The translations under genes were made by a program, and so were the position numbers. 58,056 nt of DNA from a virus: positions 1-58,056 of IMG/VR virus record IMGVR_UViG_3300021373_003097. One strand, given 5' to 3'. Numbering within the stretch: position 1 is the stretch's first letter; every line of letters begins with the position of its first letter. Shown one piece after another: positions 1 through 58,056 of this stretch. The notes beneath the pieces are model-generated. The model was given only the letters and a program-made list of their open reading frames with translations, was not told where the DNA came from and did not search any database.

Positions 1-1
1 T

Positions 2-334
2 CTACCCGAGACGACTGAGACATTAACCGCCGGAGGGATCAAGGATCTTGCAACTAAAGGTAGGGCATGTGTCTTTGAAGTCATGGACAGGAATGGTCTC
101 AATGCCATCGAGAAGACATTTGAGCTAGCTGTGTACTGGAAAGACAATCATCTATTCGATAATTTAATCATGAGCTACGACACTGTAGATCCAAACACAG
201 ATCTAAACGCTCAGATCGTAGTCACTATGCCGGAAGTCTCTGACACCTTTACTGGAAACTTCAGCCGAAACGTAAGCACTGAATTCAACTATAAGACTTT
301 AATCGATAATGCAATTGCAGAATGCGGCGTATAA
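2..334 (+). CDS. 3' end of a tail/baseplate-region protein (partial)
   Basis: The frame is open from the first bases of the window, so the gene begins upstream; the in-frame ATG at 83 is probably internal. The visible 110 residues form a soluble alpha/beta segment (FELAVYWKDNHLFDNLIM, then VVTMPEVSDTF) with no membrane helix or recognised motif. It lies directly upstream of gp25 on the same strand, and its stop codon sits inside the late promoter that drives gp25. By position it is likely a tail or baseplate component, but I cannot name the family. The coding call is firm; the role is inference only. Confidence 0.6.
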   Translation, partial: LPETTETLTAGGIKDLATKGRACVFEVMDRNGLNAIEKTFELAVYWKDNHLFDNLIMSYDTVDPNTDLNAQIVVTMPEVSDTFTGNFSRNVSTEFNYKTLIDNAIAECGV

Positions 335-337
335 ATA
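330..337 (+). promoter_or_regulatory. T4-type late promoter (TATAAATA) before gp25
   Basis: Perfect TATAAATA octamer, the site recognised by the gp55/gp33/gp45 late transcription system in T4. It overlaps the TAA stop (332-334) of the preceding gene and lies 24 bp before the gp25 ATG. Confidence 0.75.
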
Positions 338-361
338 AACTTAAAAACAAGGCAACTATTC

Positions 362-811
362 ATGGCAGTAAGAAGAAGCTTTTCGGTAGAAGACACTAAT
401 CTCAATAACACTTCGGTTATTGTTGCGTCTAGACCTGAAAACTACTCTGACATCGACTTGACTCTGGACACTAAACCTTCCGGAGACATCTTCAAGAAGA
501 CAGACGCTGCCTCAGTCAAGCAGTCTATTAAGAATATCCTGCTGACTAATCACGGTGAAAAGCCTTATGATTACTTTTTTGGAGCAAACTTAGCATCCTA
601 TCTGTTTGAACTCAATGATCCTAGTATCGTGAGAGAGATGGAAAAGGACATTAAGTTCGCTGTAGAGAACTATGAACCGAGAGCTGAGATTCTAGAGATC
701 CAAGTGATCAACAACATTGATGTAAATGATGTAAGAGTTGTTGTAAAGTTTAAAATTATTTCTACAGATGAGGTTGTTGTTCTTACGACTTCCCTTACAA
801 GGATCAAATAA
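362..811 (+). CDS. 25: Baseplate wedge protein gp25 (lysozyme-like fold)
   Basis: A 149-residue protein of the T4 gp25 family. In T4 gp25 sits in the inner baseplate wedge and, with gp6 and gp53, joins wedges to the hub and starts sheath assembly. The sequence shows the family pattern: a disordered N-terminus, then VKQSIKNILLTNHGEKPYDYFFGANL (in pieces: SIKNILLTNHGEKPY near residues 58-72, FGANLASYLFE near 75-85), then a helix with EMEKDIKFAVENYEPRAEI and two C-terminal strands. Length is slightly above T4 gp25 (132). The next gene, gp6, begins 2 bp after its stop, so the two are co-translated. The name rests on motif and synteny. Confidence 0.9.
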   Translation: MAVRRSFSVEDTNLNNTSVIVASRPENYSDIDLTLDTKPSGDIFKKTDAASVKQSIKNILLTNHGEKPYDYFFGANLASYLFELNDPSIVREMEKDIKFAVENYEPRAEILEIQVINNIDVNDVRVVVKFKIISTDEVVVLTTSLTRIK

Positions 812-813
812 CA

Positions 814-2688
814 ATGGCACTACCAGCAAAGCAGACCATACATACTTCAAGCTTAGACTTTGATAACATCAAGGCGAGCATCAAGGAGTACTTAAACGGT
901 CAGACAGAGTTTCAAGATTACGACTTTGAAGGGTCTGGTCTCTCTGTACTACTTGATGTACTGGCCTTCAACACTCATCAGAACGCGCTGCTGGCCAACT
1001 TTGGATTGAATGAGTCTTTTCTGACAACTGCTCAGACACGATCAAGCATGATCAATCACGCCCTAAACTTAGGATACGTACCTAGATCTAAGTCTGGCGC
1101 AAAGGCTACGGTGAACCTCTCGGTCAATCTTGCAGGCGTGTCTCCTAAACCAGCAACCATCACTATTCCAGAATTTACTTCTTTCACATCCGTAGTTGAT
1201 GGTGTAACGTATACCTTCTACACTCTAGATGAGTACATCGGATATGACAGGACCGGCACAGGAATCTATACCTTTGAGGTCAAGTCCGGAGATAAGAACA
1301 TCGTTATCTCTGAAGGCCAACTTAAGACTAAGACGTTCAAGTGTAATGACGCTGCAGAGAGACAGGTGTATGTCATTCCTGACAAGAACTTAGACATCTC
1401 TACACTCAGCGTAACGGTGTTCGACTCCCCTACATCCGAAGAGTTCGAGATCTATGAGAGAAACAACGACATTAAAGAGTACAACGAAGATACCAAGCTG
1501 TTCTTACCGGTAGAGACATATAACGGGTTCTATGAGATCAGCTTTGGTGACGGACAAGCAACGGGACGAGCTCCAGTTCCAGGTAACGTTATCAAGGCAC
1601 AATACCTTGCATCTAACGGAGTCGCTGCTAATACTGCAAACGTGTTCAGCCCAACAGATCAGATTGAAATCAACTCTCAGTCCTACAACATTATCGTGAC
1701 TACAGTATCTAGAGCAGGTCTAGGTGCAGAGAAAGAATCAGTGGAGTCTATCAGGAACAACGCCCCGTTAAATCTTCTGACTTCATCCAGATTGGTTACT
1801 TCTGGAGATTATAGAACTATCATTCAGTCTCGTATTCCTGGAATCAAGTCTGTAAACGCCTGGGGTGGAGAGGATAATGTTCCGGCAAAGTACGGTAAGG
1901 TTCTCGTGTCTCTCATCTTTGAAGATGATGTTGATGCAACTCAGAAGGCTTTGATTCAAAACACTATTACTGAAGACATTACAGACAACCTTTCAATCAT
2001 CTCAGTTGGGATGGAGTTTGTGGACCCGACATTTACATACTTAAACACTATCACTGAAGTTAAGTATGACGAGTCCTTGACAAACCGAACTCCTCAAAGT
2101 ATTGAGAACTTAGTAAAGACTAATGTATCGACATTCTTTAATAATAACTTAGGTAAGTTTAATGATGTCTTTAGAAAGTCAAAGCTGACTACTTCTATTG
2201 ACAACACTGACAATGCTATCTTATCTTCAAACGTATCGATTGAGATGGAGTCAAGATTTAATCCTGTCATTAATCCTAATACTAATCAAATCGTTTCTTC
2301 GGATTACGAGATCTCATTTGTAAATCAGATCTCACAACCGACTTCTTCTGCTCCTGTAGTTAAGAGTGACTTCTTTACATTTAAGGGTGTACTCTGTAAT
2401 ATTCAGAACAAGCTTGGATCAACTAAGCTGCAGATCTTTGATCAAGAAGGCAAGATCCGACAGGACAATGTTGGCGAGTATGTACCTGATTCCGGTAAAG
2501 TGAAGCTCAAAGGCTTTACTCCAGTGTCTATCTCAAGTGGAAACTCTTTCTTAAAGATTAAAGCTACTCCAAAAAATGATTCTACTATCAAGCCTTTAAG
2601 AAACAACGTTGTTACTTTAGGTGAAAACTTAGTTACTGCAGTGGCTGATGTAGATGCTGCTAACTCTACAGTAGGTACAACTGACTAA
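814..2688 (+). CDS. 6: Baseplate wedge subunit gp6
   Basis: A 624-residue protein, close to T4 gp6 (660). gp6 dimers form the inner ring of the contractile-tail baseplate, and the family shares the baseplate J-like core. Visible features are the N-terminal segment YDFEGSGLSVLLDVLAFNTH (about residues 40-60) and NEALNLGY-like NHALNLGYVPRSKSGA (about 86-100), typical of marine T4-like gp6, followed by beta-rich domains. YEISFGDGQATGRAPVPGN (about 240-258) is the conserved baseplate-J-like turn. The gene follows gp25 by 2 bp and its TAA overlaps the next ATG (TAATG), so it is part of a tight baseplate operon. Confidence 0.9.
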   Translation: MALPAKQTIHTSSLDFDNIKASIKEYLNGQTEFQDYDFEGSGLSVLLDVLAFNTHQNALLANFGLNESFLTTAQTRSSMINHALNLGYVPRSKSGAKATVNLSVNLAGVSPKPATITIPEFTSFTSVVDGVTYTFYTLDEYIGYDRTGTGIYTFEVKSGDKNIVISEGQLKTKTFKCNDAAERQVYVIPDKNLDISTLSVTVFDSPTSEEFEIYERNNDIKEYNEDTKLFLPVETYNGFYEISFGDGQATGRAPVPGNVIKAQYLASNGVAANTANVFSPTDQIEINSQSYNIIVTTVSRAGLGAEKESVESIRNNAPLNLLTSSRLVTSGDYRTIIQSRIPGIKSVNAWGGEDNVPAKYGKVLVSLIFEDDVDATQKALIQNTITEDITDNLSIISVGMEFVDPTFTYLNTITEVKYDESLTNRTPQSIENLVKTNVSTFFNNNLGKFNDVFRKSKLTTSIDNTDNAILSSNVSIEMESRFNPVINPNTNQIVSSDYEISFVNQISQPTSSAPVVKSDFFTFKGVLCNIQNKLGSTKLQIFDQEGKIRQDNVGEYVPDSGKVKLKGFTPVSISSGNSFLKIKATPKNDSTIKPLRNNVVTLGENLVTAVADVDAANSTVGTTD

Positions 2689-3749
2689 TGGCTGAAACAC
2701 TCGTTGATCTTGACCGCAATGACTTAATATATAATCAACCTATAGTTGATAATGTACTGCCTCAGTACTTTCAAGATCAGTATCCGCAGTTTGTCAGCCT
2801 TTTGGATAAGTACTACGACTGGCTAAGAACGTATACAGATTCCGACGGCAGGACTCCTATAGGAGAGCTTGAGGATATTGCATACCTTAAGGACAGAGAG
2901 ATCACTCCGGAAAGATTCTTAGACTTTATCTATGATGAGCTTACAGTTGGTTTGTCCTCAGATAACTTTACTCAGTCTAGATTCTTTGCTAAGTTCTTGC
3001 CATTCTTTTATAAGACAAGAGGAACTGCAGTATCTGCTGAAGGCTTCTTAAAGTTCTTAAATGGAGATGACATCGAGCTGTCTTATCCAAAAGATCAGAC
3101 CTTTGTTGTAGGTCAGTCTGAACTTGGCTCTGAATCTTTGAGGTTCATCCAAGATTCTTATTACTATCAGATCTACTCTATCCTAGTCAAGTCTCCAGTT
3201 CCTGTTTCCGAATGGAAAGATCTCTACAAGCAGTACATTCATCCTGCCGGTTGGGAGATATTCTCAGCCCTATTCATTGAAGGTATCGCTAGCAATGTAG
3301 GCATTGTAAATCCAATGCCGACTGCTGTAGAAGAAGCCGCACCTCTCATCGTATCTAGCTTGGCTGAATTTGATGTTCAAGCGATTGGATCTAGATCCAA
3401 CATCACTGCAGTTGATGCTACTATTCAGAAGCGTATGTATGTTGACGGTGAGTACAACTACTACACTGCACAGGAAGAAATTCTGTACGATTCACCGTAC
3501 AATCAGTACAATGATCTCAGTGAGCCTCTTGATCCTAACTCAAGACTGTTCAGCTCAACTGACGATCAGACTTACCTCAACTTTAACTTGGCCAACTCTG
3601 ATGGAACTCACACCATGGATGATTCCGACAGCGCCGGCGGATCGACTATCTTTACTCTTGATAGATTGAATGTCTTTAAGACTATCGACTTCTCCAACAC
3701 TATTGAGACATTCGATGAAGCCAAATTTGATTATTACAGTGACTCTTAA
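2688..3749 (+). CDS. Baseplate-associated virion structural protein, cyanophage type
   Basis: A 353-residue protein whose start overlaps the gp6 stop. The N-terminus (NQPIVDNVLPQYFQDQYPQF, about 17-36) and the central YKTRGTAVSAEGFLKFLNGD followed by a YPKD motif (about 108-138) resemble proteins found after gp6 in T4-like cyanophages, where they are annotated as virion structural proteins. The second half is low-complexity and acidic (DDSDSAGGS, DYYSDS at the end). Position in the gp25-gp6 operon suggests a baseplate or fibre-attachment role. The exact T4 counterpart (for example gp7 or gp53) is not clear to me. Confidence 0.65.
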   Translation: MAETLVDLDRNDLIYNQPIVDNVLPQYFQDQYPQFVSLLDKYYDWLRTYTDSDGRTPIGELEDIAYLKDREITPERFLDFIYDELTVGLSSDNFTQSRFFAKFLPFFYKTRGTAVSAEGFLKFLNGDDIELSYPKDQTFVVGQSELGSESLRFIQDSYYYQIYSILVKSPVPVSEWKDLYKQYIHPAGWEIFSALFIEGIASNVGIVNPMPTAVEEAAPLIVSSLAEFDVQAIGSRSNITAVDATIQKRMYVDGEYNYYTAQEEILYDSPYNQYNDLSEPLDPNSRLFSSTDDQTYLNFNLANSDGTHTMDDSDSAGGSTIFTLDRLNVFKTIDFSNTIETFDEAKFDYYSDS

Positions 3750-3762
3750 CTCAACATGTTGT

Positions 3763-3770
3763 TATAAATA
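3763..3770 (+). promoter_or_regulatory. T4-type late promoter (TATAAATA)
   Basis: Perfect TATAAATA 31 bp before the ATG at 3802, in a 52-bp intergenic gap that separates the baseplate operon from the first tail-fibre gene. Confidence 0.75.
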
Positions 3771-3801
3771 ATTTAAACACTTATAAAAGGTCTCCTCTCA
3801 A

Positions 3802-5583
3802 ATGCCTTTAACATATTTAGATTCAGACTACATTCTTGATCGCGGTCTTATCGCCAACGATAACCTGGGTGATACTTTACGTGAGGCTGCCTTTAAGATC
3901 AATAACAACTTTGAAGATCTGGACTCTGCAATCAACCTAGTGGCAACCACTCCTTTAGGTACCACTTCAAAGTACTCGGTTGCCCTTAATCTTCTTGACT
4001 CTGTAGGTAGAGCCGGAACGCTCCTTACAGATCGTCTGGGTGTAGGTGATCCTGTCTACTACGATACTTCTTCCGGGCTATGGACGGGTGCATATGCAGA
4101 CTCCGAAAGATATGCAACTCACGTTATTGTAAGGTATCGCTCCATCGACAGTGATCAGATCTTTGAGATTGCAAGTACCGGCACGTTTGATCTGGACTCA
4201 GACAGCGCATCTCCTACTCTGACTGCAAACAGAGAGTATTACTTACCTGACTCTGCAGGTGGAGCTCCGTCCACTGTAAAGCCTCTGAGCGGTGATTATC
4301 AAGAGCTCTACTACGCTCTTGACTCCGACACCATCGATGTAAATATTGGCACTCATAGTGAGCGTAGAGTATACTTCGAGCAGGTACCTAGTATTTCTGG
4401 AGGGCAAACACTCCTTTCTGGATTAGATTCAGTGAATGTATCTGATCTTGACGTCTATAAGAACGGTATACTTCTTTCTAAGTCTCTTGACTATGTGGTC
4501 AACAGCGAGACTCAAATCACAATGATTACTTCTCTTGATGATTCAGATATTGTAAGAGTCAGATCAAATACCAGCGAAAGGGTGGCTTCTTCAGGTGGTG
4601 GAGGTGCAACTATCCTTTCTGATGGATCAGATATCGGCGTTTCATATGGAGTAGGCGGCCAGTCAGTTACACTTAGCTTTGACAGTGCAGCGTATGTTAA
4701 AGCTGGGGCAGCTGGTCAGCCAAATGGTGTTGCGCAGCTGAATGCTTCAAGTGTAGTTCCAGTAGCTCAGATTCCTAATCCAGTTCCAAATGCAACTAAT
4801 GCAACCTTTGCGACTAGCGCGACTAACGCTGACAGCGCCAATTTTGCGACGACTGCAGGAACAGCTACAAATGCTACTAACGCTACGAATGCCGACAGCG
4901 CGGGGCAGGCTACAAAGTGGACCATTGCTAGAACCATTACTTTCGGTGGAGACTTAACCGGAAGCTTCAGTATAGATGGTTCTCAAGATGTAACGGCCAG
5001 CGCGACAGTCTCTGGCAGCGGATCGGGTGGATTTGTATCTGGAACTAAGATGCTCTTCCAGCAGGCTGCCGCTCCGACCGGCTGGACTATTGACACTACT
5101 CATAACAACAAGGCACTGAGAATCGTAAATGGAACCGTGACTCCTAGCAGCGGAGGGTCAGTTGCCTTTACTACAGCATTTGCATCTTCTAGAACGGTGT
5201 CCGGATCTGTTGGTGGAACTTCCTTGACAGAGGCTCAACTGCCATCACATGACCACGGAGATGGAAATCTTTCAATCAGCAATCACTCCCATGATATGGA
5301 TGACGCATCGCAGGGTATCACTAACTTCAATGTGTCAGTCAACGCTAATACTATTGGAGTGAACACCACCTCTGGTCCTTTTACCGCACTCTCCGGCATT
5401 TCTTCCGTAAACGTCAATAGCGTAAGCAGGTTAGGGAACAGCATGAATACCGGTAACCAATCTGCGAATATCAGTGGTAATACAGGCAATGCTGGATCCG
5501 GAAACACCCACACTCACTCTTGGTCCGGTAGCGTCAACGTTGGTGTACAGTATGTAGATTTTATCATTTGCACTAAAACTTAA
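3802..5583 (+). CDS. Tail fibre protein with C-terminal tail-collar domain
   Basis: A 593-residue fibre. The N-terminus carries LREAAFKINNNFEDLDSAI (about 27-45), a short motif shared with two other fibres here and probably a virion-anchoring segment. Residues about 60-200 form a beta-domain (LLDSVGRAGTLL...GVGDPVYYD) that recurs in the protein at 39642. Then come Ala-Thr-Asn-rich repeats with ADSA units (about 330-370) and a LTGSFSIDGSQDVT linker. The C-terminus (about 410-593) is a phage tail-collar domain: KMLFQQAAAPTGWT, the LPSHDHG motif (about 480), paired HTHS residues and a terminal VQYVDFIICTKT. This architecture is typical of receptor-interacting distal tail fibres. The receptor is unknown. 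Confidence 0.85.
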   Translation: MPLTYLDSDYILDRGLIANDNLGDTLREAAFKINNNFEDLDSAINLVATTPLGTTSKYSVALNLLDSVGRAGTLLTDRLGVGDPVYYDTSSGLWTGAYADSERYATHVIVRYRSIDSDQIFEIASTGTFDLDSDSASPTLTANREYYLPDSAGGAPSTVKPLSGDYQELYYALDSDTIDVNIGTHSERRVYFEQVPSISGGQTLLSGLDSVNVSDLDVYKNGILLSKSLDYVVNSETQITMITSLDDSDIVRVRSNTSERVASSGGGGATILSDGSDIGVSYGVGGQSVTLSFDSAAYVKAGAAGQPNGVAQLNASSVVPVAQIPNPVPNATNATFATSATNADSANFATTAGTATNATNATNADSAGQATKWTIARTITFGGDLTGSFSIDGSQDVTASATVSGSGSGGFVSGTKMLFQQAAAPTGWTIDTTHNNKALRIVNGTVTPSSGGSVAFTTAFASSRTVSGSVGGTSLTEAQLPSHDHGDGNLSISNHSHDMDDASQGITNFNVSVNANTIGVNTTSGPFTALSGISSVNVNSVSRLGNSMNTGNQSANISGNTGNAGSGNTHTHSWSGSVNVGVQYVDFIICTKT

Positions 5584-5596
5584 CATGGAGAATTGA

Positions 5597-5911
5597 ATGA
5601 AGCACCAGCCAAAACAGAATTGCCCTTTGAATAAGTTTAAACCATGCAAGCAGTTTGATTGTGGATGGTACATTCAGGTAAGAGGAGTAGATCCGAACAC
5701 TGGACAAGAGGTTGATGATTGGGGATGTGCCATGCAGTGGCTCCCAGTCCTTATGATTGAGAATTCTAGTAGACAAAGAGAGACTGCAGCTTCAGTCCAG
5801 TCCTTTAGAAATGAAGTTGTAAGTATTAATGAAGCAAACGCACTTCTAGCGTTTCAAGAACAAAACAAGAAAGAGCAGCCACCTAAGCTGATCGATAGTA
5901 AAGAGGAATAG
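5597..5911 (+). CDS. Conserved Cys-rich small phage protein
   Basis: A 104-residue protein with four cysteines at residues 9, 17, 22 and 44 (C-x7-C-x4-C-x21-C) set in CPLNKFKPCKQFDCGWYI and DDWGCAMQWLPVLMIE. The spacing looks like a metal-binding (Zn or Fe-S) knuckle, but that is inference. The C-terminal half is helical and charged (AASVQSFRNEVV). From memory, similar proteins are conserved hypotheticals in many T4-like phages near tail-fibre genes; function unknown. It begins 13 bp after the collar fibre, so co-expression is likely, and it may help fibre folding or attachment. Confidence 0.7.
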   Translation: MKHQPKQNCPLNKFKPCKQFDCGWYIQVRGVDPNTGQEVDDWGCAMQWLPVLMIENSSRQRETAASVQSFRNEVVSINEANALLAFQEQNKKEQPPKLIDSKEE

Positions 5912-5916
5912 AACGG

Positions 5917-6102
5917 ATGTCAAGAGCTAATGATCTAGCATCACTTATTAAGAGCGGTACTGGGATTGATTCTGATGGAGTCGGCATTGGTGCTATCTCT
6001 GAGCAGAAGATTAAGAACGGCGCAGTAACAGCTCAGAAGCTGGCGCCGGGAGCGGCAGCAACTACAGGTAAAGCGATCGCTATGTCGATCGTATTTGGAT
6101 AA
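5917..6102 (+). CDS. Short fibre-like protein
   Basis: A 61-residue protein that begins 5 bp after the previous stop. It holds the motif AISEQKIKNGAVTAQKLAPGA (split: ISEQKIKNGAVTA, QKLAPGAA), which also occurs in the 2027-residue fibre (KIQDNAVTADKIAPGA, near nt 23115). It is therefore a free-standing copy of a tail-fibre repeat unit with a hydrophobic tail (GKAIAMSIVFG). It could be a small trimeric cap or connector, or the remnant of a longer fibre. No catalytic features. Confidence 0.6.
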   Translation: MSRANDLASLIKSGTGIDSDGVGIGAISEQKIKNGAVTAQKLAPGAAATTGKAIAMSIVFG

Positions 6103-6118
6103 TTAAGGAGAGTAACCA

Positions 6119-6505
6119 ATGGCAGCGCCAAACATTGTCAACGTATCTAGTATCTACGGCAGCACTGTAGGGAAAAATATTAATAATACTGCAGACTCTG
6201 ACGTCACAGTCTTAGAAGGTCGTGCTAATAAAGTCTTAAAGGTGAACATTATTCGTGCAGCCAACGTTCATCCTACTGAGAACGACAGCCTGACGATTAA
6301 CTTTGTTGACTCTGCCTCCAACTCATTTTCTCTCGTGCAAGACATGGAGATTGCAATCCGTCAGGCTTTACCTGCGCTGGAAGGAAGCATCTATCTTTCT
6401 GAAAGTGATAAAATTACAATGAGAAGATTAAACAACGGTAACCTTGCATCTGACTCTGCAACTATTCACGGCATCATTTCATTTGAAGAGCTGGATGACG
6501 CATAA
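6119..6505 (+). CDS. Small virion structural protein (beta-sandwich type)
   Basis: A 128-residue beta-rich protein with a clear ribosome-binding site (AAGGAG, just before 6119). The core reads ANKVLKVNIIRAANVHP, LTINFVDSASNSF and ends GIISFEELDDA. The strand pattern resembles the 116-residue protein at 21092 (VLSTQVANVDAD, LTFTYHDSG, GVLESLNG), suggesting paralogous small decoration or fibre-attachment proteins. The next gene starts at the last base of its stop. Role inferred from the surrounding fibre genes. Confidence 0.65.
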   Translation: MAAPNIVNVSSIYGSTVGKNINNTADSDVTVLEGRANKVLKVNIIRAANVHPTENDSLTINFVDSASNSFSLVQDMEIAIRQALPALEGSIYLSESDKITMRRLNNGNLASDSATIHGIISFEELDDA

Positions 6506-7527
6506 TGGGACGTAACTCTCAACTCAATGGGGGATTTAATTTAGGCTCTCCTATGGTCTACAACGAAGCTCTTAGAGAACCTAGTTTTGCTTCAGTCGGA
6601 ACAAGACACCGTAGATCTACGAGATTTCTTCCAGGAAAAGATTGGGCATACTACAATGGCCTGACTTCAGACACTACAGTCAATGCAAATAACGAATTGA
6701 CATTAACACCAGATCTTGGAGATTCTTTCGGAATCCACATGGCATATGATGGAAGTCGGTTTTTGATGTTAGATGAAAACACTGGAACCGACACTGTTAA
6801 AGTTTATGTGTTGTCAACTCCATACGATATTTCAACTGCAACTGAAGTTGTAGGTAACAGATTTACATCTTCTATAACTAACGGCTCGTGTTCTCTTTGG
6901 GCTAGCCCAGACGGAACGCGTCTTTCTATTTCAACAAATGATAACAGTACTGGCGCAGAAAGAATTCGGACATATACGACTACAACTCCTTGGGATTTTT
7001 CTACTGTAACTAATACTGGAGCGACGTCGCTGGGTAACATCAACACACATGGACATTCATGGACCAGCGATGGGAGATATGTTGTAGTTGCGGCAAACAC
7101 GGTAGGTAGTTACAATACTACTAGTAATGCTTTAATTCTATTTGGTCCTACTTCTACTCCATATGAGTTTGGTGCAACTACAGTGGCGACTTATCAAGAA
7201 GCAAGTATGCTTGCTTTAACCAACGCTAGCCCAGTAGGAAACGTCGCGACACCTGAAGGGGTGCACATTTCAGATGATGGAAGAAAAATTCTGACGCTTG
7301 ATAGTAGCGCAGGTCGTATTAATGAATTTACTATGTCTACTCCATTTGATCTTTCAACGCTGTCTGTCTCCGATTCAGCTTGGCTAGCGCGAAGTACAAC
7401 TTCCTCTTTATATATTGAAAGAGACATGTCTGTTAAGGCTGATGGAACAAGGATCTGGGTGAGTGGAAATTATCAAGATGTATATCATTATATTACTGGC
7501 GGGAGCCAGAATCAGCTCAAACCTTAA
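6505..7527 (+). CDS. Propeller-like tail adhesin with STPYD repeats
   Basis: A 340-residue protein translationally coupled to the previous gene (TAATG). It contains at least four units with the motif [ST]TP-aromatic-[DE]-hydrophobic (STPYDIST about 111, TTPWDFST about 160, STPYEFG about 218, STPFDLST about 280). Each follows an internal strand, and a DGxR/L turn (SPDGTRLS, TSDGRYVV, SDDGRKIL, KADGTRIW) also recurs. This is the pattern of a beta-propeller repeat. There is no catalytic signature. The repeat type and the location among fibre genes suggest a virion adhesin. Confidence 0.65.
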   Translation: MGRNSQLNGGFNLGSPMVYNEALREPSFASVGTRHRRSTRFLPGKDWAYYNGLTSDTTVNANNELTLTPDLGDSFGIHMAYDGSRFLMLDENTGTDTVKVYVLSTPYDISTATEVVGNRFTSSITNGSCSLWASPDGTRLSISTNDNSTGAERIRTYTTTTPWDFSTVTNTGATSLGNINTHGHSWTSDGRYVVVAANTVGSYNTTSNALILFGPTSTPYEFGATTVATYQEASMLALTNASPVGNVATPEGVHISDDGRKILTLDSSAGRINEFTMSTPFDLSTLSVSDSAWLARSTTSSLYIERDMSVKADGTRIWVSGNYQDVYHYITGGSQNQLKP

Positions 7528-7533
7528 TAAATA
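7526..7533 (+). promoter_or_regulatory. Probable late promoter (AATAAATA, one mismatch)
   Basis: AATAAATA overlapping the TAA of the propeller gene, 28 bp before the ATG at 7562. It differs from TATAAATA at the first base only. The same variant occurs before gp20. Confidence 0.45.
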
Positions 7534-7561
7534 AACAAAAGAATTATTAGAGTTAGGAAAC

Positions 7562-7996
7562 ATGGTTCGACAAATTATTTCAACAGGAACTACAGCAAAT
7601 GACGGAACCGGAGATGACTTAAGATCCGGAGGGATCAAGATCAATTCCAATTTCGAAGAGCTGTACACCTTTATGCCGGGTGGACTTGTTCAGAACATTA
7701 CCGGGGAAGCAGTAGTTTCTCTAGACTCTAGCACATTGTATCTGTTCAACATGGACAGCACTCCTGCCGGAAGCTTTACACTTTCAGATGGAAGCTCAGT
7801 GGGAGAGATTAAGAGAATCATCAATAAGTCTGACTCTGATGTAGATGTCTCTATTACAATCGGTTCAAGTGGACTGGCGTATCCTAAGTCCTCTACCGGT
7901 CTCACCATTACAAATAAGATCGCCTTTGATCTCATGTGGGATGGTACTGAATGGCACTTAGATAGAGACTCAGATTCAAGACTAACGATAACCTAA
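7562..7996 (+). CDS. Short tail-fibre protein
   Basis: A 144-residue protein. The N-terminus (ANDGTGDDLRSGGIKINSNFEELY, in pieces TANDGTGDDLRS about 10-21 and IKINSNFEELY about 26-36) matches the NNF/NSNFEEL motif at the start of the collar fibre (3802) and the fibre at 39642. The rest is predicted beta strands (SLDSSTLYLFNMD, GEIKRIINKSDSDVDVSI), like a fibre knob. The shared N-terminus is probably the virion-attachment segment. It is much shorter than its relatives, so it is either a minimal fibre or an adaptor. Confidence 0.65.
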   Translation: MVRQIISTGTTANDGTGDDLRSGGIKINSNFEELYTFMPGGLVQNITGEAVVSLDSSTLYLFNMDSTPAGSFTLSDGSSVGEIKRIINKSDSDVDVSITIGSSGLAYPKSSTGLTITNKIAFDLMWDGTEWHLDRDSDSRLTIT

Positions 7997-8008
7997 CGGA
8001 TTAGATAG

Positions 8009-9373
8009 ATGACAGCAATCGCAACACCATCATTTAAAAAAGCAATCATCGAGAATCTGATAACTGATCTAGCAGATTCCGGAGAGACTTACTACTTGGC
8101 TATCGGTAAGTCTGATGCTTGGGATGAGAATGAAACTGTACCGACTACGGTTAATACTAGAGAAGAAGAGCGCAAGTTCAGGTCTAACATGCAGTCGATC
8201 AAGAAGATCTCTGACGGGACCTTCGCTGCAACAAGATACAACTGGTCTTCCGGTACAGTCTATAAAGCATACAGCGATGCAGTAACTCTAGCATCTCTCG
8301 GTGCATACTACGTATTCACTGAATCTCAAAGAGTCTATGTCTGCATGGAGCAGGGCAAAGATGATGCCGGTGTTACTCAGATCTCGTCTGTCAATCCAGA
8401 CACTGTAGGCACCGGTACAGATCCTGTAAGAGCCGCAGACAACTATGTATGGAAGTACCTCTTCTCTATCACTTCTGTAAACACCAACAAGTTCCTTTCG
8501 GCTAACTTCATTCCTGTGAGCTTGATTCTTACTGCCGGTAATCTTATTGAGACTGAGCAGCTGAATGTTCAAAACTCGGCTGCAGCAGGATCTATCATTG
8601 GATACCGAGTAGTTACACCGGGTACCGACTATCCAGATAGCTGCCAGCAAGTCTCTGTTGTAGGTAATGGCTCCGGAGCAGGGGTGACTATTAAGACTCT
8701 TAACGGCGCAGTGGTCAAGGCTACTATTGAAGACTCGACTGATGGCTCTCTCAAGATCGGCTCTGGGTATGACTTTGCTGATGTAGTTATCGGTGACTCC
8801 AACAATGGAGCCGCAGTCATCAGGCCAATCGTTTCTATTAAAGGTCTTGGTGCAGATCCAAGAGAGGATATTAATGCCAATCATATCATGTTCAACTCGC
8901 AGCCTTCAGGCAGCGAATCAGGAGACTTCCTGGTAGGTACAGGGGCTGACTTCCGCCAGGTTGGAATCTTAAGGAATCCAAAGAACTTCAATAATTCTGA
9001 CTTTACTGAAACGACTGGATCTACGTTGAGAAAGCTTCAGTTGAATCCTGCGTCTGTAACCGGAACGTTTCCTGTAGATGCAGTGATCAGAGGGCAGAGC
9101 TCAAGTGCAGCTGCTTATGTAGATAAGTATGATGCTGCAAATAACATCATTTATTTCCACCAGAATGAAGGTACTGGGTTTACTCAATTCTCTAACGGAG
9201 AGGCTATTGTAGACTCAGATAACTCAGCTTCTAACCAGGCAAACCTTTCAAGTGTGGATTCTGATGGTGAAGTCAATGCATTTAGCGGAGACGTTCTCTA
9301 CATTGAAAATAAGAGTCCTGTTTCTAGAGATGCGGCTCAGACAGAAGATATTAAGATAATCTTTAAGCTTTAA
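8009..9373 (+). CDS. 8: Baseplate wedge subunit gp8
   Basis: A 454-residue member of the T4 gp8 family, longer than T4 gp8 (334) as is common in marine relatives. In T4 gp8 dimers bind gp7 and gp10 in the wedge periphery. Diagnostic segments are YYLAIGKSDAWDENETVP (about 27-44; T4 has FITFGRSEPW), RVYVCMEQGKDDAGVTQ (about 110-126) and DNYVWKYLFSI (about 145-155; T4 has DGYVWEYLFEI). The C-terminal part is extra beta-rich sequence with Gly-Ser-Asp turns. It sits between fibre genes and the large DUF4815-type protein, matching marine T4-like order. Confidence 0.85.
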   Translation: MTAIATPSFKKAIIENLITDLADSGETYYLAIGKSDAWDENETVPTTVNTREEERKFRSNMQSIKKISDGTFAATRYNWSSGTVYKAYSDAVTLASLGAYYVFTESQRVYVCMEQGKDDAGVTQISSVNPDTVGTGTDPVRAADNYVWKYLFSITSVNTNKFLSANFIPVSLILTAGNLIETEQLNVQNSAAAGSIIGYRVVTPGTDYPDSCQQVSVVGNGSGAGVTIKTLNGAVVKATIEDSTDGSLKIGSGYDFADVVIGDSNNGAAVIRPIVSIKGLGADPREDINANHIMFNSQPSGSESGDFLVGTGADFRQVGILRNPKNFNNSDFTETTGSTLRKLQLNPASVTGTFPVDAVIRGQSSSAAAYVDKYDAANNIIYFHQNEGTGFTQFSNGEAIVDSDNSASNQANLSSVDSDGEVNAFSGDVLYIENKSPVSRDAAQTEDIKIIFKL

Positions 9374-9382
9374 GGTACTCAG

Positions 9383-12300
9383 ATGACTGACTTTACAAAC
9401 ACGACATTTCAAAACACTTATAAGGATGATTTTGTCGATTCTGATAACTATCACCGCATCTTATTCAATTCTGGTAGGACTCTTCAGGCGCGTGAACTTA
9501 CTCAGCTCCAGACAATCATTCAGACCGAAGTGTCCAGGTTCGGGGATCATGTATTTAAAGACGGCTCCTTAGTCATTCCTGGAGGCCTTTCCCTCGATAC
9601 AATTGAGTTTGTAAAGCTTGATGGTAACCCTGACATCTCTGCCTTTGCTGTAGGCGACGTCATCACTGAAGATGTCAGCGGCGTAAAGGCCAAGATCTTA
9701 CGAATCGAGCAGTACGTCAGCTCTTCTGAACCTGCAACCTTTTACATCACGTATACAGATGCAAACGGCCAGGTACCTACTACATCTCCTATCAGGTTCA
9801 CTCCATACAACTCCGGTACGGGTATCGGCGTACTCAGAAAGTCCGGAGCATCTGTAAATGTTCAGGTGACAAACACTACAGAAGATCCTGCTGTAGGAGC
9901 TGGAACGGCCGTATCGGTTGCAACAGGAAGCTTCTATGCTCTTAAGCACTTTGTCCAGTGCAATCCTCAGACAGTCATGGTTGCTAAGTACAGCGCAACT
10001 CCTACAGTCGATATCGGGTTCAAAGTCACTGAAAGCATAGTCACCGCAGAAGATGAGTCTGCACTCTACGATAATCAGAACGTTCTTCCTAATGAGACTG
10101 CACCAGGTGCTGACAGGTACAAGATCAATCTTGAACTCACTACATCTGATGCTATTGACTCAGATGAAAACTTTATCTACTTGAACCGATTAGTAGAAGG
10201 TGAGTTCTTAAAAGAGATCGACAGAAGCACATACAATATTATCGGAGAAGAGTCTGCACTTCGTACATTTGAAGAGTCCGGCGACTATATCGTTGAGAGC
10301 TTAGACTTAGACTTTACTCCTGATTCAGACGCAGGCTTAGTAGCTGAGCTTGGACCAGGCATTGCATACATCAAAGGTTATAGATTTAACCAGCAGTCGA
10401 CTCTTCCTATTAAAGTAAACAAGGCAAGAGACTTCCAAGAGATTGAGAACGATACTGTATCTGCGTTTTTTGGAAACTACCTGAACATCGATGGAACTAC
10501 TATCAAGGGAGTGCCGAACATCGATGTGTTTGAAGTTCAGACTCTTTATGATAACGTTAACTTAGGCGGCGCCAATATCGGTACTGCCAGGGTACGTCAG
10601 GTTGAGCAGAACGGTGCAGACTATAAGTACTACCTGTTTGATGTTAACATTAGTCCTGGATACAAGTTCACTGCAGCTAAGAGTATCGGAACTAGCTCTA
10701 CAAGCTACGGCAACATCATTACAGAGAACAATGCAGCTGTACTTAAAGAGGCTGATGAGAATAACCTGTTCTTTGATCTTCCTAGAATTCGCCCCAAGTC
10801 ATTTGACGATATTCAGTTTGTCGTCCAGCGTAGAATCTCTGGTCTGACAACCGACGGCAGTGGTATTGAAACTATCGATGTAGATGTTTCTGGATCTGAA
10901 GCATTCACTAACACTACTACCTGGATCGCAGCATTTGACTCTGATGGTGGGCACGTTGCACCTGTAATCACCCTTCAGCAGGTAACAAACGCAAATGACC
11001 GAGCACAGCTGGACTTTGGAGCTACATATGCCAACAAGAACTTTGAGGTTCTGGTTGCAGTTCAGAAGTCTTATACTCCGGCAAGTGCAGTTATCAGATC
11101 GAAGACTATCACAAACACTACAGTGACTACTACAATTGATTCTGATGGAAGCGGTATCCTCTATATTCCTCTGTCTAAAGCAGACATTTACAATGTAACT
11201 AGAGTCACTGACTCAGACTCAGATGGAGTAGACCTGTCCGGATTCTTTACACTAGATAATGGACAGAGAGATAACTTCTACGGTGAGGGTAGACTCATCC
11301 TCAACACTGGAGTTACAGCTCCATCCGGAAACGTATTCGTTAGATACGACTACTTTGCACATGGGACAGGCCACTTCTTTGGTCCTACATCCTACACTGG
11401 ATTGAACCTGGACAGTATTCCTACATACACCACAAAGCTCGGTGAAGAAGTTGAATTAAGAAACGTATTAGACTTTAGACCGAGAAAAGGTGACGGAGAC
11501 ACTGAGTACTCCACCGGCACCGCGATTGTCAATGAGATTCCTACAAATACTAGCCTGATCACTTCAGATATCGAGTACTATCTTCCTAGAAGAGACATCT
11601 TGGTTCTTACTGCAAACAATGAAGTCGAGTACATTGAAGGAACCAGCTCTTTTAATCCAGTGTACCCAACTACACCTAATGATGCAATGAAGATCTATGA
11701 GATTGATCTTGAAGCTTACACTGATGATGAAGACGATGTAGACTTCTCTTCCATCGGTAACATCAGGTACACTATGGCAGATATCGCTAGACTTGAAGAC
11801 AGGATTGAAAGGGTAGAAGAGACTACTACTCTCAGCCTTCTTGAGTTAAATGCAGCAAACATTGAAGTTCTCGATGACAGTGGGAACAACCGGTTTAAGA
11901 ACGGGTTCTTTGCTGATAACTTTGAGACTAATGATTTTGTAGATATCAGCACCGGCGAGTTCTTTGCTTCCTTTGATGAAGATCAGGATTTGATCCAGCC
12001 TCTGTTTACGAGTAAGAGTGCAAACCTCTTTGTAGACTCCGGAGCATCTTCTGGAGTGACTGTAGCCGGAGAGCTTGTCATGCTTTCCTATAACGACTCC
12101 GCAGTCATCTCTCAGCTGGTAGCATCTGAGACTGAAAACGTCAATCCATTCGCAATCATCTCTCATGTAGGTTCTATTGAGATGGTGCCTTCGGTTGACA
12201 ACTGGACTGAAGTCAATGAGGTCAGAAACGGCCGGTTGATCGTTCAGCCTAGAAGAGTAGCTCAAAGAGTTCAGTTAAGAAGAAGAGCAATTGCTAGTAT

Positions 12301-14536
12301 TGACTGGCGCAGAACTAGAAATGGAAGGCTTGTTGCTAGAAGACGTATTCGTCGTAGACTTCCATTCTCTATTAGAGCTATCATTTTAAGAAACAGAAGA
12401 AATGCAAGAAGGATTCGTCCTTTACCAGAGGTGAACCAACAGTGGAACGTAACTTCAACTACAAGAAGAACTCAAGCCGGTACCACTATCACCACTGTAA
12501 GAGAAAGAACTGAGCTTTCTGACTTTATCAGACCTAGACTAGTATTCTTCCGTGCACGTGGCCTGCGTCCACGCAGCAGACACTTCGCTTTCTTTGATGG
12601 TACTTCTGTGACCAACTTTGTTCGCCAAGAGTCATCTGTAAACAGAAACTCTATTAGAAGGTTGGTTGGTGGACGCTTCCGCGGATCTATAAATCACCCT
12701 GATGGAGACACTGTACTTACAAGTGACAGCGCAGGAGAACTTATCGGATCGTTCTTTATTCCTGCAAACAGGTTCCAGACCGGCGACAGGGAGTTCAAGC
12801 TGATTGATATCAGTGTGGATGATGAAGATGCTGCTCTTTCTCATGCCAGCAGCACTTACAGTGCCAATGGTACAGTGATTACTAGAGAGATCAGCACTCG
12901 ATTCATTCCTCGTCCAAGACCAAGAAGACGTCGTAGAAGATCCAGAAGAAGAGATCCTCTGGCGCAATCGTTCCAGCTTCCAATGGAAACGGGTGGATTC
13001 ATCAGCAAGATCGACGTATTCTTCAAGACACGTCCGACTGAGAACATTCCGATTAGAATGCAAATTCGTCCTATGATTGCCGGTGTTCCTTCTGAGGAGT
13101 TCCTTGCTGAGACTACAGTGTTTAGAGATGAAGTCCAGATCCCTGGAGATCTGGATGACATGACGACAATCGCATCTAGTCCTACTAGCTTCCCATTCGA
13201 AGAGCCTGTGTACCTGCAGCCCGAAACTGAGTACTGCTTTGTCCTCTTAGCAGATACTAATGATTATAATGTCTACGTTGCAAAGGCAGGCGACTTTGAG
13301 ATCGGTACTACTGAAAGAAGAATCAGGCGTCAACCTACCCTCGGATCTATGTTCTTATCACAGAACTCTAGAACCTGGACACCTGACCAGTCCAGAGACC
13401 TGATGTTTGAGATCTATGCAGCATCCTTTAGCACTGGTACCACTGGCACTGCATACTTAAGAAATGATGACATTGAACCGGATCTTCTTGGTAACAACCC
13501 AATCTTTATCGATTCAGGCGAGACAGATGTATTCATCAGGCACCCTAACAGTGGATTGATGAAAGGTGACACAGTTGTTATCGATGGATTAGATTCCAGC
13601 GGAGACTACGGAGGAATTACTGGGACCTCTATCCTTGGCAACAGGACAGTTCAGCGTGTAGACGGATACGGAATCCTGATCACTGCAGATTCTGCTGCAA
13701 CTTCATCCACCGTCACTGGAGGAGACTCAGTCACTGCTACTCAAAACATGATGTTTGACAGGGTTGTACCTAACATCGAAACGTTTATTCGACCAGAAGT
13801 ATCCTTGACCCTGTCAGCTAACTTTATCAACGGTGTATCGCTGTCTAGGGCAAATGAAGTGACTCAGACAGTAGGATACTCTGCGTCTACTACAAACCAC
13901 ATCTTTGACGGAAACGAGCCTATCATCCTTGAAGCTCCATCGATGGTTGCCGGCAGAACCCTAGAGGTAACTAACTTAGGTGCAAATAGATCTGCCAATA
14001 TAACTGCAAGCTTCAGCACTACTAACAAGTGGCTGTCTCCAGTCATCGATATGCAGACGGCTGAGTTAGGCCTATTCAACAATATCATTGATGACCAAGT
14101 GGACTCAGCGGGGCTGGAAACGGCCCTGACCAATGCTCCAGTTAGCTACGTTGCGGAAACAGATCCTGTTGACGGGACTGCTCTTGCTAAGTATGTTTCT
14201 TCAAACATTAATCTTGAGGAGCCAGCGGTAGGGCTTAAGATCTTCATCGGTGCAAACAGACCTTCTGGCTCTAATATCGATGTTTACTACAAGCTGGTAT
14301 CTGCAGGTGAAGACACTGCTATCGAAGATATCAATTGGGTATACATCAGTGAAGAGAGTAATAATCCTACAGATGATGATCCATCGGTCTACAGAGAGTA
14401 TGAGTACCTGATCGGCGGAAACACTGGAACTCTTGATCCATTCTCTACCTTCAAGATCAAGGTAGTGTTTAGATCTGGAAATACATCTAAGGTCCCAAGA
14501 CTTAGAGATATCAGGGCAATCGCTTTAGGAACATAA
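9383..14536 (+). CDS. Large virion structural protein, DUF4815-type, with Arg-rich blocks
   Basis: A 1717-residue protein. The N-terminus (YHRILFNSGRTLQARELTQL about 23-42, then SRFGDHVFKDGSLVIPGG about 51-68) is the DUF4815 signature of marine T4-like structural proteins. Later come RNVLDFRPRKGDGDTEYS (about 694-711), a helical stretch before residue 830, and a conserved DPLAQSFQLP (about 1192-1201) that opens the C-terminal beta domain. Two Arg-rich tracts occur at about 952-1013 (RRRAIASIDWRRTRNGR, ARRRIRRRLPF) and 1176-1192 (RPRPRRRRRRSRRR) in an otherwise acidic protein. Size and place next to gp8 suggest a peripheral wedge or fibre-bearing role like T4 gp7/gp10; that assignment is inference. 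Confidence 0.75.
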   Translation: MTDFTNTTFQNTYKDDFVDSDNYHRILFNSGRTLQARELTQLQTIIQTEVSRFGDHVFKDGSLVIPGGLSLDTIEFVKLDGNPDISAFAVGDVITEDVSGVKAKILRIEQYVSSSEPATFYITYTDANGQVPTTSPIRFTPYNSGTGIGVLRKSGASVNVQVTNTTEDPAVGAGTAVSVATGSFYALKHFVQCNPQTVMVAKYSATPTVDIGFKVTESIVTAEDESALYDNQNVLPNETAPGADRYKINLELTTSDAIDSDENFIYLNRLVEGEFLKEIDRSTYNIIGEESALRTFEESGDYIVESLDLDFTPDSDAGLVAELGPGIAYIKGYRFNQQSTLPIKVNKARDFQEIENDTVSAFFGNYLNIDGTTIKGVPNIDVFEVQTLYDNVNLGGANIGTARVRQVEQNGADYKYYLFDVNISPGYKFTAAKSIGTSSTSYGNIITENNAAVLKEADENNLFFDLPRIRPKSFDDIQFVVQRRISGLTTDGSGIETIDVDVSGSEAFTNTTTWIAAFDSDGGHVAPVITLQQVTNANDRAQLDFGATYANKNFEVLVAVQKSYTPASAVIRSKTITNTTVTTTIDSDGSGILYIPLSKADIYNVTRVTDSDSDGVDLSGFFTLDNGQRDNFYGEGRLILNTGVTAPSGNVFVRYDYFAHGTGHFFGPTSYTGLNLDSIPTYTTKLGEEVELRNVLDFRPRKGDGDTEYSTGTAIVNEIPTNTSLITSDIEYYLPRRDILVLTANNEVEYIEGTSSFNPVYPTTPNDAMKIYEIDLEAYTDDEDDVDFSSIGNIRYTMADIARLEDRIERVEETTTLSLLELNAANIEVLDDSGNNRFKNGFFADNFETNDFVDISTGEFFASFDEDQDLIQPLFTSKSANLFVDSGASSGVTVAGELVMLSYNDSAVISQLVASETENVNPFAIISHVGSIEMVPSVDNWTEVNEVRNGRLIVQPRRVAQRVQLRRRAIASIDWRRTRNGRLVARRRIRRRLPFSIRAIILRNRRNARRIRPLPEVNQQWNVTSTTRRTQAGTTITTVRERTELSDFIRPRLVFFRARGLRPRSRHFAFFDGTSVTNFVRQESSVNRNSIRRLVGGRFRGSINHPDGDTVLTSDSAGELIGSFFIPANRFQTGDREFKLIDISVDDEDAALSHASSTYSANGTVITREISTRFIPRPRPRRRRRRSRRRDPLAQSFQLPMETGGFISKIDVFFKTRPTENIPIRMQIRPMIAGVPSEEFLAETTVFRDEVQIPGDLDDMTTIASSPTSFPFEEPVYLQPETEYCFVLLADTNDYNVYVAKAGDFEIGTTERRIRRQPTLGSMFLSQNSRTWTPDQSRDLMFEIYAASFSTGTTGTAYLRNDDIEPDLLGNNPIFIDSGETDVFIRHPNSGLMKGDTVVIDGLDSSGDYGGITGTSILGNRTVQRVDGYGILITADSAATSSTVTGGDSVTATQNMMFDRVVPNIETFIRPEVSLTLSANFINGVSLSRANEVTQTVGYSASTTNHIFDGNEPIILEAPSMVAGRTLEVTNLGANRSANITASFSTTNKWLSPVIDMQTAELGLFNNIIDDQVDSAGLETALTNAPVSYVAETDPVDGTALAKYVSSNINLEEPAVGLKIFIGANRPSGSNIDVYYKLVSAGEDTAIEDINWVYISEESNNPTDDDPSVYREYEYLIGGNTGTLDPFSTFKIKVVFRSGNTSKVPRLRDIRAIALGT

Positions 14537-14537
14537 T

Positions 14538-14738
14538 ATGTCATTGATTAAAGTTGAAGGGCACGATTATCTTTACAGAAATGGAAGTGGTGCCATCGTT
14601 AACATGAATAAAAAAGGTCTGGCTCAGGCCAAGATGCAGAAGAAGAAAAGAGAAAAAGAAAAGAGACGTATCGAGAATCTTGAGGAAGAAGTTTCACAAT
14701 TAAAAAGAATGATCCAAACAATTATCGATAAGCAATAA
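14538..14738 (+). CDS. Small coiled-coil phage protein
   Basis: A 66-residue protein starting 1 bp after the previous stop. The N-terminal MSLIKVEGHDYLYRNGSGAI is a small beta domain seen, as I recall, in short conserved proteins of T4-like phages. Residues about 28-66 are a highly charged helix (KMQKKKREKEKRRIENLEEE) with a heptad-like tail (VSQLKRMIQTII), hence a probable coiled coil. Likely a virion or assembly accessory; function unknown. Confidence 0.65.
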   Translation: MSLIKVEGHDYLYRNGSGAIVNMNKKGLAQAKMQKKKREKEKRRIENLEEEVSQLKRMIQTIIDKQ

Positions 14739-14750
14739 TAAATTGAAGAA

Positions 14751-14758
14751 TATAAATA
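14751..14758 (+). promoter_or_regulatory. T4-type late promoter (TATAAATA)
   Basis: Perfect octamer in the 57-bp gap, 37 bp before the ATG at 14796. It probably drives the fibre genes from 14796 to 17491. Confidence 0.75.
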
Positions 14759-14795
14759 AGTATATTATTTTACGCGAGTATCTGAAGGAATAACA

Positions 14796-15155
14796 ATGGC
14801 TCAGAAAAGAGACCTTACAGTTGATCAAGGAAGTGATGTTGCTATTGAACTTCACTTAGTGGAGGAAGACAATACTCCTAAAGATATTGAAGGCTACTTT
14901 GTCAGCGGAATGATTAAGAAGACGTATAACACTACTGATAGTGATTACATCTTTAATTTTTCTGTAAGCTATGGGCAACCTTTGACTGACGGGATCATTA
15001 ACCTCTTCTTAGATAAGAGTGTGACTGGTTCCATGAAGGCCGGAAGATACGTTTATGATGTTGAATTAAGAAATACTGATGGTATTGACAGCGCTACAAC
15101 AATCGAAAGAATCCTAGAAGGAAAACTGACAGTAACACCTTCGGTGACGAGATAA
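14796..15155 (+). CDS. Small beta-rich virion structural protein
   Basis: A 119-residue protein beginning MAQKRDLTVDQGSDVAIELH, followed by alternating strands (GYFVSGMIKKTY, GIINLFLDKSVTGSM, GRYVYDVELRNTDG) and a closing GKLTVTP strand. This resembles the immunoglobulin-like small tail proteins common in marine T4-like phages and BppU-type N-terminal domains; I know them only as structural proteins. The next gene begins 2 bp later. Likely an adaptor for the fibres downstream. Confidence 0.65.
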   Translation: MAQKRDLTVDQGSDVAIELHLVEEDNTPKDIEGYFVSGMIKKTYNTTDSDYIFNFSVSYGQPLTDGIINLFLDKSVTGSMKAGRYVYDVELRNTDGIDSATTIERILEGKLTVTPSVTR

Positions 15156-15157
15156 AC

Positions 15158-15511
15158 ATGCCAACTTATGTAAGTGAACTAAGACGAACTAAAGAGGCTA
15201 AGAAAGTCAAGGTAGAATATAAGAACACTACCTTAGTCGAAAAGATTGTTATTGGTAGTCCTGTAGGGACTCTTAGGACTGCTGCCAGAACTGACTTGTC
15301 CATCATCAATGCTCAAGATGCTTTTGACAGTGATGGTAATGCTTTGCAGGGCATCGCCAACAATACCCTTAGAGCTTCTCAGGGATTATCTGAGATTAAA
15401 GATGGCAGTATATTAACGTTTAATGATGATGCTTCTAGCGGCGCTAGTTATCGTGGATGGAGAGCGAAAGTAGTATTAGATAAACAGACGATTAACGGGG
15501 GCAAGTTCTAA
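15158..15511 (+). CDS. Hypothetical small fibre-operon protein
   Basis: A 117-residue protein squeezed between 14796-15155 and the fibre at 15512, with no gap to the latter. The N-terminus is basic (SELRRTKEAKKVKVEYK) and the rest mixed (ILTFNDDASSGASYRGWRAK). No family recognised, no signal peptide or membrane helix. Gene packing and ribosome-binding context support real coding. It is probably a structural partner or assembly factor for the adjoining fibre. Confidence 0.6.
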   Translation: MPTYVSELRRTKEAKKVKVEYKNTTLVEKIVIGSPVGTLRTAARTDLSIINAQDAFDSDGNALQGIANNTLRASQGLSEIKDGSILTFNDDASSGASYRGWRAKVVLDKQTINGGKF

Positions 15512-17491
15512 ATGGCTGCCATAATTCTTTTAAAACGTTCGGACTCGGCGACTGCTCCCGCAGATGATGCCCTTCAGCGGGGTGAACCGGCATATACCTT
15601 TGCCACATCAACAGGCGGTGCACCGAATCCTAGCGTAATCGCTGGTGATAGATTATTCATCGGTGTTCCAGACGGAACTGGAAGCAGAGCAGCTATCATT
15701 GGTGGTGAGTACTACACCAAGAAGATGGACCATACTCCAGGTGTTCTTCAAACAACGTTGGCATCTGATAACAACTACGGTACGGTCGTTCTTGTAGATA
15801 GTGAAGGTGTCATTGACAAGTGGAGAGTAGATAATCTTCGCTTTGGTGAAAATGATAGCAACACAATTACGACCGCTAGCGGAAACCTGATTTTAAACTC
15901 ACAGACAGGTGTAATTGAATTCAGCGGAGCCGTGCTGGACAGCATCAGCAGTGTCACTGCAGACTCCGCAACTTTTGACAAGATCACTGTAACTGGAACT
16001 GGCGCTAACATTACTGTTGCCAATCTAAATGTTACTGATTCTGCCAACATTGCGTTCTTTACAGCAGACTCCGCAAAGATCGATTCGGCAGAGATTGATG
16101 TTCTATACGTAACGGACTCGGCATACGTAGTCAATAGAATCCGCACAGCATATGTCCTTGCAGACTCTGCAAAGATCGGCAGCCTGATATTTGACGGCAC
16201 TAATATCCAGTCCACTTCAGACAGCGGTACGATTACGATTAATCCATGGCCAGTTGGAGATTCTGGCGAAGTAATCATTAAAGGTAACCTCAGGGTAGAT
16301 GGTACCACTACAACTATCAACTCAACTGAGCTTACTGTAAATGACATTAAGATCATTCTCGGCGACTCTGCTGGTCAGGCATCTGATCTCCAAGGTGCTG
16401 GTATTCAGATCGGTGACTCAGCTAGCTGGGCAGGAGAAACTAACACTACACCACCTCAGCTTCTGTGGGATGATGGCAATGATAGGTTTGACTTTAATAG
16501 AAATGTTAGAGTCAACAATGAGATTAATACTAACACTCTACGAGCAATCAATGTCATTACAACCGGTGTAGCTACTCTTGCCGGCCTGAATGTAAGTGAC
16601 TCTGCGTATATTCCTAATCTTAGAGCTGACAGCGCACATTTAGTAGATGTAGATATTGATTCTGGTCACGCTATTAGATTTACTGCAGATAGTATAACAG
16701 TAACTAACCTGACGGTTACCGGCACTACGGGTGGAACTTCATTCACTACGTTAAATGTTACTGACTCTGCTTATATCAATAATCTATTTGCAGATTCAGC
16801 ATATATAGCTGGAGGTGAAGCAAACCTGACGTTCTTAGACGTCGGCGATTCTGCATATATCAATAATCTATTTGTAGATTCTGCTTACCTGTCGTTTGGA
16901 AGAATTGCAGATGCATATGTTGACAGCGCTTATATCACTCAGCTCTATGGATCTCAAGTAGACATTGATTCTGCCAGCATCAGTAACTCCTACTTAGTCT
17001 ATGCTGATGTAGACAAAGCGCATATCGACAGCGTAGATATTGATAGGCTTCAAGTCGACTCTGCAGACATAACTAACCTATACGTAGACTCTGCTCATGC
17101 CCTGACGCTTTCTGCAGACTCCGCTACGTTTGACATCTTAAGAATCACGGACTCTGTCGGTCTTAAGACGCTGTTCGACTCTACAGACTTTATCTTCATT
17201 GATGCTCCAGGTAAGCCTCAGGTTGCGCTTAAAGCAGAGGCCATTGAAGACTTTGTCGGAGACATGGTTGATCATACAACCATTAGTGATCAGACCAATA
17301 TCAGAGTTACGTATGACAGCACAGCAGGTGCGCTTGACTTTGAAGTTCCATTTGCCACCTCAGTTGCAAACAAGAACTCGGGCAGTGGTATTGCAGGCGG
17401 AGCCGGTGTAGCCAAGTTTGCTGACAGCGATTTCTTTGTTGATTCAAATGGATTTGTAGCCATTACACAGGTAGACGGCGGAACGTTCTAA
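15512..17491 (+). CDS. DSA-repeat tail fibre (659 aa)
   Basis: The N-terminus AAIILLKRSDSATAPADDAL plus RGEPAYTF (about 2-34) matches the short 'I-x-L-x-R-S...GE' head of phage fibres related to the major tropism determinant N-terminal domain. From about 150 to 560 the protein is made of repeats built on Asp-Ser-Ala (TDSAYINNL, ADSAYIAGG, VDSAYITQL, VDSADITNL), about twenty copies of DSA at irregular spacing of roughly 10-20 residues. An internal module VDGTTTTINSTELTVND (about 264-280) recurs in the 2027-residue fibre. The pattern suggests a long trimeric beta-structured shaft. A late promoter follows the gene. Function as a fibre is supported by architecture only. Confidence 0.75.
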   Translation: MAAIILLKRSDSATAPADDALQRGEPAYTFATSTGGAPNPSVIAGDRLFIGVPDGTGSRAAIIGGEYYTKKMDHTPGVLQTTLASDNNYGTVVLVDSEGVIDKWRVDNLRFGENDSNTITTASGNLILNSQTGVIEFSGAVLDSISSVTADSATFDKITVTGTGANITVANLNVTDSANIAFFTADSAKIDSAEIDVLYVTDSAYVVNRIRTAYVLADSAKIGSLIFDGTNIQSTSDSGTITINPWPVGDSGEVIIKGNLRVDGTTTTINSTELTVNDIKIILGDSAGQASDLQGAGIQIGDSASWAGETNTTPPQLLWDDGNDRFDFNRNVRVNNEINTNTLRAINVITTGVATLAGLNVSDSAYIPNLRADSAHLVDVDIDSGHAIRFTADSITVTNLTVTGTTGGTSFTTLNVTDSAYINNLFADSAYIAGGEANLTFLDVGDSAYINNLFVDSAYLSFGRIADAYVDSAYITQLYGSQVDIDSASISNSYLVYADVDKAHIDSVDIDRLQVDSADITNLYVDSAHALTLSADSATFDILRITDSVGLKTLFDSTDFIFIDAPGKPQVALKAEAIEDFVGDMVDHTTISDQTNIRVTYDSTAGALDFEVPFATSVANKNSGSGIAGGAGVAKFADSDFFVDSNGFVAITQVDGGTF

Positions 17492-17492
17492 G

Positions 17493-17500
17493 TATAAATA
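17493..17500 (+). promoter_or_regulatory. T4-type late promoter (TATAAATA)
   Basis: Perfect octamer 1 bp after the stop of the 659-residue fibre, 88 bp before the ATG at 17589. A second near match (TATAAATC, 17543-17550) lies closer to the gene. Confidence 0.7.
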
Positions 17501-17506
17501 AATGAA

Positions 17507-17536
17507 AGTGGCGGGGCTCATATAGTTGTCGCCACT
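17507..17536 (+). terminator. Hairpin in fibre-fibre intergenic region
   Basis: Arms AGTGGCG (17507-17513) and CGCCACT (17530-17536) are perfect complements around a 16-nt loop, followed by an A/T-rich tract without a clean T-run. It could be a weak terminator or a 5'-leader structure of the transcript started at 17493-17500. Confidence 0.4.
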
Positions 17537-17588
17537 ATAAAATATAAATCTTTAGACTTTATAGTCGTATGGAAAACCTGGAGACGTA

Positions 17589-20500
17589 ATGTCAGCTACT
17601 ATTAAACTGCGCCGTAGTTCGGTTGCTGGTAACAAACCTACAACTGATCAGCTCGCATTAGGCGAGGTAGCCATCAACACGCATGATGGCACGATGTTCT
17701 TCAAAAGAGATAAAGAAGGCCAGCTCTCTATTGTAGAACTGGGCGGGTCTGCTGTAGCAGAAAACGTTTTCTATGTTTCCAAAAGCGGCGATGACAGTAA
17801 CGATGGCAGTAGTCTCGACAAAGCATTCCTTACGATCGATAAAGCTTTAGAAGAAGCGGCCAAGAGAAGAGGTTCAGTTGGTCTTGACTCCGATGGCGCT
17901 GAAGGATCTGTACTTGAAAATAAAACTAGAAGAGATCTGGGTCTTTACATTGACGGATCTAAGTACGATATTGCTTTAGGAACTACGTTTAATCAGATCT
18001 TCCAAGGACGGGCCGGATCCTACACTAAAGGTAAAGACGAAGTAATAACTAGCCTCGACTATGTTAAAGCTAGCTTCTCGGCCACGAGCGGAGACCCTAT
18101 AGGCCTTTCTCGTATAAGAAATACACCTAGCATAGTTACAAGATCCAATGATTACTGGAACGAACTTAAAGATATTATCGATAGCGGTAGAGATAACGCC
18201 GATACACTAGACTCAAATTCATACTTACAAATAACTGGTTACTACACTAACTCCACAGTTGAGGATAATGCTACACGATCTAGAAGACTTCTTCTAGACA
18301 ATAAGCTTTTCTTTGCTGAAGAAGTAAGTAACTATATTGAAAAGCAGATTGCTGAAGCACCTACATGGTATGAGTTTAACTATAACAAAGGCAAGTGTAA
18401 TAGAGACACTAAGCTGCTCGTAGACGCAGTTAGATATGATACTCTCTTTGGAACTAACATTAGATCCGTGTCAGCGGCCATCAGATACTACAATGGAACA
18501 GCTAATACGGTACTGAACAATCAAAAGACCCAGACCGTACAGTCCTTTACTAAGGCAAAAGAGTTTACTTCCCTTAACTTAACTGATGCTGGTACGATTA
18601 CTACTGCAGAAGCTTTGTGGGACGAAATCATTGAGATTGTAGATAGTGGATCTGCAGACATTGATGCAGGATCCGGAGTGGCAGATGCCTATAACTACGC
18701 TACTCCGATCGGATCTGCAACCTTCCCGACTAACAGAGATTCTGACTTCGGTCATGCTGCCAATCAATTGTATGTAAATAAGCTTCACATTCAAGAAGAA
18801 ATCATTGGATGGATTCTAAAGCAGGTGACGGATCAGACTGCTCCATTCACTTCTTCCTTCTCATACGATAGTGTGTCGTGCAAAAGAGACGTGGGTCTGG
18901 TACTGGATGCAGTTATCTATGACACTATCTATGGAGGTAACTTACAATCATACGATGCGGCCATTGCATACTATGTAGGAGCACAGGCACAGTATGGTGA
19001 CGGAGAGAAAGAAGAAACTATTGCTGCCCTTCAGAGACTGAAGGACGTAGTCAGTGATGTGGTTCTAGCTAATAACATTACAGAGTCTCAAGACCCTTCG
19101 TACTATACTGGAAATCAGTTAACTAATGCTAATGCTGGAGATTCAGCTTCAGCAATATTTGCCGCAGCTCGTATCGAAGATATTATTGGATATCTTGAGA
19201 CTGATGGTGGTGATGCACCAACTAGATTATATCCAGATACGTCTTGGCCATCTGCTACTCTACGGGGGCAGTTTATTCGTCTGGAGGACAGTGCCCAACA
19301 ATCAATTGCCGATTCTACCGTAGGATGGATTAATGAGCAAGTTGACTTAGCTGAAGACTTTAACAGTTTCAACTATGACTCTAATGTTAGAGTTAAGTCT
19401 AAGAGAGATACCAGATTTACCATTGAAGCTTTGACCTACGATGCAACATATCTTGGTAATGCAGGAAGCTACGACAACGCAGCGTTCTTCCAGAATGATG
19501 GACCTCAGATCCCTAAAGTACAGAGAGGGATCTGTAAAGCTGCTTTCAATAGACTCAGCACTGTAGTTAATCAAGTACTGCTCGGTGACTCTGTCGAGCT
19601 ATCTGATAGCACTAACGCATATAACGGTAACTTACAGCAGTTTAATAGTGTTTATCCAGATTCGGCTAAAGCCACTGAGCTTTCTAGCCTGATCAGCATG
19701 ACTGCTAGAGTTATCGACAGTGGACTGGATGCACTTCCTGCATCTAGAATCACTCCTGATCTTGACACAGAGGCTAACTTCGACTCCGCTACTCTGAACA
19801 CCGGAGGCATCGACTACAAAGCGGCGTTTGATCAGATCACTGAGGAAGACTCAAACATCATTGATAACACCATTACTCATCTTGACAGCGTGTATCCGCT
19901 ACTGTTTGATATCGGTGATAGGTACCAGGATGTACTTGATGCGCCAGAGATTGCATCTACCATCTATGTTAAGACTGGTGAATATCTTGTTAACAATCCA
20001 GTAGAGATTCCAAAGAACGTTTCTCTCATTGGTGATAACTTGAAGAACACTAGCATCAGACCTAAGAACAAGACGTCTGACGTATTCTACCTGAACAACA
20101 ATGCCTACGTCAGTGACTTCACTTTCCGCGATCACCTGCAGCCAGCTGCAGTGTTCTGCTGGGACCCTGCTGGAACTCCAGATACGAATGTAATCGTAAA
20201 CTCTCCATATATTAGAAACTGCACGTCTATCACTGGTCCTGATCTTAGTCGTAATGATGATGGAACGTATGTGTATCCGGACAGCTCAGGTGATCTGTAT
20301 ACTCCAGCATCCGGTGGGGATGGTATCAGAAACGACGGTAACCATTCAGGTGGTATTAGATCAATGGTTGTTGACTCCTTTACACAAATCAACCAGGGTG
20401 GTAAAGGTATCTACCTAAAGAACAGAGGCTACTGTCAGCTGGTATCAGTGTTTACTGTATACTGTGATGTAGCGTTCTTAGCAGAAGACGGTGGCTTTGC

Positions 20501-21089
20501 TTCTATCACTAACTCTAACAGCTCATTTGGTAACGTAGGACTTAAAGCAACAGGCGTATCTACATCTCTCTACTCAGCAACAGTTGATGGTGATCAGGGA
20601 ACAATTGAAAACACTGTTAACCTGACTGGTTTGACACAGATGCCGAACATCTCTGATGCAGCTAAGTTTGCAGATGATCCTTTATACTACACGGTAGACT
20701 CTGCGTATTACGACTCTTCAACTGGAACCGGCACAATTAAGCTTCTAGAAACGTTTGATTCAGATGTAGTAAATGGAAGTCAGACAGTTAACTTCCATCA
20801 AAGAAGTGCTCTTTCTTCATCTGGTCATACGTTCGAATGGATCGGTACCGGTACAGATGTACGTACTGCATTCCCATACAGAGGTGGTGTACCTGCACAA
20901 GCAGATGAAGTTATTCAAGACTCTAACAGGGCGGGTCTCTGTTTCGTTACTAGTACCGACCAGAAAGGTGACTTCAGAGTTGGTGAAGACTTCTTAATTC
21001 AAAGATCAACTGGAACAATTGAGGGTGATGCATTTGATCGAAGCCTCTTTGCTCGTATCACTCCATTCTCACTCGCACTCGAGGATTAA
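17589..21089 (+). CDS. Tail fibre with helical repeats and right-handed beta-helix domain
   Basis: A 1166-residue fibre. The N-terminal head (IKLRRSSVAGNKPTTDQLAL, GEVAINTHDGTMFFKRD, about 4-41) is typical of marine phage fibres. Next is VFYVSKSGDDSNDGSSLDKAF (in pieces FYVSKSGDDSNDG about 60-72), a pectate-lyase-like opening. Three copies of a helical module carry the KRD...DAVxYDTxYGxN pattern (CNRDTKLLVDAVRYDTLFG about 277-295, CKRDVGLVLDAVIYDTIYG about 431-450, KRDTRFTIEALTYDATYLG about 604-622). Residues about 795-960 contain IYVKTGEYLVNNPVEIP and SLIGDNLKNTSIRP, a right-handed beta-helix signature of polysaccharide-binding or degrading fibres. No catalytic pair can be assigned. Confidence 0.8.
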   Translation: MSATIKLRRSSVAGNKPTTDQLALGEVAINTHDGTMFFKRDKEGQLSIVELGGSAVAENVFYVSKSGDDSNDGSSLDKAFLTIDKALEEAAKRRGSVGLDSDGAEGSVLENKTRRDLGLYIDGSKYDIALGTTFNQIFQGRAGSYTKGKDEVITSLDYVKASFSATSGDPIGLSRIRNTPSIVTRSNDYWNELKDIIDSGRDNADTLDSNSYLQITGYYTNSTVEDNATRSRRLLLDNKLFFAEEVSNYIEKQIAEAPTWYEFNYNKGKCNRDTKLLVDAVRYDTLFGTNIRSVSAAIRYYNGTANTVLNNQKTQTVQSFTKAKEFTSLNLTDAGTITTAEALWDEIIEIVDSGSADIDAGSGVADAYNYATPIGSATFPTNRDSDFGHAANQLYVNKLHIQEEIIGWILKQVTDQTAPFTSSFSYDSVSCKRDVGLVLDAVIYDTIYGGNLQSYDAAIAYYVGAQAQYGDGEKEETIAALQRLKDVVSDVVLANNITESQDPSYYTGNQLTNANAGDSASAIFAAARIEDIIGYLETDGGDAPTRLYPDTSWPSATLRGQFIRLEDSAQQSIADSTVGWINEQVDLAEDFNSFNYDSNVRVKSKRDTRFTIEALTYDATYLGNAGSYDNAAFFQNDGPQIPKVQRGICKAAFNRLSTVVNQVLLGDSVELSDSTNAYNGNLQQFNSVYPDSAKATELSSLISMTARVIDSGLDALPASRITPDLDTEANFDSATLNTGGIDYKAAFDQITEEDSNIIDNTITHLDSVYPLLFDIGDRYQDVLDAPEIASTIYVKTGEYLVNNPVEIPKNVSLIGDNLKNTSIRPKNKTSDVFYLNNNAYVSDFTFRDHLQPAAVFCWDPAGTPDTNVIVNSPYIRNCTSITGPDLSRNDDGTYVYPDSSGDLYTPASGGDGIRNDGNHSGGIRSMVVDSFTQINQGGKGIYLKNRGYCQLVSVFTVYCDVAFLAEDGGFASITNSNSSFGNVGLKATGVSTSLYSATVDGDQGTIENTVNLTGLTQMPNISDAAKFADDPLYYTVDSAYYDSSTGTGTIKLLETFDSDVVNGSQTVNFHQRSALSSSGHTFEWIGTGTDVRTAFPYRGGVPAQADEVIQDSNRAGLCFVTSTDQKGDFRVGEDFLIQRSTGTIEGDAFDRSLFARITPFSLALED

Positions 21090-21091
21090 AC

Positions 21092-21442
21092 ATGGCTGAC
21101 CTAAACGTATTTAAAACAGTTGCACAAACAGTTGCTGATTCGAATCAACATCCTGATATAATCATCTATTCAGCTCCAGTAAACTATACTGGAATCGTGC
21201 TTTCGACTCAAGTTGCAAATGTAGATGCTGACAGCGACGTAGACTTGACATTTACTTATCACGACTCAGGTGCTGATCCAGGGACTGAGCTATTAAAAGA
21301 TTTTACTATTCCAACCGGTGATGCTACTAATGCCACTGCAGGTAAGCTTGTAGTTCAAGCTAGTCATTATTTAAAGATGAGATCTAGCAAGACGGATAGT
21401 TTAAAAGTTATATTAGGTGTACTGGAATCTTTGAATGGCTAA
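21092..21442 (+). CDS. Small virion structural protein (beta-sandwich type)
   Basis: A 116-residue protein between two large fibres, starting 2 bp after the first and overlapping the second by 8 bp, so translation is coupled. It has alternating strands (YTGIVLSTQVANVDAD, VDLTFTYHDSGADPG, HYLKMRSSKTDSLKVILGVLE). Pattern similarity to the protein at 6119 suggests a shared fold. Probably a fibre-base or decoration protein. No enzymatic signature. Confidence 0.65.
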   Translation: MADLNVFKTVAQTVADSNQHPDIIIYSAPVNYTGIVLSTQVANVDADSDVDLTFTYHDSGADPGTELLKDFTIPTGDATNATAGKLVVQASHYLKMRSSKTDSLKVILGVLESLNG

Positions 21443-24400
21443 AGACATCCGCCTCCTTAGCGGTAGAATCAAGACTAAAGCTCAGGATAAACTAGATCCG
21501 AGACGTACAGATTTTATAAGTCTGGATAACGTTGAACCTAACTTAGGTTCTCCGGACTCTGACTATAGAATCTCCAGCTCTCTTCAAGATGGAACTAGGT
21601 TTTGGATGACGCCTAAGGGCGGAGGTCTTAAAGTTGGCTCAGACCCAAACAACGTTACTCAACTTCAGGGTGACGAGTTAACTTTTACGATTGATACCAA
21701 TAAATTCACTCCTTTTGATAATGTAAAAAGCACTAGTACTACTCTCGCTCAGGTCTTAGATGATCTAGATTCTTCTATTGGATATGCCACTTCGATTGCT
21801 CTCTCTGCTGTTCTCGTTGACAGCAACTTTAATGGTGATGGGACTCCAGGGAAAGAGTTAAGTCTTGACAGCTCATTAGAAATCAACAGCATCACTGATG
21901 CTAGGTTTATTAGAGCCGACAGCATCGGTGACTCTAATACATTCTTTACGGGTGACGGCTCACTGCTGTTTAACCTTCCAATCGTAGACAGTGACATCGA
22001 TAGCATTGCGAGACACGCTTTAACTGGTGGATTAGGCATCAGCTACACTCCTGATGATGGTGTCATTTCTATAGATTCATTTGCTACTGGAGTTACTCTT
22101 AACGGGTTGACTGTAACTGATGATGTACTGATCAGCGGTAACTTGACTGTTACTGGTGATCAGACTATCGTTAATACTCAAGAATTAAAAGTAGACGATG
22201 CTCTTATCCAGCTTGCTGTAGGAAATGAAACGTCAGATGATGTTGACATCGGGTTCATCGGTCACTACTACAGCAACACCTATGGTGAAGTTCACACCGG
22301 TCTGTTTAGAGATGCTAGTAACCAAGAGTGGTATCTTTTCCATGAGCACATTGAATCTTCATTTGATACTGGAACCACTACAGCCGTAATTAACAGAAGT
22401 GACGTATCTCCCAGAAGCTTTAAACTAGCTGACCTTAATGTATTTGAGATCGATGCTGTAGACGGTCAGTTTGACAGTGCAACCATAACTAACGGCACAC
22501 TGACTCTCGCTACATCTGACATGACTGTCACCAATGGTGATATCTCCATGACAAATGGAGGAATCACTACAGACAGTATTCACACTACAAATTTAACAGT
22601 ATTTCATATCGACAGCGCCGACAGCGCATTTATCCGCAGATTGAGCTTTGACTCTCTGGACAGCGGAGTCGTCGTGCCGCTCTTTGCTCTGCCAGCAGAT
22701 TTCGTCGCAGCAGCCAGTGAAGATAGTATTGATTCTTCTCGTATTCCTGACCTGTACTTAAGAAACGATGGGGATGATACTACTACAGGAATCATTACGG
22801 CAAAGGGCTTTATCGGCTCTGATCTTACTATCGATGACAGCGCATATATCGATGTATCGTATATTAGAGTACTCACTGGTGATTCTGCTACGTTTAATCA
22901 GTTTACAGGTAGATTAATCGGTCTCGCTGATTCTGCTCTTAGCGCTGATAAGCTTACAGCTACTAAAACGTTCGAAGTATCAGGTGATGTAACTACAACA
23001 ACTCCGCTTCCTACATTTGATGGAACCGGTAATGTCGATATGTCGGTGTCTATTAATAATGGAGCAGTAGACTCTGATGCGCTTGGAACGGACGCTGTAG
23101 CTACAGATAAGATTCAAGACAATGCAGTAACTGCAGATAAGATTGCTCCTGGTGCTGTTGACTCTGACATTAGAGCTTTGGTTACCAAGGCGTATCTCGA
23201 TTCTGCAAATATCGATGCAGATACTCTTGACTCTTTCAATTCCAACCAATTCTTAAGATCTGATGTTGCAGATGATGTTGAAGCCGATCTTACTTTTAAG
23301 GACAATGTCCAAGCTAGATTTGGTGATGGCGGTGATCTTAAGATTTACCACGACACTATAAACAGCTTCATCTCTGAAGTAGGTACCGGTGATCTTTATA
23401 TCACTACCAACGGTCAAGAAGTACTTATCAAAGACTCTGAGAACGGTAAGCTTTCAGCTGAGTTTATTCCAGATAGTGCAGTAGATCTTTACTATAATGG
23501 TAACCTAAAGTTTGAGACCACCAATACCGGTGCTAAAGTCACTGGAATTATCGAAGCAGATTCTGGTACCCTTAACGGTAACAGAATCATCACTACTGCA
23601 GACTTTGGTGATGGTGGAGGTATCAACGCCGATGAGCTTGATGGTTTAAACTCTACTCAGTTCCTGCGCTCTGATTCAGATGACAGCATGGCCGGAACTC
23701 TGTTTATCGATGACAGTCTTTCAGCTAATAACATCACAAGAAGAAATTCTTCGGTCGTAGTTGGAACTTATGGTTCACCGACCCAGATCCCCATCGTTAA
23801 AGTTGATGCATCTGGTTTCGTTGATAGTGTGGGTATTGCTGCAGTAGCAGGTGTTGATAGTGTAGAATTTGATAGCGCTACTGGTAAGTTTACAGTATTC
23901 CTTGCTACCAACGATTCACTGTCAGCTAATATTACCCTTGATCCATTTACTACAGCAGATCTTACAGAAGATTCTACTGCACTTTACTATACAGATGCTA
24001 GAGCAGACTCTGCAGCTAGAAGTGCAATCAGCGTAGCAAATATCGGCTCAGCCTTTAATATTGGAAGCGGGCCGGTTAACAATCCAGCGTCATATGGACT
24101 TTACTATGATTCTGCCAGCGGAGTCATATCCTTTAACGGACTGGATAGCGATGACATCTTAACTGTTCTTGGAGCTACTACCAGTGAAGGTGATGGCGGT
24201 GAGACTGGAAGCAACGTAGTATTCAGTGCTGACAGTATCCAGACAAACAAACTGACAGTATTTGCCAGCTTCTTAGTAGACAACTCTTCTCTTGCTGGAA
24301 CAGACAGTGGATTCGTAGGATTCTATCATATTGATAGTGTAGACAGTGCATACATCAGAAACTTACACGTTAATACACTGACCTTTGATTCTATTGGTAC

Positions 24401-27400
24401 TACGATTCCTCTCAGCGCATTGCCTGATTCAGTTGTTTCAGCCGGAACAGATGGAACTCTAGACTCTTCGCAGATTCCAGATCTCTACTTAAGAAATGAT
24501 GGAGATGATTCTACTTCAGGAGTGATCACTGCTAAAGGATTCATTGGATCTGATCTAAGCATTGATGACAGTGCATATATCAACAACCTTCATTTAGACT
24601 CTGGATACATCGTCTTTGCTCATATCGATAGTGCGCACTTAGACATTGACAGCGCAAACATCACTACCTTGACGGGTGCATCTGCTACGTTTGATAGCCT
24701 GTTCGGCGGCTTGGATGGGTCTTACTTAAATAACAGCAGTGTCGGCAACGCCAAGTTAGCTAATTCTACTATCAGCATCTCTGACAGCAACGGCAACAGC
24801 CAGACCGTCGCCCTTGGTCAAGAAATCGCATTCTCCGAAGGTGCTGATATCGATATAGCTGTAGGCGGTACTCGTACGGTTACCATCACTAATACCAGTA
24901 CGCTTGATACAGTGACCAGTAGAGATAATTCTACCAGTAATGCTATCACTGTAGGTAACTTTAGAACTACTGGCTACATTCGTGGACCTTCTACTCTTAC
25001 AATTGATCCTGCAGATTGGGATAGTATTAGCGGTACTGTAAGAATCTTAGGTGATCTTCAAGTTGATGGTACTACCACTACAGTTAACTCGACTGAAGTT
25101 ACTATCAACGACAAGACTCTAACCTTAGCGGATAACTCTGCATCCGCCGCGGTGGCCGATGGGGCCGGCCTAATCATTGATGGAGCTAATGCTACCTGGC
25201 TCTATAAGGATATATCCGTAACCGGTTCTGACAGCGCTTGGGTGTCTAACATCAGAGTAGTCGCTCCTAGGTTTGCCGGAAACTTGGCTGCAGGATTTAT
25301 CGATACTGGAACCCTTGATGCAGATCGTATTCCAGATGACTTCTTGCAAGATGGAGACTCTGCAAACTTTAGGTTTATTGACGTTGATTCTGCCAGCATT
25401 GACTCTGCGTTTATCAGCAGGCTTTCTGGCGACTCTGCTAGATTTACAGACTTCTATGGTAACCTGACTGGTAACGTAACCGGTGATGCAGATGGTGCAG
25501 ATAGTGCAACTACTGCACTTAAGCTTAAGACGGCTAGAAATATCGCCATCTCTGGACCCGTCGCCGGCAACACAGACTTTGATGGTTCTCAGGCAATCAC
25601 TATCACTGTTACTCAGCAGAGCAACAGTGTTACCCTCGGTACTCACACCGCAGGAGACTACGTAGCATCTATCACTGCTGGTAATGGGATCATAACCAGC
25701 GGTACAACTGACAGTGAAAATAATACAGTCACCATCAGCGTAGACTCCAGTAATCTTCAGGGGCTATTTAGTGCCGGAACCGGCGTTACTATTAATAGCG
25801 GTATTATTAGTATTGGTCAGGACGTAGCTACAACTGCGGATGTAACATTTGCTAAGGTTACAGCTGACAGTGTGGTTGCCAACAACATCATTAATATTGG
25901 TGAAGCTACTACCAGAGATAAGCTGACGATCGGTGGCGCCAGTGCAGGAGACCTGTTTGGTATCACTTTAGTAGATCCAAGTACAGCCACTTCCGGTGGA
26001 CACGTTAGTTACAGGGACAGCAATGAGACTTTAACTCTAGGCAAGATTACCAGTAGCGTCAAGTCTCATGCCGTTGTTATTGACGATGACTTTGTTGGTA
26101 TCTTTAATGAGAATCCATCGGTTGAACTTGACGTAACAGGAGGCATCACCGCATCTGCTACGATTACTGCTAACCAATTCAACGGCGGCGGCAGTAACCT
26201 GACGGATCTGAATGCAGATGCACTGACTAGTGGAACTGTTGATTCTGCTAGAATCTCTGGTCCCTATCCAGGAATCACATCAGTTGGAACTCTGGATGAT
26301 GGTGAGATTTCGTCAACCTTTGGTGACATTGATATTGGAAATAGTTACTTTACAGGTGACGGTAGAAACATCACTAATCTGGATGCAGGTGAACTTATAA
26401 ACGTCACTGGAGTTGTACCAAGTAGTGTTATAAGTGGATCTTACACAGGTATCACTGAAGTTGGTGCACTAGTAGCCGGATCTATTGATAGTAACTTTGG
26501 TGCCATCAATATTGGTACATCTATTTTTACGGGTGATGGCTCAGGATTATTCAACGTCGATGCTGCAACAATCGGCGGCCTGGATCCAACAGATCTTTCT
26601 AGAATAGTTGTCACTACAAGCTCAACTGGACCAACTTCCACTGGTCAGTATGCTAAGATCGCTACTTACGGTTTAGGTGCTGGAGCTAACGGAACGTTCC
26701 TCTATGCCCTTCTTCCAGAAGGGACTGGAACTAATAACTCCGGTGCAACTATCCTTTCTGTTCAGATGTCAAAAGGAAGCCCTCACACAGCCACGGTTGA
26801 AATCATGGCAATGGGTGGACCTGCACCGTTTAATGATGACGCTTTCCGTATAGTAAACACTGGATCTGCATCCAGCCCCGAGCTTTGGATCCAGTCAAAC
26901 ATCTCCGGTGTCGTTATTCAGGTCTTTGAAATCACTAGACATCAAGACGCTATCAGTGTTACGTATAATGACGGAGCTACATGGCAGTCTACGACACCTT
27001 CTACTAACGGAACTCCCGTAATCAGTAACGGATTGACCTACAGGGGTGATCCTATCTTGACGGCTGGGGCCGACATCGATAGCGCGAATATTAACAACCC
27101 TATCATCAGCGGCGATGTCATCCTTCCTTCGGTTGTAACGTTTGATGATGGTAGCGGAGACAGCGATACCAACAGACCAGGTGGAGATACTTTACTTAAG
27201 CATGGATCTACGATCACTCAAAATACTACAAACACAGTGACCTTAGATGAAAATGATGCTACTAAAGCTGTAGGTGGAAAGTACCTGATCTCTGCCCAAA
27301 GAGGTATCGCTTCTCATATGACAGAGATCAACTTTGTAGTAGCAAATAACAACACAGTCCATGCAGCTGAATTTGGTACGGTCACTAGCTTAGGTGACTT

Positions 27401-27518
27401 GTTCTCAGTAGAGATGGATGTCTCAGGTGGAAACGTGAGACTAAGGATTACTCCGGACAATACGAGTAAAACAATATTTAAATTCAGCTCTACAGTGTTT
27501 TATGATGATGGCACATAA
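21435..27518 (+). CDS. Giant DSA-repeat tail fibre (2027 aa)
   Basis: The largest gene in the window. The head (about 1-75) includes KTKAQDKLDPRRTDFISLDN and a WMTPKGGGLKVG segment. The body alternates DSA/DSD repeats (FDSLDSGV, DDSAYIDVSYI, VDSAYIRNL, DSAHLDIDSANI) with fibre modules VNTQELKVDDALIQL, VNSTEVTINDKTLTLAD and GDGS units (FTGDGSGLFNV). A block ending IPDLYLRNDGDDTTTG then AKGFIGSDLTIDDSAY occurs twice (about 403-475 and 983-1050). The C-terminus (from about 1925) is a compact beta domain (HAAEFGTVTSLGDLFSVEM) common to phage fibre ends. It overlaps the preceding small gene by 8 bp. Presumably a long trimeric fibre; the receptor is unknown. Confidence 0.8.
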   Translation: MAKDIRLLSGRIKTKAQDKLDPRRTDFISLDNVEPNLGSPDSDYRISSSLQDGTRFWMTPKGGGLKVGSDPNNVTQLQGDELTFTIDTNKFTPFDNVKSTSTTLAQVLDDLDSSIGYATSIALSAVLVDSNFNGDGTPGKELSLDSSLEINSITDARFIRADSIGDSNTFFTGDGSLLFNLPIVDSDIDSIARHALTGGLGISYTPDDGVISIDSFATGVTLNGLTVTDDVLISGNLTVTGDQTIVNTQELKVDDALIQLAVGNETSDDVDIGFIGHYYSNTYGEVHTGLFRDASNQEWYLFHEHIESSFDTGTTTAVINRSDVSPRSFKLADLNVFEIDAVDGQFDSATITNGTLTLATSDMTVTNGDISMTNGGITTDSIHTTNLTVFHIDSADSAFIRRLSFDSLDSGVVVPLFALPADFVAAASEDSIDSSRIPDLYLRNDGDDTTTGIITAKGFIGSDLTIDDSAYIDVSYIRVLTGDSATFNQFTGRLIGLADSALSADKLTATKTFEVSGDVTTTTPLPTFDGTGNVDMSVSINNGAVDSDALGTDAVATDKIQDNAVTADKIAPGAVDSDIRALVTKAYLDSANIDADTLDSFNSNQFLRSDVADDVEADLTFKDNVQARFGDGGDLKIYHDTINSFISEVGTGDLYITTNGQEVLIKDSENGKLSAEFIPDSAVDLYYNGNLKFETTNTGAKVTGIIEADSGTLNGNRIITTADFGDGGGINADELDGLNSTQFLRSDSDDSMAGTLFIDDSLSANNITRRNSSVVVGTYGSPTQIPIVKVDASGFVDSVGIAAVAGVDSVEFDSATGKFTVFLATNDSLSANITLDPFTTADLTEDSTALYYTDARADSAARSAISVANIGSAFNIGSGPVNNPASYGLYYDSASGVISFNGLDSDDILTVLGATTSEGDGGETGSNVVFSADSIQTNKLTVFASFLVDNSSLAGTDSGFVGFYHIDSVDSAYIRNLHVNTLTFDSIGTTIPLSALPDSVVSAGTDGTLDSSQIPDLYLRNDGDDSTSGVITAKGFIGSDLSIDDSAYINNLHLDSGYIVFAHIDSAHLDIDSANITTLTGASATFDSLFGGLDGSYLNNSSVGNAKLANSTISISDSNGNSQTVALGQEIAFSEGADIDIAVGGTRTVTITNTSTLDTVTSRDNSTSNAITVGNFRTTGYIRGPSTLTIDPADWDSISGTVRILGDLQVDGTTTTVNSTEVTINDKTLTLADNSASAAVADGAGLIIDGANATWLYKDISVTGSDSAWVSNIRVVAPRFAGNLAAGFIDTGTLDADRIPDDFLQDGDSANFRFIDVDSASIDSAFISRLSGDSARFTDFYGNLTGNVTGDADGADSATTALKLKTARNIAISGPVAGNTDFDGSQAITITVTQQSNSVTLGTHTAGDYVASITAGNGIITSGTTDSENNTVTISVDSSNLQGLFSAGTGVTINSGIISIGQDVATTADVTFAKVTADSVVANNIINIGEATTRDKLTIGGASAGDLFGITLVDPSTATSGGHVSYRDSNETLTLGKITSSVKSHAVVIDDDFVGIFNENPSVELDVTGGITASATITANQFNGGGSNLTDLNADALTSGTVDSARISGPYPGITSVGTLDDGEISSTFGDIDIGNSYFTGDGRNITNLDAGELINVTGVVPSSVISGSYTGITEVGALVAGSIDSNFGAINIGTSIFTGDGSGLFNVDAATIGGLDPTDLSRIVVTTSSTGPTSTGQYAKIATYGLGAGANGTFLYALLPEGTGTNNSGATILSVQMSKGSPHTATVEIMAMGGPAPFNDDAFRIVNTGSASSPELWIQSNISGVVIQVFEITRHQDAISVTYNDGATWQSTTPSTNGTPVISNGLTYRGDPILTAGADIDSANINNPIISGDVILPSVVTFDDGSGDSDTNRPGGDTLLKHGSTITQNTTNTVTLDENDATKAVGGKYLISAQRGIASHMTEINFVVANNNTVHAAEFGTVTSLGDLFSVEMDVSGGNVRLRITPDNTSKTIFKFSSTVFYDDGT

Positions 27519-27520
27519 TG

Positions 27521-27528
27521 TATAAATA
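27521..27528 (+). promoter_or_regulatory. T4-type late promoter (TATAAATA)
   Basis: Perfect octamer 2 bp after the giant fibre stop and 34 bp before the GTG start at 27563. Confidence 0.75.
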
Positions 27529-27562
27529 ATTAAAATCTAAATGCTACTGGGGAGAGTGAACC

Positions 27563-28537
27563 GTGGCGGGCAATGATAAAGACTTTATAGTCAAAAATGA
27601 CTTACAAGTCAAAGGCTCTGGCGTATCTTTATTTGATTCCGGCGACGTTGTCGTAGGCGGCGACCTTCGAGTAAAAGCCGATTCATCTGTCGATTTCCTG
27701 ACTATCGATAGCGACGGAGTTACCTTAGCTTCTCCTGGTATCTTTACTGGAGACGGATCCGGTCTCACTGGAATCACTGCTGACATTACTGGTGCATCGG
27801 TATTTGACTTATCGAATGTAGATAGCTCTGGCGTCACTCCTATTCAGAACTATGTTCTGGCATTTGACTCTGCAACTCAAAAATTTATTCCATCTGCTGC
27901 AGTAGCAGTATTAGAGATTGAGAACGACAGTGACGTACTTCAAGCTGTAAGAACAGTAGTAGATCTTGGAGACATTAGTGATGTAGATTCCAACGCAAGT
28001 ATAAGTGGAGCCGGCGCAGATCCTCAAGAAGGACAGTCTCTTGTATGGGACAACACTCTTCAGAAATGGAAAGCCGGTTCAGCTTCAGCTACTGCTACAG
28101 CCACAGTTGACAGTGTAGGGGCAAGAAACACATCTCCTCTCTCTGGAGAGCTGTTCTATGACTTAGATCAAGAAGGTCTATATGTTTACGATGGAAACGA
28201 CTGGGAGCTAGCAGCCCCACAGCTTTCCTCATTTGAGTTTATTCAGCCTGGCACCTTTAACAGCTTTTTATCAACTACTACATATACTCCTAGCACCACA
28301 ATATACTTACAAAACTTAAAGGCAGTTACTAGAGACTCTCACCAAGGAATTACTTTTAGTATAGTTAAAAATGGGACTAACCTAACACCCAGCTTTAGCA
28401 TTCCTGCAGGCCAATTAAGATCAAGCGCAGAGTTTAGCTCTCCGGTTACTATCACTGGAACCGATAGTGTAGGATTAGTCGGTTCTGTAACAAGCGGGGA
28501 CGCTACCATCTTGGCCGTTGAGGTCTTCTTTAAATAA
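27563..28537 (+). CDS. Tail fibre protein (324 aa, GTG start)
   Basis: It starts with GTG, preceded by a good ribosome-binding site (GGGGAGA, 27549-27555). The N-terminus KDFIVKNDLQVKGSGVSLFD and the unit FTGDGSGLTGITADITG (about 73-89) are classic phage-fibre repeats, also present in the giant fibre. The middle has GGTSVARNT-like spacer text (VGARNTSPLSGELFYDLDQE about 190-209) seen in collar-adjacent fibre segments. The C-terminus is a beta domain ending VTSGDATILAVEVFFK. It is probably a shorter side fibre or a distal segment that docks on the giant fibre. Confidence 0.7.
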   Translation: MAGNDKDFIVKNDLQVKGSGVSLFDSGDVVVGGDLRVKADSSVDFLTIDSDGVTLASPGIFTGDGSGLTGITADITGASVFDLSNVDSSGVTPIQNYVLAFDSATQKFIPSAAVAVLEIENDSDVLQAVRTVVDLGDISDVDSNASISGAGADPQEGQSLVWDNTLQKWKAGSASATATATVDSVGARNTSPLSGELFYDLDQEGLYVYDGNDWELAAPQLSSFEFIQPGTFNSFLSTTTYTPSTTIYLQNLKAVTRDSHQGITFSIVKNGTNLTPSFSIPAGQLRSSAEFSSPVTITGTDSVGLVGSVTSGDATILAVEVFFK

Positions 28538-28561
28538 GCACATGAAAAGGAAAATGTAAAA

Positions 28562-31120
28562 ATGACAGTTTTTACTCAAGCGTTTAACCTCAGCGATAAC
28601 GTTAAGTACATGAACTTTAAGGTTGATACTACTCCTTCTGGAGGAGGTAATGCTACTGCTAGAACTACTCTTGATGATCGTAAAGAGCTGATGCACAAGA
28701 TTCAAGAGTGGATTTCAACTGAAGTAGATAACCAGCAGATCCCAATCAATAATACTCTAGGATGGCAAAGGATTGATGGGGCTGATTCTGCAGGAGCAAT
28801 TCTTAACAACGCGGAAGGCGTCTACAATACCGGCACTGGAAATGCAGTGTATGGATTTTTAAGAGCCAAGTGTTATGACTATGATACTAGTGGACACTGG
28901 AAGTATCTTAGATTAAAGCTGTTTGAAAGAAATGAAGATGATGTTTTTGGGTCCGACGGAGTTAGATACAGGTCCGCTAACAGCGTCTTGGTTTTACGAT
29001 ACGACGTATACTCGGACTGGCCGAATATTACTGCTGAAGACTCAGCCGCGACCGTAGACTCTATCAATGGAGGGTTCAACTCAGCTGAAGCTGATGGATA
29101 CGGATCCACTGATCTTAATGCCGGGACGATCAACGGGGAGATGTATGGAACTGCGAACAATCCAATTGGATTTGATGCAGCTTATAACTCAAACTCAACT
29201 GCATTTAACAATATGGAGCATCCATCGAATAATTATATTTATTGGAAGAGGTACATGTTCGGCAACAATGGTGGTCTCCCCCGTCCAGTGTCTCGCAGCG
29301 CAATGAACTCTACTACATCTACGCTGTCCGCCAATATCGGCCTTTGGCCGGGAGACGGAAGAAAAGGGTACAGTCTCGGACATAACTTCTATCCTCATTA
29401 TTTTGGTGTCACTGGATTTGGAGACAGTGACTTGTCTAAGACTAACTCTTATGGTGAGCTCAAGCTTATCATTGATGGCAATGGAACCTTATGGGGATTT
29501 GGAGATCAAGATAATGTCGGAGCAACTGGAGTAGATAGTGCAAGTGGAACTGGTGGACACAGAGGAGTGAATGCTTCTGGTGCAAACGCCAGATACCTGT
29601 CCTTGTTTGTAAGTCAGCACCAAGACGATAACCCCGAAAGACAAGAGGAGTACAATACTATCTTGTTCGCTGGAGAGTATAAGAAAGAATTTGGTGAACC
29701 AACGGCAAGTGGATCTAACTATATTCATAATGGACTCAAGCTTAACGCTCATAACCTCCTAATGAACAATGGAGTAGCTACACCTCCTAACTACAAGTGG
29801 TTTGAACAGGCCGGACACACCGCTAACAATGATACCCAAAACCAGACACCGTCAACCACTCTTACCAGATCTTCTCTCTACTACACGTTCGCCTCCACCA
29901 CCAATAACGTTCCTAATAATTTAGCGATCAATTCAACCGCCAGTTACAACACTATAGCAAACGGAAACAACTATGCTGGTGACAATGTTAACTCTATCAG
30001 ATCGACTGTAACCAACAACACTAGTATCGTTGAAGGGATCGGGCACTCCTTGATGGGAGATCAAGTCGGTGGCAACCATAGCTTAAATATAGGACTCTAT
30101 CAGAATAGATCCAGATCTGTTGGTCTTGATGGAGACCCAGCCGAGTCAAGATGGAAGAGCGAGATGTCCGGAAACACTGCCCGAAGCACTTCTAGCAATA
30201 ACAATTGGGGCGGAGGCACCTACGCCGGTCAGCATGGTCAGAATCATACCTGGTTGGGCAATGATGGCGCTCAGTTTGCTCTAACCGAATATCCTACTAG
30301 ATCTTTCCAGGGAGGGTGGAGCGCTGGAAACAACATAACTCAAAAAGAATCTATACAGCAGTACGATAACTACACCACTCCGGCTTCCGGAAGACAGGCA
30401 CTTTCTGCTACTAGACTGCATATGGGATATCTTGGATATGTTGGTCATGAAAGCAGCAAGAAAGCTATATCTTTAAATGAAATTTTCTTTGGATCTAGAC
30501 ACGGCATGTTTGGAGACGACGGAGAAGAAGTTCAAGGTACCTTGAGTGCATACTATCCAGGTGATCCAGCGATTCCTGGAAGAGTCTCTACATTTGGACC
30601 TTCTATCCCTCTCGTATCTGATGTGTATGATTCAGCAGAAGGTAACGCTCAAGACACGTATTCCCAAAGTAGAGAGTATGTACAAGAATTTCATCCTTTA
30701 GCTAATGACCAGTCTCAATACTCAGTGTATGAGCCGGTTCTTTCAGTTGGAACCTGGAGGTCGCATGGGCAAAATGAAGCTGAGAATGCTGACTGGATAA
30801 ATGTGACGAATTCAAACGTCGTTGCAGCTATGGCCACAAACACTGCCAATGTCGCCAATAATGATGGCTTTGATCCTGATACCGGAGCATTAGGTACTCC
30901 CGGAGGAACATCAAAGTCCAACAGCGCGTTTGCCATGTTAGGTAGAACATATGGTCTTAAGATCTTTGGCCCTTATACTCACGATAAATATAACTTCTTG
31001 GATGCAGTTTCTATTCAGCTAGATAATGAAGACTTCTATGCGGTCAACCCAAACAACGCGGTTGACCACTGGGTTGTTCCAATGAATCATGATCAGTGTG
31101 CATTCTTGTTTAAAAAATAA
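28562..31120 (+). CDS. Large virion-associated protein of unknown family (852 aa)
   Basis: I do not recognise this protein. The first 170 residues form an alpha/beta domain (RKELMHKIQEWISTEVDNQQ about 41-60, GHWKYLRLKLFERNEDDVFG about 117-136). The remainder is Asn/Gly/Ser/Tyr-rich and beta-like (NTTASYNTIAN-type stretches, NNWGGGTYAGQHGQNHTWLG). It ends VDHWVVPMNHDQCAFLFKK. There are few cysteines, no signal peptide and no catalytic motif. Position between fibres and its composition point to a virion adhesin or depolymerase-like protein. Alternatively it is a distinct tail-spike head. Confidence 0.6.
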   Translation: MTVFTQAFNLSDNVKYMNFKVDTTPSGGGNATARTTLDDRKELMHKIQEWISTEVDNQQIPINNTLGWQRIDGADSAGAILNNAEGVYNTGTGNAVYGFLRAKCYDYDTSGHWKYLRLKLFERNEDDVFGSDGVRYRSANSVLVLRYDVYSDWPNITAEDSAATVDSINGGFNSAEADGYGSTDLNAGTINGEMYGTANNPIGFDAAYNSNSTAFNNMEHPSNNYIYWKRYMFGNNGGLPRPVSRSAMNSTTSTLSANIGLWPGDGRKGYSLGHNFYPHYFGVTGFGDSDLSKTNSYGELKLIIDGNGTLWGFGDQDNVGATGVDSASGTGGHRGVNASGANARYLSLFVSQHQDDNPERQEEYNTILFAGEYKKEFGEPTASGSNYIHNGLKLNAHNLLMNNGVATPPNYKWFEQAGHTANNDTQNQTPSTTLTRSSLYYTFASTTNNVPNNLAINSTASYNTIANGNNYAGDNVNSIRSTVTNNTSIVEGIGHSLMGDQVGGNHSLNIGLYQNRSRSVGLDGDPAESRWKSEMSGNTARSTSSNNNWGGGTYAGQHGQNHTWLGNDGAQFALTEYPTRSFQGGWSAGNNITQKESIQQYDNYTTPASGRQALSATRLHMGYLGYVGHESSKKAISLNEIFFGSRHGMFGDDGEEVQGTLSAYYPGDPAIPGRVSTFGPSIPLVSDVYDSAEGNAQDTYSQSREYVQEFHPLANDQSQYSVYEPVLSVGTWRSHGQNEAENADWINVTNSNVVAAMATNTANVANNDGFDPDTGALGTPGGTSKSNSAFAMLGRTYGLKIFGPYTHDKYNFLDAVSIQLDNEDFYAVNPNNAVDHWVVPMNHDQCAFLFKK

Positions 31121-31135
31121 AAAAAGGTCTATATA

Positions 31136-31900
31136 ATGTTTAACCTGCTAAATCGCAAGCCTATCATTGAATTTGTATCTATTGATCCTGCATATTCATA
31201 CATTCCTAAACCTGATAACTCTAGAAAATTTCTTCCAACTTGGATCAAGAGAATGAAGGAGATGACCTCTGAAGGCCAAGATAGTAGAAACCGGAAGCTA
31301 GATACTGTTAGAAAATGCGTGCCTTTTCTCGATGCAATGAAAGCGGGATATATGATTCCCGCACCTTGTGATATCTGGATAAAAGTATATAAAGAAAACA
31401 ATACGTATACAAAAGAAGTCAGGTCCTCTATTAATCTAGGAGGTGAGGTAGCCGAAGTTATAAGTGAACACGCAATACCTCAAATGAGTCCGGACTCTCC
31501 TTATAGAGGCCTGATACTTAAGTTTATTAATGCTTGGAAGATTAATACTAGGCCAGGATACTCTTGTCTTTTTATTAATCCTATTAATCATGGCAACAAA
31601 TACTTTGAATCTTTTGCTGGTGTAGTGGATACTGATAGCTACCACAATATTATTAACTTTCCGTTTAGGATTTTAAATCCAAACAATGAAGAAACGTTTG
31701 AATTTATGATCAAGAGAGGAGAGCCTATTATTCAGGTAATTCCATTTAAGAGATCTGAAGCATATGCAAAGTGCAATGTAAGAGGAGCTAAAGATTTTAA
31801 TGAATGGAAGCATGAGTTAAAAGATAAAGATTATGTTGCTGGTAATTTTTCATGGTATCGTGAGCACACTGTAGAAAAAAAGATTACTTTGGAGAAGTAA
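31136..31900 (+). CDS. Conserved hypothetical accessory protein (254 aa)
   Basis: A globular, non-repetitive protein unlike its fibre neighbours. It begins IIEFVSIDPAYSYIPKPDNS, then LPTWIKRMKEM and TVRKCVPFLDAMKAGYMIPA (about 20-86), a long central segment with HAIPQMSPDSPYRGL and NAWKINTRPGYSCLFINP, and ends with a charged helix. From memory similar proteins occur as hypotheticals in T4-like cyanophages; I cannot name a function. Its codons are more A/T-ending than the flanking fibres, suggesting separate origin. It may act on fibre or surface chemistry, but nothing in the sequence proves that. Confidence 0.6.
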   Translation: MFNLLNRKPIIEFVSIDPAYSYIPKPDNSRKFLPTWIKRMKEMTSEGQDSRNRKLDTVRKCVPFLDAMKAGYMIPAPCDIWIKVYKENNTYTKEVRSSINLGGEVAEVISEHAIPQMSPDSPYRGLILKFINAWKINTRPGYSCLFINPINHGNKYFESFAGVVDTDSYHNIINFPFRILNPNNEETFEFMIKRGEPIIQVIPFKRSEAYAKCNVRGAKDFNEWKHELKDKDYVAGNFSWYREHTVEKKITLEK

Positions 31901-31903
31901 AAG

Positions 31904-33829
31904 TTGGCTGATAACTATCCATTCGACTCAGATAACGTACCGTACAGCGCAGTCTTTAACCAAGACTATACTGCTGACAGCGCTATAGCTGTTTCTACAC
32001 TATTTTCTACGACTACACCAGTGTCCTTGATCACTATTATTGGTGGAGCAGGTGGTACTTCTGGCGGGGTTGGCGGTACAGGTGGGTCAGTTACAACCTT
32101 AGATACTACCTATAGTGCTTCTCGGGGTTCTTACTCTGGCGGAGATGGTGGAGCTGGTGGCGGTGCTCTTGGTAATGGAGCCGGAGGTGGTGGAGCTGCA
32201 GGATACTCTGGTGCAGGTGGAGATGCTGGATCCGCTGGAACAGGTGGAGCTGGAGGAGGCGGTGGTGCTTCTACTAATCAGCTGTTACTTGGCGGTGGCG
32301 GTGTAGGTCTATTCGGTGAAGGAACATCAGGTGCTGCTGGTACTGATTCTACTGCAGCGGGCGGTGGTTCTTCCTTTACTACGATTCATGGTGATCCATA
32401 CTTAGGTAACGTTACATTACTTCTAACTGGCGATAGCACGATAACCCCAGTTAACTTTGGAAGGTCAGACGGATTCTCTGCTACATATCATAACGCCTAC
32501 CCCGATTCAGCTGGTGCCTTTACAACTGGTAAGTATGGTAGCGCATTCTCTTTCAATGGTGAAGATCAATATATTTCTTTAACCGGTGGGGATTTGTCTG
32601 GCGGTGACTGGACCATTGAGATGTGGGTTAATTATGATAGCATGACTCAATTCTCAGGGCCAATTGCTACTGATATGGATAAGGTACTACCAGCGGGTAA
32701 TACAGCAGGGGAATTTGATTTCCATATTCGAACCACAACCGCGCCTCACCGTATGTCTTTTTTCGTTAGAAATGATGGCAGTTCCCCGACAACTTTTGAT
32801 ATTGAAAATGATAGCGTAGCAATTACTGCTGGAACCTGGCACCATGTCGCAGCTTCATTTGTATCCTCTACTAATACTATATATGTAGGTGTTGACGGTA
32901 CAGTGTCCTCGAGTACGAACGCTGCATTTGCAAGTATTTCATTAGGTGCTGAAGATGCGCTTCAGATTGGCAAAAATAGAACTAACAACCAATTTTTTAA
33001 TGGTCAGATCGATGATATACGGTTAACCAAAGGTGTAGCACGATATACCTCTAGCTATACGGTACCCGCAGCAGCGCATTCTTCAGCACCTGGGGCTAGT
33101 GGAACGGATGGGTTTATTGATAGTGATGGTGCGCTGCTTAATTTTTCTTCAGCCCCCACCGGCACAATCAATGTTATTGACTATTCTACTGCTCCTGTAA
33201 CCAGTGGATTGATCATACATCTTGATGCGGGAGTAACTTCATCATACCCTGGTTCTGGATCAACATGGTACGACATTACTGCAAACAACAATGATTTTAC
33301 TCTTACTAACAGTCCGACTTATTCAAGCGCCAACGGGGGCAAGTTTCAGTTTAATGGTACTAATCAGTATGCCACCGGAGGGCCAAACCTAAGTACGTCT
33401 AACTGTACAACTATTGCTATTCAAAGGTATGCTACTAATAACAATAGCGCTAGAGGTAGAGTTACTGCCGGTAATGCTAACAACTGGCTCTTGGGCATAT
33501 GGGGTAATAATACATCAGTTTACTACGCTAATGGATGGCTTACTCCTACCAATACCGGAACTGATACTGACTGGCACATTCATGCTGGTACTGAAAACTA
33601 CAGTGGCGATTCTAGAGTTTTGTATGATAACAATGCTGTGGTTTCCGGGCAGACTGCTAGCGGTGGTTCTCAGGGACCAAATGGGTTTTCCATAGGTAGA
33701 TGGGGGGCTGGAAGTAGTGAGTATTCAGATTGTGAAGTAGCAGTGCTTCTAGTTTATAACAGGGTGCTTAGTACAACCGAGTTAACTACTATATTCGATT
33801 TCTATAAAAGTAGATTTGGAATTTCTTAA
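31904..33829 (+). CDS. Glycine-rich adhesin with two concanavalin/LamG-like domains
   Basis: The start is TTG at 31904, preceded by GGAGAAG. After a short head (FDSDNVPYSAVFNQDYTADS), residues about 47-155 are a polyglycine region (GGAGGTSGG, GGAGGGALGNGAGGGGAAG) like the glycine-rich adhesin domain of phage gp38-type receptor binders. Residues about 170-395 read as a laminin-G/concanavalin-like lectin domain (KYGSAFSFNGEDQYISL, WTIEMWVNYDS, GTWHHVAASFVSSTNTIYVG, GQIDDIRLTKGVARY). A second similar domain follows (GLIIHLDAG, WYDITANNNDFTLTNSP, GGKFQFNGTNQYATG, about 430-641). The combination strongly suggests glycan binding at the tail tip. Ligand unknown. Confidence 0.8.
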   Translation: MADNYPFDSDNVPYSAVFNQDYTADSAIAVSTLFSTTTPVSLITIIGGAGGTSGGVGGTGGSVTTLDTTYSASRGSYSGGDGGAGGGALGNGAGGGGAAGYSGAGGDAGSAGTGGAGGGGGASTNQLLLGGGGVGLFGEGTSGAAGTDSTAAGGGSSFTTIHGDPYLGNVTLLLTGDSTITPVNFGRSDGFSATYHNAYPDSAGAFTTGKYGSAFSFNGEDQYISLTGGDLSGGDWTIEMWVNYDSMTQFSGPIATDMDKVLPAGNTAGEFDFHIRTTTAPHRMSFFVRNDGSSPTTFDIENDSVAITAGTWHHVAASFVSSTNTIYVGVDGTVSSSTNAAFASISLGAEDALQIGKNRTNNQFFNGQIDDIRLTKGVARYTSSYTVPAAAHSSAPGASGTDGFIDSDGALLNFSSAPTGTINVIDYSTAPVTSGLIIHLDAGVTSSYPGSGSTWYDITANNNDFTLTNSPTYSSANGGKFQFNGTNQYATGGPNLSTSNCTTIAIQRYATNNNSARGRVTAGNANNWLLGIWGNNTSVYYANGWLTPTNTGTDTDWHIHAGTENYSGDSRVLYDNNAVVSGQTASGGSQGPNGFSIGRWGAGSSEYSDCEVAVLLVYNRVLSTTELTTIFDFYKSRFGIS

Positions 33830-33843
33830 GGGATAGATAACTA

Positions 33844-33939
33844 ATGTCTGATAAGGGTTTATATGGTGGAGGTGGCGGTTCAGCCGCATCTAGTGCTTCC
33901 TTAGTAGTAAAGGTGGTCACGGCCAGCGTGGTGCTGTAA
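33844..33939 (+). pseudogene. N-terminal fragment of a glycine-rich adhesin, frame-broken
   Basis: The ATG at 33844 (AAGGGA upstream) opens a 31-codon frame, MSDKGLYGGGGGSAASSAS then LVVKVV..., stopping at 33937-33939. In the -1 frame the sequence from about 33900 to 34000 reads KGGHGQRGAVRIIYPTPSGQ. This is the typical end of a polyglycine adhesin (compare GANGAHGAVRIIWGT near the end of the next gene). So this looks like a head plus tail of a collapsed Gly-rich adhesin, out of frame by one base near GTAAAGG (33907-33913). It leads into the next gene. No canonical slippery heptamer is visible. Confidence 0.55.
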
Positions 33940-33998
33940 GAATCATTTATCCTACTCCAAGTGGACAGAGTGACACTACTACTATTCTTGATAGAGGA

Positions 33999-34865
33999 TT
34001 GCCTGCTCTCGCTGAATCTGTTTCTGTTAATCCAGGTGGACACCTTTACACAACTACAGGTACCCATACATTTACTGTTCCTACTGGCGTTACGTCTATC
34101 ACTGCTGTTGCTGTTGGTGCAGGTGGAGGAGGAGGAGGTTCTACGGGATCTACTGGTAGTACTCGAGCTGCTGGCGGCGGCGGAGCGCTTTATTATGCTA
34201 ATGCGATATCTGTTACCCCAGGAGAATCTTTAACAGTAGTCGTCGGCACTAGAGGTTCTGGTGGTGGAACTGGAGGTAGTGGGAGTAACGGAGGAAACTC
34301 GAGTATTGCAAGAGGAGGTACTACTCTTCTTTTAGCTGAAGGTGGTGATGGCGGCACTACATCAGCAGTTAATGGTGGTTTAACGTCGAATTGTATTGGT
34401 GATGGTGGCGGTAATGGTGGAGGCGGTAGTATTTCGACCAGCGCCGGTACCGGAGGAGGCGGAGCTGGAGGTTATAGCGGATCTGGTGGTGCGGCGAACA
34501 GCGCAGGATCTGGCGGCGGCGGTGGAGGCGGTAGTCGTAGGCTTTCTGACCAAAGAACTGGTGGTGGTGGCGGAGTTGGCGTCTACGGTGAAGGCGCTAG
34601 TGGCGGCGCCTCGTCGACGAGTAGCGTCAGCGGCCGGGGAGGTTCAGACGGAAATGGTGGTGGGGTCTCCGCCGCCGGCGCTGGTGGAGCCTATGGTGGC
34701 GGCGGTGGATCACGATTTGATGATGGTTCTGCAGGCGGTGGGGCCAATGGAGCTCATGGCGCCGTAAGAATTATTTGGGGTACTGAAATTACTAGATCAT
34801 TCCCTACAACCAATGTCGCTGTTAGTACAACATACACAAACGGCGAATCCGAGTCGTTAAATTAA
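33999..34865 (+). CDS. Glycine-rich adhesin (polyglycine receptor-binding type)
   Basis: The frame is open from 33894. The TTG at 33999 is a poor start, so the protein may be made by frameshift from 33844. The core begins LYTTTGTHTFTVPTGVTSIT (about 15-34), the usual opening of glycine-rich phage adhesin domains, then AVGAGGGGGG and long Gly/Ser blocks (GGGGAGGYSGSGG, GGGGGGGSRRLSDQRTGGGG) to about 245. It ends GAHGAVRIIWGTEITRSFP. In known phages polyglycine helices present loops that bind outer-membrane receptors. Composition is extreme (mostly Gly, Ser, Ala, Thr), but strong codon diversity argues for real coding. One of three adjacent genes with this domain. Confidence 0.7.
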   Translation: MPALAESVSVNPGGHLYTTTGTHTFTVPTGVTSITAVAVGAGGGGGGSTGSTGSTRAAGGGGALYYANAISVTPGESLTVVVGTRGSGGGTGGSGSNGGNSSIARGGTTLLLAEGGDGGTTSAVNGGLTSNCIGDGGGNGGGGSISTSAGTGGGGAGGYSGSGGAANSAGSGGGGGGGSRRLSDQRTGGGGGVGVYGEGASGGASSTSSVSGRGGSDGNGGGVSAAGAGGAYGGGGGSRFDDGSAGGGANGAHGAVRIIWGTEITRSFPTTNVAVSTTYTNGESESLN

Positions 34866-34876
34866 GGAATAAGTAA

Positions 34877-35974
34877 TTGGCTTTAAAGTTTCCAGATTCA
34901 GCAGATTCAGCCGACTTAGCGGCAGCAGGCTACAGCCAGGTTATTATTCTGGGTGGTGGGGACTCGACTGCTACAACCTGGACTATTCCTGAAGGCGTAG
35001 ACTCGTTTAGCATTATGGCTATTGGAGCAGGTGGAGCTGCAGGTTACTCTAATTCTACTAGTGCAGGAGGCGGTGGAGGAGGCGGAGGTCTTGCCTACCT
35101 GAACAATATCGCAGTCACACAGGGTGATCAAGAAATCATCTCTATTACTGTAGGTGGTGGGCAGCTAGGTGTGGGAGCCAATTCTGATGGCGGTGATGCT
35201 ACTGACCTAACTGTTACTATGAATCTCACTACTGCCAATCCAGCATTAAACTTATCCGGATATAACATAAATCCATATGGCCAGCAAGAGTTTTTAGATG
35301 CAGATTCAGATGCAAAGGCAATCATGTATATTGGAGCAGCTAGACTCGCTCCTTCGGCATCTAATCTTTTTGATTCATATCCAACTCTCAACCTGATATT
35401 CGATGATAGTGCTTCGTCTACAGCAGATCAGTTTGTATATGTTCAGCCAACTGGATCCTTTGGCACTGCATATCCATTCTCCGTGGGAGTAGATGGAGCG
35501 CAGACGCTATTTGATATTGCAAATGAAGGTGCATTCTCAAGAATTCAATCTTTAGCTGAACCAGATCCAAATACAACAAACAGGTGGGGATATAACCCAG
35601 CGACTTTTAACTACGCTTCTGATCCTAGTACGTACCTTTTCAAGAGAACAGACACCTTGGCTCATCTAGGGACTGACAGTGACCTGTATATTCCTCAAAG
35701 CATTCTTGATGCTGGATTTGCAACTTTAGATGATCAGCCAACAACAGTTTTAGGTACAATCGATTCATTTGATGTTGGAGGAGGAGCCTTTACTCTGTTC
35801 AGCATTTCTAGTGCAATCCAGTCTATTCAGATTGGAAATTTACCAGGACAATCTCCTTATGTTGATAGCGGTGGCACAATCATCATCAGTGCTGTACAAG
35901 ATCCATCGGATTATCAAGGATACGGCCCACCTGACTTAAGACAGATTCTAATTGAAAAAAATCTTACTCCGTAG
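34877..35974 (+). CDS. Glycine-rich domain tail protein (365 aa)
   Basis: TTG start at 34877 with AAGGA upstream. The head has PDSADSADLAAAGYS. Residues about 35-112 repeat the adhesin opening (TTWTIPEGVDSFSIMAIGAGG, GGGGGGGGLAYLNNIAVTQG, ISITVGGGQLG) but with a short glycine block. The remaining 250 residues are a non-repetitive beta-rich domain (YPTLNLIFDDSASSTADQF, YVQPTGSFGTAYPF, GTIDSFDVGGGAFTLFSIS) that I do not recognise. It may carry a shortened adhesin domain that has replaced binding loops with a different C-terminal domain. A late promoter directly follows its stop. Confidence 0.65.
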   Translation: MALKFPDSADSADLAAAGYSQVIILGGGDSTATTWTIPEGVDSFSIMAIGAGGAAGYSNSTSAGGGGGGGGLAYLNNIAVTQGDQEIISITVGGGQLGVGANSDGGDATDLTVTMNLTTANPALNLSGYNINPYGQQEFLDADSDAKAIMYIGAARLAPSASNLFDSYPTLNLIFDDSASSTADQFVYVQPTGSFGTAYPFSVGVDGAQTLFDIANEGAFSRIQSLAEPDPNTTNRWGYNPATFNYASDPSTYLFKRTDTLAHLGTDSDLYIPQSILDAGFATLDDQPTTVLGTIDSFDVGGGAFTLFSISSAIQSIQIGNLPGQSPYVDSGGTIIISAVQDPSDYQGYGPPDLRQILIEKNLTP

Positions 35975-35975
35975 T

Positions 35976-35983
35976 TATAAATA
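35976..35983 (+). promoter_or_regulatory. T4-type late promoter (TATAAATA)
   Basis: Perfect octamer 1 bp after the TAG of the preceding gene and 27 bp before the ATG at 36011. Confidence 0.75.
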
Positions 35984-36010
35984 ATTAGCCAATAAGAGGA
36001 GTGTATTCGA

Positions 36011-36667
36011 ATGGCTTTGACTTTAGACACTTTTAACACAAATGCATATGTAGCTTCCGCTACTACTCTTGCAAATAGAGATGAATATCATTATTTGGTA
36101 AGAGCTGTGCCTGATGAAAATTTTAAGAAAACCATCAAGAGAATATTTAACAAGCCTTTATCTACTAGAGGAGGTGCACTTGGAGATTCTGGAGAGACAT
36201 GGCACATTGTAGTTGCGGCTGACCCAAATCTTGACTCTTCAATAGAAAGTACAGAAGCCTTTAAAGTGTGGTCTTCGCCTAGACTTGTAGTTAAGGAAGG
36301 TATATATGTAGAATCAGATGGTTCCAATCCTATGGACCTCGGCCCAGATGTAGACGAGTTTTTAACTAGAGATCTAGCAGTTGGCCATTCTGACTCCATG
36401 AATTCTGGACATATCTTAGATATAAAAGAAGTATTTGGAGATTCTGCATGGCGAGCACATCCGGATCTGTCTCACTTCTTTGATGCCTCTGGATTCTATA
36501 GATATGATGATACAGCATCAGAGTGGATTGCCGGCTTAATTGGCTTAGAAGAAGTGGATTCTTCCTCTATTTTAAGCATGGTTTCTTCTAGAGAACTTTT
36601 ATTAGGAGAGAATGCTCCTAGTTGGGTAACTGAAGCTTCTAGTGATAGTGCCGCTGATAGCGCGTAG
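36011..36667 (+). CDS. Hypothetical structural protein with DSA tail
   Basis: A 218-residue acidic protein. The N-terminal half is globular (NRDEYHYLVRAVPDENFKKT, IKRIFNKPLSTRGG, ETWHIVVAADPNLD). The second half contains DVDEFLTRDLAVGHSDSM and a WRAHPDLSHFFDASGFYRYD segment, ending EASSDSAADSA, the same Asp-Ser-Ala unit that dominates the fibres. No family recognised. It has its own late promoter, and another separates it from gp13. It may link the fibre region to the neck or be a fibre accessory. Confidence 0.6.
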   Translation: MALTLDTFNTNAYVASATTLANRDEYHYLVRAVPDENFKKTIKRIFNKPLSTRGGALGDSGETWHIVVAADPNLDSSIESTEAFKVWSSPRLVVKEGIYVESDGSNPMDLGPDVDEFLTRDLAVGHSDSMNSGHILDIKEVFGDSAWRAHPDLSHFFDASGFYRYDDTASEWIAGLIGLEEVDSSSILSMVSSRELLLGENAPSWVTEASSDSAADSA

Positions 36668-36668
36668 T

Positions 36669-36676
36669 TATAAATA
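36669..36676 (+). promoter_or_regulatory. T4-type late promoter (TATAAATA) before gp13
   Basis: Perfect octamer 1 bp after the preceding stop, 29 bp before the gp13 ATG at 36706. It probably drives gp13-gp16. Confidence 0.75.
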
Positions 36677-36705
36677 TATGTAACTAGCCCTTAAGAGGAA
36701 GAAGA

Positions 36706-37461
36706 ATGCCACAGCCAAGTAGTAGAGACGAATTAATTGATTACTGTCTGAGAAGACTTGGTGCGCCGGTAATCGAGATTAACGTTGATATAGATCAGCT
36801 TGAAGACAGGACTGATGATACACTCCAGCTGTTTCAGGAATACCATACTGATGCAGTTGTCCGTACCTTTCTCAAGCACCAGGTTACAGCAGACGATGTA
36901 ACTAATGGATATGTTACTGTCGATGATAGTATTACCTATATCAAGAAGCTGTTCCAAATTAACTCTACTGGTGGATCTTCTGCCGGCATGTTCGACATCA
37001 AGTATCAGATCTCCTTAAATGAGATCTACGACTTGAACACCTTTATCGGTGACTTAGCTTATTATGAGCAGATCAAGCAGTATCTAACTTTAATTGATAT
37101 GCAATTGACTGGCTTTCCTCAGATTGACTTTAATCGTCACCAGAATCGTGTTTACATTCACGGTGAGTTCTCAGAGGAGAACATTAAGGAAGGCGCCTAC
37201 TTAGTATTTGAGACATTCAAGATCGTTGATCCTGAAACATATACCGACGTCTATAATGATATCTTTGTCAAGGAGTACCTGACACAGGCTATCAAGCAGC
37301 AGTGGGGTGCAAACCTTATTAAGTTTGAAGGTATGCAGCTTCCAGGTGGAGTGATGCTAAATGGCAGACAGCTCTACGATGATGCTACACAAGAGATGCA
37401 GAGACTAGAGGAAAAGTTAAGAAACACCTATGAGCTTCCTATCGACTTTTTCGTAGGATAA
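36706..37461 (+). CDS. 13: Neck protein gp13
   Basis: A 251-residue member of the T4 gp13 family, which with gp14 forms the head-completion neck ring on the portal after packaging. The N-terminus SRDELIDYCLRRLGAPVIEI (about 6-25) is the conserved helical start. DDTLQLFQEYH (about 37-47) and a C-terminal helix ending LRNTYELPIDFFVG are also typical. Length is close to T4 gp13 (309) after the usual marine shortening. Followed 4 bp later by gp14. Confidence 0.88.
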   Translation: MPQPSSRDELIDYCLRRLGAPVIEINVDIDQLEDRTDDTLQLFQEYHTDAVVRTFLKHQVTADDVTNGYVTVDDSITYIKKLFQINSTGGSSAGMFDIKYQISLNEIYDLNTFIGDLAYYEQIKQYLTLIDMQLTGFPQIDFNRHQNRVYIHGEFSEENIKEGAYLVFETFKIVDPETYTDVYNDIFVKEYLTQAIKQQWGANLIKFEGMQLPGGVMLNGRQLYDDATQEMQRLEEKLRNTYELPIDFFVG

Positions 37462-37465
37462 GATC

Positions 37466-38428
37466 ATGGCTACAAACCTCTACTTCAGTCAAAAAGTAAA
37501 ATCAGAGCAAGATCTATACGAGAACATCGTCATCGAATCTTTAAAGATGTACGGCCAAGATCTTCTATATCTTCCTAGAACAATCATAGCTCAAGATAAC
37601 GTGTTTAGAGAAGACGTAACTTCAAAGTTTGAAGATGCATATCAAATAGAGATGTATCTTGAAAACATTGATGGCTATGCTGGAGATGGAGACCTGTTTA
37701 CTAGATTTGGCGTAGAGATTAGAGATCAGGCCAACTTTATAATGTCTAAGAAAAGATGGGATGAAACGATGCAAGATGCGTTGTCATCTCAATTGAGACC
37801 TTATGAAGGTGACTTGATCTATATACCGCTTACTAACTCTATATTTGAGATCACTAAGGTAGAAGATGAAAGACCTTTCTACCAGCTATCTAACCTTCCT
37901 GTTTATCGATTAACATGCGAGCTCTTTGAGTACAGCGGCGAGGCGTTCAATACTGGTCAGGAAGTCGACATTATTGAAACCAACTTTGCGTTCCAGACTA
38001 TCCTTGCACTTTCTGACAGCGCCACTACGTCTCTCGGTGGAAGCATTAGTCTAGACAGCGCTGACATGACGCAGTACATTGGAGAACTGGATAGCTCCGG
38101 TACAATCACTCAGACCTTAGCAAATAATGTTACTATATCTGGAGAGATGGTGAAGTTTGAGGGCGCTCTATATGAATCGGATGGATCTGGCAATGAGGTA
38201 CTCACAAGCCCAGCTAAGCTGTATCTTGCAAATGTTGGAGCAGATGACGGACTGTACCATACGTTTACTGCCGGTGCATTGAACTTATCAACAGGGAGCT
38301 TGATCTATGCAACAGCTTCTAGTGAGAACATGCCAGATATTGATAATCAGCAGAACGATGCATTTGAAACTTCTGGAGACGACTTCTTAGACTTCAGTGA
38401 AAGCAATCCGTTTGGAGAACCTACGTAA
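37466..38428 (+). CDS. 14: Neck protein gp14
   Basis: A 320-residue neck protein (T4 gp14 is 256). Conserved opening: KSEQDLYENIVIESLKMYGQ (about 12-31), DLLYLPRTI, then FEDAYQIEMYLENIDGY (about 55-71) and DQANFIMSKKRWDE (about 87-100). The C-terminal region is acidic with local DSA units (LSDSATT, LDSADMT) like the fibres. Its stop overlaps the gp15 ATG (TAATG). It acts with gp13 to join head and tail. Confidence 0.88.
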   Translation: MATNLYFSQKVKSEQDLYENIVIESLKMYGQDLLYLPRTIIAQDNVFREDVTSKFEDAYQIEMYLENIDGYAGDGDLFTRFGVEIRDQANFIMSKKRWDETMQDALSSQLRPYEGDLIYIPLTNSIFEITKVEDERPFYQLSNLPVYRLTCELFEYSGEAFNTGQEVDIIETNFAFQTILALSDSATTSLGGSISLDSADMTQYIGELDSSGTITQTLANNVTISGEMVKFEGALYESDGSGNEVLTSPAKLYLANVGADDGLYHTFTAGALNLSTGSLIYATASSENMPDIDNQQNDAFETSGDDFLDFSESNPFGEPT

Positions 38429-39228
38429 TGTTTGGACAGCACTTCTACCATGAAAAGATTCGAAAGTGTGTAGCCACGTTTGGCACCATGTTCAATAACC
38501 TCTACGTTGTTAGAAAAGACGCATCTGGTTCAGTTATCAACCAGATGAAAGTGCCTCTTGCATATGCGCCTAAGCAGAAGTTTCTTGACAGGATCAACCA
38601 GTCACCTGATCTAGACGATGAAAGATTCGTAGCAATAAAGCTGCCAAGGATGTCTTTTGAGATCTCTTCTATGTACTATGATCCTGCTAGACAGCTACCA
38701 AAGCTAAACAATTTTACCAAGCTAGTCACAAGCGATAATACAAAAAGAACAAAGTTCTTTACCTCAGTTCCGTATATTATCAACTTCCAATTGAATATTC
38801 TTGCTAAGACAAATGAAGATGCTGTTCAAATCGTAGAGCAGATCTTACCTTTCTTCAATCCAGCATACACAGTTACTATGAAGCAGTTCAGTGATTATCC
38901 GGATATTACTGAGGATATACCTATCTCACTGATCGGTATCTCGTACTCCGACGACTTTGACGGAGCGTTGGAAAGCAGAAGAACTATTATCTACTCACTT
39001 GATTTCGAGATGAAGACTTCATTCTATGGACCGATCTCTGACTCCTCTATCATCAGAAAGTCTATCGTTGACTTTAGAGACCCTAGTATATCATATAGCC
39101 TTTCAGATTCAGATGATAACTTTATTCAAAGAATGACAGTTAATCTCAATCCTCTGGATGCAAATCCAGAAGACAGTTACGGTTACACAACATCATTCTT
39201 ATATCCTGGAGAAGGTGACAGTTTATGA
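38428..39228 (+). CDS. 15: Tail sheath stabiliser/terminator gp15
   Basis: A 266-residue protein matching T4 gp15 (272), the hexameric ring that caps the tail and receives the neck. Similar features are the start MFGQHFYHEKIRKCVATFGT, VPLAYAPKQKFLDRINQ (about 42-58), the LPRMSFEISSMYYD segment and IVEQILPFFNPAYTVTM (about 134-150; T4 has IVEQILPYFQPHF). Translation is coupled to gp14 and to gp16 (ATGA overlap). Confidence 0.92.
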   Translation: MFGQHFYHEKIRKCVATFGTMFNNLYVVRKDASGSVINQMKVPLAYAPKQKFLDRINQSPDLDDERFVAIKLPRMSFEISSMYYDPARQLPKLNNFTKLVTSDNTKRTKFFTSVPYIINFQLNILAKTNEDAVQIVEQILPFFNPAYTVTMKQFSDYPDITEDIPISLIGISYSDDFDGALESRRTIIYSLDFEMKTSFYGPISDSSIIRKSIVDFRDPSISYSLSDSDDNFIQRMTVNLNPLDANPEDSYGYTTSFLYPGEGDSL

Positions 39229-39605
39229 GCAACATAGTACCTAAGAAAGATATGCCGGAAAGCGTGCATTCTAGTTATGATGAAGACTTAGATCTCATTC
39301 GCTCTACTCTTCGAAGTCTTTTGATCCAAGGTGAAGAAGGCCTTCAACTTGCACAGGCCGTTGCTGACGAGATGCAGCATCCTCGGGCCATTGAAGTCTT
39401 GAGTGGTATGATTAAGCAGCAGTCAGACAATGCTCACGCTCTATTAAAGATGCATAAGAATAATCAAGAAATCAACGTCACTCAGGCTAAAGGAAAGCCT
39501 GAAGAAAACAAGGCTCTTACACAGAATGTATTTGTAGGCTCAACAGCAGAACTCCAGAAGATGTTGAGAGGTGAACCGGAGATAATCAACGGCGAAGAGT
39601 TATAA
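39225..39605 (+). CDS. 16: Small terminase subunit gp16
   Basis: A 126-residue protein that starts inside the gp15 stop. It is largely helical (DLDLIRSTLRSLLIQGEEGL, AVADEMQHPRAIEVLSGMIK), as in T4-like gp16, which forms a ring that regulates gp17 during packaging. The tail (AELQKMLRGEPEIING) is typical of marine relatives. The TAA stop lies inside a late promoter. In T4 gp16 is followed directly by gp17; here 6.9 kb and five genes intervene. Confidence 0.88.
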   Translation: MSNIVPKKDMPESVHSSYDEDLDLIRSTLRSLLIQGEEGLQLAQAVADEMQHPRAIEVLSGMIKQQSDNAHALLKMHKNNQEINVTQAKGKPEENKALTQNVFVGSTAELQKMLRGEPEIINGEEL

Positions 39606-39608
39606 ATA
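39601..39608 (+). promoter_or_regulatory. T4-type late promoter (TATAAATA) before the adhesin island
   Basis: Perfect octamer overlapping the gp16 stop codon (39603-39605), 33 bp before the ATG at 39642. It is the only clear late promoter for the island and possibly for gp17. Confidence 0.75.
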
Positions 39609-39641
39609 AAAACAAATTAGTTTTAACGGAAGAAGCTTAAA

Positions 39642-41906
39642 ATGGCAATAGTTCTACGCTCTTTAAAAGGATCTGCTCTAACATTTAGTCAGTTAGACAA
39701 CAACTTCTCTGAACTTGATTCGAGAATCTTAGATTCTAGCGAAGTGTCCGATATCATTGACTCTGACTACATTCAATCAAGACAGCTTCTCACTACTCCA
39801 GCTGAAGGTCTAGATTCAGACGCAGTCATTGATCTGGTAGATTCAGATTATATTGAAGCTAGATTTGGAGACACCTTCGATTCTGACTATGTTAAGGCAA
39901 GAATGCTTTCATTGGATGGGGGTGTCTTAAATCAGAAGTACGGAGAGTACATTCATGATCCTAATCCGATAGTCTTCAGCGTAGTAGTTTCATCTAAGAC
40001 TTCAGCTCACAGATATCAAGGTACAGGCTCATCTAACGGATATGTGATTGAAGGTACTGAAGGACCGTTCATTGAACTCGTACCAGGTAACACTTATCAG
40101 TTCGATCAGTCAGATGCCTCCAACAGCTTCCATCCAATTAAGTTCTATCTTGAGCCAGACCAGACTACACTGTATGAGACTGGAGTAACATATGCAGGTA
40201 CTCCTGGTCAAGCCGGTGGGAGAACTCAGATCGTAGTAAGTGACAGCACTCCAGGTACTCTGTATTACATGTGTGAGAATCATAGCTACATGGGTAACGC
40301 TGTACATACAATGAATAACGTTGCAGGATTTGATGGAGCTTTCTCATCCTTAACAGGAACTCCTACTACACTTTCTGGTTATGGTATCACGGATGCTCAA
40401 GCAACCTTAGTATCAGGTACAAACATTAAGACGATCAATGGGTCATCACTGGTCGGATCTGGTGATTTAATCGTAAGCGGAGGTACTGCATACGGAGATG
40501 CAAACGTAGATTCTAACCTGAATACTAATACTGCAACTTCTGGTCAGGTTCTTTCTTGGACCGGCACTGACTACGATTGGGTCGCTCAGACGGGCGGATC
40601 AGGTTCTTCTGTTACAGTAAGTCACATTGTAGACATGAGTCTCCTTGACTCTGTAGGCAGAGCAGGTACACTTCTCTCTGCAGCTCTCGGTGTAGGTGAT
40701 GGTGTCTACTATGACTCCGACGCTGGAGTATGGACAGGGGCCTATAAAGATTCAGCTCATGTAGCTTCTCATGTTATTGTAAGTTACAATACATCTGCCA
40801 GTGAATTTAAGATCGCTCAGACAGGTATCTTTACACTCGACTCTGATGGTGGAGCTCCTACTCTTAAAAAGAACGCGTACTTCTTCTTAGCTGACTCTGC
40901 AGGACTGACTCCAGTAACAACCTCCCCTGACTCTGGAATCTACCAGTCGCTGTTCTATACACTTGATTCTAATATCATTGATGTAAACGTTAGTGAAGCT
41001 CAGAAGTCAGTGATAGCGACAGGTGGCGGAGGCGGAGGCGGTACTTCATATACAGATGCAAATTTAGATTCGCATTTAAATACAAACACTGCCACTTCAA
41101 ACCAAATACTTGCTTGGAACGGTAGTGATTATGATTGGCGTGCTCAGAGAAGTGTCTACAACTCTATAGAGAGCCTAGACTCCCCTAGTGGATCTCAAAC
41201 CGGAATACATGCAGTAAACACTACTAGCGGCACAATAACGTTCGTTGGTACTGGCGGAATTTCAGTAGATGTTAGTGGAGGCTCTGGGTCTTCAGTAAGC
41301 GACAGCGCATATATTGTAATTGACGGAACAGGTGTAGGCGGCGGAGGATCCGGCGACATCACTGCTGTAAACATCACAGCTGGCACGGGTCTGACTGGAA
41401 CAGTGAGCACAGCATCTGGCGACCACACTCAAACGCTAGCTCTTGACTCAGCGGGTATTGGAGCAGGCACCTACGGCAGCACGAGCAACACGACTAAGAT
41501 CGACACTATCACCGTCGACGCTTATGGTCGAGTAACGAATGTAGCGACTGGAGGTATCAGCGCAACTGCATCTGCAGGAGGATCAAGCACTCAAGTTCAA
41601 TACAATAGCGGTGGAGCTTTAGCGGGTGATGCCGGAATGGTTTATAATGCTACTACTAATACTCTTACTGTAGAGAACCTTGAAGTTACTGGATCTGGAT
41701 CTACAAATACAATTTCTTCTTCTGGAGACGTTGTCTTAGATGCAGGAAACAGAGTTAGAGTAGATGGCACGGTACCATTTAGACTACCTAATGTTACGAC
41801 TACTCAGCAGAACGCGATTGGAGCTGCAGCGGGTGATCTGGTGTTCAACACTTCAACTGGTAAAGTAACAGTCTATACCGGTTCAGCTTGGGTGGCACTG
41901 CACTAA
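39642..41906 (+). CDS. Tail fibre with cupredoxin-like (type-1 copper) domain
   Basis: A 754-residue fibre. The N-terminus has FSQLDNNFSELDSRILDSSE (about 15-34), a motif shared with fibres at 3802 and 7562, then DSDYI/V repeats. Residues about 108-225 look like a cupredoxin: PFIELVPGNTYQFDQSD, SNSFHPIKF with H164, and YYMCENHSYMGN with C211, H214, M217. C-x2-H-x2-M is the amicyanin spacing. Residues about 325-455 repeat a domain of the 3802 fibre (LLDSVGRAGTLL, GVGDGVYYDSDAGVWTGAY). The end (VRVDGTVPFRLPNV, VYTGSAWVALH) is a common fibre terminus. Copper binding is a prediction; a purely structural cupredoxin fold is also possible. Confidence 0.78.
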   Translation: MAIVLRSLKGSALTFSQLDNNFSELDSRILDSSEVSDIIDSDYIQSRQLLTTPAEGLDSDAVIDLVDSDYIEARFGDTFDSDYVKARMLSLDGGVLNQKYGEYIHDPNPIVFSVVVSSKTSAHRYQGTGSSNGYVIEGTEGPFIELVPGNTYQFDQSDASNSFHPIKFYLEPDQTTLYETGVTYAGTPGQAGGRTQIVVSDSTPGTLYYMCENHSYMGNAVHTMNNVAGFDGAFSSLTGTPTTLSGYGITDAQATLVSGTNIKTINGSSLVGSGDLIVSGGTAYGDANVDSNLNTNTATSGQVLSWTGTDYDWVAQTGGSGSSVTVSHIVDMSLLDSVGRAGTLLSAALGVGDGVYYDSDAGVWTGAYKDSAHVASHVIVSYNTSASEFKIAQTGIFTLDSDGGAPTLKKNAYFFLADSAGLTPVTTSPDSGIYQSLFYTLDSNIIDVNVSEAQKSVIATGGGGGGGTSYTDANLDSHLNTNTATSNQILAWNGSDYDWRAQRSVYNSIESLDSPSGSQTGIHAVNTTSGTITFVGTGGISVDVSGGSGSSVSDSAYIVIDGTGVGGGGSGDITAVNITAGTGLTGTVSTASGDHTQTLALDSAGIGAGTYGSTSNTTKIDTITVDAYGRVTNVATGGISATASAGGSSTQVQYNSGGALAGDAGMVYNATTNTLTVENLEVTGSGSTNTISSSGDVVLDAGNRVRVDGTVPFRLPNVTTTQQNAIGAAAGDLVFNTSTGKVTVYTGSAWVALH

Positions 41907-43474
41907 TGGAAAAAGAATACGTAGTTACACTTAAGAATGCAGAAGACGCAGATCAGTTCTATTCAGAGATGACAGCTTCTTCTGGAGACGGAGTTGTTCC
42001 TAATAGAACAGTTGATGTTGTAAACGCCAGACCAGGTAGTCTTCGTAATACTGAATACTCTCTAACAGAAGAAGAAGCCGCAGCTCTTAAAGAAGATGAT
42101 AGAGTATTAGACGTAGAGATTCCAGTGCACTTAATGGAAAATGTTAGTTCTGGCCCTGCACTAACTCAGACCGGAGATTTTGATAAAACGACTTCTAGTA
42201 CAGGTGATAATATAAACTGGGGATTGATTAGAAGCAACAATACAGCTAATAACTATGGCCTTGGATCAGCTACATCTGAAAATTATAATTATTTCTTAGA
42301 TGGTACCGGAGTAGACATTGTCGTTAAAGATTCTGGGATTGAAGCCAATCACCCAGAATGGGAAGATGCCAACGGCACAAGTAGACTTCAGCAGATAAAC
42401 TGGTACACTGAGGCTGGAGTTTCAGGTACACAGAGCTCTTCATTTTACACAGATAACAGCGGCCACGGTACGCATGTTGCTGGCATTGCCGCCGGTAAAA
42501 ATTATGGCTGGGCAAAAGGTGCTAGAATATATGCCATGAAAATTGAAGGCACCGGCGCGATAGCAGAATCTGGAGTAACATATTCTGCGTATGATCTAAT
42601 TAGGCTTTGGCACAATAATAAGCCAGTAGATCCAGCCACTGGATATAAAAGACCAACAATTGTAAACTCTAGTTGGGGCTGGTACAACACTTTTACAGTG
42701 GTTCCAACTAATTATGGCTTAAACTATAGAGGAGTTTCATATTTAGGGGCTTCTATAGATACTGCAGCTGAACGTTTAGCTAAGGGGTGGAGAGGCGATC
42801 AGACCAATTATGAGCAACCATTTCGCAACACTGCTATAGACGCAGAAGTAGAGGATATGATTAATGCCGGCGTGATTTTTGTTCATGCTGCCGGAAACTA
42901 TGGATTTAAAATTGATTTACCAGGTGGTCCTGATTATAATAATTATTCATACAACCTCAATAATAATAATGGAAGATACAACCAAGGCATGAGCCCAACA
43001 GGAGCGTCAAACAGAAATAACGGCTTTGGAGATTCAATCGAAGTCGGAGCAATTGATAGGGCTGCATACTCTTCTAGCTTAGATCAAAGAACTGTCTATA
43101 GTAATACTGGACCTGGAGTAGATATCTATGCTCCAGGGGAAAATATAATGAGTGCATGGAGAACTGCTACTGGAGGACAATATGGAAGTGGATCTACATA
43201 TTTTTGGAATTCAAGCTATAGACAAAAAAATATAGGCGGAACTTCGATGGCATGCCCTCAAGTAGCAGGACTTGCAGCATTGGTGGCCCAGCTCAATCCG
43301 CACTTTACTTCAGCGCAGATGAAAGATTATATTAAAACAAAGTGCTCAACTACTGGATACATATATGATGCTGGAGGAAATAATAATTTTTCAGATGGTC
43401 GCGCTTTATATGGTGGCGGAGACTTATTCTTAAAAAATCCATTTAACAGTCAGTACTCATACCAGGTAGGATAA
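41906..43474 (+). CDS. Subtilisin-like serine protease (peptidase S8)
   Basis: Start chosen at the ATG overlapping the preceding TAA. The 522-residue protein has a short inhibitor-I9-like start (EYVVTLKNAEDADQFYSEM), then an S8 catalytic core with all four key residues: D142 in VVKDSGIEANHPEW, H187 in NSGHGTHVAGIAAG, oxyanion N331 in FVHAAGNYG and S447 in GGTSMACPQVAGLAAL. No signal peptide or transmembrane segment is seen, so the enzyme probably reaches the outside as a virion protein. It lies between fibre and collagen-like genes, suggesting a role in processing fibres or digesting a host surface protein. Family assignment is certain; substrate is not. Confidence 0.93.
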   Translation: MEKEYVVTLKNAEDADQFYSEMTASSGDGVVPNRTVDVVNARPGSLRNTEYSLTEEEAAALKEDDRVLDVEIPVHLMENVSSGPALTQTGDFDKTTSSTGDNINWGLIRSNNTANNYGLGSATSENYNYFLDGTGVDIVVKDSGIEANHPEWEDANGTSRLQQINWYTEAGVSGTQSSSFYTDNSGHGTHVAGIAAGKNYGWAKGARIYAMKIEGTGAIAESGVTYSAYDLIRLWHNNKPVDPATGYKRPTIVNSSWGWYNTFTVVPTNYGLNYRGVSYLGASIDTAAERLAKGWRGDQTNYEQPFRNTAIDAEVEDMINAGVIFVHAAGNYGFKIDLPGGPDYNNYSYNLNNNNGRYNQGMSPTGASNRNNGFGDSIEVGAIDRAAYSSSLDQRTVYSNTGPGVDIYAPGENIMSAWRTATGGQYGSGSTYFWNSSYRQKNIGGTSMACPQVAGLAALVAQLNPHFTSAQMKDYIKTKCSTTGYIYDAGGNNNFSDGRALYGGGDLFLKNPFNSQYSYQVG

Positions 43475-43479
43475 AAAAA

Positions 43480-43893
43480 ATGGCAAGAGTAAATTCAAAC
43501 TTAAACACTGGTACAACTGGAGACACTGGGCCTCAAGGACCTCAGGGGATTCAGGGCACGGCTGGAAATGATGGAACTAATGGCGCCGACGGAGGACGAA
43601 ATATTCCTCAGGCTACTAGCACTACCGTAACTACAGCAGATGCAGGTGATCACCTCTTAGTCTCTTCTGATGTCACCATCAATACATCTACTGGATTTTC
43701 AGCAGGAGACGTTGTGACTATCGTCAACAATTCCGACGTCACTATTGATATCATACACTCTGGTCTCACAGTTTACTTAGCTGGTACAGCACAAGCCATT
43801 GCATCCCCAAGAACATTGGCGGCTAGAGGAGTGGCTTCAGCCCTGTGCACAGCTAGTAATACATACTACATAAGCGGAGCTGGACTTACATAA
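43480..43893 (+). CDS. Collagen-like repeat protein
   Basis: A 137-residue protein starting 5 bp after the protease. Residues about 10-40 are Gly-X-Y triplets (TGDTGPQGPQGIQGTAGNDG, TNGADGG) of the kind that form phage collagen-like trimers. The rest is a beta-rich domain (DHLLVSSDVTINTST, VVTIVNNSDVTIDI, ASNTYYISGAGLT) probably capping or trimerising the stalk. Its last base is the first base of the next ATG. Likely a short trimeric adhesin stalk in the same set as the protease and propeller. Confidence 0.75.
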   Translation: MARVNSNLNTGTTGDTGPQGPQGIQGTAGNDGTNGADGGRNIPQATSTTVTTADAGDHLLVSSDVTINTSTGFSAGDVVTIVNNSDVTIDIIHSGLTVYLAGTAQAIASPRTLAARGVASALCTASNTYYISGAGLT

Positions 43894-46235
43894 TGGCTTT
43901 AGTACAAGCATTAATGATGGCATATAGAAAAGAAGTTGCGTTTCCAGTTGAGAGCGGAATGGCTTCTGGAGATATTCCGATTGAACAATGGTTTGACCAT
44001 CCTAGTGAAGAGTCTGGTAATTTTGAAGGGTGGGCCGTAGCTGTTTCTGGAGATGGACTAACAGCCGTTATCGGTGCGCCTGAAGACAGTAGCCAGGTAA
44101 CTGATGGTGGAAGAGTCACTATTTGGGAATACCAATCTGGAACTTGGACATATGTAAGAGCAATTGGTCAAGATACTGCTGATAGGTCAACAGATGATAA
44201 ACTTGGTTACTCTGTAGATATTTCCTATGATGGTTCGGTGATTGTAGTTGGCGCTGAGAACTCTAGGCACGGCGGCACTACCGGCACTAGAACTGGAGTT
44301 GCTTATGTTTTTGAAAGACCATCAGGTGGTTGGTCTACACTAACAGCCAGCACTGCGGCTGGAGCCAAGCTTAGACCTACAACATCAAATATTATTATGA
44401 ACTTTGGTCTTTCAGTGGCAGTTTCAGGAGATGGAAACACTGTTGTGGTCGGTGCACCAGACGATAGTAATACGACAGTCTCAGGTTACTACGGATTGGT
44501 CTATCTTTTTGAAAAACCTTCTGGAGGATGGGTGGACACATATGAAGACTATGTATTATATACTAACTTTAACACTAGTTCAAATGATGATTTAGGCACA
44601 GCTGTAGATATTTCTCATGATGGCTCGGTAGTAGTTGCTGGTGCACCAGAGTATGATGTAAGCAGCGGTGTTAATAACGGAGCTGTTGGAGTCTTTGAAA
44701 AAGGAAGTGGGTGGAGTACCGGCAGTGGTAATCATGTTGACACTTTGTTTTCTAAAGATCTTAACTCTTCGCAGAATAGTGAAGAGTTTGGATCTTCAGT
44801 TGCAATTTCAGCTGATGCTAATGTGATTGTAGTCGGCGCACCGCGGGATCCGACTAATTCTGGACAAACCATATCCGGAAGTGCGTATGTTCACCTTAGA
44901 AAAACTACCGGTGATCTTTTATGGAATACATTCGGTGACGCTCAGTTAGCCCAAAGCTTTACAACTTCTAATGGTCACCAATTAGGAATATCGGTAGATG
45001 TATCTAATACTGGAAAGGTCATAGTTGTTGGAGCTAAAGGTTTTGATGATACAAGTCAAACGGATGTTGGAGCAGTCTTTGTCTACACTGAGCCAACAGG
45101 AGGTTGGACTTCCGGAATCGATAATGGATCAGGTGATCCACCTCTCACAGAAGATTATGTGATTACTCCTTCTAGTGGTTGGTCCAGTCAATCATATGGA
45201 AACTCTGTATCAATCTCAGATGATGCAACAAAAATGATAACAGCTGCGTATGAAGCAGATCATCCGTATTATCTTAGTAATATGACAACAGCTGAATATG
45301 ATACTATTGGAGCTATTTATGGGTATACGCATTCACCACTCTTGACCAACTGGGGTTCTTCTATAACTGGGATAACTGGTGGGACCGCTGGGGGAGCTGA
45401 AATAATAAACCTTGAAAGAGATTCAGTATGTGCAGTTCTAGATGCAAGTGGAAACCGTGTAGATGGTTACCTCTGGCACGCTTATCGTACAGGAGGAGGG
45501 GCTACTGGTGTTGACTATATAGATATTGAACTTTTAAAAGGTGATGCGAATACCGGGCAACTTGAATCAGTGTATAAGCACCGGTGCTATGAAGAAGATT
45601 ATGCTCGTTGGAAACCTAATCATGTATGTGATACTGGAACCAGTTTAGTTTTAACTACTACAGAAAATCAGTATGATAATGCTAGAGTCTTAGTCGTAAA
45701 AAAGATAACGGGTGAAACTTTCAGACTAAACACAACAAATACAAATTTCCCTGCAATGGCCAATAGCTTACAGTACAGCGGAAATAACTTTTGGGGTGAT
45801 CTATTTAGTTGTGTGTATGATCCTGTCTATGATGACGTGATCTTAGCGTATGCAGATCCTTTAACTAATTTTGCAAATAGCACTTATCATAATAAGTTTG
45901 TCAGGTTTACTAACTATAATAGTACTACTACTACTTTTGGTGAAACATGTAATGTTAGTGTTGGAAGTTCTGGATTTACTAGAGCAGTTGATGCTAATCA
46001 GGCAGAAGGCTATATAGATCGTGATCCTGACACTGGTTATTTTGTTTATAGTGGATTAAATCAAAAGTGTAGAAGATATCAGCGCACAGGGACTAATACT
46101 TTTGTTGCTATTGACGAGTTTACCAGAGCCTCTAGCAATCTATGGCAACTTATATATCAGAATGATGGAACACTGTACTTTAGAGGTGAAAACTCCAGTG
46201 GAAGTTATAATCAAGAAACACTCTATAGACATTAA
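43893..46235 (+). CDS. FG-GAP seven-bladed (integrin-alpha-like) propeller adhesin
   Basis: A 780-residue protein with seven consecutive FG-GAP-type repeats starting near residues 45, 104, 171, 234, 299, 364 and 435 (spacing 59-71), each with an xGxSVxIS-D-G/A-xxVVVGAP core (FGLSVAVSGDGNTVVVGAPD, FGSSVAISADANVIVVGAPR). Several blades end in VYLFEKPSGGW-like strands. Seven such units make an integrin-alpha-type propeller. Residues about 490-780 are a second, distinct beta domain with several cysteines (VYKHRCYEEDY, LNQKCRRYQR). DxxxDG-like loops may bind calcium. It is translationally coupled to the collagen-like gene. Presumably a ligand-binding virion head; target unknown. Confidence 0.8.
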   Translation: MALVQALMMAYRKEVAFPVESGMASGDIPIEQWFDHPSEESGNFEGWAVAVSGDGLTAVIGAPEDSSQVTDGGRVTIWEYQSGTWTYVRAIGQDTADRSTDDKLGYSVDISYDGSVIVVGAENSRHGGTTGTRTGVAYVFERPSGGWSTLTASTAAGAKLRPTTSNIIMNFGLSVAVSGDGNTVVVGAPDDSNTTVSGYYGLVYLFEKPSGGWVDTYEDYVLYTNFNTSSNDDLGTAVDISHDGSVVVAGAPEYDVSSGVNNGAVGVFEKGSGWSTGSGNHVDTLFSKDLNSSQNSEEFGSSVAISADANVIVVGAPRDPTNSGQTISGSAYVHLRKTTGDLLWNTFGDAQLAQSFTTSNGHQLGISVDVSNTGKVIVVGAKGFDDTSQTDVGAVFVYTEPTGGWTSGIDNGSGDPPLTEDYVITPSSGWSSQSYGNSVSISDDATKMITAAYEADHPYYLSNMTTAEYDTIGAIYGYTHSPLLTNWGSSITGITGGTAGGAEIINLERDSVCAVLDASGNRVDGYLWHAYRTGGGATGVDYIDIELLKGDANTGQLESVYKHRCYEEDYARWKPNHVCDTGTSLVLTTTENQYDNARVLVVKKITGETFRLNTTNTNFPAMANSLQYSGNNFWGDLFSCVYDPVYDDVILAYADPLTNFANSTYHNKFVRFTNYNSTTTTFGETCNVSVGSSGFTRAVDANQAEGYIDRDPDTGYFVYSGLNQKCRRYQRTGTNTFVAIDEFTRASSNLWQLIYQNDGTLYFRGENSSGSYNQETLYRH

Positions 46236-46255
46236 TAATATGAAAGTGAATAGAT

Positions 46256-46495
46256 ATGATAATGACAGAATTGACAAAGGGGATATTCAAACTCCTTAAA
46301 AGACTCATTGGTGAGTCAAGCATTGCATTAGCAATCATTTATACTATCGGGCATATCTTTATTGCCACGATCTGCAACTGGTTAATCACCGGTGCAGCTA
46401 TGGAGTTAGCGGCTATAGATGCTATTGTAGAACCCATCATTAACGGGATCTGGTTCTACGTACTCCATAAACTAGCAAAGAGATTTATTAAGTGA
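46256..46495 (+). CDS. Small membrane protein (DUF2061-like, two helices)
   Basis: A 79-residue protein with two hydrophobic helices (about 22-44, SSIALAIIYTIGHIFIATIC, and about 60-75, VEPIINGIWFYVLHKLA) and basic ends (KGIFKLLKRLIGES, KLAKRFIK). The shape and text resemble DUF2061 membrane proteins. Its stop overlaps the GTG start of gp17 (GTGA). It could be a holin-like or superinfection-related protein, or a membrane anchor, but none of these is shown. The only membrane protein recognised in the window. Confidence 0.65.
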   Translation: MIMTELTKGIFKLLKRLIGESSIALAIIYTIGHIFIATICNWLITGAAMELAAIDAIVEPIINGIWFYVLHKLAKRFIK

Positions 46496-48078
46496 ACGAA
46501 ACATATCTTGGTAATGCCCAAGTAAAGAAAGATGGCGTAGAGCAAGGATGGACTAAACAGGACATCGAAGAGTACCAGCGCTGTATGAAAGATCCAGTGT
46601 ACTTTGCTGAAACCTACGGCAAAGTGATTAATCTAGATAAAGGCTTAGTTCCTTTTAAGTTATATCCTTATCAGAAGGAGATGTTTAATCATTTTAACGA
46701 TAATAGATTTTCCATTGTATTGGCGTGTCGTCAGTCTGGTAAGTCTATTAGTTCGTGTATGTACATCCTCTGGTACGCCCTATTTCATCCAGATCAGACG
46801 ATTGCTGTACTAGCTAACAAAGGTGCTACCGCAAGAGAAATGCTAGCACGTATTACTTTGGCTCTAGAAAATACACCGTTCTTTTTACAACCTGGTACCA
46901 AGGCTCTAAATAAAGGATCGATCGAGTTTAGTAACAACTCTCGTATTATTGCAGCAGCTACATCTGGTTCTTCTATTCGTGGTCTTGCAGTAAATCTATT
47001 GTTTCTGGACGAGTTTGCATTTGTAGAAGACGCTGCAACATTCTACACATCTACATATCCTGTTATCTCATCTGGTAAAACATCTAGAGTTATTATTACA
47101 TCTACCGCTAATGGTATTGGTAATACATTTCACAAAATTTACGAAGGCTCAATACAAGAAGTAAATGAGTTTAAACCATTCCGTGTAGACTGGTGGGACG
47201 TACCAGGAAGAGATGAAGAGTGGAAACGCCAAACTATTGCCAATACCTCAGAGCTTCAGTTCCAGCAGGAGTTCGGTAACACGTTCTTTGGAACAGGCAA
47301 TACTCTTATCTCTGCTGATGCATTGATGAATATGAAAGCAATAAATCCTATTGCTAATTTTGACAATGTAAAAGTCTATGAAGAACCAAAAGCAAACCAT
47401 GATTATATTATGTCAGTAGATGTTGCTAAAGGCCGCGGTCAAGACTATTCTACATTTAATATTATTGATATTTCTAGTAGACCATTTAAGCAGGTCGCAT
47501 GCTATAGAAGTAATATAATTTCTCCTATTCTTTTTCCGGATATTATTCATAAATGGGCAAAGAAATATAATGAAGCATATGTTATTATTGAATCAAATGA
47601 TGCAGGTTCTGTAGTTGCTAATGGTCTTTACTATGATATTGAATATGAAAATGTACATGTAGAGTCTATGATTAAAGCAAACGCTATTGGTGTTACAATG
47701 AATCGAAAAGTAAAGCGTATTGGTTGTTCTAATCTCAAAGACTTGATTGAAGAAAACCGGCTGCATATTGTTGACTTAGATACAATTAGTGAGTGTTCTA
47801 CTTTTGAAGCAAGACGTGATTCTTTTGAAGCATCCGATGGTAACCATGATGACTTAGTAATGAACTTAGTTCTGTTTGCATGGTATGTCGGAAGTCAATC
47901 TTTTTTGAATAACACTGACGTCAATTTAAAGCAAATGTTATATGAAGAAAAGATGAAGCAGATTGAAGATGAAGTGGTTCCGTTTGGCTTTGTTGATAAC
48001 GGCCAGGAAGAACAGAATGAAACAGAAGTTGTCGGTGGTCAGGTCTGGAAAGTTTCAGAACGAACAGAATTGTTCTAA
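46492..48078 (+). CDS. 17: Large terminase subunit gp17 (ATPase-nuclease)
   Basis: A 528-residue DNA-packaging motor that pumps the genome through the portal and cuts it. Start is GTG at 46492, overlapping the upstream stop. Walker A ACRQSGKS (78-85), Walker B LLFLDEF (169-175) with the catalytic Glu, coupling TSTAN (203-207), and the RNase-H-like nuclease with D310 (SVDVAKGRGQDYS), E367 (VIIESNDAG) and a C-terminal acidic site in SDGNHDDLVM are all present. Slightly shorter than T4 gp17 (610). The C-terminal half (47340-47960) is visibly more AT-rich than its first half. Confidence 0.95.
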   Translation: MNETYLGNAQVKKDGVEQGWTKQDIEEYQRCMKDPVYFAETYGKVINLDKGLVPFKLYPYQKEMFNHFNDNRFSIVLACRQSGKSISSCMYILWYALFHPDQTIAVLANKGATAREMLARITLALENTPFFLQPGTKALNKGSIEFSNNSRIIAAATSGSSIRGLAVNLLFLDEFAFVEDAATFYTSTYPVISSGKTSRVIITSTANGIGNTFHKIYEGSIQEVNEFKPFRVDWWDVPGRDEEWKRQTIANTSELQFQQEFGNTFFGTGNTLISADALMNMKAINPIANFDNVKVYEEPKANHDYIMSVDVAKGRGQDYSTFNIIDISSRPFKQVACYRSNIISPILFPDIIHKWAKKYNEAYVIIESNDAGSVVANGLYYDIEYENVHVESMIKANAIGVTMNRKVKRIGCSNLKDLIEENRLHIVDLDTISECSTFEARRDSFEASDGNHDDLVMNLVLFAWYVGSQSFLNNTDVNLKQMLYEEKMKQIEDEVVPFGFVDNGQEEQNETEVVGGQVWKVSERTELF

Positions 48079-48089
48079 AACAAAATATT

Positions 48090-48097
48090 TATAAATA
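48090..48097 (+). promoter_or_regulatory. T4-type late promoter (TATAAATA) before gp18
   Basis: Perfect octamer in the 91-bp gap between gp17 and gp18, 73 bp before the ATG. The long leader is AT-rich and ends in AAGAGGA before the start. Confidence 0.75.
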
Positions 48098-48169
48098 TCA
48101 ATGTTGTATTGAACATTCTTATTATGTGTACTTATAATTAATACAAACGAAAACTAAGAGGACTTTCAA

Positions 48170-49912
48170 ATGGCTTTATTTTCGCCTTCCGAGTCTCCTG
48201 CAGTAACTGTCAAAGAAGTTGATCTTACCGGCTTTGCTCCGAACGTACAGACAACTACTGGCGCATTTGTTGGTAACTTTCGCTGGGGACCAGTCGACAC
48301 CCCGACATTAGTTAGCGATGAAGCTAATTTGACTGAAAAGTTTGCTGCACCAGACACAAACACAACAGAAGATTTTCACACCGCTACCTCTTTCTTAACG
48401 TACTCTAATAGTATGTACAATATTAGAGTGGTAGATGGTAGTGCTAGAAACTCCTTTGATTCTTCAGGTGGGGCATCGACTGCACCTACAGTAAATAACA
48501 ACGAAGATCTGGAGAATCAACTCTCTACTCTTTCTACGGCAGGTCATACTTTCATCGGCATGTTTCCTGGAGCATTAGGTAACTCTCTTAAAGTAGAGAT
48601 GTGTCCTGCTGACTCAACTAGTGGTACTCTTTTCTCTACATGGAACCACGCAGGTGAGTTTGACACTAAGCCAGGGACATCTGATTTTGCTTCTAATCTT
48701 GGAGCTTTTAATGACGAGGTTCATGTAGTAGTTGTAGACGAAGACGGCGTACTTACAGGTACAGCCGGAAACGTTTTGGAAAGATACCCATACGTTTCTT
48801 TGGCGGCCAACGCTAAGAATACAGATGGATCTACAAACTATGTTTTAGACGTCATCAACAATAATTCCAGATACGTAGCAGCAGTAGGCTTTGATTCGGA
48901 TTACGATTCGACAGGAGCCGGTGATGATGCTATCAGTGGAAAAAATTACAGAGCTGATGGAAGCACTTTAGGTAGATTCAGCGCTAGTCTCACTGGAGGC
49001 GTAGATGCCAGCAGCATTACGACTTCTAACATTACATCTGGATACGATCTTGTTCAAGATCAAGACACTTTCCAGGTAGACTTCCTTATCGCTAATAACT
49101 TCAGCGCAGCAGGAGATAACGAGACAATTGCAGAGCATTGTATCGCAATCTCTGAAGCTCGTAAAGACTGTATCACTGTAGTATCTCCTAACAAGGCTGC
49201 AGTAGTCAACAACTCCGGATCTGAAAACACAAGTGTCAAGACTTTTGCAGACACTCTGACCAGATCTTCATATGCCTTTATGGATAACCAACACCTTAAA
49301 GTGTTTGATAAGTATAACGATAAGTACATCTTTGTCCCTGCTTGTGGAGCAACTGCTGGTGTCATGGCAAGATCTGATAAAGACACTGCGCCTTGGTACT
49401 CTCCAGCTGGCCTCAACAGAGGTACCTACTTCAACGTTGTTGGGTTGGCATACAATCCATCTAAGGCTGAAAGAGATGAGCTGTACAAGTCTGGAGTCAA
49501 CTCCATCACTAACTTGCCTGGACAGGGTGTAACTCTGTTCGGTGATAAGACTATGCTTGGACGTCCGTCTGCGTTTGATCGTATCAACGTTCGTAGGCTT
49601 TTTATCACTCTCGAAAGAGCAATTGGTAGAGCTGCACAAAGCGTGCTGTTCGAGCTTAACGATGAATTCACTAGAGCTGAGTTTGTCAATATCGTTGAGC
49701 CTGTTCTCAGAGACGTTAAAGGCAGAAGAGGTATCACTGACTTCAGAGTAGTTTGTGACGAGACAAACAACACTGGAGCCGTGATTGATAGAAATGAGTT
49801 AGTAGCTTCTATCTTTGTCAAGCCTTCTCGTTCGATTAACTACATCACTCTGAACTTTGTAGCTACTCGTACAGGAGTTGACTTCCAAGAAGTAGTTGGT
49901 CAGGCATTTTAA
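48170..49912 (+). CDS. 18: Tail sheath protein gp18
   Basis: A 580-residue contractile sheath subunit (T4 gp18 is 659). Conserved marks are SPAVTVKEVDLTG (about 8-20) with VGNFRWGPVD (about 34-43) and the C-terminal core (LFGDKTMLGRPSAFDRINVR, then RRLFITLERAIG, about 462-492; NYITLNFVATRTGVDFQEV near the end). The sheath contracts to drive the tube through the envelope. Strong ribosome-binding site; codons are more C-ending than in fibre genes. Followed by gp19 after 13 bp. Confidence 0.95.
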   Translation: MALFSPSESPAVTVKEVDLTGFAPNVQTTTGAFVGNFRWGPVDTPTLVSDEANLTEKFAAPDTNTTEDFHTATSFLTYSNSMYNIRVVDGSARNSFDSSGGASTAPTVNNNEDLENQLSTLSTAGHTFIGMFPGALGNSLKVEMCPADSTSGTLFSTWNHAGEFDTKPGTSDFASNLGAFNDEVHVVVVDEDGVLTGTAGNVLERYPYVSLAANAKNTDGSTNYVLDVINNNSRYVAAVGFDSDYDSTGAGDDAISGKNYRADGSTLGRFSASLTGGVDASSITTSNITSGYDLVQDQDTFQVDFLIANNFSAAGDNETIAEHCIAISEARKDCITVVSPNKAAVVNNSGSENTSVKTFADTLTRSSYAFMDNQHLKVFDKYNDKYIFVPACGATAGVMARSDKDTAPWYSPAGLNRGTYFNVVGLAYNPSKAERDELYKSGVNSITNLPGQGVTLFGDKTMLGRPSAFDRINVRRLFITLERAIGRAAQSVLFELNDEFTRAEFVNIVEPVLRDVKGRRGITDFRVVCDETNNTGAVIDRNELVASIFVKPSRSINYITLNFVATRTGVDFQEVVGQAF

Positions 49913-49925
49913 AGGAGATTAAAAG

Positions 49926-50453
49926 ATGGCTATTTTAGGAGTCGATGACTTCAAGGCAAAGCTGAAAGGTGGAGGTGCTAGACCTAATCTATTTAGAGCT
50001 ACAATTAACTTTCCAGCATATGCCCAAGGTGATGTAGAAGTCACCTCTTTCATGTGTCGTGCAGCGCAGCTTCCTGCTTCTGTTATGACTGAAATCATTG
50101 TACCATTCCGTGGTCGTGAGTTAAAGATTGCTGGTGACCGTACGTTTGAAACGTGGACACCGACTATCATTAACGACACTGACTTCAACGTTCGTAACGC
50201 TATGGAGCGCTGGATGAATGGTATCAATGCTCACTCTGCAAACACTGGTCTGGTTAATCCTACGGATTATCAAGCAGACTTGATCGTAGAGCAGTTGGAT
50301 AAAGATGAAACTATCCTGAAGACATACAACTTCCGGGGTTGCTTCCCAACTAGTATCTCTCCAATCGAGCTGTCTTACGATCAGGCGGCTGTCATTGAAG
50401 AGTTTACTGTAGACTTCCAAGTTCAGTACTGGGAATCTAACACGACCGACTAA
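49926..50453 (+). CDS. 19: Tail tube protein gp19
   Basis: A 175-residue tube subunit (T4 gp19 is 163). It forms stacked hexamers inside the sheath that conduct DNA. Features: GGGARPNLFRATINFP (about 17-32), MCRAAQLPASVMTEIIVPFR (about 43-62), RELKIAGDRTFETWTPTI (about 64-81), and the final VDFQVQYWESN strand. A good AAGGAG site precedes the ATG. A hairpin and a variant late promoter follow the gene. Confidence 0.95.
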   Translation: MAILGVDDFKAKLKGGGARPNLFRATINFPAYAQGDVEVTSFMCRAAQLPASVMTEIIVPFRGRELKIAGDRTFETWTPTIINDTDFNVRNAMERWMNGINAHSANTGLVNPTDYQADLIVEQLDKDETILKTYNFRGCFPTSISPIELSYDQAAVIEEFTVDFQVQYWESNTTD

Positions 50454-50459
50454 AGTCGG

Positions 50460-50467
50460 AATAAATA
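50460..50467 (+). promoter_or_regulatory. Probable late promoter (AATAAATA, one mismatch) before gp20
   Basis: AATAAATA begins 6 bp after the gp19 stop, 51 bp before the gp20 TTG. A hairpin (50469-50498) starts 1 bp later, so the transcript start would fall inside the hairpin's 5' arm. Confidence 0.45.
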
Positions 50468-50468
50468 A

Positions 50469-50498
50469 AGTAGGGGAGAGAATAGGCTTTCCCCTACT
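50469..50498 (+). terminator. Hairpin between gp19 and gp20
   Basis: Arms AGTAGGGGA (50469-50477) and TCCCCTACT (50490-50498) pair perfectly over 9 bp with a 12-nt loop, followed by CTTATATTT. The T-tract is weak, so this may be an attenuator or partial terminator after the abundant tube transcript. Confidence 0.55.
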
Positions 50499-50518
50499 CT
50501 TATATTTGGAGATTAATT

Positions 50519-52060
50519 TTGGCAGACGATAGTTTAAAACTCTTTGGCTTGGAGATTAAGAGAGCCAGAAGAGAGAAAGAAAAAGAGCAGCTTCCATCTA
50601 TTGTTCCGCCCTTAGATGATGATGGCGCAGGTTATATCACTGCTGCCGGCAGTCACTATGGATCTTATGTAGATCTTAGTGGTGACCAAGCTAAGGATGA
50701 TAAGGATCTAATCAAGAAGTATAGGATGATTGCCCTACATCCTGAAGTGGACGCTGCTATAGAAGACATTGTCAATGAAGTTATTTCGGGTGAAGATGAC
50801 CTGATAGAACTAAACATGGACAATGTAAAAGTTACTGATTCTATTAAGAAGCAGATTAAAGAAGAATTCGATAATGTTGCAGCGATGCTGGATTTTCAGA
50901 ACTATGCGCATGACATTTTCCGTAGATACTACGTAGATGGAAGAATCTACCATCATTTGGTTATAGATCCAAAGAGGCCTCAGGAAGGCATTCAAGAGAT
51001 CCGACCGATTGACGCACTTAAGATCCGTAAGGTAAAAGAGGTAAAGAAGGAAAAAGATCCTGTTACCGGTGCAAACATTGTCAAGACTATTAATGAGTAC
51101 TTTATCTACTCAGAAGACAAGTCGGCAGGTATGAATAACTACACTAGTGGCACAAAGAATCATAACGCAGTAAAGATCTCTCCTGATGCTATTAGCTATG
51201 TGACCAGCGGACTTCTAGATGCCGGCCGTAGAAAAGTAATTTCTTATCTCCATAAAGCTTTGAAGCCTGTTAATCAGCTCCGTATGATGGAAGATGCACT
51301 GGTTATCTACAGATTGGCTAGAGCGCCTGAGCGCCGTATCTTTTACATCGATGTAGGTAACTTACCTAGAGGTAAGGCAGAACAGTATCTTAAAGATATC
51401 ATGTCTAGATACCGCAATAAGCTTGTGTATGACGCAAACACTGGTGATCTGAAGAATGATTCTAAGCATATGTCTATGCTTGAAGACTTTTGGCTTCCAC
51501 GCCGTGAAGGTGGAAGAGGCACTGAGATCAGCACGTTGCCCGGCGGTGAGAACCTAGGCCAGATTGAGGATATCCTCTATTTCCAGAAGAAGCTTTACAA
51601 GGCACTTAACGTACCTACAAGTAGATTGACGCCAGAAGATCAGCCATCTGGTATCTTAGGACGTAGCTCTGAGATTACAAGAGACGAGTATAAGTTTCAA
51701 AAGTTTATCAACAGGTTGCGGCGCAGATTCTCCGATCTGTTCTATAATGTTTTAAAGAAGCAATTAGTTCTTAAAGGAATCATTACAGAGGAAGACTGGG
51801 ATGAGTGGAAAGGTGATCTGTACGTAGATTACATTACCGATAACTACTTCTCTGAACTTAAAGAGACCGAAATGCTGAGAGAGCGTGTTGGTATGCTTCA
51901 GCAGATTGAACCATACTTAGGTACTTTCTACTCTAAGGAATGGGCTCAAAAAAATGTATTAATGCTGACTGATGACGATATCAAAACTATGCGAAATCAA
52001 ATTGATCAAGAAAAGAAAGACGGTGAAATTCCGGATCAAGATGAAGAGCCAGATATTTGA
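50519..52060 (+). CDS. 20: Portal protein gp20
   Basis: A 513-residue portal (T4 gp20 is 524), start TTG with GGAGATT upstream. The dodecamer occupies the unique capsid vertex, nucleates prohead assembly and is the gate for gp17. Family text: IALHPEVDAAIEDIVNEVIS (about 71-90), IRPIDALKIRKVKEVKKEKD (about 161-180), APERRIFYIDVGNLPRGKAE (about 269-288), ILYFQKKLYKALNVPTSRL (about 348-366) and SSEITRDEYKFQKFI. These are the segments commonly used for cyanophage portal typing. Confidence 0.95.
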   Translation: MADDSLKLFGLEIKRARREKEKEQLPSIVPPLDDDGAGYITAAGSHYGSYVDLSGDQAKDDKDLIKKYRMIALHPEVDAAIEDIVNEVISGEDDLIELNMDNVKVTDSIKKQIKEEFDNVAAMLDFQNYAHDIFRRYYVDGRIYHHLVIDPKRPQEGIQEIRPIDALKIRKVKEVKKEKDPVTGANIVKTINEYFIYSEDKSAGMNNYTSGTKNHNAVKISPDAISYVTSGLLDAGRRKVISYLHKALKPVNQLRMMEDALVIYRLARAPERRIFYIDVGNLPRGKAEQYLKDIMSRYRNKLVYDANTGDLKNDSKHMSMLEDFWLPRREGGRGTEISTLPGGENLGQIEDILYFQKKLYKALNVPTSRLTPEDQPSGILGRSSEITRDEYKFQKFINRLRRRFSDLFYNVLKKQLVLKGIITEEDWDEWKGDLYVDYITDNYFSELKETEMLRERVGMLQQIEPYLGTFYSKEWAQKNVLMLTDDDIKTMRNQIDQEKKDGEIPDQDEEPDI

Positions 52061-52076
52061 TTAAAAACAAAATTAT

Positions 52077-52084
52077 TATAAATA
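52077..52084 (+). promoter_or_regulatory. T4-type late promoter (TATAAATA) before the prohead core operon
   Basis: Perfect octamer 16 bp after the gp20 stop and 30 bp before the ATG at 52115. No further octamer occurs before gp23, so it may drive gp67 to gp23. Confidence 0.75.
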
Positions 52085-52114
52085 AAATCACGTGCAATTA
52101 TAAGGACTTTTTCA

Positions 52115-52357
52115 ATGGTTGAGAATATTGATAATTTTTTAGACAATGTAGCAAACAAGAACTTTGTAGAGGCAGAGAAGCAATTCTCTGACATGATCAG
52201 CACACGATTAGCGGATCGCCTTGAATCGCATAAGGCTATGATCGCTAACCAGGTATACAATGGCGTTGATCCTGAAGAAGACGTAGAGCTTGAAGATGAA
52301 GACGAAATTGAAGTAGAAACCGAAGAAGAAACAGAAGTCGAAGATGAAGACGTTTAA
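52115..52357 (+). CDS. 67: Prohead core protein gp67-like
   Basis: An 80-residue protein with a helical start (FLDNVANKNFVEAEKQFSDM about 8-27, ISTRLADRLESHKAMI about 28-43) and a very acidic tail (EDEDEIEVETEEETEVEDED). Composition and position between gp20 and gp21 match T4 gp67, a cleaved internal scaffold-core protein. It overlaps the next gene by 14 bp. Confidence 0.78.
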   Translation: MVENIDNFLDNVANKNFVEAEKQFSDMISTRLADRLESHKAMIANQVYNGVDPEEDVELEDEDEIEVETEEETEVEDEDV

Positions 52358-52559
52358 AGAGTTTGCCAAAAACATCTCTCCTAAGGGTCACAAGATCATT
52401 AAGGTCTTGAACCTGAAAGGCGGAGAGACTATGGTAACTAAAGACAAACAGGGTAAGTTCAACGTAATGTTTGACAACCAGGTGGTCGATACTCTGCGTA
52501 CTGAAAAAGAAGCAATGAGAGCTGCCAAGCAATTCGGCAGCATGATGGGTAAAAGGTAG
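52344..52559 (+). CDS. 68: Prohead core protein gp68-like
   Basis: A 71-residue basic protein starting inside gp67 (14-bp overlap). It reads KTFKEFAKNISPKGHKIIKV, NLKGGETMVTKDKQGKF and ends REQFGSMMG-like (AAKQFGSMMGKR). Small size, basic character and order gp20-67-68-21 match T4 gp68, but similarity is short so the name rests mostly on synteny. It could instead be an unrelated small core protein. Confidence 0.6.
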   Translation: MKTFKEFAKNISPKGHKIIKVLNLKGGETMVTKDKQGKFNVMFDNQVVDTLRTEKEAMRAAKQFGSMMGKR

Positions 52560-52565
52560 ATTCAA

Positions 52566-53216
52566 ATGAAACTGATCACAGAACATACAGAACAGGTTTC
52601 TTATATCGTCGAAGCTAAAGAAGGCGGCGGTAAGAATTACATTATTGAAGGTATCTTTGCCCAGGCGGAACAGAAGAACCGCAATGGAAGAATTTATCCA
52701 AAAGCAATTTTGGAATCAGCAGTTTCTAAGTATGATAAGGAACAGGTGAAAACCCAGCGTGCAGTAGGTGAGCTGAATCACCCTGCAGGTCCTATCATTA
52801 ACTTAGATAAAGTTTCCCATCGCATTACCGAACTGAATTGGGACGGTAATAACGTGATGGGGAAAGCACTTATTCTTGACACCCCTAATGGTAAGATTGT
52901 GAAAGGTCTCTTAGACGGTGGAGTTAAGCTAGGTGTTTCAACTCGTGGTATGGGAACTCTTGAGCAAAAAGGTGGAGTGAACATGGTCGGTAAAGACTTT
53001 GTTCTTAACACTGTAGATATCGTACAAGATCCATCTGCACCGTCAGCTTTCGTTAATGGGATTATGGAAGGTGTAGAGTGGGTATGGAACAACGGTGTCT
53101 TAGAGCCTCAGGAAATTGAGCAAATTGAGACTGAAATTAAGAATGCTTCTAGATCTGATCGCTCTGCGGTTGAGATGCGGGAGTTTAAGAATTTCCTCTC
53201 TAGATTAAATTTTTAA
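52566..53216 (+). CDS. 21: Prohead protease gp21 (family S77/S78-like)
   Basis: A 216-residue maturation protease (T4 gp21 is 212) that cleaves scaffold and capsid proteins in the prohead. Expected active-site elements are H72 in GELNHPAGP, S125 in KLGVSTRGMGTL and a downstream D in VDIVQDPSAPSAF (about 150-162). The helix at the end (SAVEMREFKNFLSRLNF) is typical. It lies directly upstream of its main substrate, scaffold gp22. Confidence 0.93.
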   Translation: MKLITEHTEQVSYIVEAKEGGGKNYIIEGIFAQAEQKNRNGRIYPKAILESAVSKYDKEQVKTQRAVGELNHPAGPIINLDKVSHRITELNWDGNNVMGKALILDTPNGKIVKGLLDGGVKLGVSTRGMGTLEQKGGVNMVGKDFVLNTVDIVQDPSAPSAFVNGIMEGVEWVWNNGVLEPQEIEQIETEIKNASRSDRSAVEMREFKNFLSRLNF

Positions 53217-53228
53217 CAGGAGATGAAT

Positions 53229-54380
53229 ATGTCCGATAAAGAACTTTATGAAGACATCGAATCTGTTGAAGAAATGGTCGTGGATCCAGATCCTGAAGAG
53301 GAAGAAGCTCACGACGAATCTGAAGCAGAAGCAGATGCTGATGAAGTGTCTGAAGCAAGAGCTGCTGCACCTGAAGTAGATGGTGCAAAGGCTGCAGCTG
53401 ACGATGCGGCTAAGATCAAAGCATCCGCTCCATCGAAAGCTAAGGTACCAGGCGGAGAGGCACAAAAGGGTGACCAAGTTGCCGATAAGATTCCTGGCAC
53501 TAAAGCTGGTATGATCAATGCAATGTATCAAGAAATGAACAAGATGAAGAAGTCTAACCTTTCTGCTTCTTACGGAAAAATCATGTCTGCTATGAAGGCA
53601 GAAGGTTTTGAAGTAGAAGAGGAAGAAGCTGCTCCAGCTCTCCATGAGAAAGCTGATGCAGTACAAGTCGACTTCACTGCAGACATGGACGCTTTGGTTG
53701 AATCCGAAGCTACTCTGTCTGAAGCGTTCAAAGACAAGGCAGCTGTTATCTTTGAAGCAGCTATCAAGTCTAAAGTTTCTGATGAAGTTGCACGTATTGA
53801 ATCCGAACTTCAAGAAGAATTTGCTGAAGAAGTACAAACTGCACGTGAAGAGATGATCGAGCAGGTTGACGGATACATGAACTACGTTGTAGAAAAGTTC
53901 ATGGAAGAGAACAAGCTGGCAATCGAAAACGGTATTCGTACCGAGATCGCTGAAGAATTCATGGGCAAGCTGAAGGACCTCTTTACTGAGTCCTACATCG
54001 AAGTTCCAGAGTCCAAGGTTGATCTGGTTGACGAGCTCTCTGAGCAGGTCACTGATCTTGAAGCAAGACTCAATGAAGCCACTGAAACTGCCATTGAGCA
54101 AACTCAGTTCATGGAAGAACTCATGCGCGATGCTATCATCCGTGAGCACTCCCGCGATCTGGCTGAAACTCAGGTAGAGAAGTTGAAGACCCTGGCTGAA
54201 GAGCTGGATTTTGAAGACCCCGAAACTTTCGCTTCGAAGGTTGAGACGGTCAAGGAATCTTACTTCACCAAGAAGAAAGTAACTGTAGCTGGAGAACAGA
54301 TCGATGAGTCTGCTGAAGAGCAGGAAGTCACTGGTACTATGGCTATGTACGTTAACGCACTTAAAAGAACTAACCAATAA
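53229..54380 (+). CDS. 22: Prohead scaffold protein gp22
   Basis: A 383-residue scaffold. The second ATG (53229) is chosen because the AGGAG site (53218-53222) overlaps the ATG at 53223 and is well spaced from 53229. The N-terminus is acidic (EEMVVDPDPEEEEAHDESEA), then Ala/Lys-rich (DGAKAAADDAAKIKAS), followed by about 200 residues of charged coiled-coil helix (DEVARIESELQEEFAEEVQT, LSEQVTDLEARLNEATETA). It is the assembly core on which gp23 builds and is degraded by gp21. Longer than T4 gp22 (269) but the same in layout. Confidence 0.9.
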   Translation: MSDKELYEDIESVEEMVVDPDPEEEEAHDESEAEADADEVSEARAAAPEVDGAKAAADDAAKIKASAPSKAKVPGGEAQKGDQVADKIPGTKAGMINAMYQEMNKMKKSNLSASYGKIMSAMKAEGFEVEEEEAAPALHEKADAVQVDFTADMDALVESEATLSEAFKDKAAVIFEAAIKSKVSDEVARIESELQEEFAEEVQTAREEMIEQVDGYMNYVVEKFMEENKLAIENGIRTEIAEEFMGKLKDLFTESYIEVPESKVDLVDELSEQVTDLEARLNEATETAIEQTQFMEELMRDAIIREHSRDLAETQVEKLKTLAEELDFEDPETFASKVETVKESYFTKKKVTVAGEQIDESAEEQEVTGTMAMYVNALKRTNQ

Positions 54381-54401
54381 TAAAAGGAAGGTGTTTCAAT
54401 T

Positions 54402-55748
54402 ATGACTCCTACAATTTCTTACGATAATCTCGTACAGAAGTGGGCACCAGTACTGAATGAAGAGACTGCTGGTTCTATTTCTGACCCATACCGCAAAAAA
54501 GTAACTGCGGCTATTCTCGAAAACCAAGAGCGTGCAATGCGCGAAGAAGCTGCTTGGGGTTCCTTTGGTACCCTGAACGAGGACGCTCCTACCAACGCAA
54601 TGGGCGCTTCTAGCTCTACTGCTGCAGACGGTCGTATCGATACTTTCGATCCAGTACTGATCTCCCTGGTACGTCGTGCTATGCCTAACCTGATGGCTTA
54701 CGACATCTGTGGTGTACAGCCAATGACCGGTCCTACTGGCCTCATCTTCGCGATGAAGTCCACCTACACCGATCAAGATCCTGCAAACGAAGCTCTGTTT
54801 AGTGAAGCTAACACTGCGTTTTCCGGTGATGACACCTTCTCGCAGCCTAGCTCTACTTCCGGTGCTGACTCTGCAGCTGGTCGTGATACTGCTCTTGCTG
54901 GTAACGGTATGACCAGAGCAGCCGGTGAAGCTCTCGGCGACTCCGCTACTAACCAGTTCGCTGAGATGGCATTCACCATCGAGCAGCAGACTGTAACTGC
55001 TAAGACTCGTGCCCTGAAGGCTGAGTACACCATGGAACTGGCTCAGGACCTGAAGGCAATCCATGGTCTCGATGCAGAGACAGAGCTGGCTAACATCCTG
55101 TCTGCAGAGATTCTGGCCGAAATCAACCGTGAAGTTGTTCGTTCCATCAACTCCCAAGCTAAGCTGGGCGCTGGTACGGCTAACACGGCTGTTAACGGTA
55201 TCTTTGACCTGGATACAGACGCTGACGGTCGTTGGTCGGTTGAGAAGTTCAAGGGCCTGATCGTGCAGATCGAGCGTGAAGCAAACCAGATCGCAAAAGA
55301 CACCCGTCGCGGTAAGGGTAACTTCATCGTATGTTCGTCCGACGTAGCTTCCGCTCTGGCAGCTTCCGGTATGCTGGACTACACTCCTGCAATGTCGACC
55401 AACCTCAACGTTGACGACACAGGCAACACCTTCGCTGGTGTACTGAACGGCCGTATGCGTGTCTACATTGACCCATACTCCACAGACGACTACATCAACG
55501 TCGGCTACAAGGGTACCAACCCATACGACGCTGGTCTCTTCTACTGCCCATACGTTCCACTGACAATGGTTCGCGCCGTTGGTGAGAACACCTTCCAGCC
55601 AAAGATTGGCTTTAAGACTCGTTACGGCATGACTGCTAACCCATTCGTTCTGGGTGCACAGGCTGCTTCGACTGGTCTGCCAGCTGGTGGTAACAACCAG
55701 TACTACAGAATCTTCCGCGTTGATAACATCCTCGTTGAAACTGCGTAA
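54402..55748 (+). CDS. 23: Major capsid protein gp23
   Basis: A 448-residue capsid protein (T4 gp23 is 521). It starts with LVQKWAPVLNEETAG (about 8-22) and shows the family core: PNLMAYDICGVQPMTGPTGLIFAM (in pieces LMAYDICGVQPMTGP about 95-109), RALKAEYTMELAQDLKAIHG (about 205-224), GKGNFIVCSSDVASALAASG (about 304-323) and GLFYCPYVPLTMVRAVG (about 383-399). A gp21 cleavage site is expected in the N-terminal 60 residues. Very strong AAGGAAGGTG site, C-ending and CGT-rich codons, fitting the highest expression in the window. No gp24 vertex paralogue follows. Confidence 0.96.
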   Translation: MTPTISYDNLVQKWAPVLNEETAGSISDPYRKKVTAAILENQERAMREEAAWGSFGTLNEDAPTNAMGASSSTAADGRIDTFDPVLISLVRRAMPNLMAYDICGVQPMTGPTGLIFAMKSTYTDQDPANEALFSEANTAFSGDDTFSQPSSTSGADSAAGRDTALAGNGMTRAAGEALGDSATNQFAEMAFTIEQQTVTAKTRALKAEYTMELAQDLKAIHGLDAETELANILSAEILAEINREVVRSINSQAKLGAGTANTAVNGIFDLDTDADGRWSVEKFKGLIVQIEREANQIAKDTRRGKGNFIVCSSDVASALAASGMLDYTPAMSTNLNVDDTGNTFAGVLNGRMRVYIDPYSTDDYINVGYKGTNPYDAGLFYCPYVPLTMVRAVGENTFQPKIGFKTRYGMTANPFVLGAQAASTGLPAGGNNQYYRIFRVDNILVETA

Positions 55749-55773
55749 GCTGTAGATAACTATAAAAATATAG

Positions 55774-55781
55774 TATAAATA
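55774..55781 (+). promoter_or_regulatory. T4-type late promoter (TATAAATA) overlapping the gp23 terminator
   Basis: Perfect octamer 25 bp after the gp23 stop, immediately before the terminator hairpin. A start 6-8 bp downstream would lie within the 5' arm, so transcripts from here would not form the hairpin. It serves the gene at 55830. Confidence 0.7.
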
Positions 55782-55783
55782 CT

Positions 55784-55815
55784 AGGGTGGATCGAAAGGT
55801 CCACCCTTTCTTTTT
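55784..55815 (+). terminator. Rho-independent terminator after gp23
   Basis: Arms AGGGTGGA (55784-55791) and TCCACCCT (55800-55807) pair perfectly. A T-G wobble and a C-G pair close a GAAA tetraloop (55794-55797), then TTCTTTTT. This is a textbook terminator ending the abundant capsid transcript. Confidence 0.88.
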
Positions 55816-55829
55816 ATGCGGAGCTAGAC

Positions 55830-56315
55830 ATGTCACTAACTGCAAACAAGAACTACTTGCAACCTACTGGATTTAAAGTTGTCATCAATAGAGTCAACTA
55901 TCCAAACTTAAACTTCTTTGCGCAAAGTATCAGTCACCCTGATGTATCTTTAGGTGGCCCGACCTTACCATATAAAAGAATTGGAAACGTCAACTTTCCG
56001 GGAGACGCTCTAGAATACTCAGAGCTTAACATTCAGTTTATTTTAGATGAAGACATTGAGTCTTACACTGAGCTTTATAACTGGATGGTAGACATGGTTA
56101 ACAAGGACTTCAAGCCTCAGACAGACACAGATCCAACTCAGATGGACATCTCAGTATCTATCCTGACTAGTCATAACAATCAGAATAAGACTGTGACCTA
56201 CAAAGGCTGCAACCCAACAAGCATTAGCGGTCTTGAATTAACTTCAGTAGCATCTACAGTTGAGTACCTGACATTTAATGCATCATTCTCATTTACAGGG
56301 TTCCAATTTACTTAA
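55830..56315 (+). CDS. Second tail-tube-fold protein (gp19-like)
   Basis: A 161-residue protein with tube-protein traits: KNYLQPTGFKVVINRVNYPN (about 7-26), FFAQSISHPDVSLG (about 29-42), IPI-like strand, ALEYSELNIQFILDEDIESY (about 64-83), a LYNWMVDMV helix and a final FTGFQFT strand. The order is that of gp19, gp48 and gp54-type tube proteins. Its place between gp23 and uvsY is where cyanophages carry an extra tail gene. Likely a tube initiator, terminator or baseplate-tube adaptor. Confidence 0.7.
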   Translation: MSLTANKNYLQPTGFKVVINRVNYPNLNFFAQSISHPDVSLGGPTLPYKRIGNVNFPGDALEYSELNIQFILDEDIESYTELYNWMVDMVNKDFKPQTDTDPTQMDISVSILTSHNNQNKTVTYKGCNPTSISGLELTSVASTVEYLTFNASFSFTGFQFT

Positions 56316-56335
56316 AAGTGTGGTATAATACACTT
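56316..56335 (+). promoter_or_regulatory. Sigma70-like promoter with palindromic -10 region before uvsY
   Basis: Extended -10 TGGTATAAT (56321-56329) with the inverted repeat AAGTGT...ACACTT (56316-56321, 56330-56335) around it. A weak -35 (TTCCAA, 56301-56306) is 17 bp upstream. It lies at the switch from late structural to recombination genes and differs from the late octamer. Confidence 0.6.
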
Positions 56336-56360
56336 AGTTAAAACTCAATTTGGATTTATT

Positions 56361-56810
56361 ATGAAACTTGATTTGGAAAGCATCCTAGAGATGTGGAAAG
56401 AAGACTGCGTCATTGAAGAAATGAACTTGGATGAAGAGTCTCGTAAAACACCATCCTTACATGCCAAGTATCTAGAGATTCATTCTCTCACAAAACTTAG
56501 ATTAAAGAAAGCTGAGCTTGATCAGAAGATTCTGCTCAAAGACAAATGGCTGTACTATAATGGTAAGATGGATGGCGAGGCTATTCAAGAAAAAGGGTGG
56601 AGCTTTGATCCTTTCAATGGCCTTAAAGTCTTGAAGGGAGACATGGATCATTACTACGATTCTGATACGGATATCCAGCAGTCAGAAGAAAAGATCGCTT
56701 ATTACAAGACGATCCTAGAGACTTTAAAAGAGATTATAGATAACCTCAGATGGCGCCATCAGACTATTAAGAACATGATTGAGTGGCGAAGGTTTGAATC
56801 CGGAGGATAA
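56361..56810 (+). CDS. uvsY: UvsY recombination mediator
   Basis: A 149-residue protein (T4 UvsY is 137). UvsY loads the UvsX recombinase on gp32-coated ssDNA for recombination-dependent replication and repair. The helical pattern (LHAKYLEIHSLTKLRLKKAE about 34-53), DKWLYYNGKMDGE (about 62-74), IAYYKTILETLKEIIDNLRW and the ending IKNMIEWRRFESGG (T4 ends IKHIQDMRAFEAGK) support the call. It follows a sigma70-like promoter rather than a late one, as expected for an early or middle gene. Confidence 0.88.
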   Translation: MKLDLESILEMWKEDCVIEEMNLDEESRKTPSLHAKYLEIHSLTKLRLKKAELDQKILLKDKWLYYNGKMDGEAIQEKGWSFDPFNGLKVLKGDMDHYYDSDTDIQQSEEKIAYYKTILETLKEIIDNLRWRHQTIKNMIEWRRFESGG

Positions 56811-56811
56811 T

Positions 56812-57207
56812 ATGGCTTTATTTGTAGATGAAGAGTTTACTTCCCACGCTGGATTGCGATTGGGATGGAAGATCGAAATGGATGCTCTAGATGAAGATGA
56901 CTGGAGATGTCTAGCTAAAATGATCTTAGAGTATGAAACTAGACCATTTCGTGAAGCAGTAGGTATACCGCGAGGAGGTAAGCTTCTAGGTGATATTCTA
57001 AACGAATCATCTACTGGTAATCCTGATGATCCGGTTTTAATTGTTGATGATGTCTATACTACAGGCACGAGCTTTAGAGAATTTATTTCAGAAAATTACT
57101 TAGTGACGCCGGTCATCTGTTGGGCAGTTTTTGCTCGCGATGTTGTGTCTTCTAATGTTAATGTCTTATTTCAGATGCCATCTAGTATGAGACCTAAGCT
57201 TAAGTAA
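56812..57207 (+). CDS. Phosphoribosyltransferase (PRT type I)
   Basis: Start at ATG 56812 with GGAGG at 56802-56806. The 131-residue protein has the type-I PRPP-binding loop VLIVDDVYTTGTS (75-87) and an upstream GIPRGGKLLGD (51-61), like orotate/adenine phosphoribosyltransferases. It may salvage or remodel nucleotides. It is shorter than stand-alone bacterial enzymes (about 180-210), so activity is not assured. It sits between uvsY and uvsW, and its stop overlaps the uvsW start. Could serve nucleotide supply or base modification. Confidence 0.8.
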   Translation: MALFVDEEFTSHAGLRLGWKIEMDALDEDDWRCLAKMILEYETRPFREAVGIPRGGKLLGDILNESSTGNPDDPVLIVDDVYTTGTSFREFISENYLVTPVICWAVFARDVVSSNVNVLFQMPSSMRPKLK

Positions 57208-58056
57208 TGGAACTTAAGTCAAATACCTTACATGTACGTAAGAAGAATCATTCCCAACTCCTTGTAGTATCTGAACCTCACATTGCAAATGAGCTGAATG
57301 ATTTCTTTTCATTTGAAGTGCCAGGTGCCAAATACATGCCTGCCTTTAAAAGAGGGTGGGACGGTAAGGTGCGACTATATGACATCAAGAAACAAGAGCT
57401 TCCTTGTGGTTTGTATGAATACCTAGACGAGTTCACTAAACCTCGTAACTACACGATTGAGCTAGATCATGATACGACATATGGAAGGCCGGACAGCAGT
57501 CTGGCAGTTGAGCCAAAAGATCTAGCAAAGTTTATCAAATCATTGAACCTGCCGTTTGAGCCTAGAGACTACCAGTTTAATGCCGTGGCTCAGGCAATTC
57601 ACTCTAAAAGACTCATACTGCTTTCGCCTACAGGTTCTGGTAAATCCTTAATCATATACATTTTGATGCGATGGTACTTAGAAAACCATGACAAGCGCGC
57701 AGTGATTGTAGTGCCTACCACATCTTTGGTCCAGCAGATGTACACTGATTTTGAGGAGTATGCTCAGAACGACGACTTTGACGTATCGAAGATGTGTCAC
57801 CGTATCTACTCTGGTATGCCCAAGCATAATGTTCCTGAGCGGGTCTTTATCTCTACATGGCAATCGATCTACAAGCTTCCGGGCACGTGGTTCGAGCAAT
57901 TTGGTGCAGTGTTTGGAGACGAGGTGCATAACTTTAAAGCTAAGTCCTTATCCGGTATCATGAACAAGTCACGTGAAGCTGAGTTTCGATTTGGTACCAC
58001 AGGCACACTGGATGGAACTCAGACACATAAACTTGTGCTGGAAGGTTTGTTTGGTA
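57207..58056 (+). CDS. uvsW: UvsW helicase (3' end beyond window)
   Basis: Start ATG overlaps the stop of the phosphoribosyltransferase. The 283 visible residues open with the small UvsW N-terminal domain (PAFKRGWDGKVRLYDI about 45-60), then superfamily-2 motifs: RDYQFNAV (120-127), Walker A PTGSGKS (141-147), DEVH (238-241) and GTTGTL (263-268). UvsW is a branch-migration and R-loop unwinding helicase that shifts T4 from origin- to recombination-dependent replication. The helicase C-terminal domain lies past base 58056. Confidence 0.93.
   Translation, partial: MELKSNTLHVRKKNHSQLLVVSEPHIANELNDFFSFEVPGAKYMPAFKRGWDGKVRLYDIKKQELPCGLYEYLDEFTKPRNYTIELDHDTTYGRPDSSLAVEPKDLAKFIKSLNLPFEPRDYQFNAVAQAIHSKRLILLSPTGSGKSLIIYILMRWYLENHDKRAVIVVPTTSLVQQMYTDFEEYAQNDDFDVSKMCHRIYSGMPKHNVPERVFISTWQSIYKLPGTWFEQFGAVFGDEVHNFKAKSLSGIMNKSREAEFRFGTTGTLDGTQTHKLVLEGLFG

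Follow-up and report, generated by a model that had tools for sequence, protein, structure and literature searches.

The DNA analyzed here, referred to as the window, is the 58,056-base virus record of a T4-like marine phage. Its terminase large subunit, gp17, has its nearest annotated match in Phage C48C1 (Kyanoviridae; 70% identity), with cyanophages next closest (~46% identity). The window reads gp13, gp14, gp15, gp16, island, small membrane gene, gp17, and gp18, with the island spanning positions 39642 to 46235 and encoding a tail fibre, a subtilase, a collagen-like protein, and an FG-GAP propeller (Table 1). The original prediction, made from the sequence alone, was of a four-gene adhesin/enzyme island splitting gp16 from gp17; every ORF was recovered where it had been placed, and the fibre, protease, and propeller domain types agree with the predicted content. 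Of the 1 to 5 bp couplings described there, the first and third joins were measured as overlaps of 1 nt, and at the second join the genes are 5 nt apart.

Table 1. Genes and features of the gp16-gp17 interval (window coordinates)
Feature	Position	Strand	Basis
gp16 terminase small subunit, shortened, ending QKMLRGEPEIINGEEL*	39225..39605	+	PHROG 445 3.5e-23; tail comparison
T4-type late promoter motif TATAAATA	39601..39608	+	41 nt 5′ of fibre start
Tail-fibre gene, 754 aa	39642..41906	+	PHROG 30742 1.7e-39
Cupredoxin-like domain, His-Cys-His-Met ligand set	39954..40337	+	21-sequence alignment; fold and PDB matches
Subtilase (S8), 522 aa from ATG	41906..43474	+	Pfam PF00082 2e-34; 44-sequence alignment; PDB sequence matches
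Short collagen-like protein, 137 aa, putative propeller stalk	43480..43893	+	Pfam collagen 2e-4 (sub-cut-off); PHROG tail-fibre families
FG-GAP beta-propeller protein, 780 aa	43893..46235	+	Pfam FG-GAP_2 1.3e-32; weak model; L083 DNA identity
Insertion scar, stranded ancestral gp16 frame tail (...RYDNDRIDKGDIQTP*)	46236..46299	+	Comparison with relatives' gp16 tails
Small membrane protein, DUF2061-like, backbone gene	46256..46495	+	Pfam DUF2061 5e-4 (sub-cut-off); kept in 38/38 relatives
gp17 terminase large subunit	46492..48078	+	Pfam Terminase_6N 3.6e-18, 6C 5.6e-17

Exact copies of TATAAATA occur 11 times on the + strand of the window and once on the − strand, and the + strand copies mostly lie 32 to 45 nt 5′ of a gene. 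The copy preceding the fibre is in line with the one late promoter predicted ahead of the island. The sole exact − strand match of the window belongs to a pair of sites at 48086 to 48097, 5′ of gp18, where two exact copies overlap on opposite strands. Codon usage gave a divided answer: the island genes are indeed richer in A/T-ending codons than the core genes, as had been proposed (GC3 of 0.25 to 0.34; mean of the core genes, 0.41), but a similarly low value was obtained for gp17 (0.29). Because of this low value, a foreign origin proven by composition alone was dropped. Another adhesin-like cluster with low GC3 (~0.30) lies just 5′ of gp13 at 31904 to 35974, where a laminin-G-like protein (9.8e-22) is followed by two glycine-rich proteins.

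Informative close relatives were defined as IMG/VR contigs with a gp17 78 to 93% identical to that of the window and with gp16 also present (n = 38, representing 22 lineages at 95% gp17 DNA identity). The island was absent between gp16 and gp17 in all of them (38/38); the four genes, far from being standard at this position, were thus missing throughout the comparison that the original prediction had suggested. The spacing between the terminase genes in these relatives, by an alignment-based measure, was 219 to 731 nt, with the small membrane gene inside. Since this gene is kept in 38/38 close relatives, it belongs to the backbone, and its presence in island-free genomes ruled out the island membership first assigned to it. 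Among 30 more distant relatives, gp16 adjoins gp17 without the small membrane gene.

The same comparison located the point of disruption. In relatives, gp16 reads ...LQKMLRGE-EKVIEHDNDR... and runs into the small membrane gene with an overlap of 23 to 44 nt. The gp16 of the window diverges straight after LQKMLRGE and meets an early stop (PEIINGEEL*), while the ancestral tail, RYDNDRIDKGDIQTP*, recurs 3′ of the propeller, where it shares bases, in another frame, with the beginning of the small membrane gene. This partial double use accounts for the survival of the remnant. Judged by sequence comparison, absence from relatives together with the scar shows the island to be an insertion. The small membrane gene itself, which overlaps gp16 in relatives, overlaps gp17 in the window.

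Both island junctions were searched in IMG/VR, and neither was found in any other contig; the joins are therefore without confirmation from a second genome. This result, along with the fact that the parts have their closest copies in differing phage backgrounds, speaks for the island being a chimera in which assembly joined two different phages. We regard this as extremely unlikely, as the joins lie at gene boundaries (the left one has a consensus late promoter motif, and at the right one the gene start is intact), the gp16 tail of relatives is precisely interrupted, and the interval between gp16 and gp17 is known as a natural hotspot.

The gp16-gp17 region is described as a hotspot by Sullivan 2010 (PMC3037559), with credit to Millard 2009, and in cyanomyoviruses the stretch from g15 to g18 is described as holding 4 to 14 inserted genes (PMC2984593, citing Millard 2009). 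Thus, the split between gp16 and gp17 is real in this phage but does not constitute a new phenomenon. The island resembles this hyperplastic region of marine T4-like cyanophages in its position, in the variability of insertions, and in its absence from some relatives. The published cargo of the region, however, consists mostly of hypothetical and metabolic genes rather than a fibre, subtilase, collagen-like protein, and propeller. Individual phages illustrate the range: the interval holds petE, PTOX, gnd, and zwf in Syn19, hypothetical and structural genes in S-H38, and no inserted genes in C48C1. Adhesin-like cargo, as in the island, is found in Synechococcus phage Bellamy (a tail fibre and a DUF192 protein) and in Melnitz (an F5/8 type C domain protein). 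The Bellamy fibre has the same cupredoxin domain as the island fibre (56% identity), but unlike the island, neither interval contains a subtilase or an FG-GAP propeller. The place is therefore already known and the cargo is new; insertion at a known hotspot is real and well supported, and the set of attachment genes is unusual. A terminase hotspot best known for metabolic and hypothetical genes can evidently hold a whole set of surface proteins.

Endonuclease genes flank the carbon cassette of cyanophages, whereas no endonuclease-like ORF was seen in the island; no Pfam or PHROG endonuclease family was matched by any of the four ORFs filling the interval. A flanking endonuclease is not a universal feature of the gp16-gp17 hotspot. 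The Syn19 gene content lends some weight to reading the island genes as cargo that acts on infected-cell physiology, like cyanophage metabolic genes. This reading is very unlikely to be correct, given that the island domains are of fibre, protease, and propeller types rather than metabolic enzymes and that the promoter motif is of the late structural type.

Within the fibre, the cupredoxin domain spans residues ~105 to 225. An alignment of 21 divergent homologues showed His64, Cys111, and His114 to be invariant and Met117 to be ~90% conserved. The AlphaFold2 model of the domain (pLDDT ~84.5) matched rusticyanin (E = 7e-4), plastocyanin, and copper nitrite reductase; the whole fibre, searched by sequence against the PDB, gave no match. 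The conserved His-Cys-His-Met ligands and the fold match uphold the copper-site fibre as a prediction, and we infer from alignment and model that the fibre carries a copper site. Because the cupredoxin domain is widespread among marine phage fibres, the predicted site is a family trait and not a peculiarity of the island. At its N terminus, the fibre has the motif LDNNFSEL in common with the other fibre ORFs of the window at 3802 and 7562, which match a baseplate-fibre connector family. At the opposite end, residues 567 to 753 are common to contigs L086 and L091 (76 to 78% identity).

The second gene was predicted to encode a subtilisin-like protease, and the Pfam subtilase match with an intact triad and oxyanion Asn supports that assignment. 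Across a 44-sequence alignment, Asp142 (44/44), His190 (42/44), Asn331 (44/44), and Ser447 (44/44) were conserved; in these alignments, the subtilase catalytic residues and the fibre copper-ligand residues are both seen to be intact. All 44 subtilases have an N-terminal prodomain-like region with an I9-like pattern recognized by eye (there was no Pfam I9 match). Most family members lack a hydrophobic signal peptide, and none is apparent in the protein of the window.

The subtilase family comprised 83 loci, or 46 clusters at 90% identity. In 46/46 clusters, the subtilase is immediately preceded on its own strand by a fibre-like or tail-gene ORF, usually at a distance of no more than 35 nt; end motifs and glycine content were part of the basis for calling these ORFs fibre-like. 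A cupredoxin motif is present in the upstream ORF of at least 8 clusters. The pairing extends beyond T4-like phages: contig L089 (1289 to 10051), with matches to T7-like families for its portal, scaffold, and capsid genes, has a related fibre and subtilase, with 45% identity to the fibre of the window over residues 285 to 753 and 66% identity for the subtilase. In the cyanophages Sf-FR1, S-CREM1, S-H38, and P-SSM2, a subtilase likewise lies directly 3′ of a tail-pin or other tail-cluster gene and has the prodomain-like region and triad seen in the window, although these genes sit in other structural clusters and their products are 26 to 36% identical to the island protein.

The strict fibre-subtilase order, which spans 46 lineages and takes in a T7-like contig, points to a family of phage proteases that has received little study and would act in either host-surface digestion or fibre maturation, and we consider it the part of the island most worth following. 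The S-CREM2 virion proteome paper makes no mention of a peptidase, and in literature lying outside most subscription journals we found no earlier description of a phage subtilase with a tail fibre, of cupredoxin fibres, or of FG-GAP phage adhesins. We tentatively suggest, as a rather doubtful proposal, that a cassette of a fibre and a zymogen subtilase is common to several families of marine phages, in which a virion-borne protease delivered by interchangeable fibres would be activated outside the producing cell and would clear host protein layers at adsorption. If so, the window would show this cassette stacked against a propeller adhesin with a mobility of its own.

Fibre maturation has a modest chance of being right. 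Here, the subtilase would be a processing factor that trims or matures the upstream fibre and may not remain in the virion, rather than an enzyme that digests surfaces. The strict gene order in 46 clusters fits this role, as do the lack of a signal peptide, the conserved prodomain-like region, and the joint conservation of fibre C terminus and protease among near relatives (76 to 78% and 64 to 70% amino acid identity, respectively). On the other hand, no cleavage site was identified, long C-terminal extensions with a possible role as attachment domains are present in several subtilase homologues, and the C termini of the upstream fibres vary widely among clusters.

The last two island genes encode the collagen-like protein and the propeller. 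The former scored 21.4 bits against the Pfam collagen model over residues 11 to 38, below the cut-off of 27.2. The latter contains six FG-GAP_2 stretches, in keeping with the predicted integrin-type propeller, and the best PDB match of its AlphaFold2 model was integrin alpha-5. The model is weak (pLDDT 45, with an unresolved C-terminal part), and the match therefore supports a propeller but not integrin-like ligand binding. Residues ~450 to 780 have no assigned fold, and a sequence search of the propeller against the PDB gave no match.

Propeller homologues were found in five other contigs, L081 to L085 (76 to 91% amino acid identity). They represent the same protein as that of the window (84 to 85% amino acid and 89% DNA identity where full length), but there the gene belongs to the baseplate cluster, where it follows the gene for a short coiled-coil fibre of 249 aa. 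The propeller DNA is 89% identical to L083 over 43940 to 46244, a segment that begins ~47 nt into the ORF and extends 9 nt beyond its stop, and 95% identical to L085 over 557 bp; the backbone stretches of the same contigs are mostly 65 to 67% identical to the window. By these DNA identities, the propeller gene is a recent transfer between phages and between slots. No recent bacterial donor was found, as a peptide-pattern search for bacterial relatives of the propeller in 84,980 genomes had no match; a profile search of viral contigs for further propellers returned the known copies only. The first ~15 codons (43893 to 43940) differ from L083, with the remainder 85% identical, as if the N terminus were matched to a different stalk partner. 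No relation was detectable between the collagen-like protein and the 249-aa partner in L083; the stalk-propeller pairing is therefore proposed from gene arrangement alone.

The original prediction regarded the four genes as a single functional surface module, a view that was not supported. The propeller occurs without the subtilase at the baseplate slot in five contigs, other phages, including a T7-like one, have the fibre tip and subtilase with no propeller, and an FG-GAP neighbour was detected in just 1/46 subtilase clusters. Three of the four domain types are combined in just one other contig, L134, a different T4-like contig in which a cupredoxin fibre, an FG-GAP protein (here the ORF directly upstream of the subtilase), and a subtilase are consecutive at 6886 to 11305. 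This independent combination of 3/4 island parts means that the parts have been combined at least twice, and functional coupling beyond pairs is therefore possible. The description of the domains as eukaryote-like also proved too strong, as all four domain types are present in other phages.

L134, the single late promoter motif, and the 1- to 5-nt junctions are the observations most compatible with one integrated adsorption machine, in which fibre, protease, stalk, and propeller would assemble and act together. We consider such a machine unlikely: the propeller stands apart with a different partner at the baseplate slot, the fibre tip and subtilase are found in other phages without it, and detected FG-GAP neighbours are limited to a single subtilase cluster. 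Genomic comparison shows independent occurrence for the fibre-tip/subtilase pair and both independent occurrence and transfer for the propeller, and the island resembles a pair of cassettes, one stacked on the other, more than a single module of four genes.

Taken together, the island probably consists of accessory, late-expressed virion genes inserted at the gp16-gp17 hotspot and built from two separately travelling cassettes. The first would comprise the cupredoxin-bearing tail fibre followed by the zymogen-type subtilase, and the second the short collagen-like stalk followed by the FG-GAP propeller. Late transcription from 39601 would make the island products together with the tail. The fibre N terminus may dock on the tail or baseplate, with the subtilase carried with or beside the fibre, and the propeller could be mounted on the collagen-like stalk and provide an exchangeable, alternative head for receptor binding. 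The subtilase would mature by prodomain cleavage and then either cut host-surface proteins or trim the fibre; that its activation in seawater depends on calcium is a guess from general knowledge of subtilases. Virion location, the substrates of the protease, and copper binding are presumed properties of the island products.

Under this two-cassette interpretation, host-attachment parts appear to have been caught in motion, with one adhesin gene at 89 to 95% DNA identity occupying two genome slots in backbones that are mostly ~67% identical. The swapped parts probably decide which cells these phages infect. As described in PMC10579305, the tail-fibre modules that distantly related Alteromonas phages have in common are likewise host-recognition genes exchanged across phage families, although the module presented there pairs a fibre with a chaperone, whereas the island pairs a fibre with a protease.

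The slot occupied in the five propeller contigs corresponds to 3802 to 7996 of the window, within the baseplate cluster. This second adhesin slot holds a 593-aa fibre, a 104-aa ORF, a 128-aa and 340-aa pair, and a 144-aa short fibre. The members of the pair overlap by 1 nt, and the 340-aa protein is propeller-like by eye (with no Pfam match). Contig L079 presents a third propeller slot in this phage group: at 122 to 2576, upstream of gp13, an FG-GAP protein lies behind a 248-aa fibre-like ORF with a 1-nt gap.

Follow-up and report, generated by a model that had tools for sequence, protein, structure and literature searches.

Cupredoxins are familiar both as small electron-carrying proteins and as domains of enzymes. 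Their type 1 copper ligand set consists of His, Cys, His and Met; the last three have the spacing C-x2-H-x2-M in the ligand loop of amicyanin, and the distance from the first His to the Cys is 47 residues in plastocyanin and 39 in amicyanin. Plastocyanin, azurin, pseudoazurin and amicyanin belong to the Pfam family PF00127 (Copper-bind). Residues 105-230 of a putative tail-fibre protein encoded in the window (the whole stretch of DNA analysed here, a 58-kb IMG/VR record of 58,056 nucleotides from a marine T4-like phage) are, judged by sequence, conservation and predicted fold, a cupredoxin domain in which all four candidate copper-binding residues are intact. The domain has in common with PF00127 the fold (by model), the four ligands in register, the Y-x-C end of a strand and the loop between the last two strands. 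It differs from this family in scoring below the Pfam cut-off, in an N-terminal part that is longer and contains a GSGSSNGY insertion, in having HP rather than HN after the first ligand, and in being embedded in a fibre instead of forming a free periplasmic protein.

The same domain is contained in PHROG 30742 (tail fiber protein) and a sister domain in PHROG 677 (cyanophage gp9 connector), both annotated only as fibre or connector, with copper and cupredoxin absent from the records seen. Metal in tail fibres is already known for iron: in the HxH iron-binding fibres (T4 gp37, alterophage R22Y) metal ions are found on, or proposed for, the phage adsorption apparatus (PMC11705849). Unlike the domain described here, these fibres have octahedral sites, no cupredoxin fold and neither a Cys nor a Met ligand. 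No description of cupredoxins in phage tail fibres, virion proteins or baseplates was found in the open-access papers searched; the lone matches (Borgs; coccolith matrix) concern, judged by title and abstract, other subjects.

The fibre gene and its four candidate ligands

The window encodes neck proteins, a sheath stabilizer, terminases and the sheath, and its large terminase is closest to the record of Kyanoviridae phage C48C1 (70 %). The fibre ORF (Table 1) has T4-like neck and terminase genes on one side and terL and sheath genes on the other. Its assignment as a tail fibre is putative and is based on homology to a fibre family, on the fibre annotation of its relatives and on its place in a virion gene block; the stretch that matched PHROG 30742 best was the cupredoxin domain itself. 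In C48C1 the small terminase gene adjoins the large one; in the window the fibre gene and those for a subtilase, a collagen-like protein and an FG-GAP protein lie between the two. The gene of a cupredoxin-bearing fibre likewise comes after the small terminase gene in phages Bellamy and P-TIM68.

Table 1 Features of the window discussed in the text
Feature	Position	Strand	Basis or remark
Putative tail-fibre protein, 754 aa, holding the cupredoxin domain	39642..41906	+	match to PHROG 30742 tail fiber protein
Predicted cupredoxin domain, residues 105-230	39954..40332	+	AlphaFold2 model, Foldseek, PF00127 profile comparison
H164 (CAT, in SNSFHPIKF), first type 1 copper ligand candidate	40131..40133	+	
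C211, ligand candidate	40272..40274	+	sole Cys of the 754-aa fibre
H214, ligand candidate	40281..40283	+	
M217, axial ligand candidate	40290..40292	+	
Accessory cassette: fibre, S8 subtilase, collagen-like protein, FG-GAP protein, small ORF	39642..46495	+	domain matches; terminase genes adjoin in C48C1
S8 subtilase adjoining the fibre	41888-43474		in virion gene block
Collagen-like GPQGPQG protein, then FG-GAP repeat protein	43480-46235		within accessory cassette
LamG-like domain (PF13385)	31904-33829		virion gene region

Besides a protease part, the family of the window subtilase, phrog_9158, has a stretch (positions 590-693 of 696) matching the cupredoxin domain, which makes it probable that subtilase and cupredoxin are fused in proteins elsewhere. 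A very long S8 protein of S-BM3 also gave a partial match to the domain.

Translation of the ORF placed H164, C211, H214 and M217 where the first-pass annotation had them. The pattern H-x34-60-C-x2-H-x2-M had a single occurrence in the window (six frames, open stretches of at least 70 aa), and 20,000 shuffled versions of the fibre sequence contained none. A disulfide role for C211 was rejected, as the fibre has a single Cys. Two other readings were also rejected: a stand-alone phage plastocyanin, the domain being embedded in the fibre, and a frameshift or misassembly, the same domain being present in many phages.

The first-pass annotation had ascribed to the fibre the ligand set and spacing of amicyanin. 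The C-x2-H-x2-M loop and an upstream His are indeed common to both, whereas the distance of H164 to C211 is 47 residues, as in plastocyanin and not as in amicyanin. Amicyanin (3ply, Foldseek rank 38) is one of many fold matches and not the closest, and the fibre is not known to have a methylamine dehydrogenase partner. The amicyanin label was dropped.

Sequence homology and predicted fold

Pfam and NCBIfam scans of the domain and 18 relatives gave no significant match. The curated cut-off of Copper-bind was not reached by the domain itself or elsewhere in the window, and a single-sequence search of the PDB with the domain gave chance matches only. In profile searches the best match was a pseudoazurin, with E-values of 0.06 and 0.15 that are not significant. 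Profile comparison with PF00127 cupredoxins, drawn from genomes also carrying the domain, placed H, C and H in register with a probability of 76-87 %.

An alignment of 16 phage loci, the window and one viral contig (A1) had as its only invariant columns Y48, F50, H60, F64, C107, H110, M113 and G114 in domain numbering, in which H60, C107, H110 and M113 correspond to H164, C211, H214 and M217. The A1 profile reached a second phage subfamily with the signature HPFYIKT...YYxCxxHxxM (E-values down to about 5e-18). One phage copy of this subfamily, a sister domain from cyanophage ACG-2014j, scored 21.5 against the Pfam Copper-bind cut-off of 21.2, and two cellular members reached 33-35 bits with the same model. 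The Tyr of Y-x-C and the four ligands remained invariant when a plastocyanin and a pseudoazurin-like protein were included in joint alignments. The HPFYIKT subfamily thus forms a bridge to PF00127, by which the window domain is a cupredoxin through transitive homology, though unnamed by Pfam; in the aligned sequences the type 1 ligands His, Cys, His and Met fall in the right positions of the fold.

The AlphaFold2 model of residues 105-230, based on 68 aligned sequences, had a pLDDT of 94.4 and a pTM of 0.87. In this model C211 ends a strand, H214 and M217 lie in the next loop and H164 stands just ahead of an earlier strand, which is the cupredoxin layout. The best 50 Foldseek matches in the PDB all had the cupredoxin fold, with modest E-values (best 3.2e-3); they included nitrite reductases, rusticyanin, laccases and other multicopper oxidases, a purple cupredoxin, amicyanin and a chain of coagulation factor Va, which is built of the same fold. 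The matches covered most of the domain, which by predicted fold places it in the cupredoxin superfamily. The solved structures nearest in fold were three-domain copper nitrite reductase, in its N-terminal cupredoxin domain (2dv6, 6tfd; about 100 residues aligned with Z 9.1-9.0 and 16-18 % identity), small laccases and rusticyanin; the fibre has no enzyme domains. VIA-align 2 gave a Z of 9.1 over 103 residues for the nitrite reductase domain and about 8 for small laccases, values slightly above the noise range of the tool, so that the case for the fold is carried by sequence and by how consistent the match list is. The cupredoxin fold expected in the first-pass annotation was borne out by the model, the match list, the profile comparison and the ligand conservation, and no other fold appeared in the structure prediction.

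A second AlphaFold2 model, of a copy without ligands, had a pLDDT of 82 and matched generic antibody domains with E-values of 0.04 or worse, which indicates that a generic beta-sandwich alone does not return cupredoxins.

Distribution of the domain and conservation of the ligands

With tblastn the domain was found in 69 phage records, of cyanophages, pelagiphages, Methylophilales phages and marine single-cell or environmental viruses. Profile-guided scanning with a closer subset of sequences (A2) revealed at least 587 relatives in viral contigs, and the domain was present in 28 bacterial or archaeal genome contigs, several of which look like phage sequence within the assembly. The domain is thus common to hundreds of marine viral contigs and not confined to the phage of the window. 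Fourteen phage genomes carried one to five copies each, and the position of the domain along the fibre varied between proteins. Three marine bacterial proteins with the domain were named by eye as a probable Actinomarina surface protein (L118), a SAR116 protein containing RTX-like sequence (L120) and one that partly resembles DUF4214 (L126).

The A1 profile found 133 domains, 129 of them spanning all ligand columns, and H, C, H and M were all kept in 127 of these alignable homologues. The C-x2-H-x2-M loop was free of insertions and deletions in every one of the 127, and the distance from His to Cys was 47 in 96 of them. All four ligands were also present in the 45 domains (45/45) that had been caught solely by a pattern lacking the ligand His, a check on retrieval bias. 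In a non-redundant set of 75 homologues, whose pairwise identity had a median of 50 % and a minimum of 21 %, the four ligands were all within the seven most conserved columns, and both synonymous codons were used for H164, C211 and H214; this is far in excess of chance. In 27 of the 63 complete viral ORFs that contain the domain, there was no Cys other than the ligand. The two domains without ligands were one orthologous Flavobacteriaceae pair, the first of two copies in each protein, from which all four residues had gone together. These are secreted repeat proteins (L124:1545-1847, L125:1509-1808), whose second copy has all four ligands.

Matches to the HPFYIKT subfamily occurred in 353 phage records. 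Almost all of these are of marine cyanophages, and the proteins are often annotated as baseplate wedge tail fiber connector gp9. In the six cyanophage gp9-type proteins inspected (L183-L188, e.g. L184:508-1740) the sister domain was always C-terminal, and it was also found in one longer relative. H, C, H and M were kept in all seven of these proteins, which were read directly, and the ligand Cys was the sole Cys in five. The T4 gp9/10 N-terminal domain was recognised by Pfam in all five of the proteins tested, and in a PDB sequence search with one of these proteins the match was confined to the N-terminal part. In further copies, in large baseplate proteins, most or all of the ligands were lost, from which it follows that the fold can serve without metal.

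The last observation, together with the Flavobacteriaceae pair, would fit a domain descended from cupredoxins that serves as an Ig-like spacer or decoration, with the four residues kept for packing and no metal bound, and Ig-like decorations are common on phages. Against this, His, Cys, His and Met occurred together in 127/129 homologues down to about 21 % identity, with synonymous codon changes, and were lost together; nor does packing by itself account for two His and a free Cys. Such a metal-free descendant was considered rather unlikely. The suggestion in the first-pass annotation that the domain might be only a stable fold is opposed by the same near-invariance, though ligandless copies do exist.

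Possible role of copper in the virion

Sequence, profile and model show the cupredoxin homology, the ligand set, its near-invariance and the modular spread of the domain, and the spread and ligand set suggest that marine phage virions may carry copper. The explanation we favour, and consider fairly probable, is that of a cupredoxin whose type 1 ligand set is complete and which is used as a modular beta-sandwich in the fibres, gp9 and other baseplate proteins of marine tailed phages, with copper as a structural or docking cofactor and not as part of an electron chain. The site would bind one copper ion, probably acquired in the periplasm or, after release, from seawater, and the bound copper would rigidify the ligand loop. 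In cellular cupredoxins the docking face is that around the His equivalent to H214, and this face may serve protein-protein or virus-host contact in the phage. A rigid loop and a contact face at H214 would make copper a structural or docking cofactor rather than a carrier of electrons. Points against this explanation are that phage assembly takes place in the cytoplasm, a compartment with little free copper, and that the domain has a Pro where plastocyanins commonly have Asn after the first His.

The site might instead hold another metal, zinc or, as proposed for HxH fibres, iron. In vitro, the ligands of cupredoxins can accept ions other than copper. Iron occurs in T4 fibre tips and has been proposed for marine phages (PMC11705849). 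However, the combination of His2-Cys-Met and such a loop is that of type 1 copper sites and lines up with copper proteins in the alignments, and the HxH iron motif differs from the motif of the fibre domain; another metal is improbable.

The location of the domain on adsorption proteins raises the possibility that copper acts as bait, the copper-loaded domain being recognised by copper-uptake or surface proteins of the host, a copper version of the Trojan-horse hypothesis put forward for iron (PMC11705849). The domain is, however, also found in gp9 and other baseplate proteins and not only at fibre tips, and its place along the fibre is not constant; this role was judged quite improbable. Binding of the domain to copper-scavenging receptors, raised in the first-pass annotation, is speculation.

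Reduction or oxidation of copper at the host surface could also alter the fibre or gp9 and so help to trigger infection, and the sister domain does end gp9, the connector of baseplate and long fibre, in the six cyanophage proteins inspected. Type 1 copper sites, however, change little in shape on reduction, and no redox partner is known in the virion; a redox switch appears very improbable. A broader proposal, which we regard as unlikely, is that the adsorption machinery of marine T4-like phages as a group bears type 1 copper centres, in gp9 at the fibre joint and in fibre modules, that copper or its redox state is active in attachment or triggering, and that the virions constitute a copper-binding pool in seawater.

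A conserved cupredoxin ready for copper on fibres and gp9 would represent a metal cofactor, apparently not described before, in some of the most common marine viruses, and if copper is bound, this would bear on phage stability, adsorption and the trace-metal chemistry of the ocean. The annotation of hundreds of proteins now listed as 'hypothetical', 'fibre' or 'baseplate' would also improve.

Two BFVD models annotated 'Beta-sandwich protein', A0A481YWX9 and A0A481Z6J5 (Marseillevirus LCMAC201 and Pithovirus LCPAC302), matched most of the length of the domain model with E-values of about 1e-8, suggesting that large eukaryotic viruses may have such domains.
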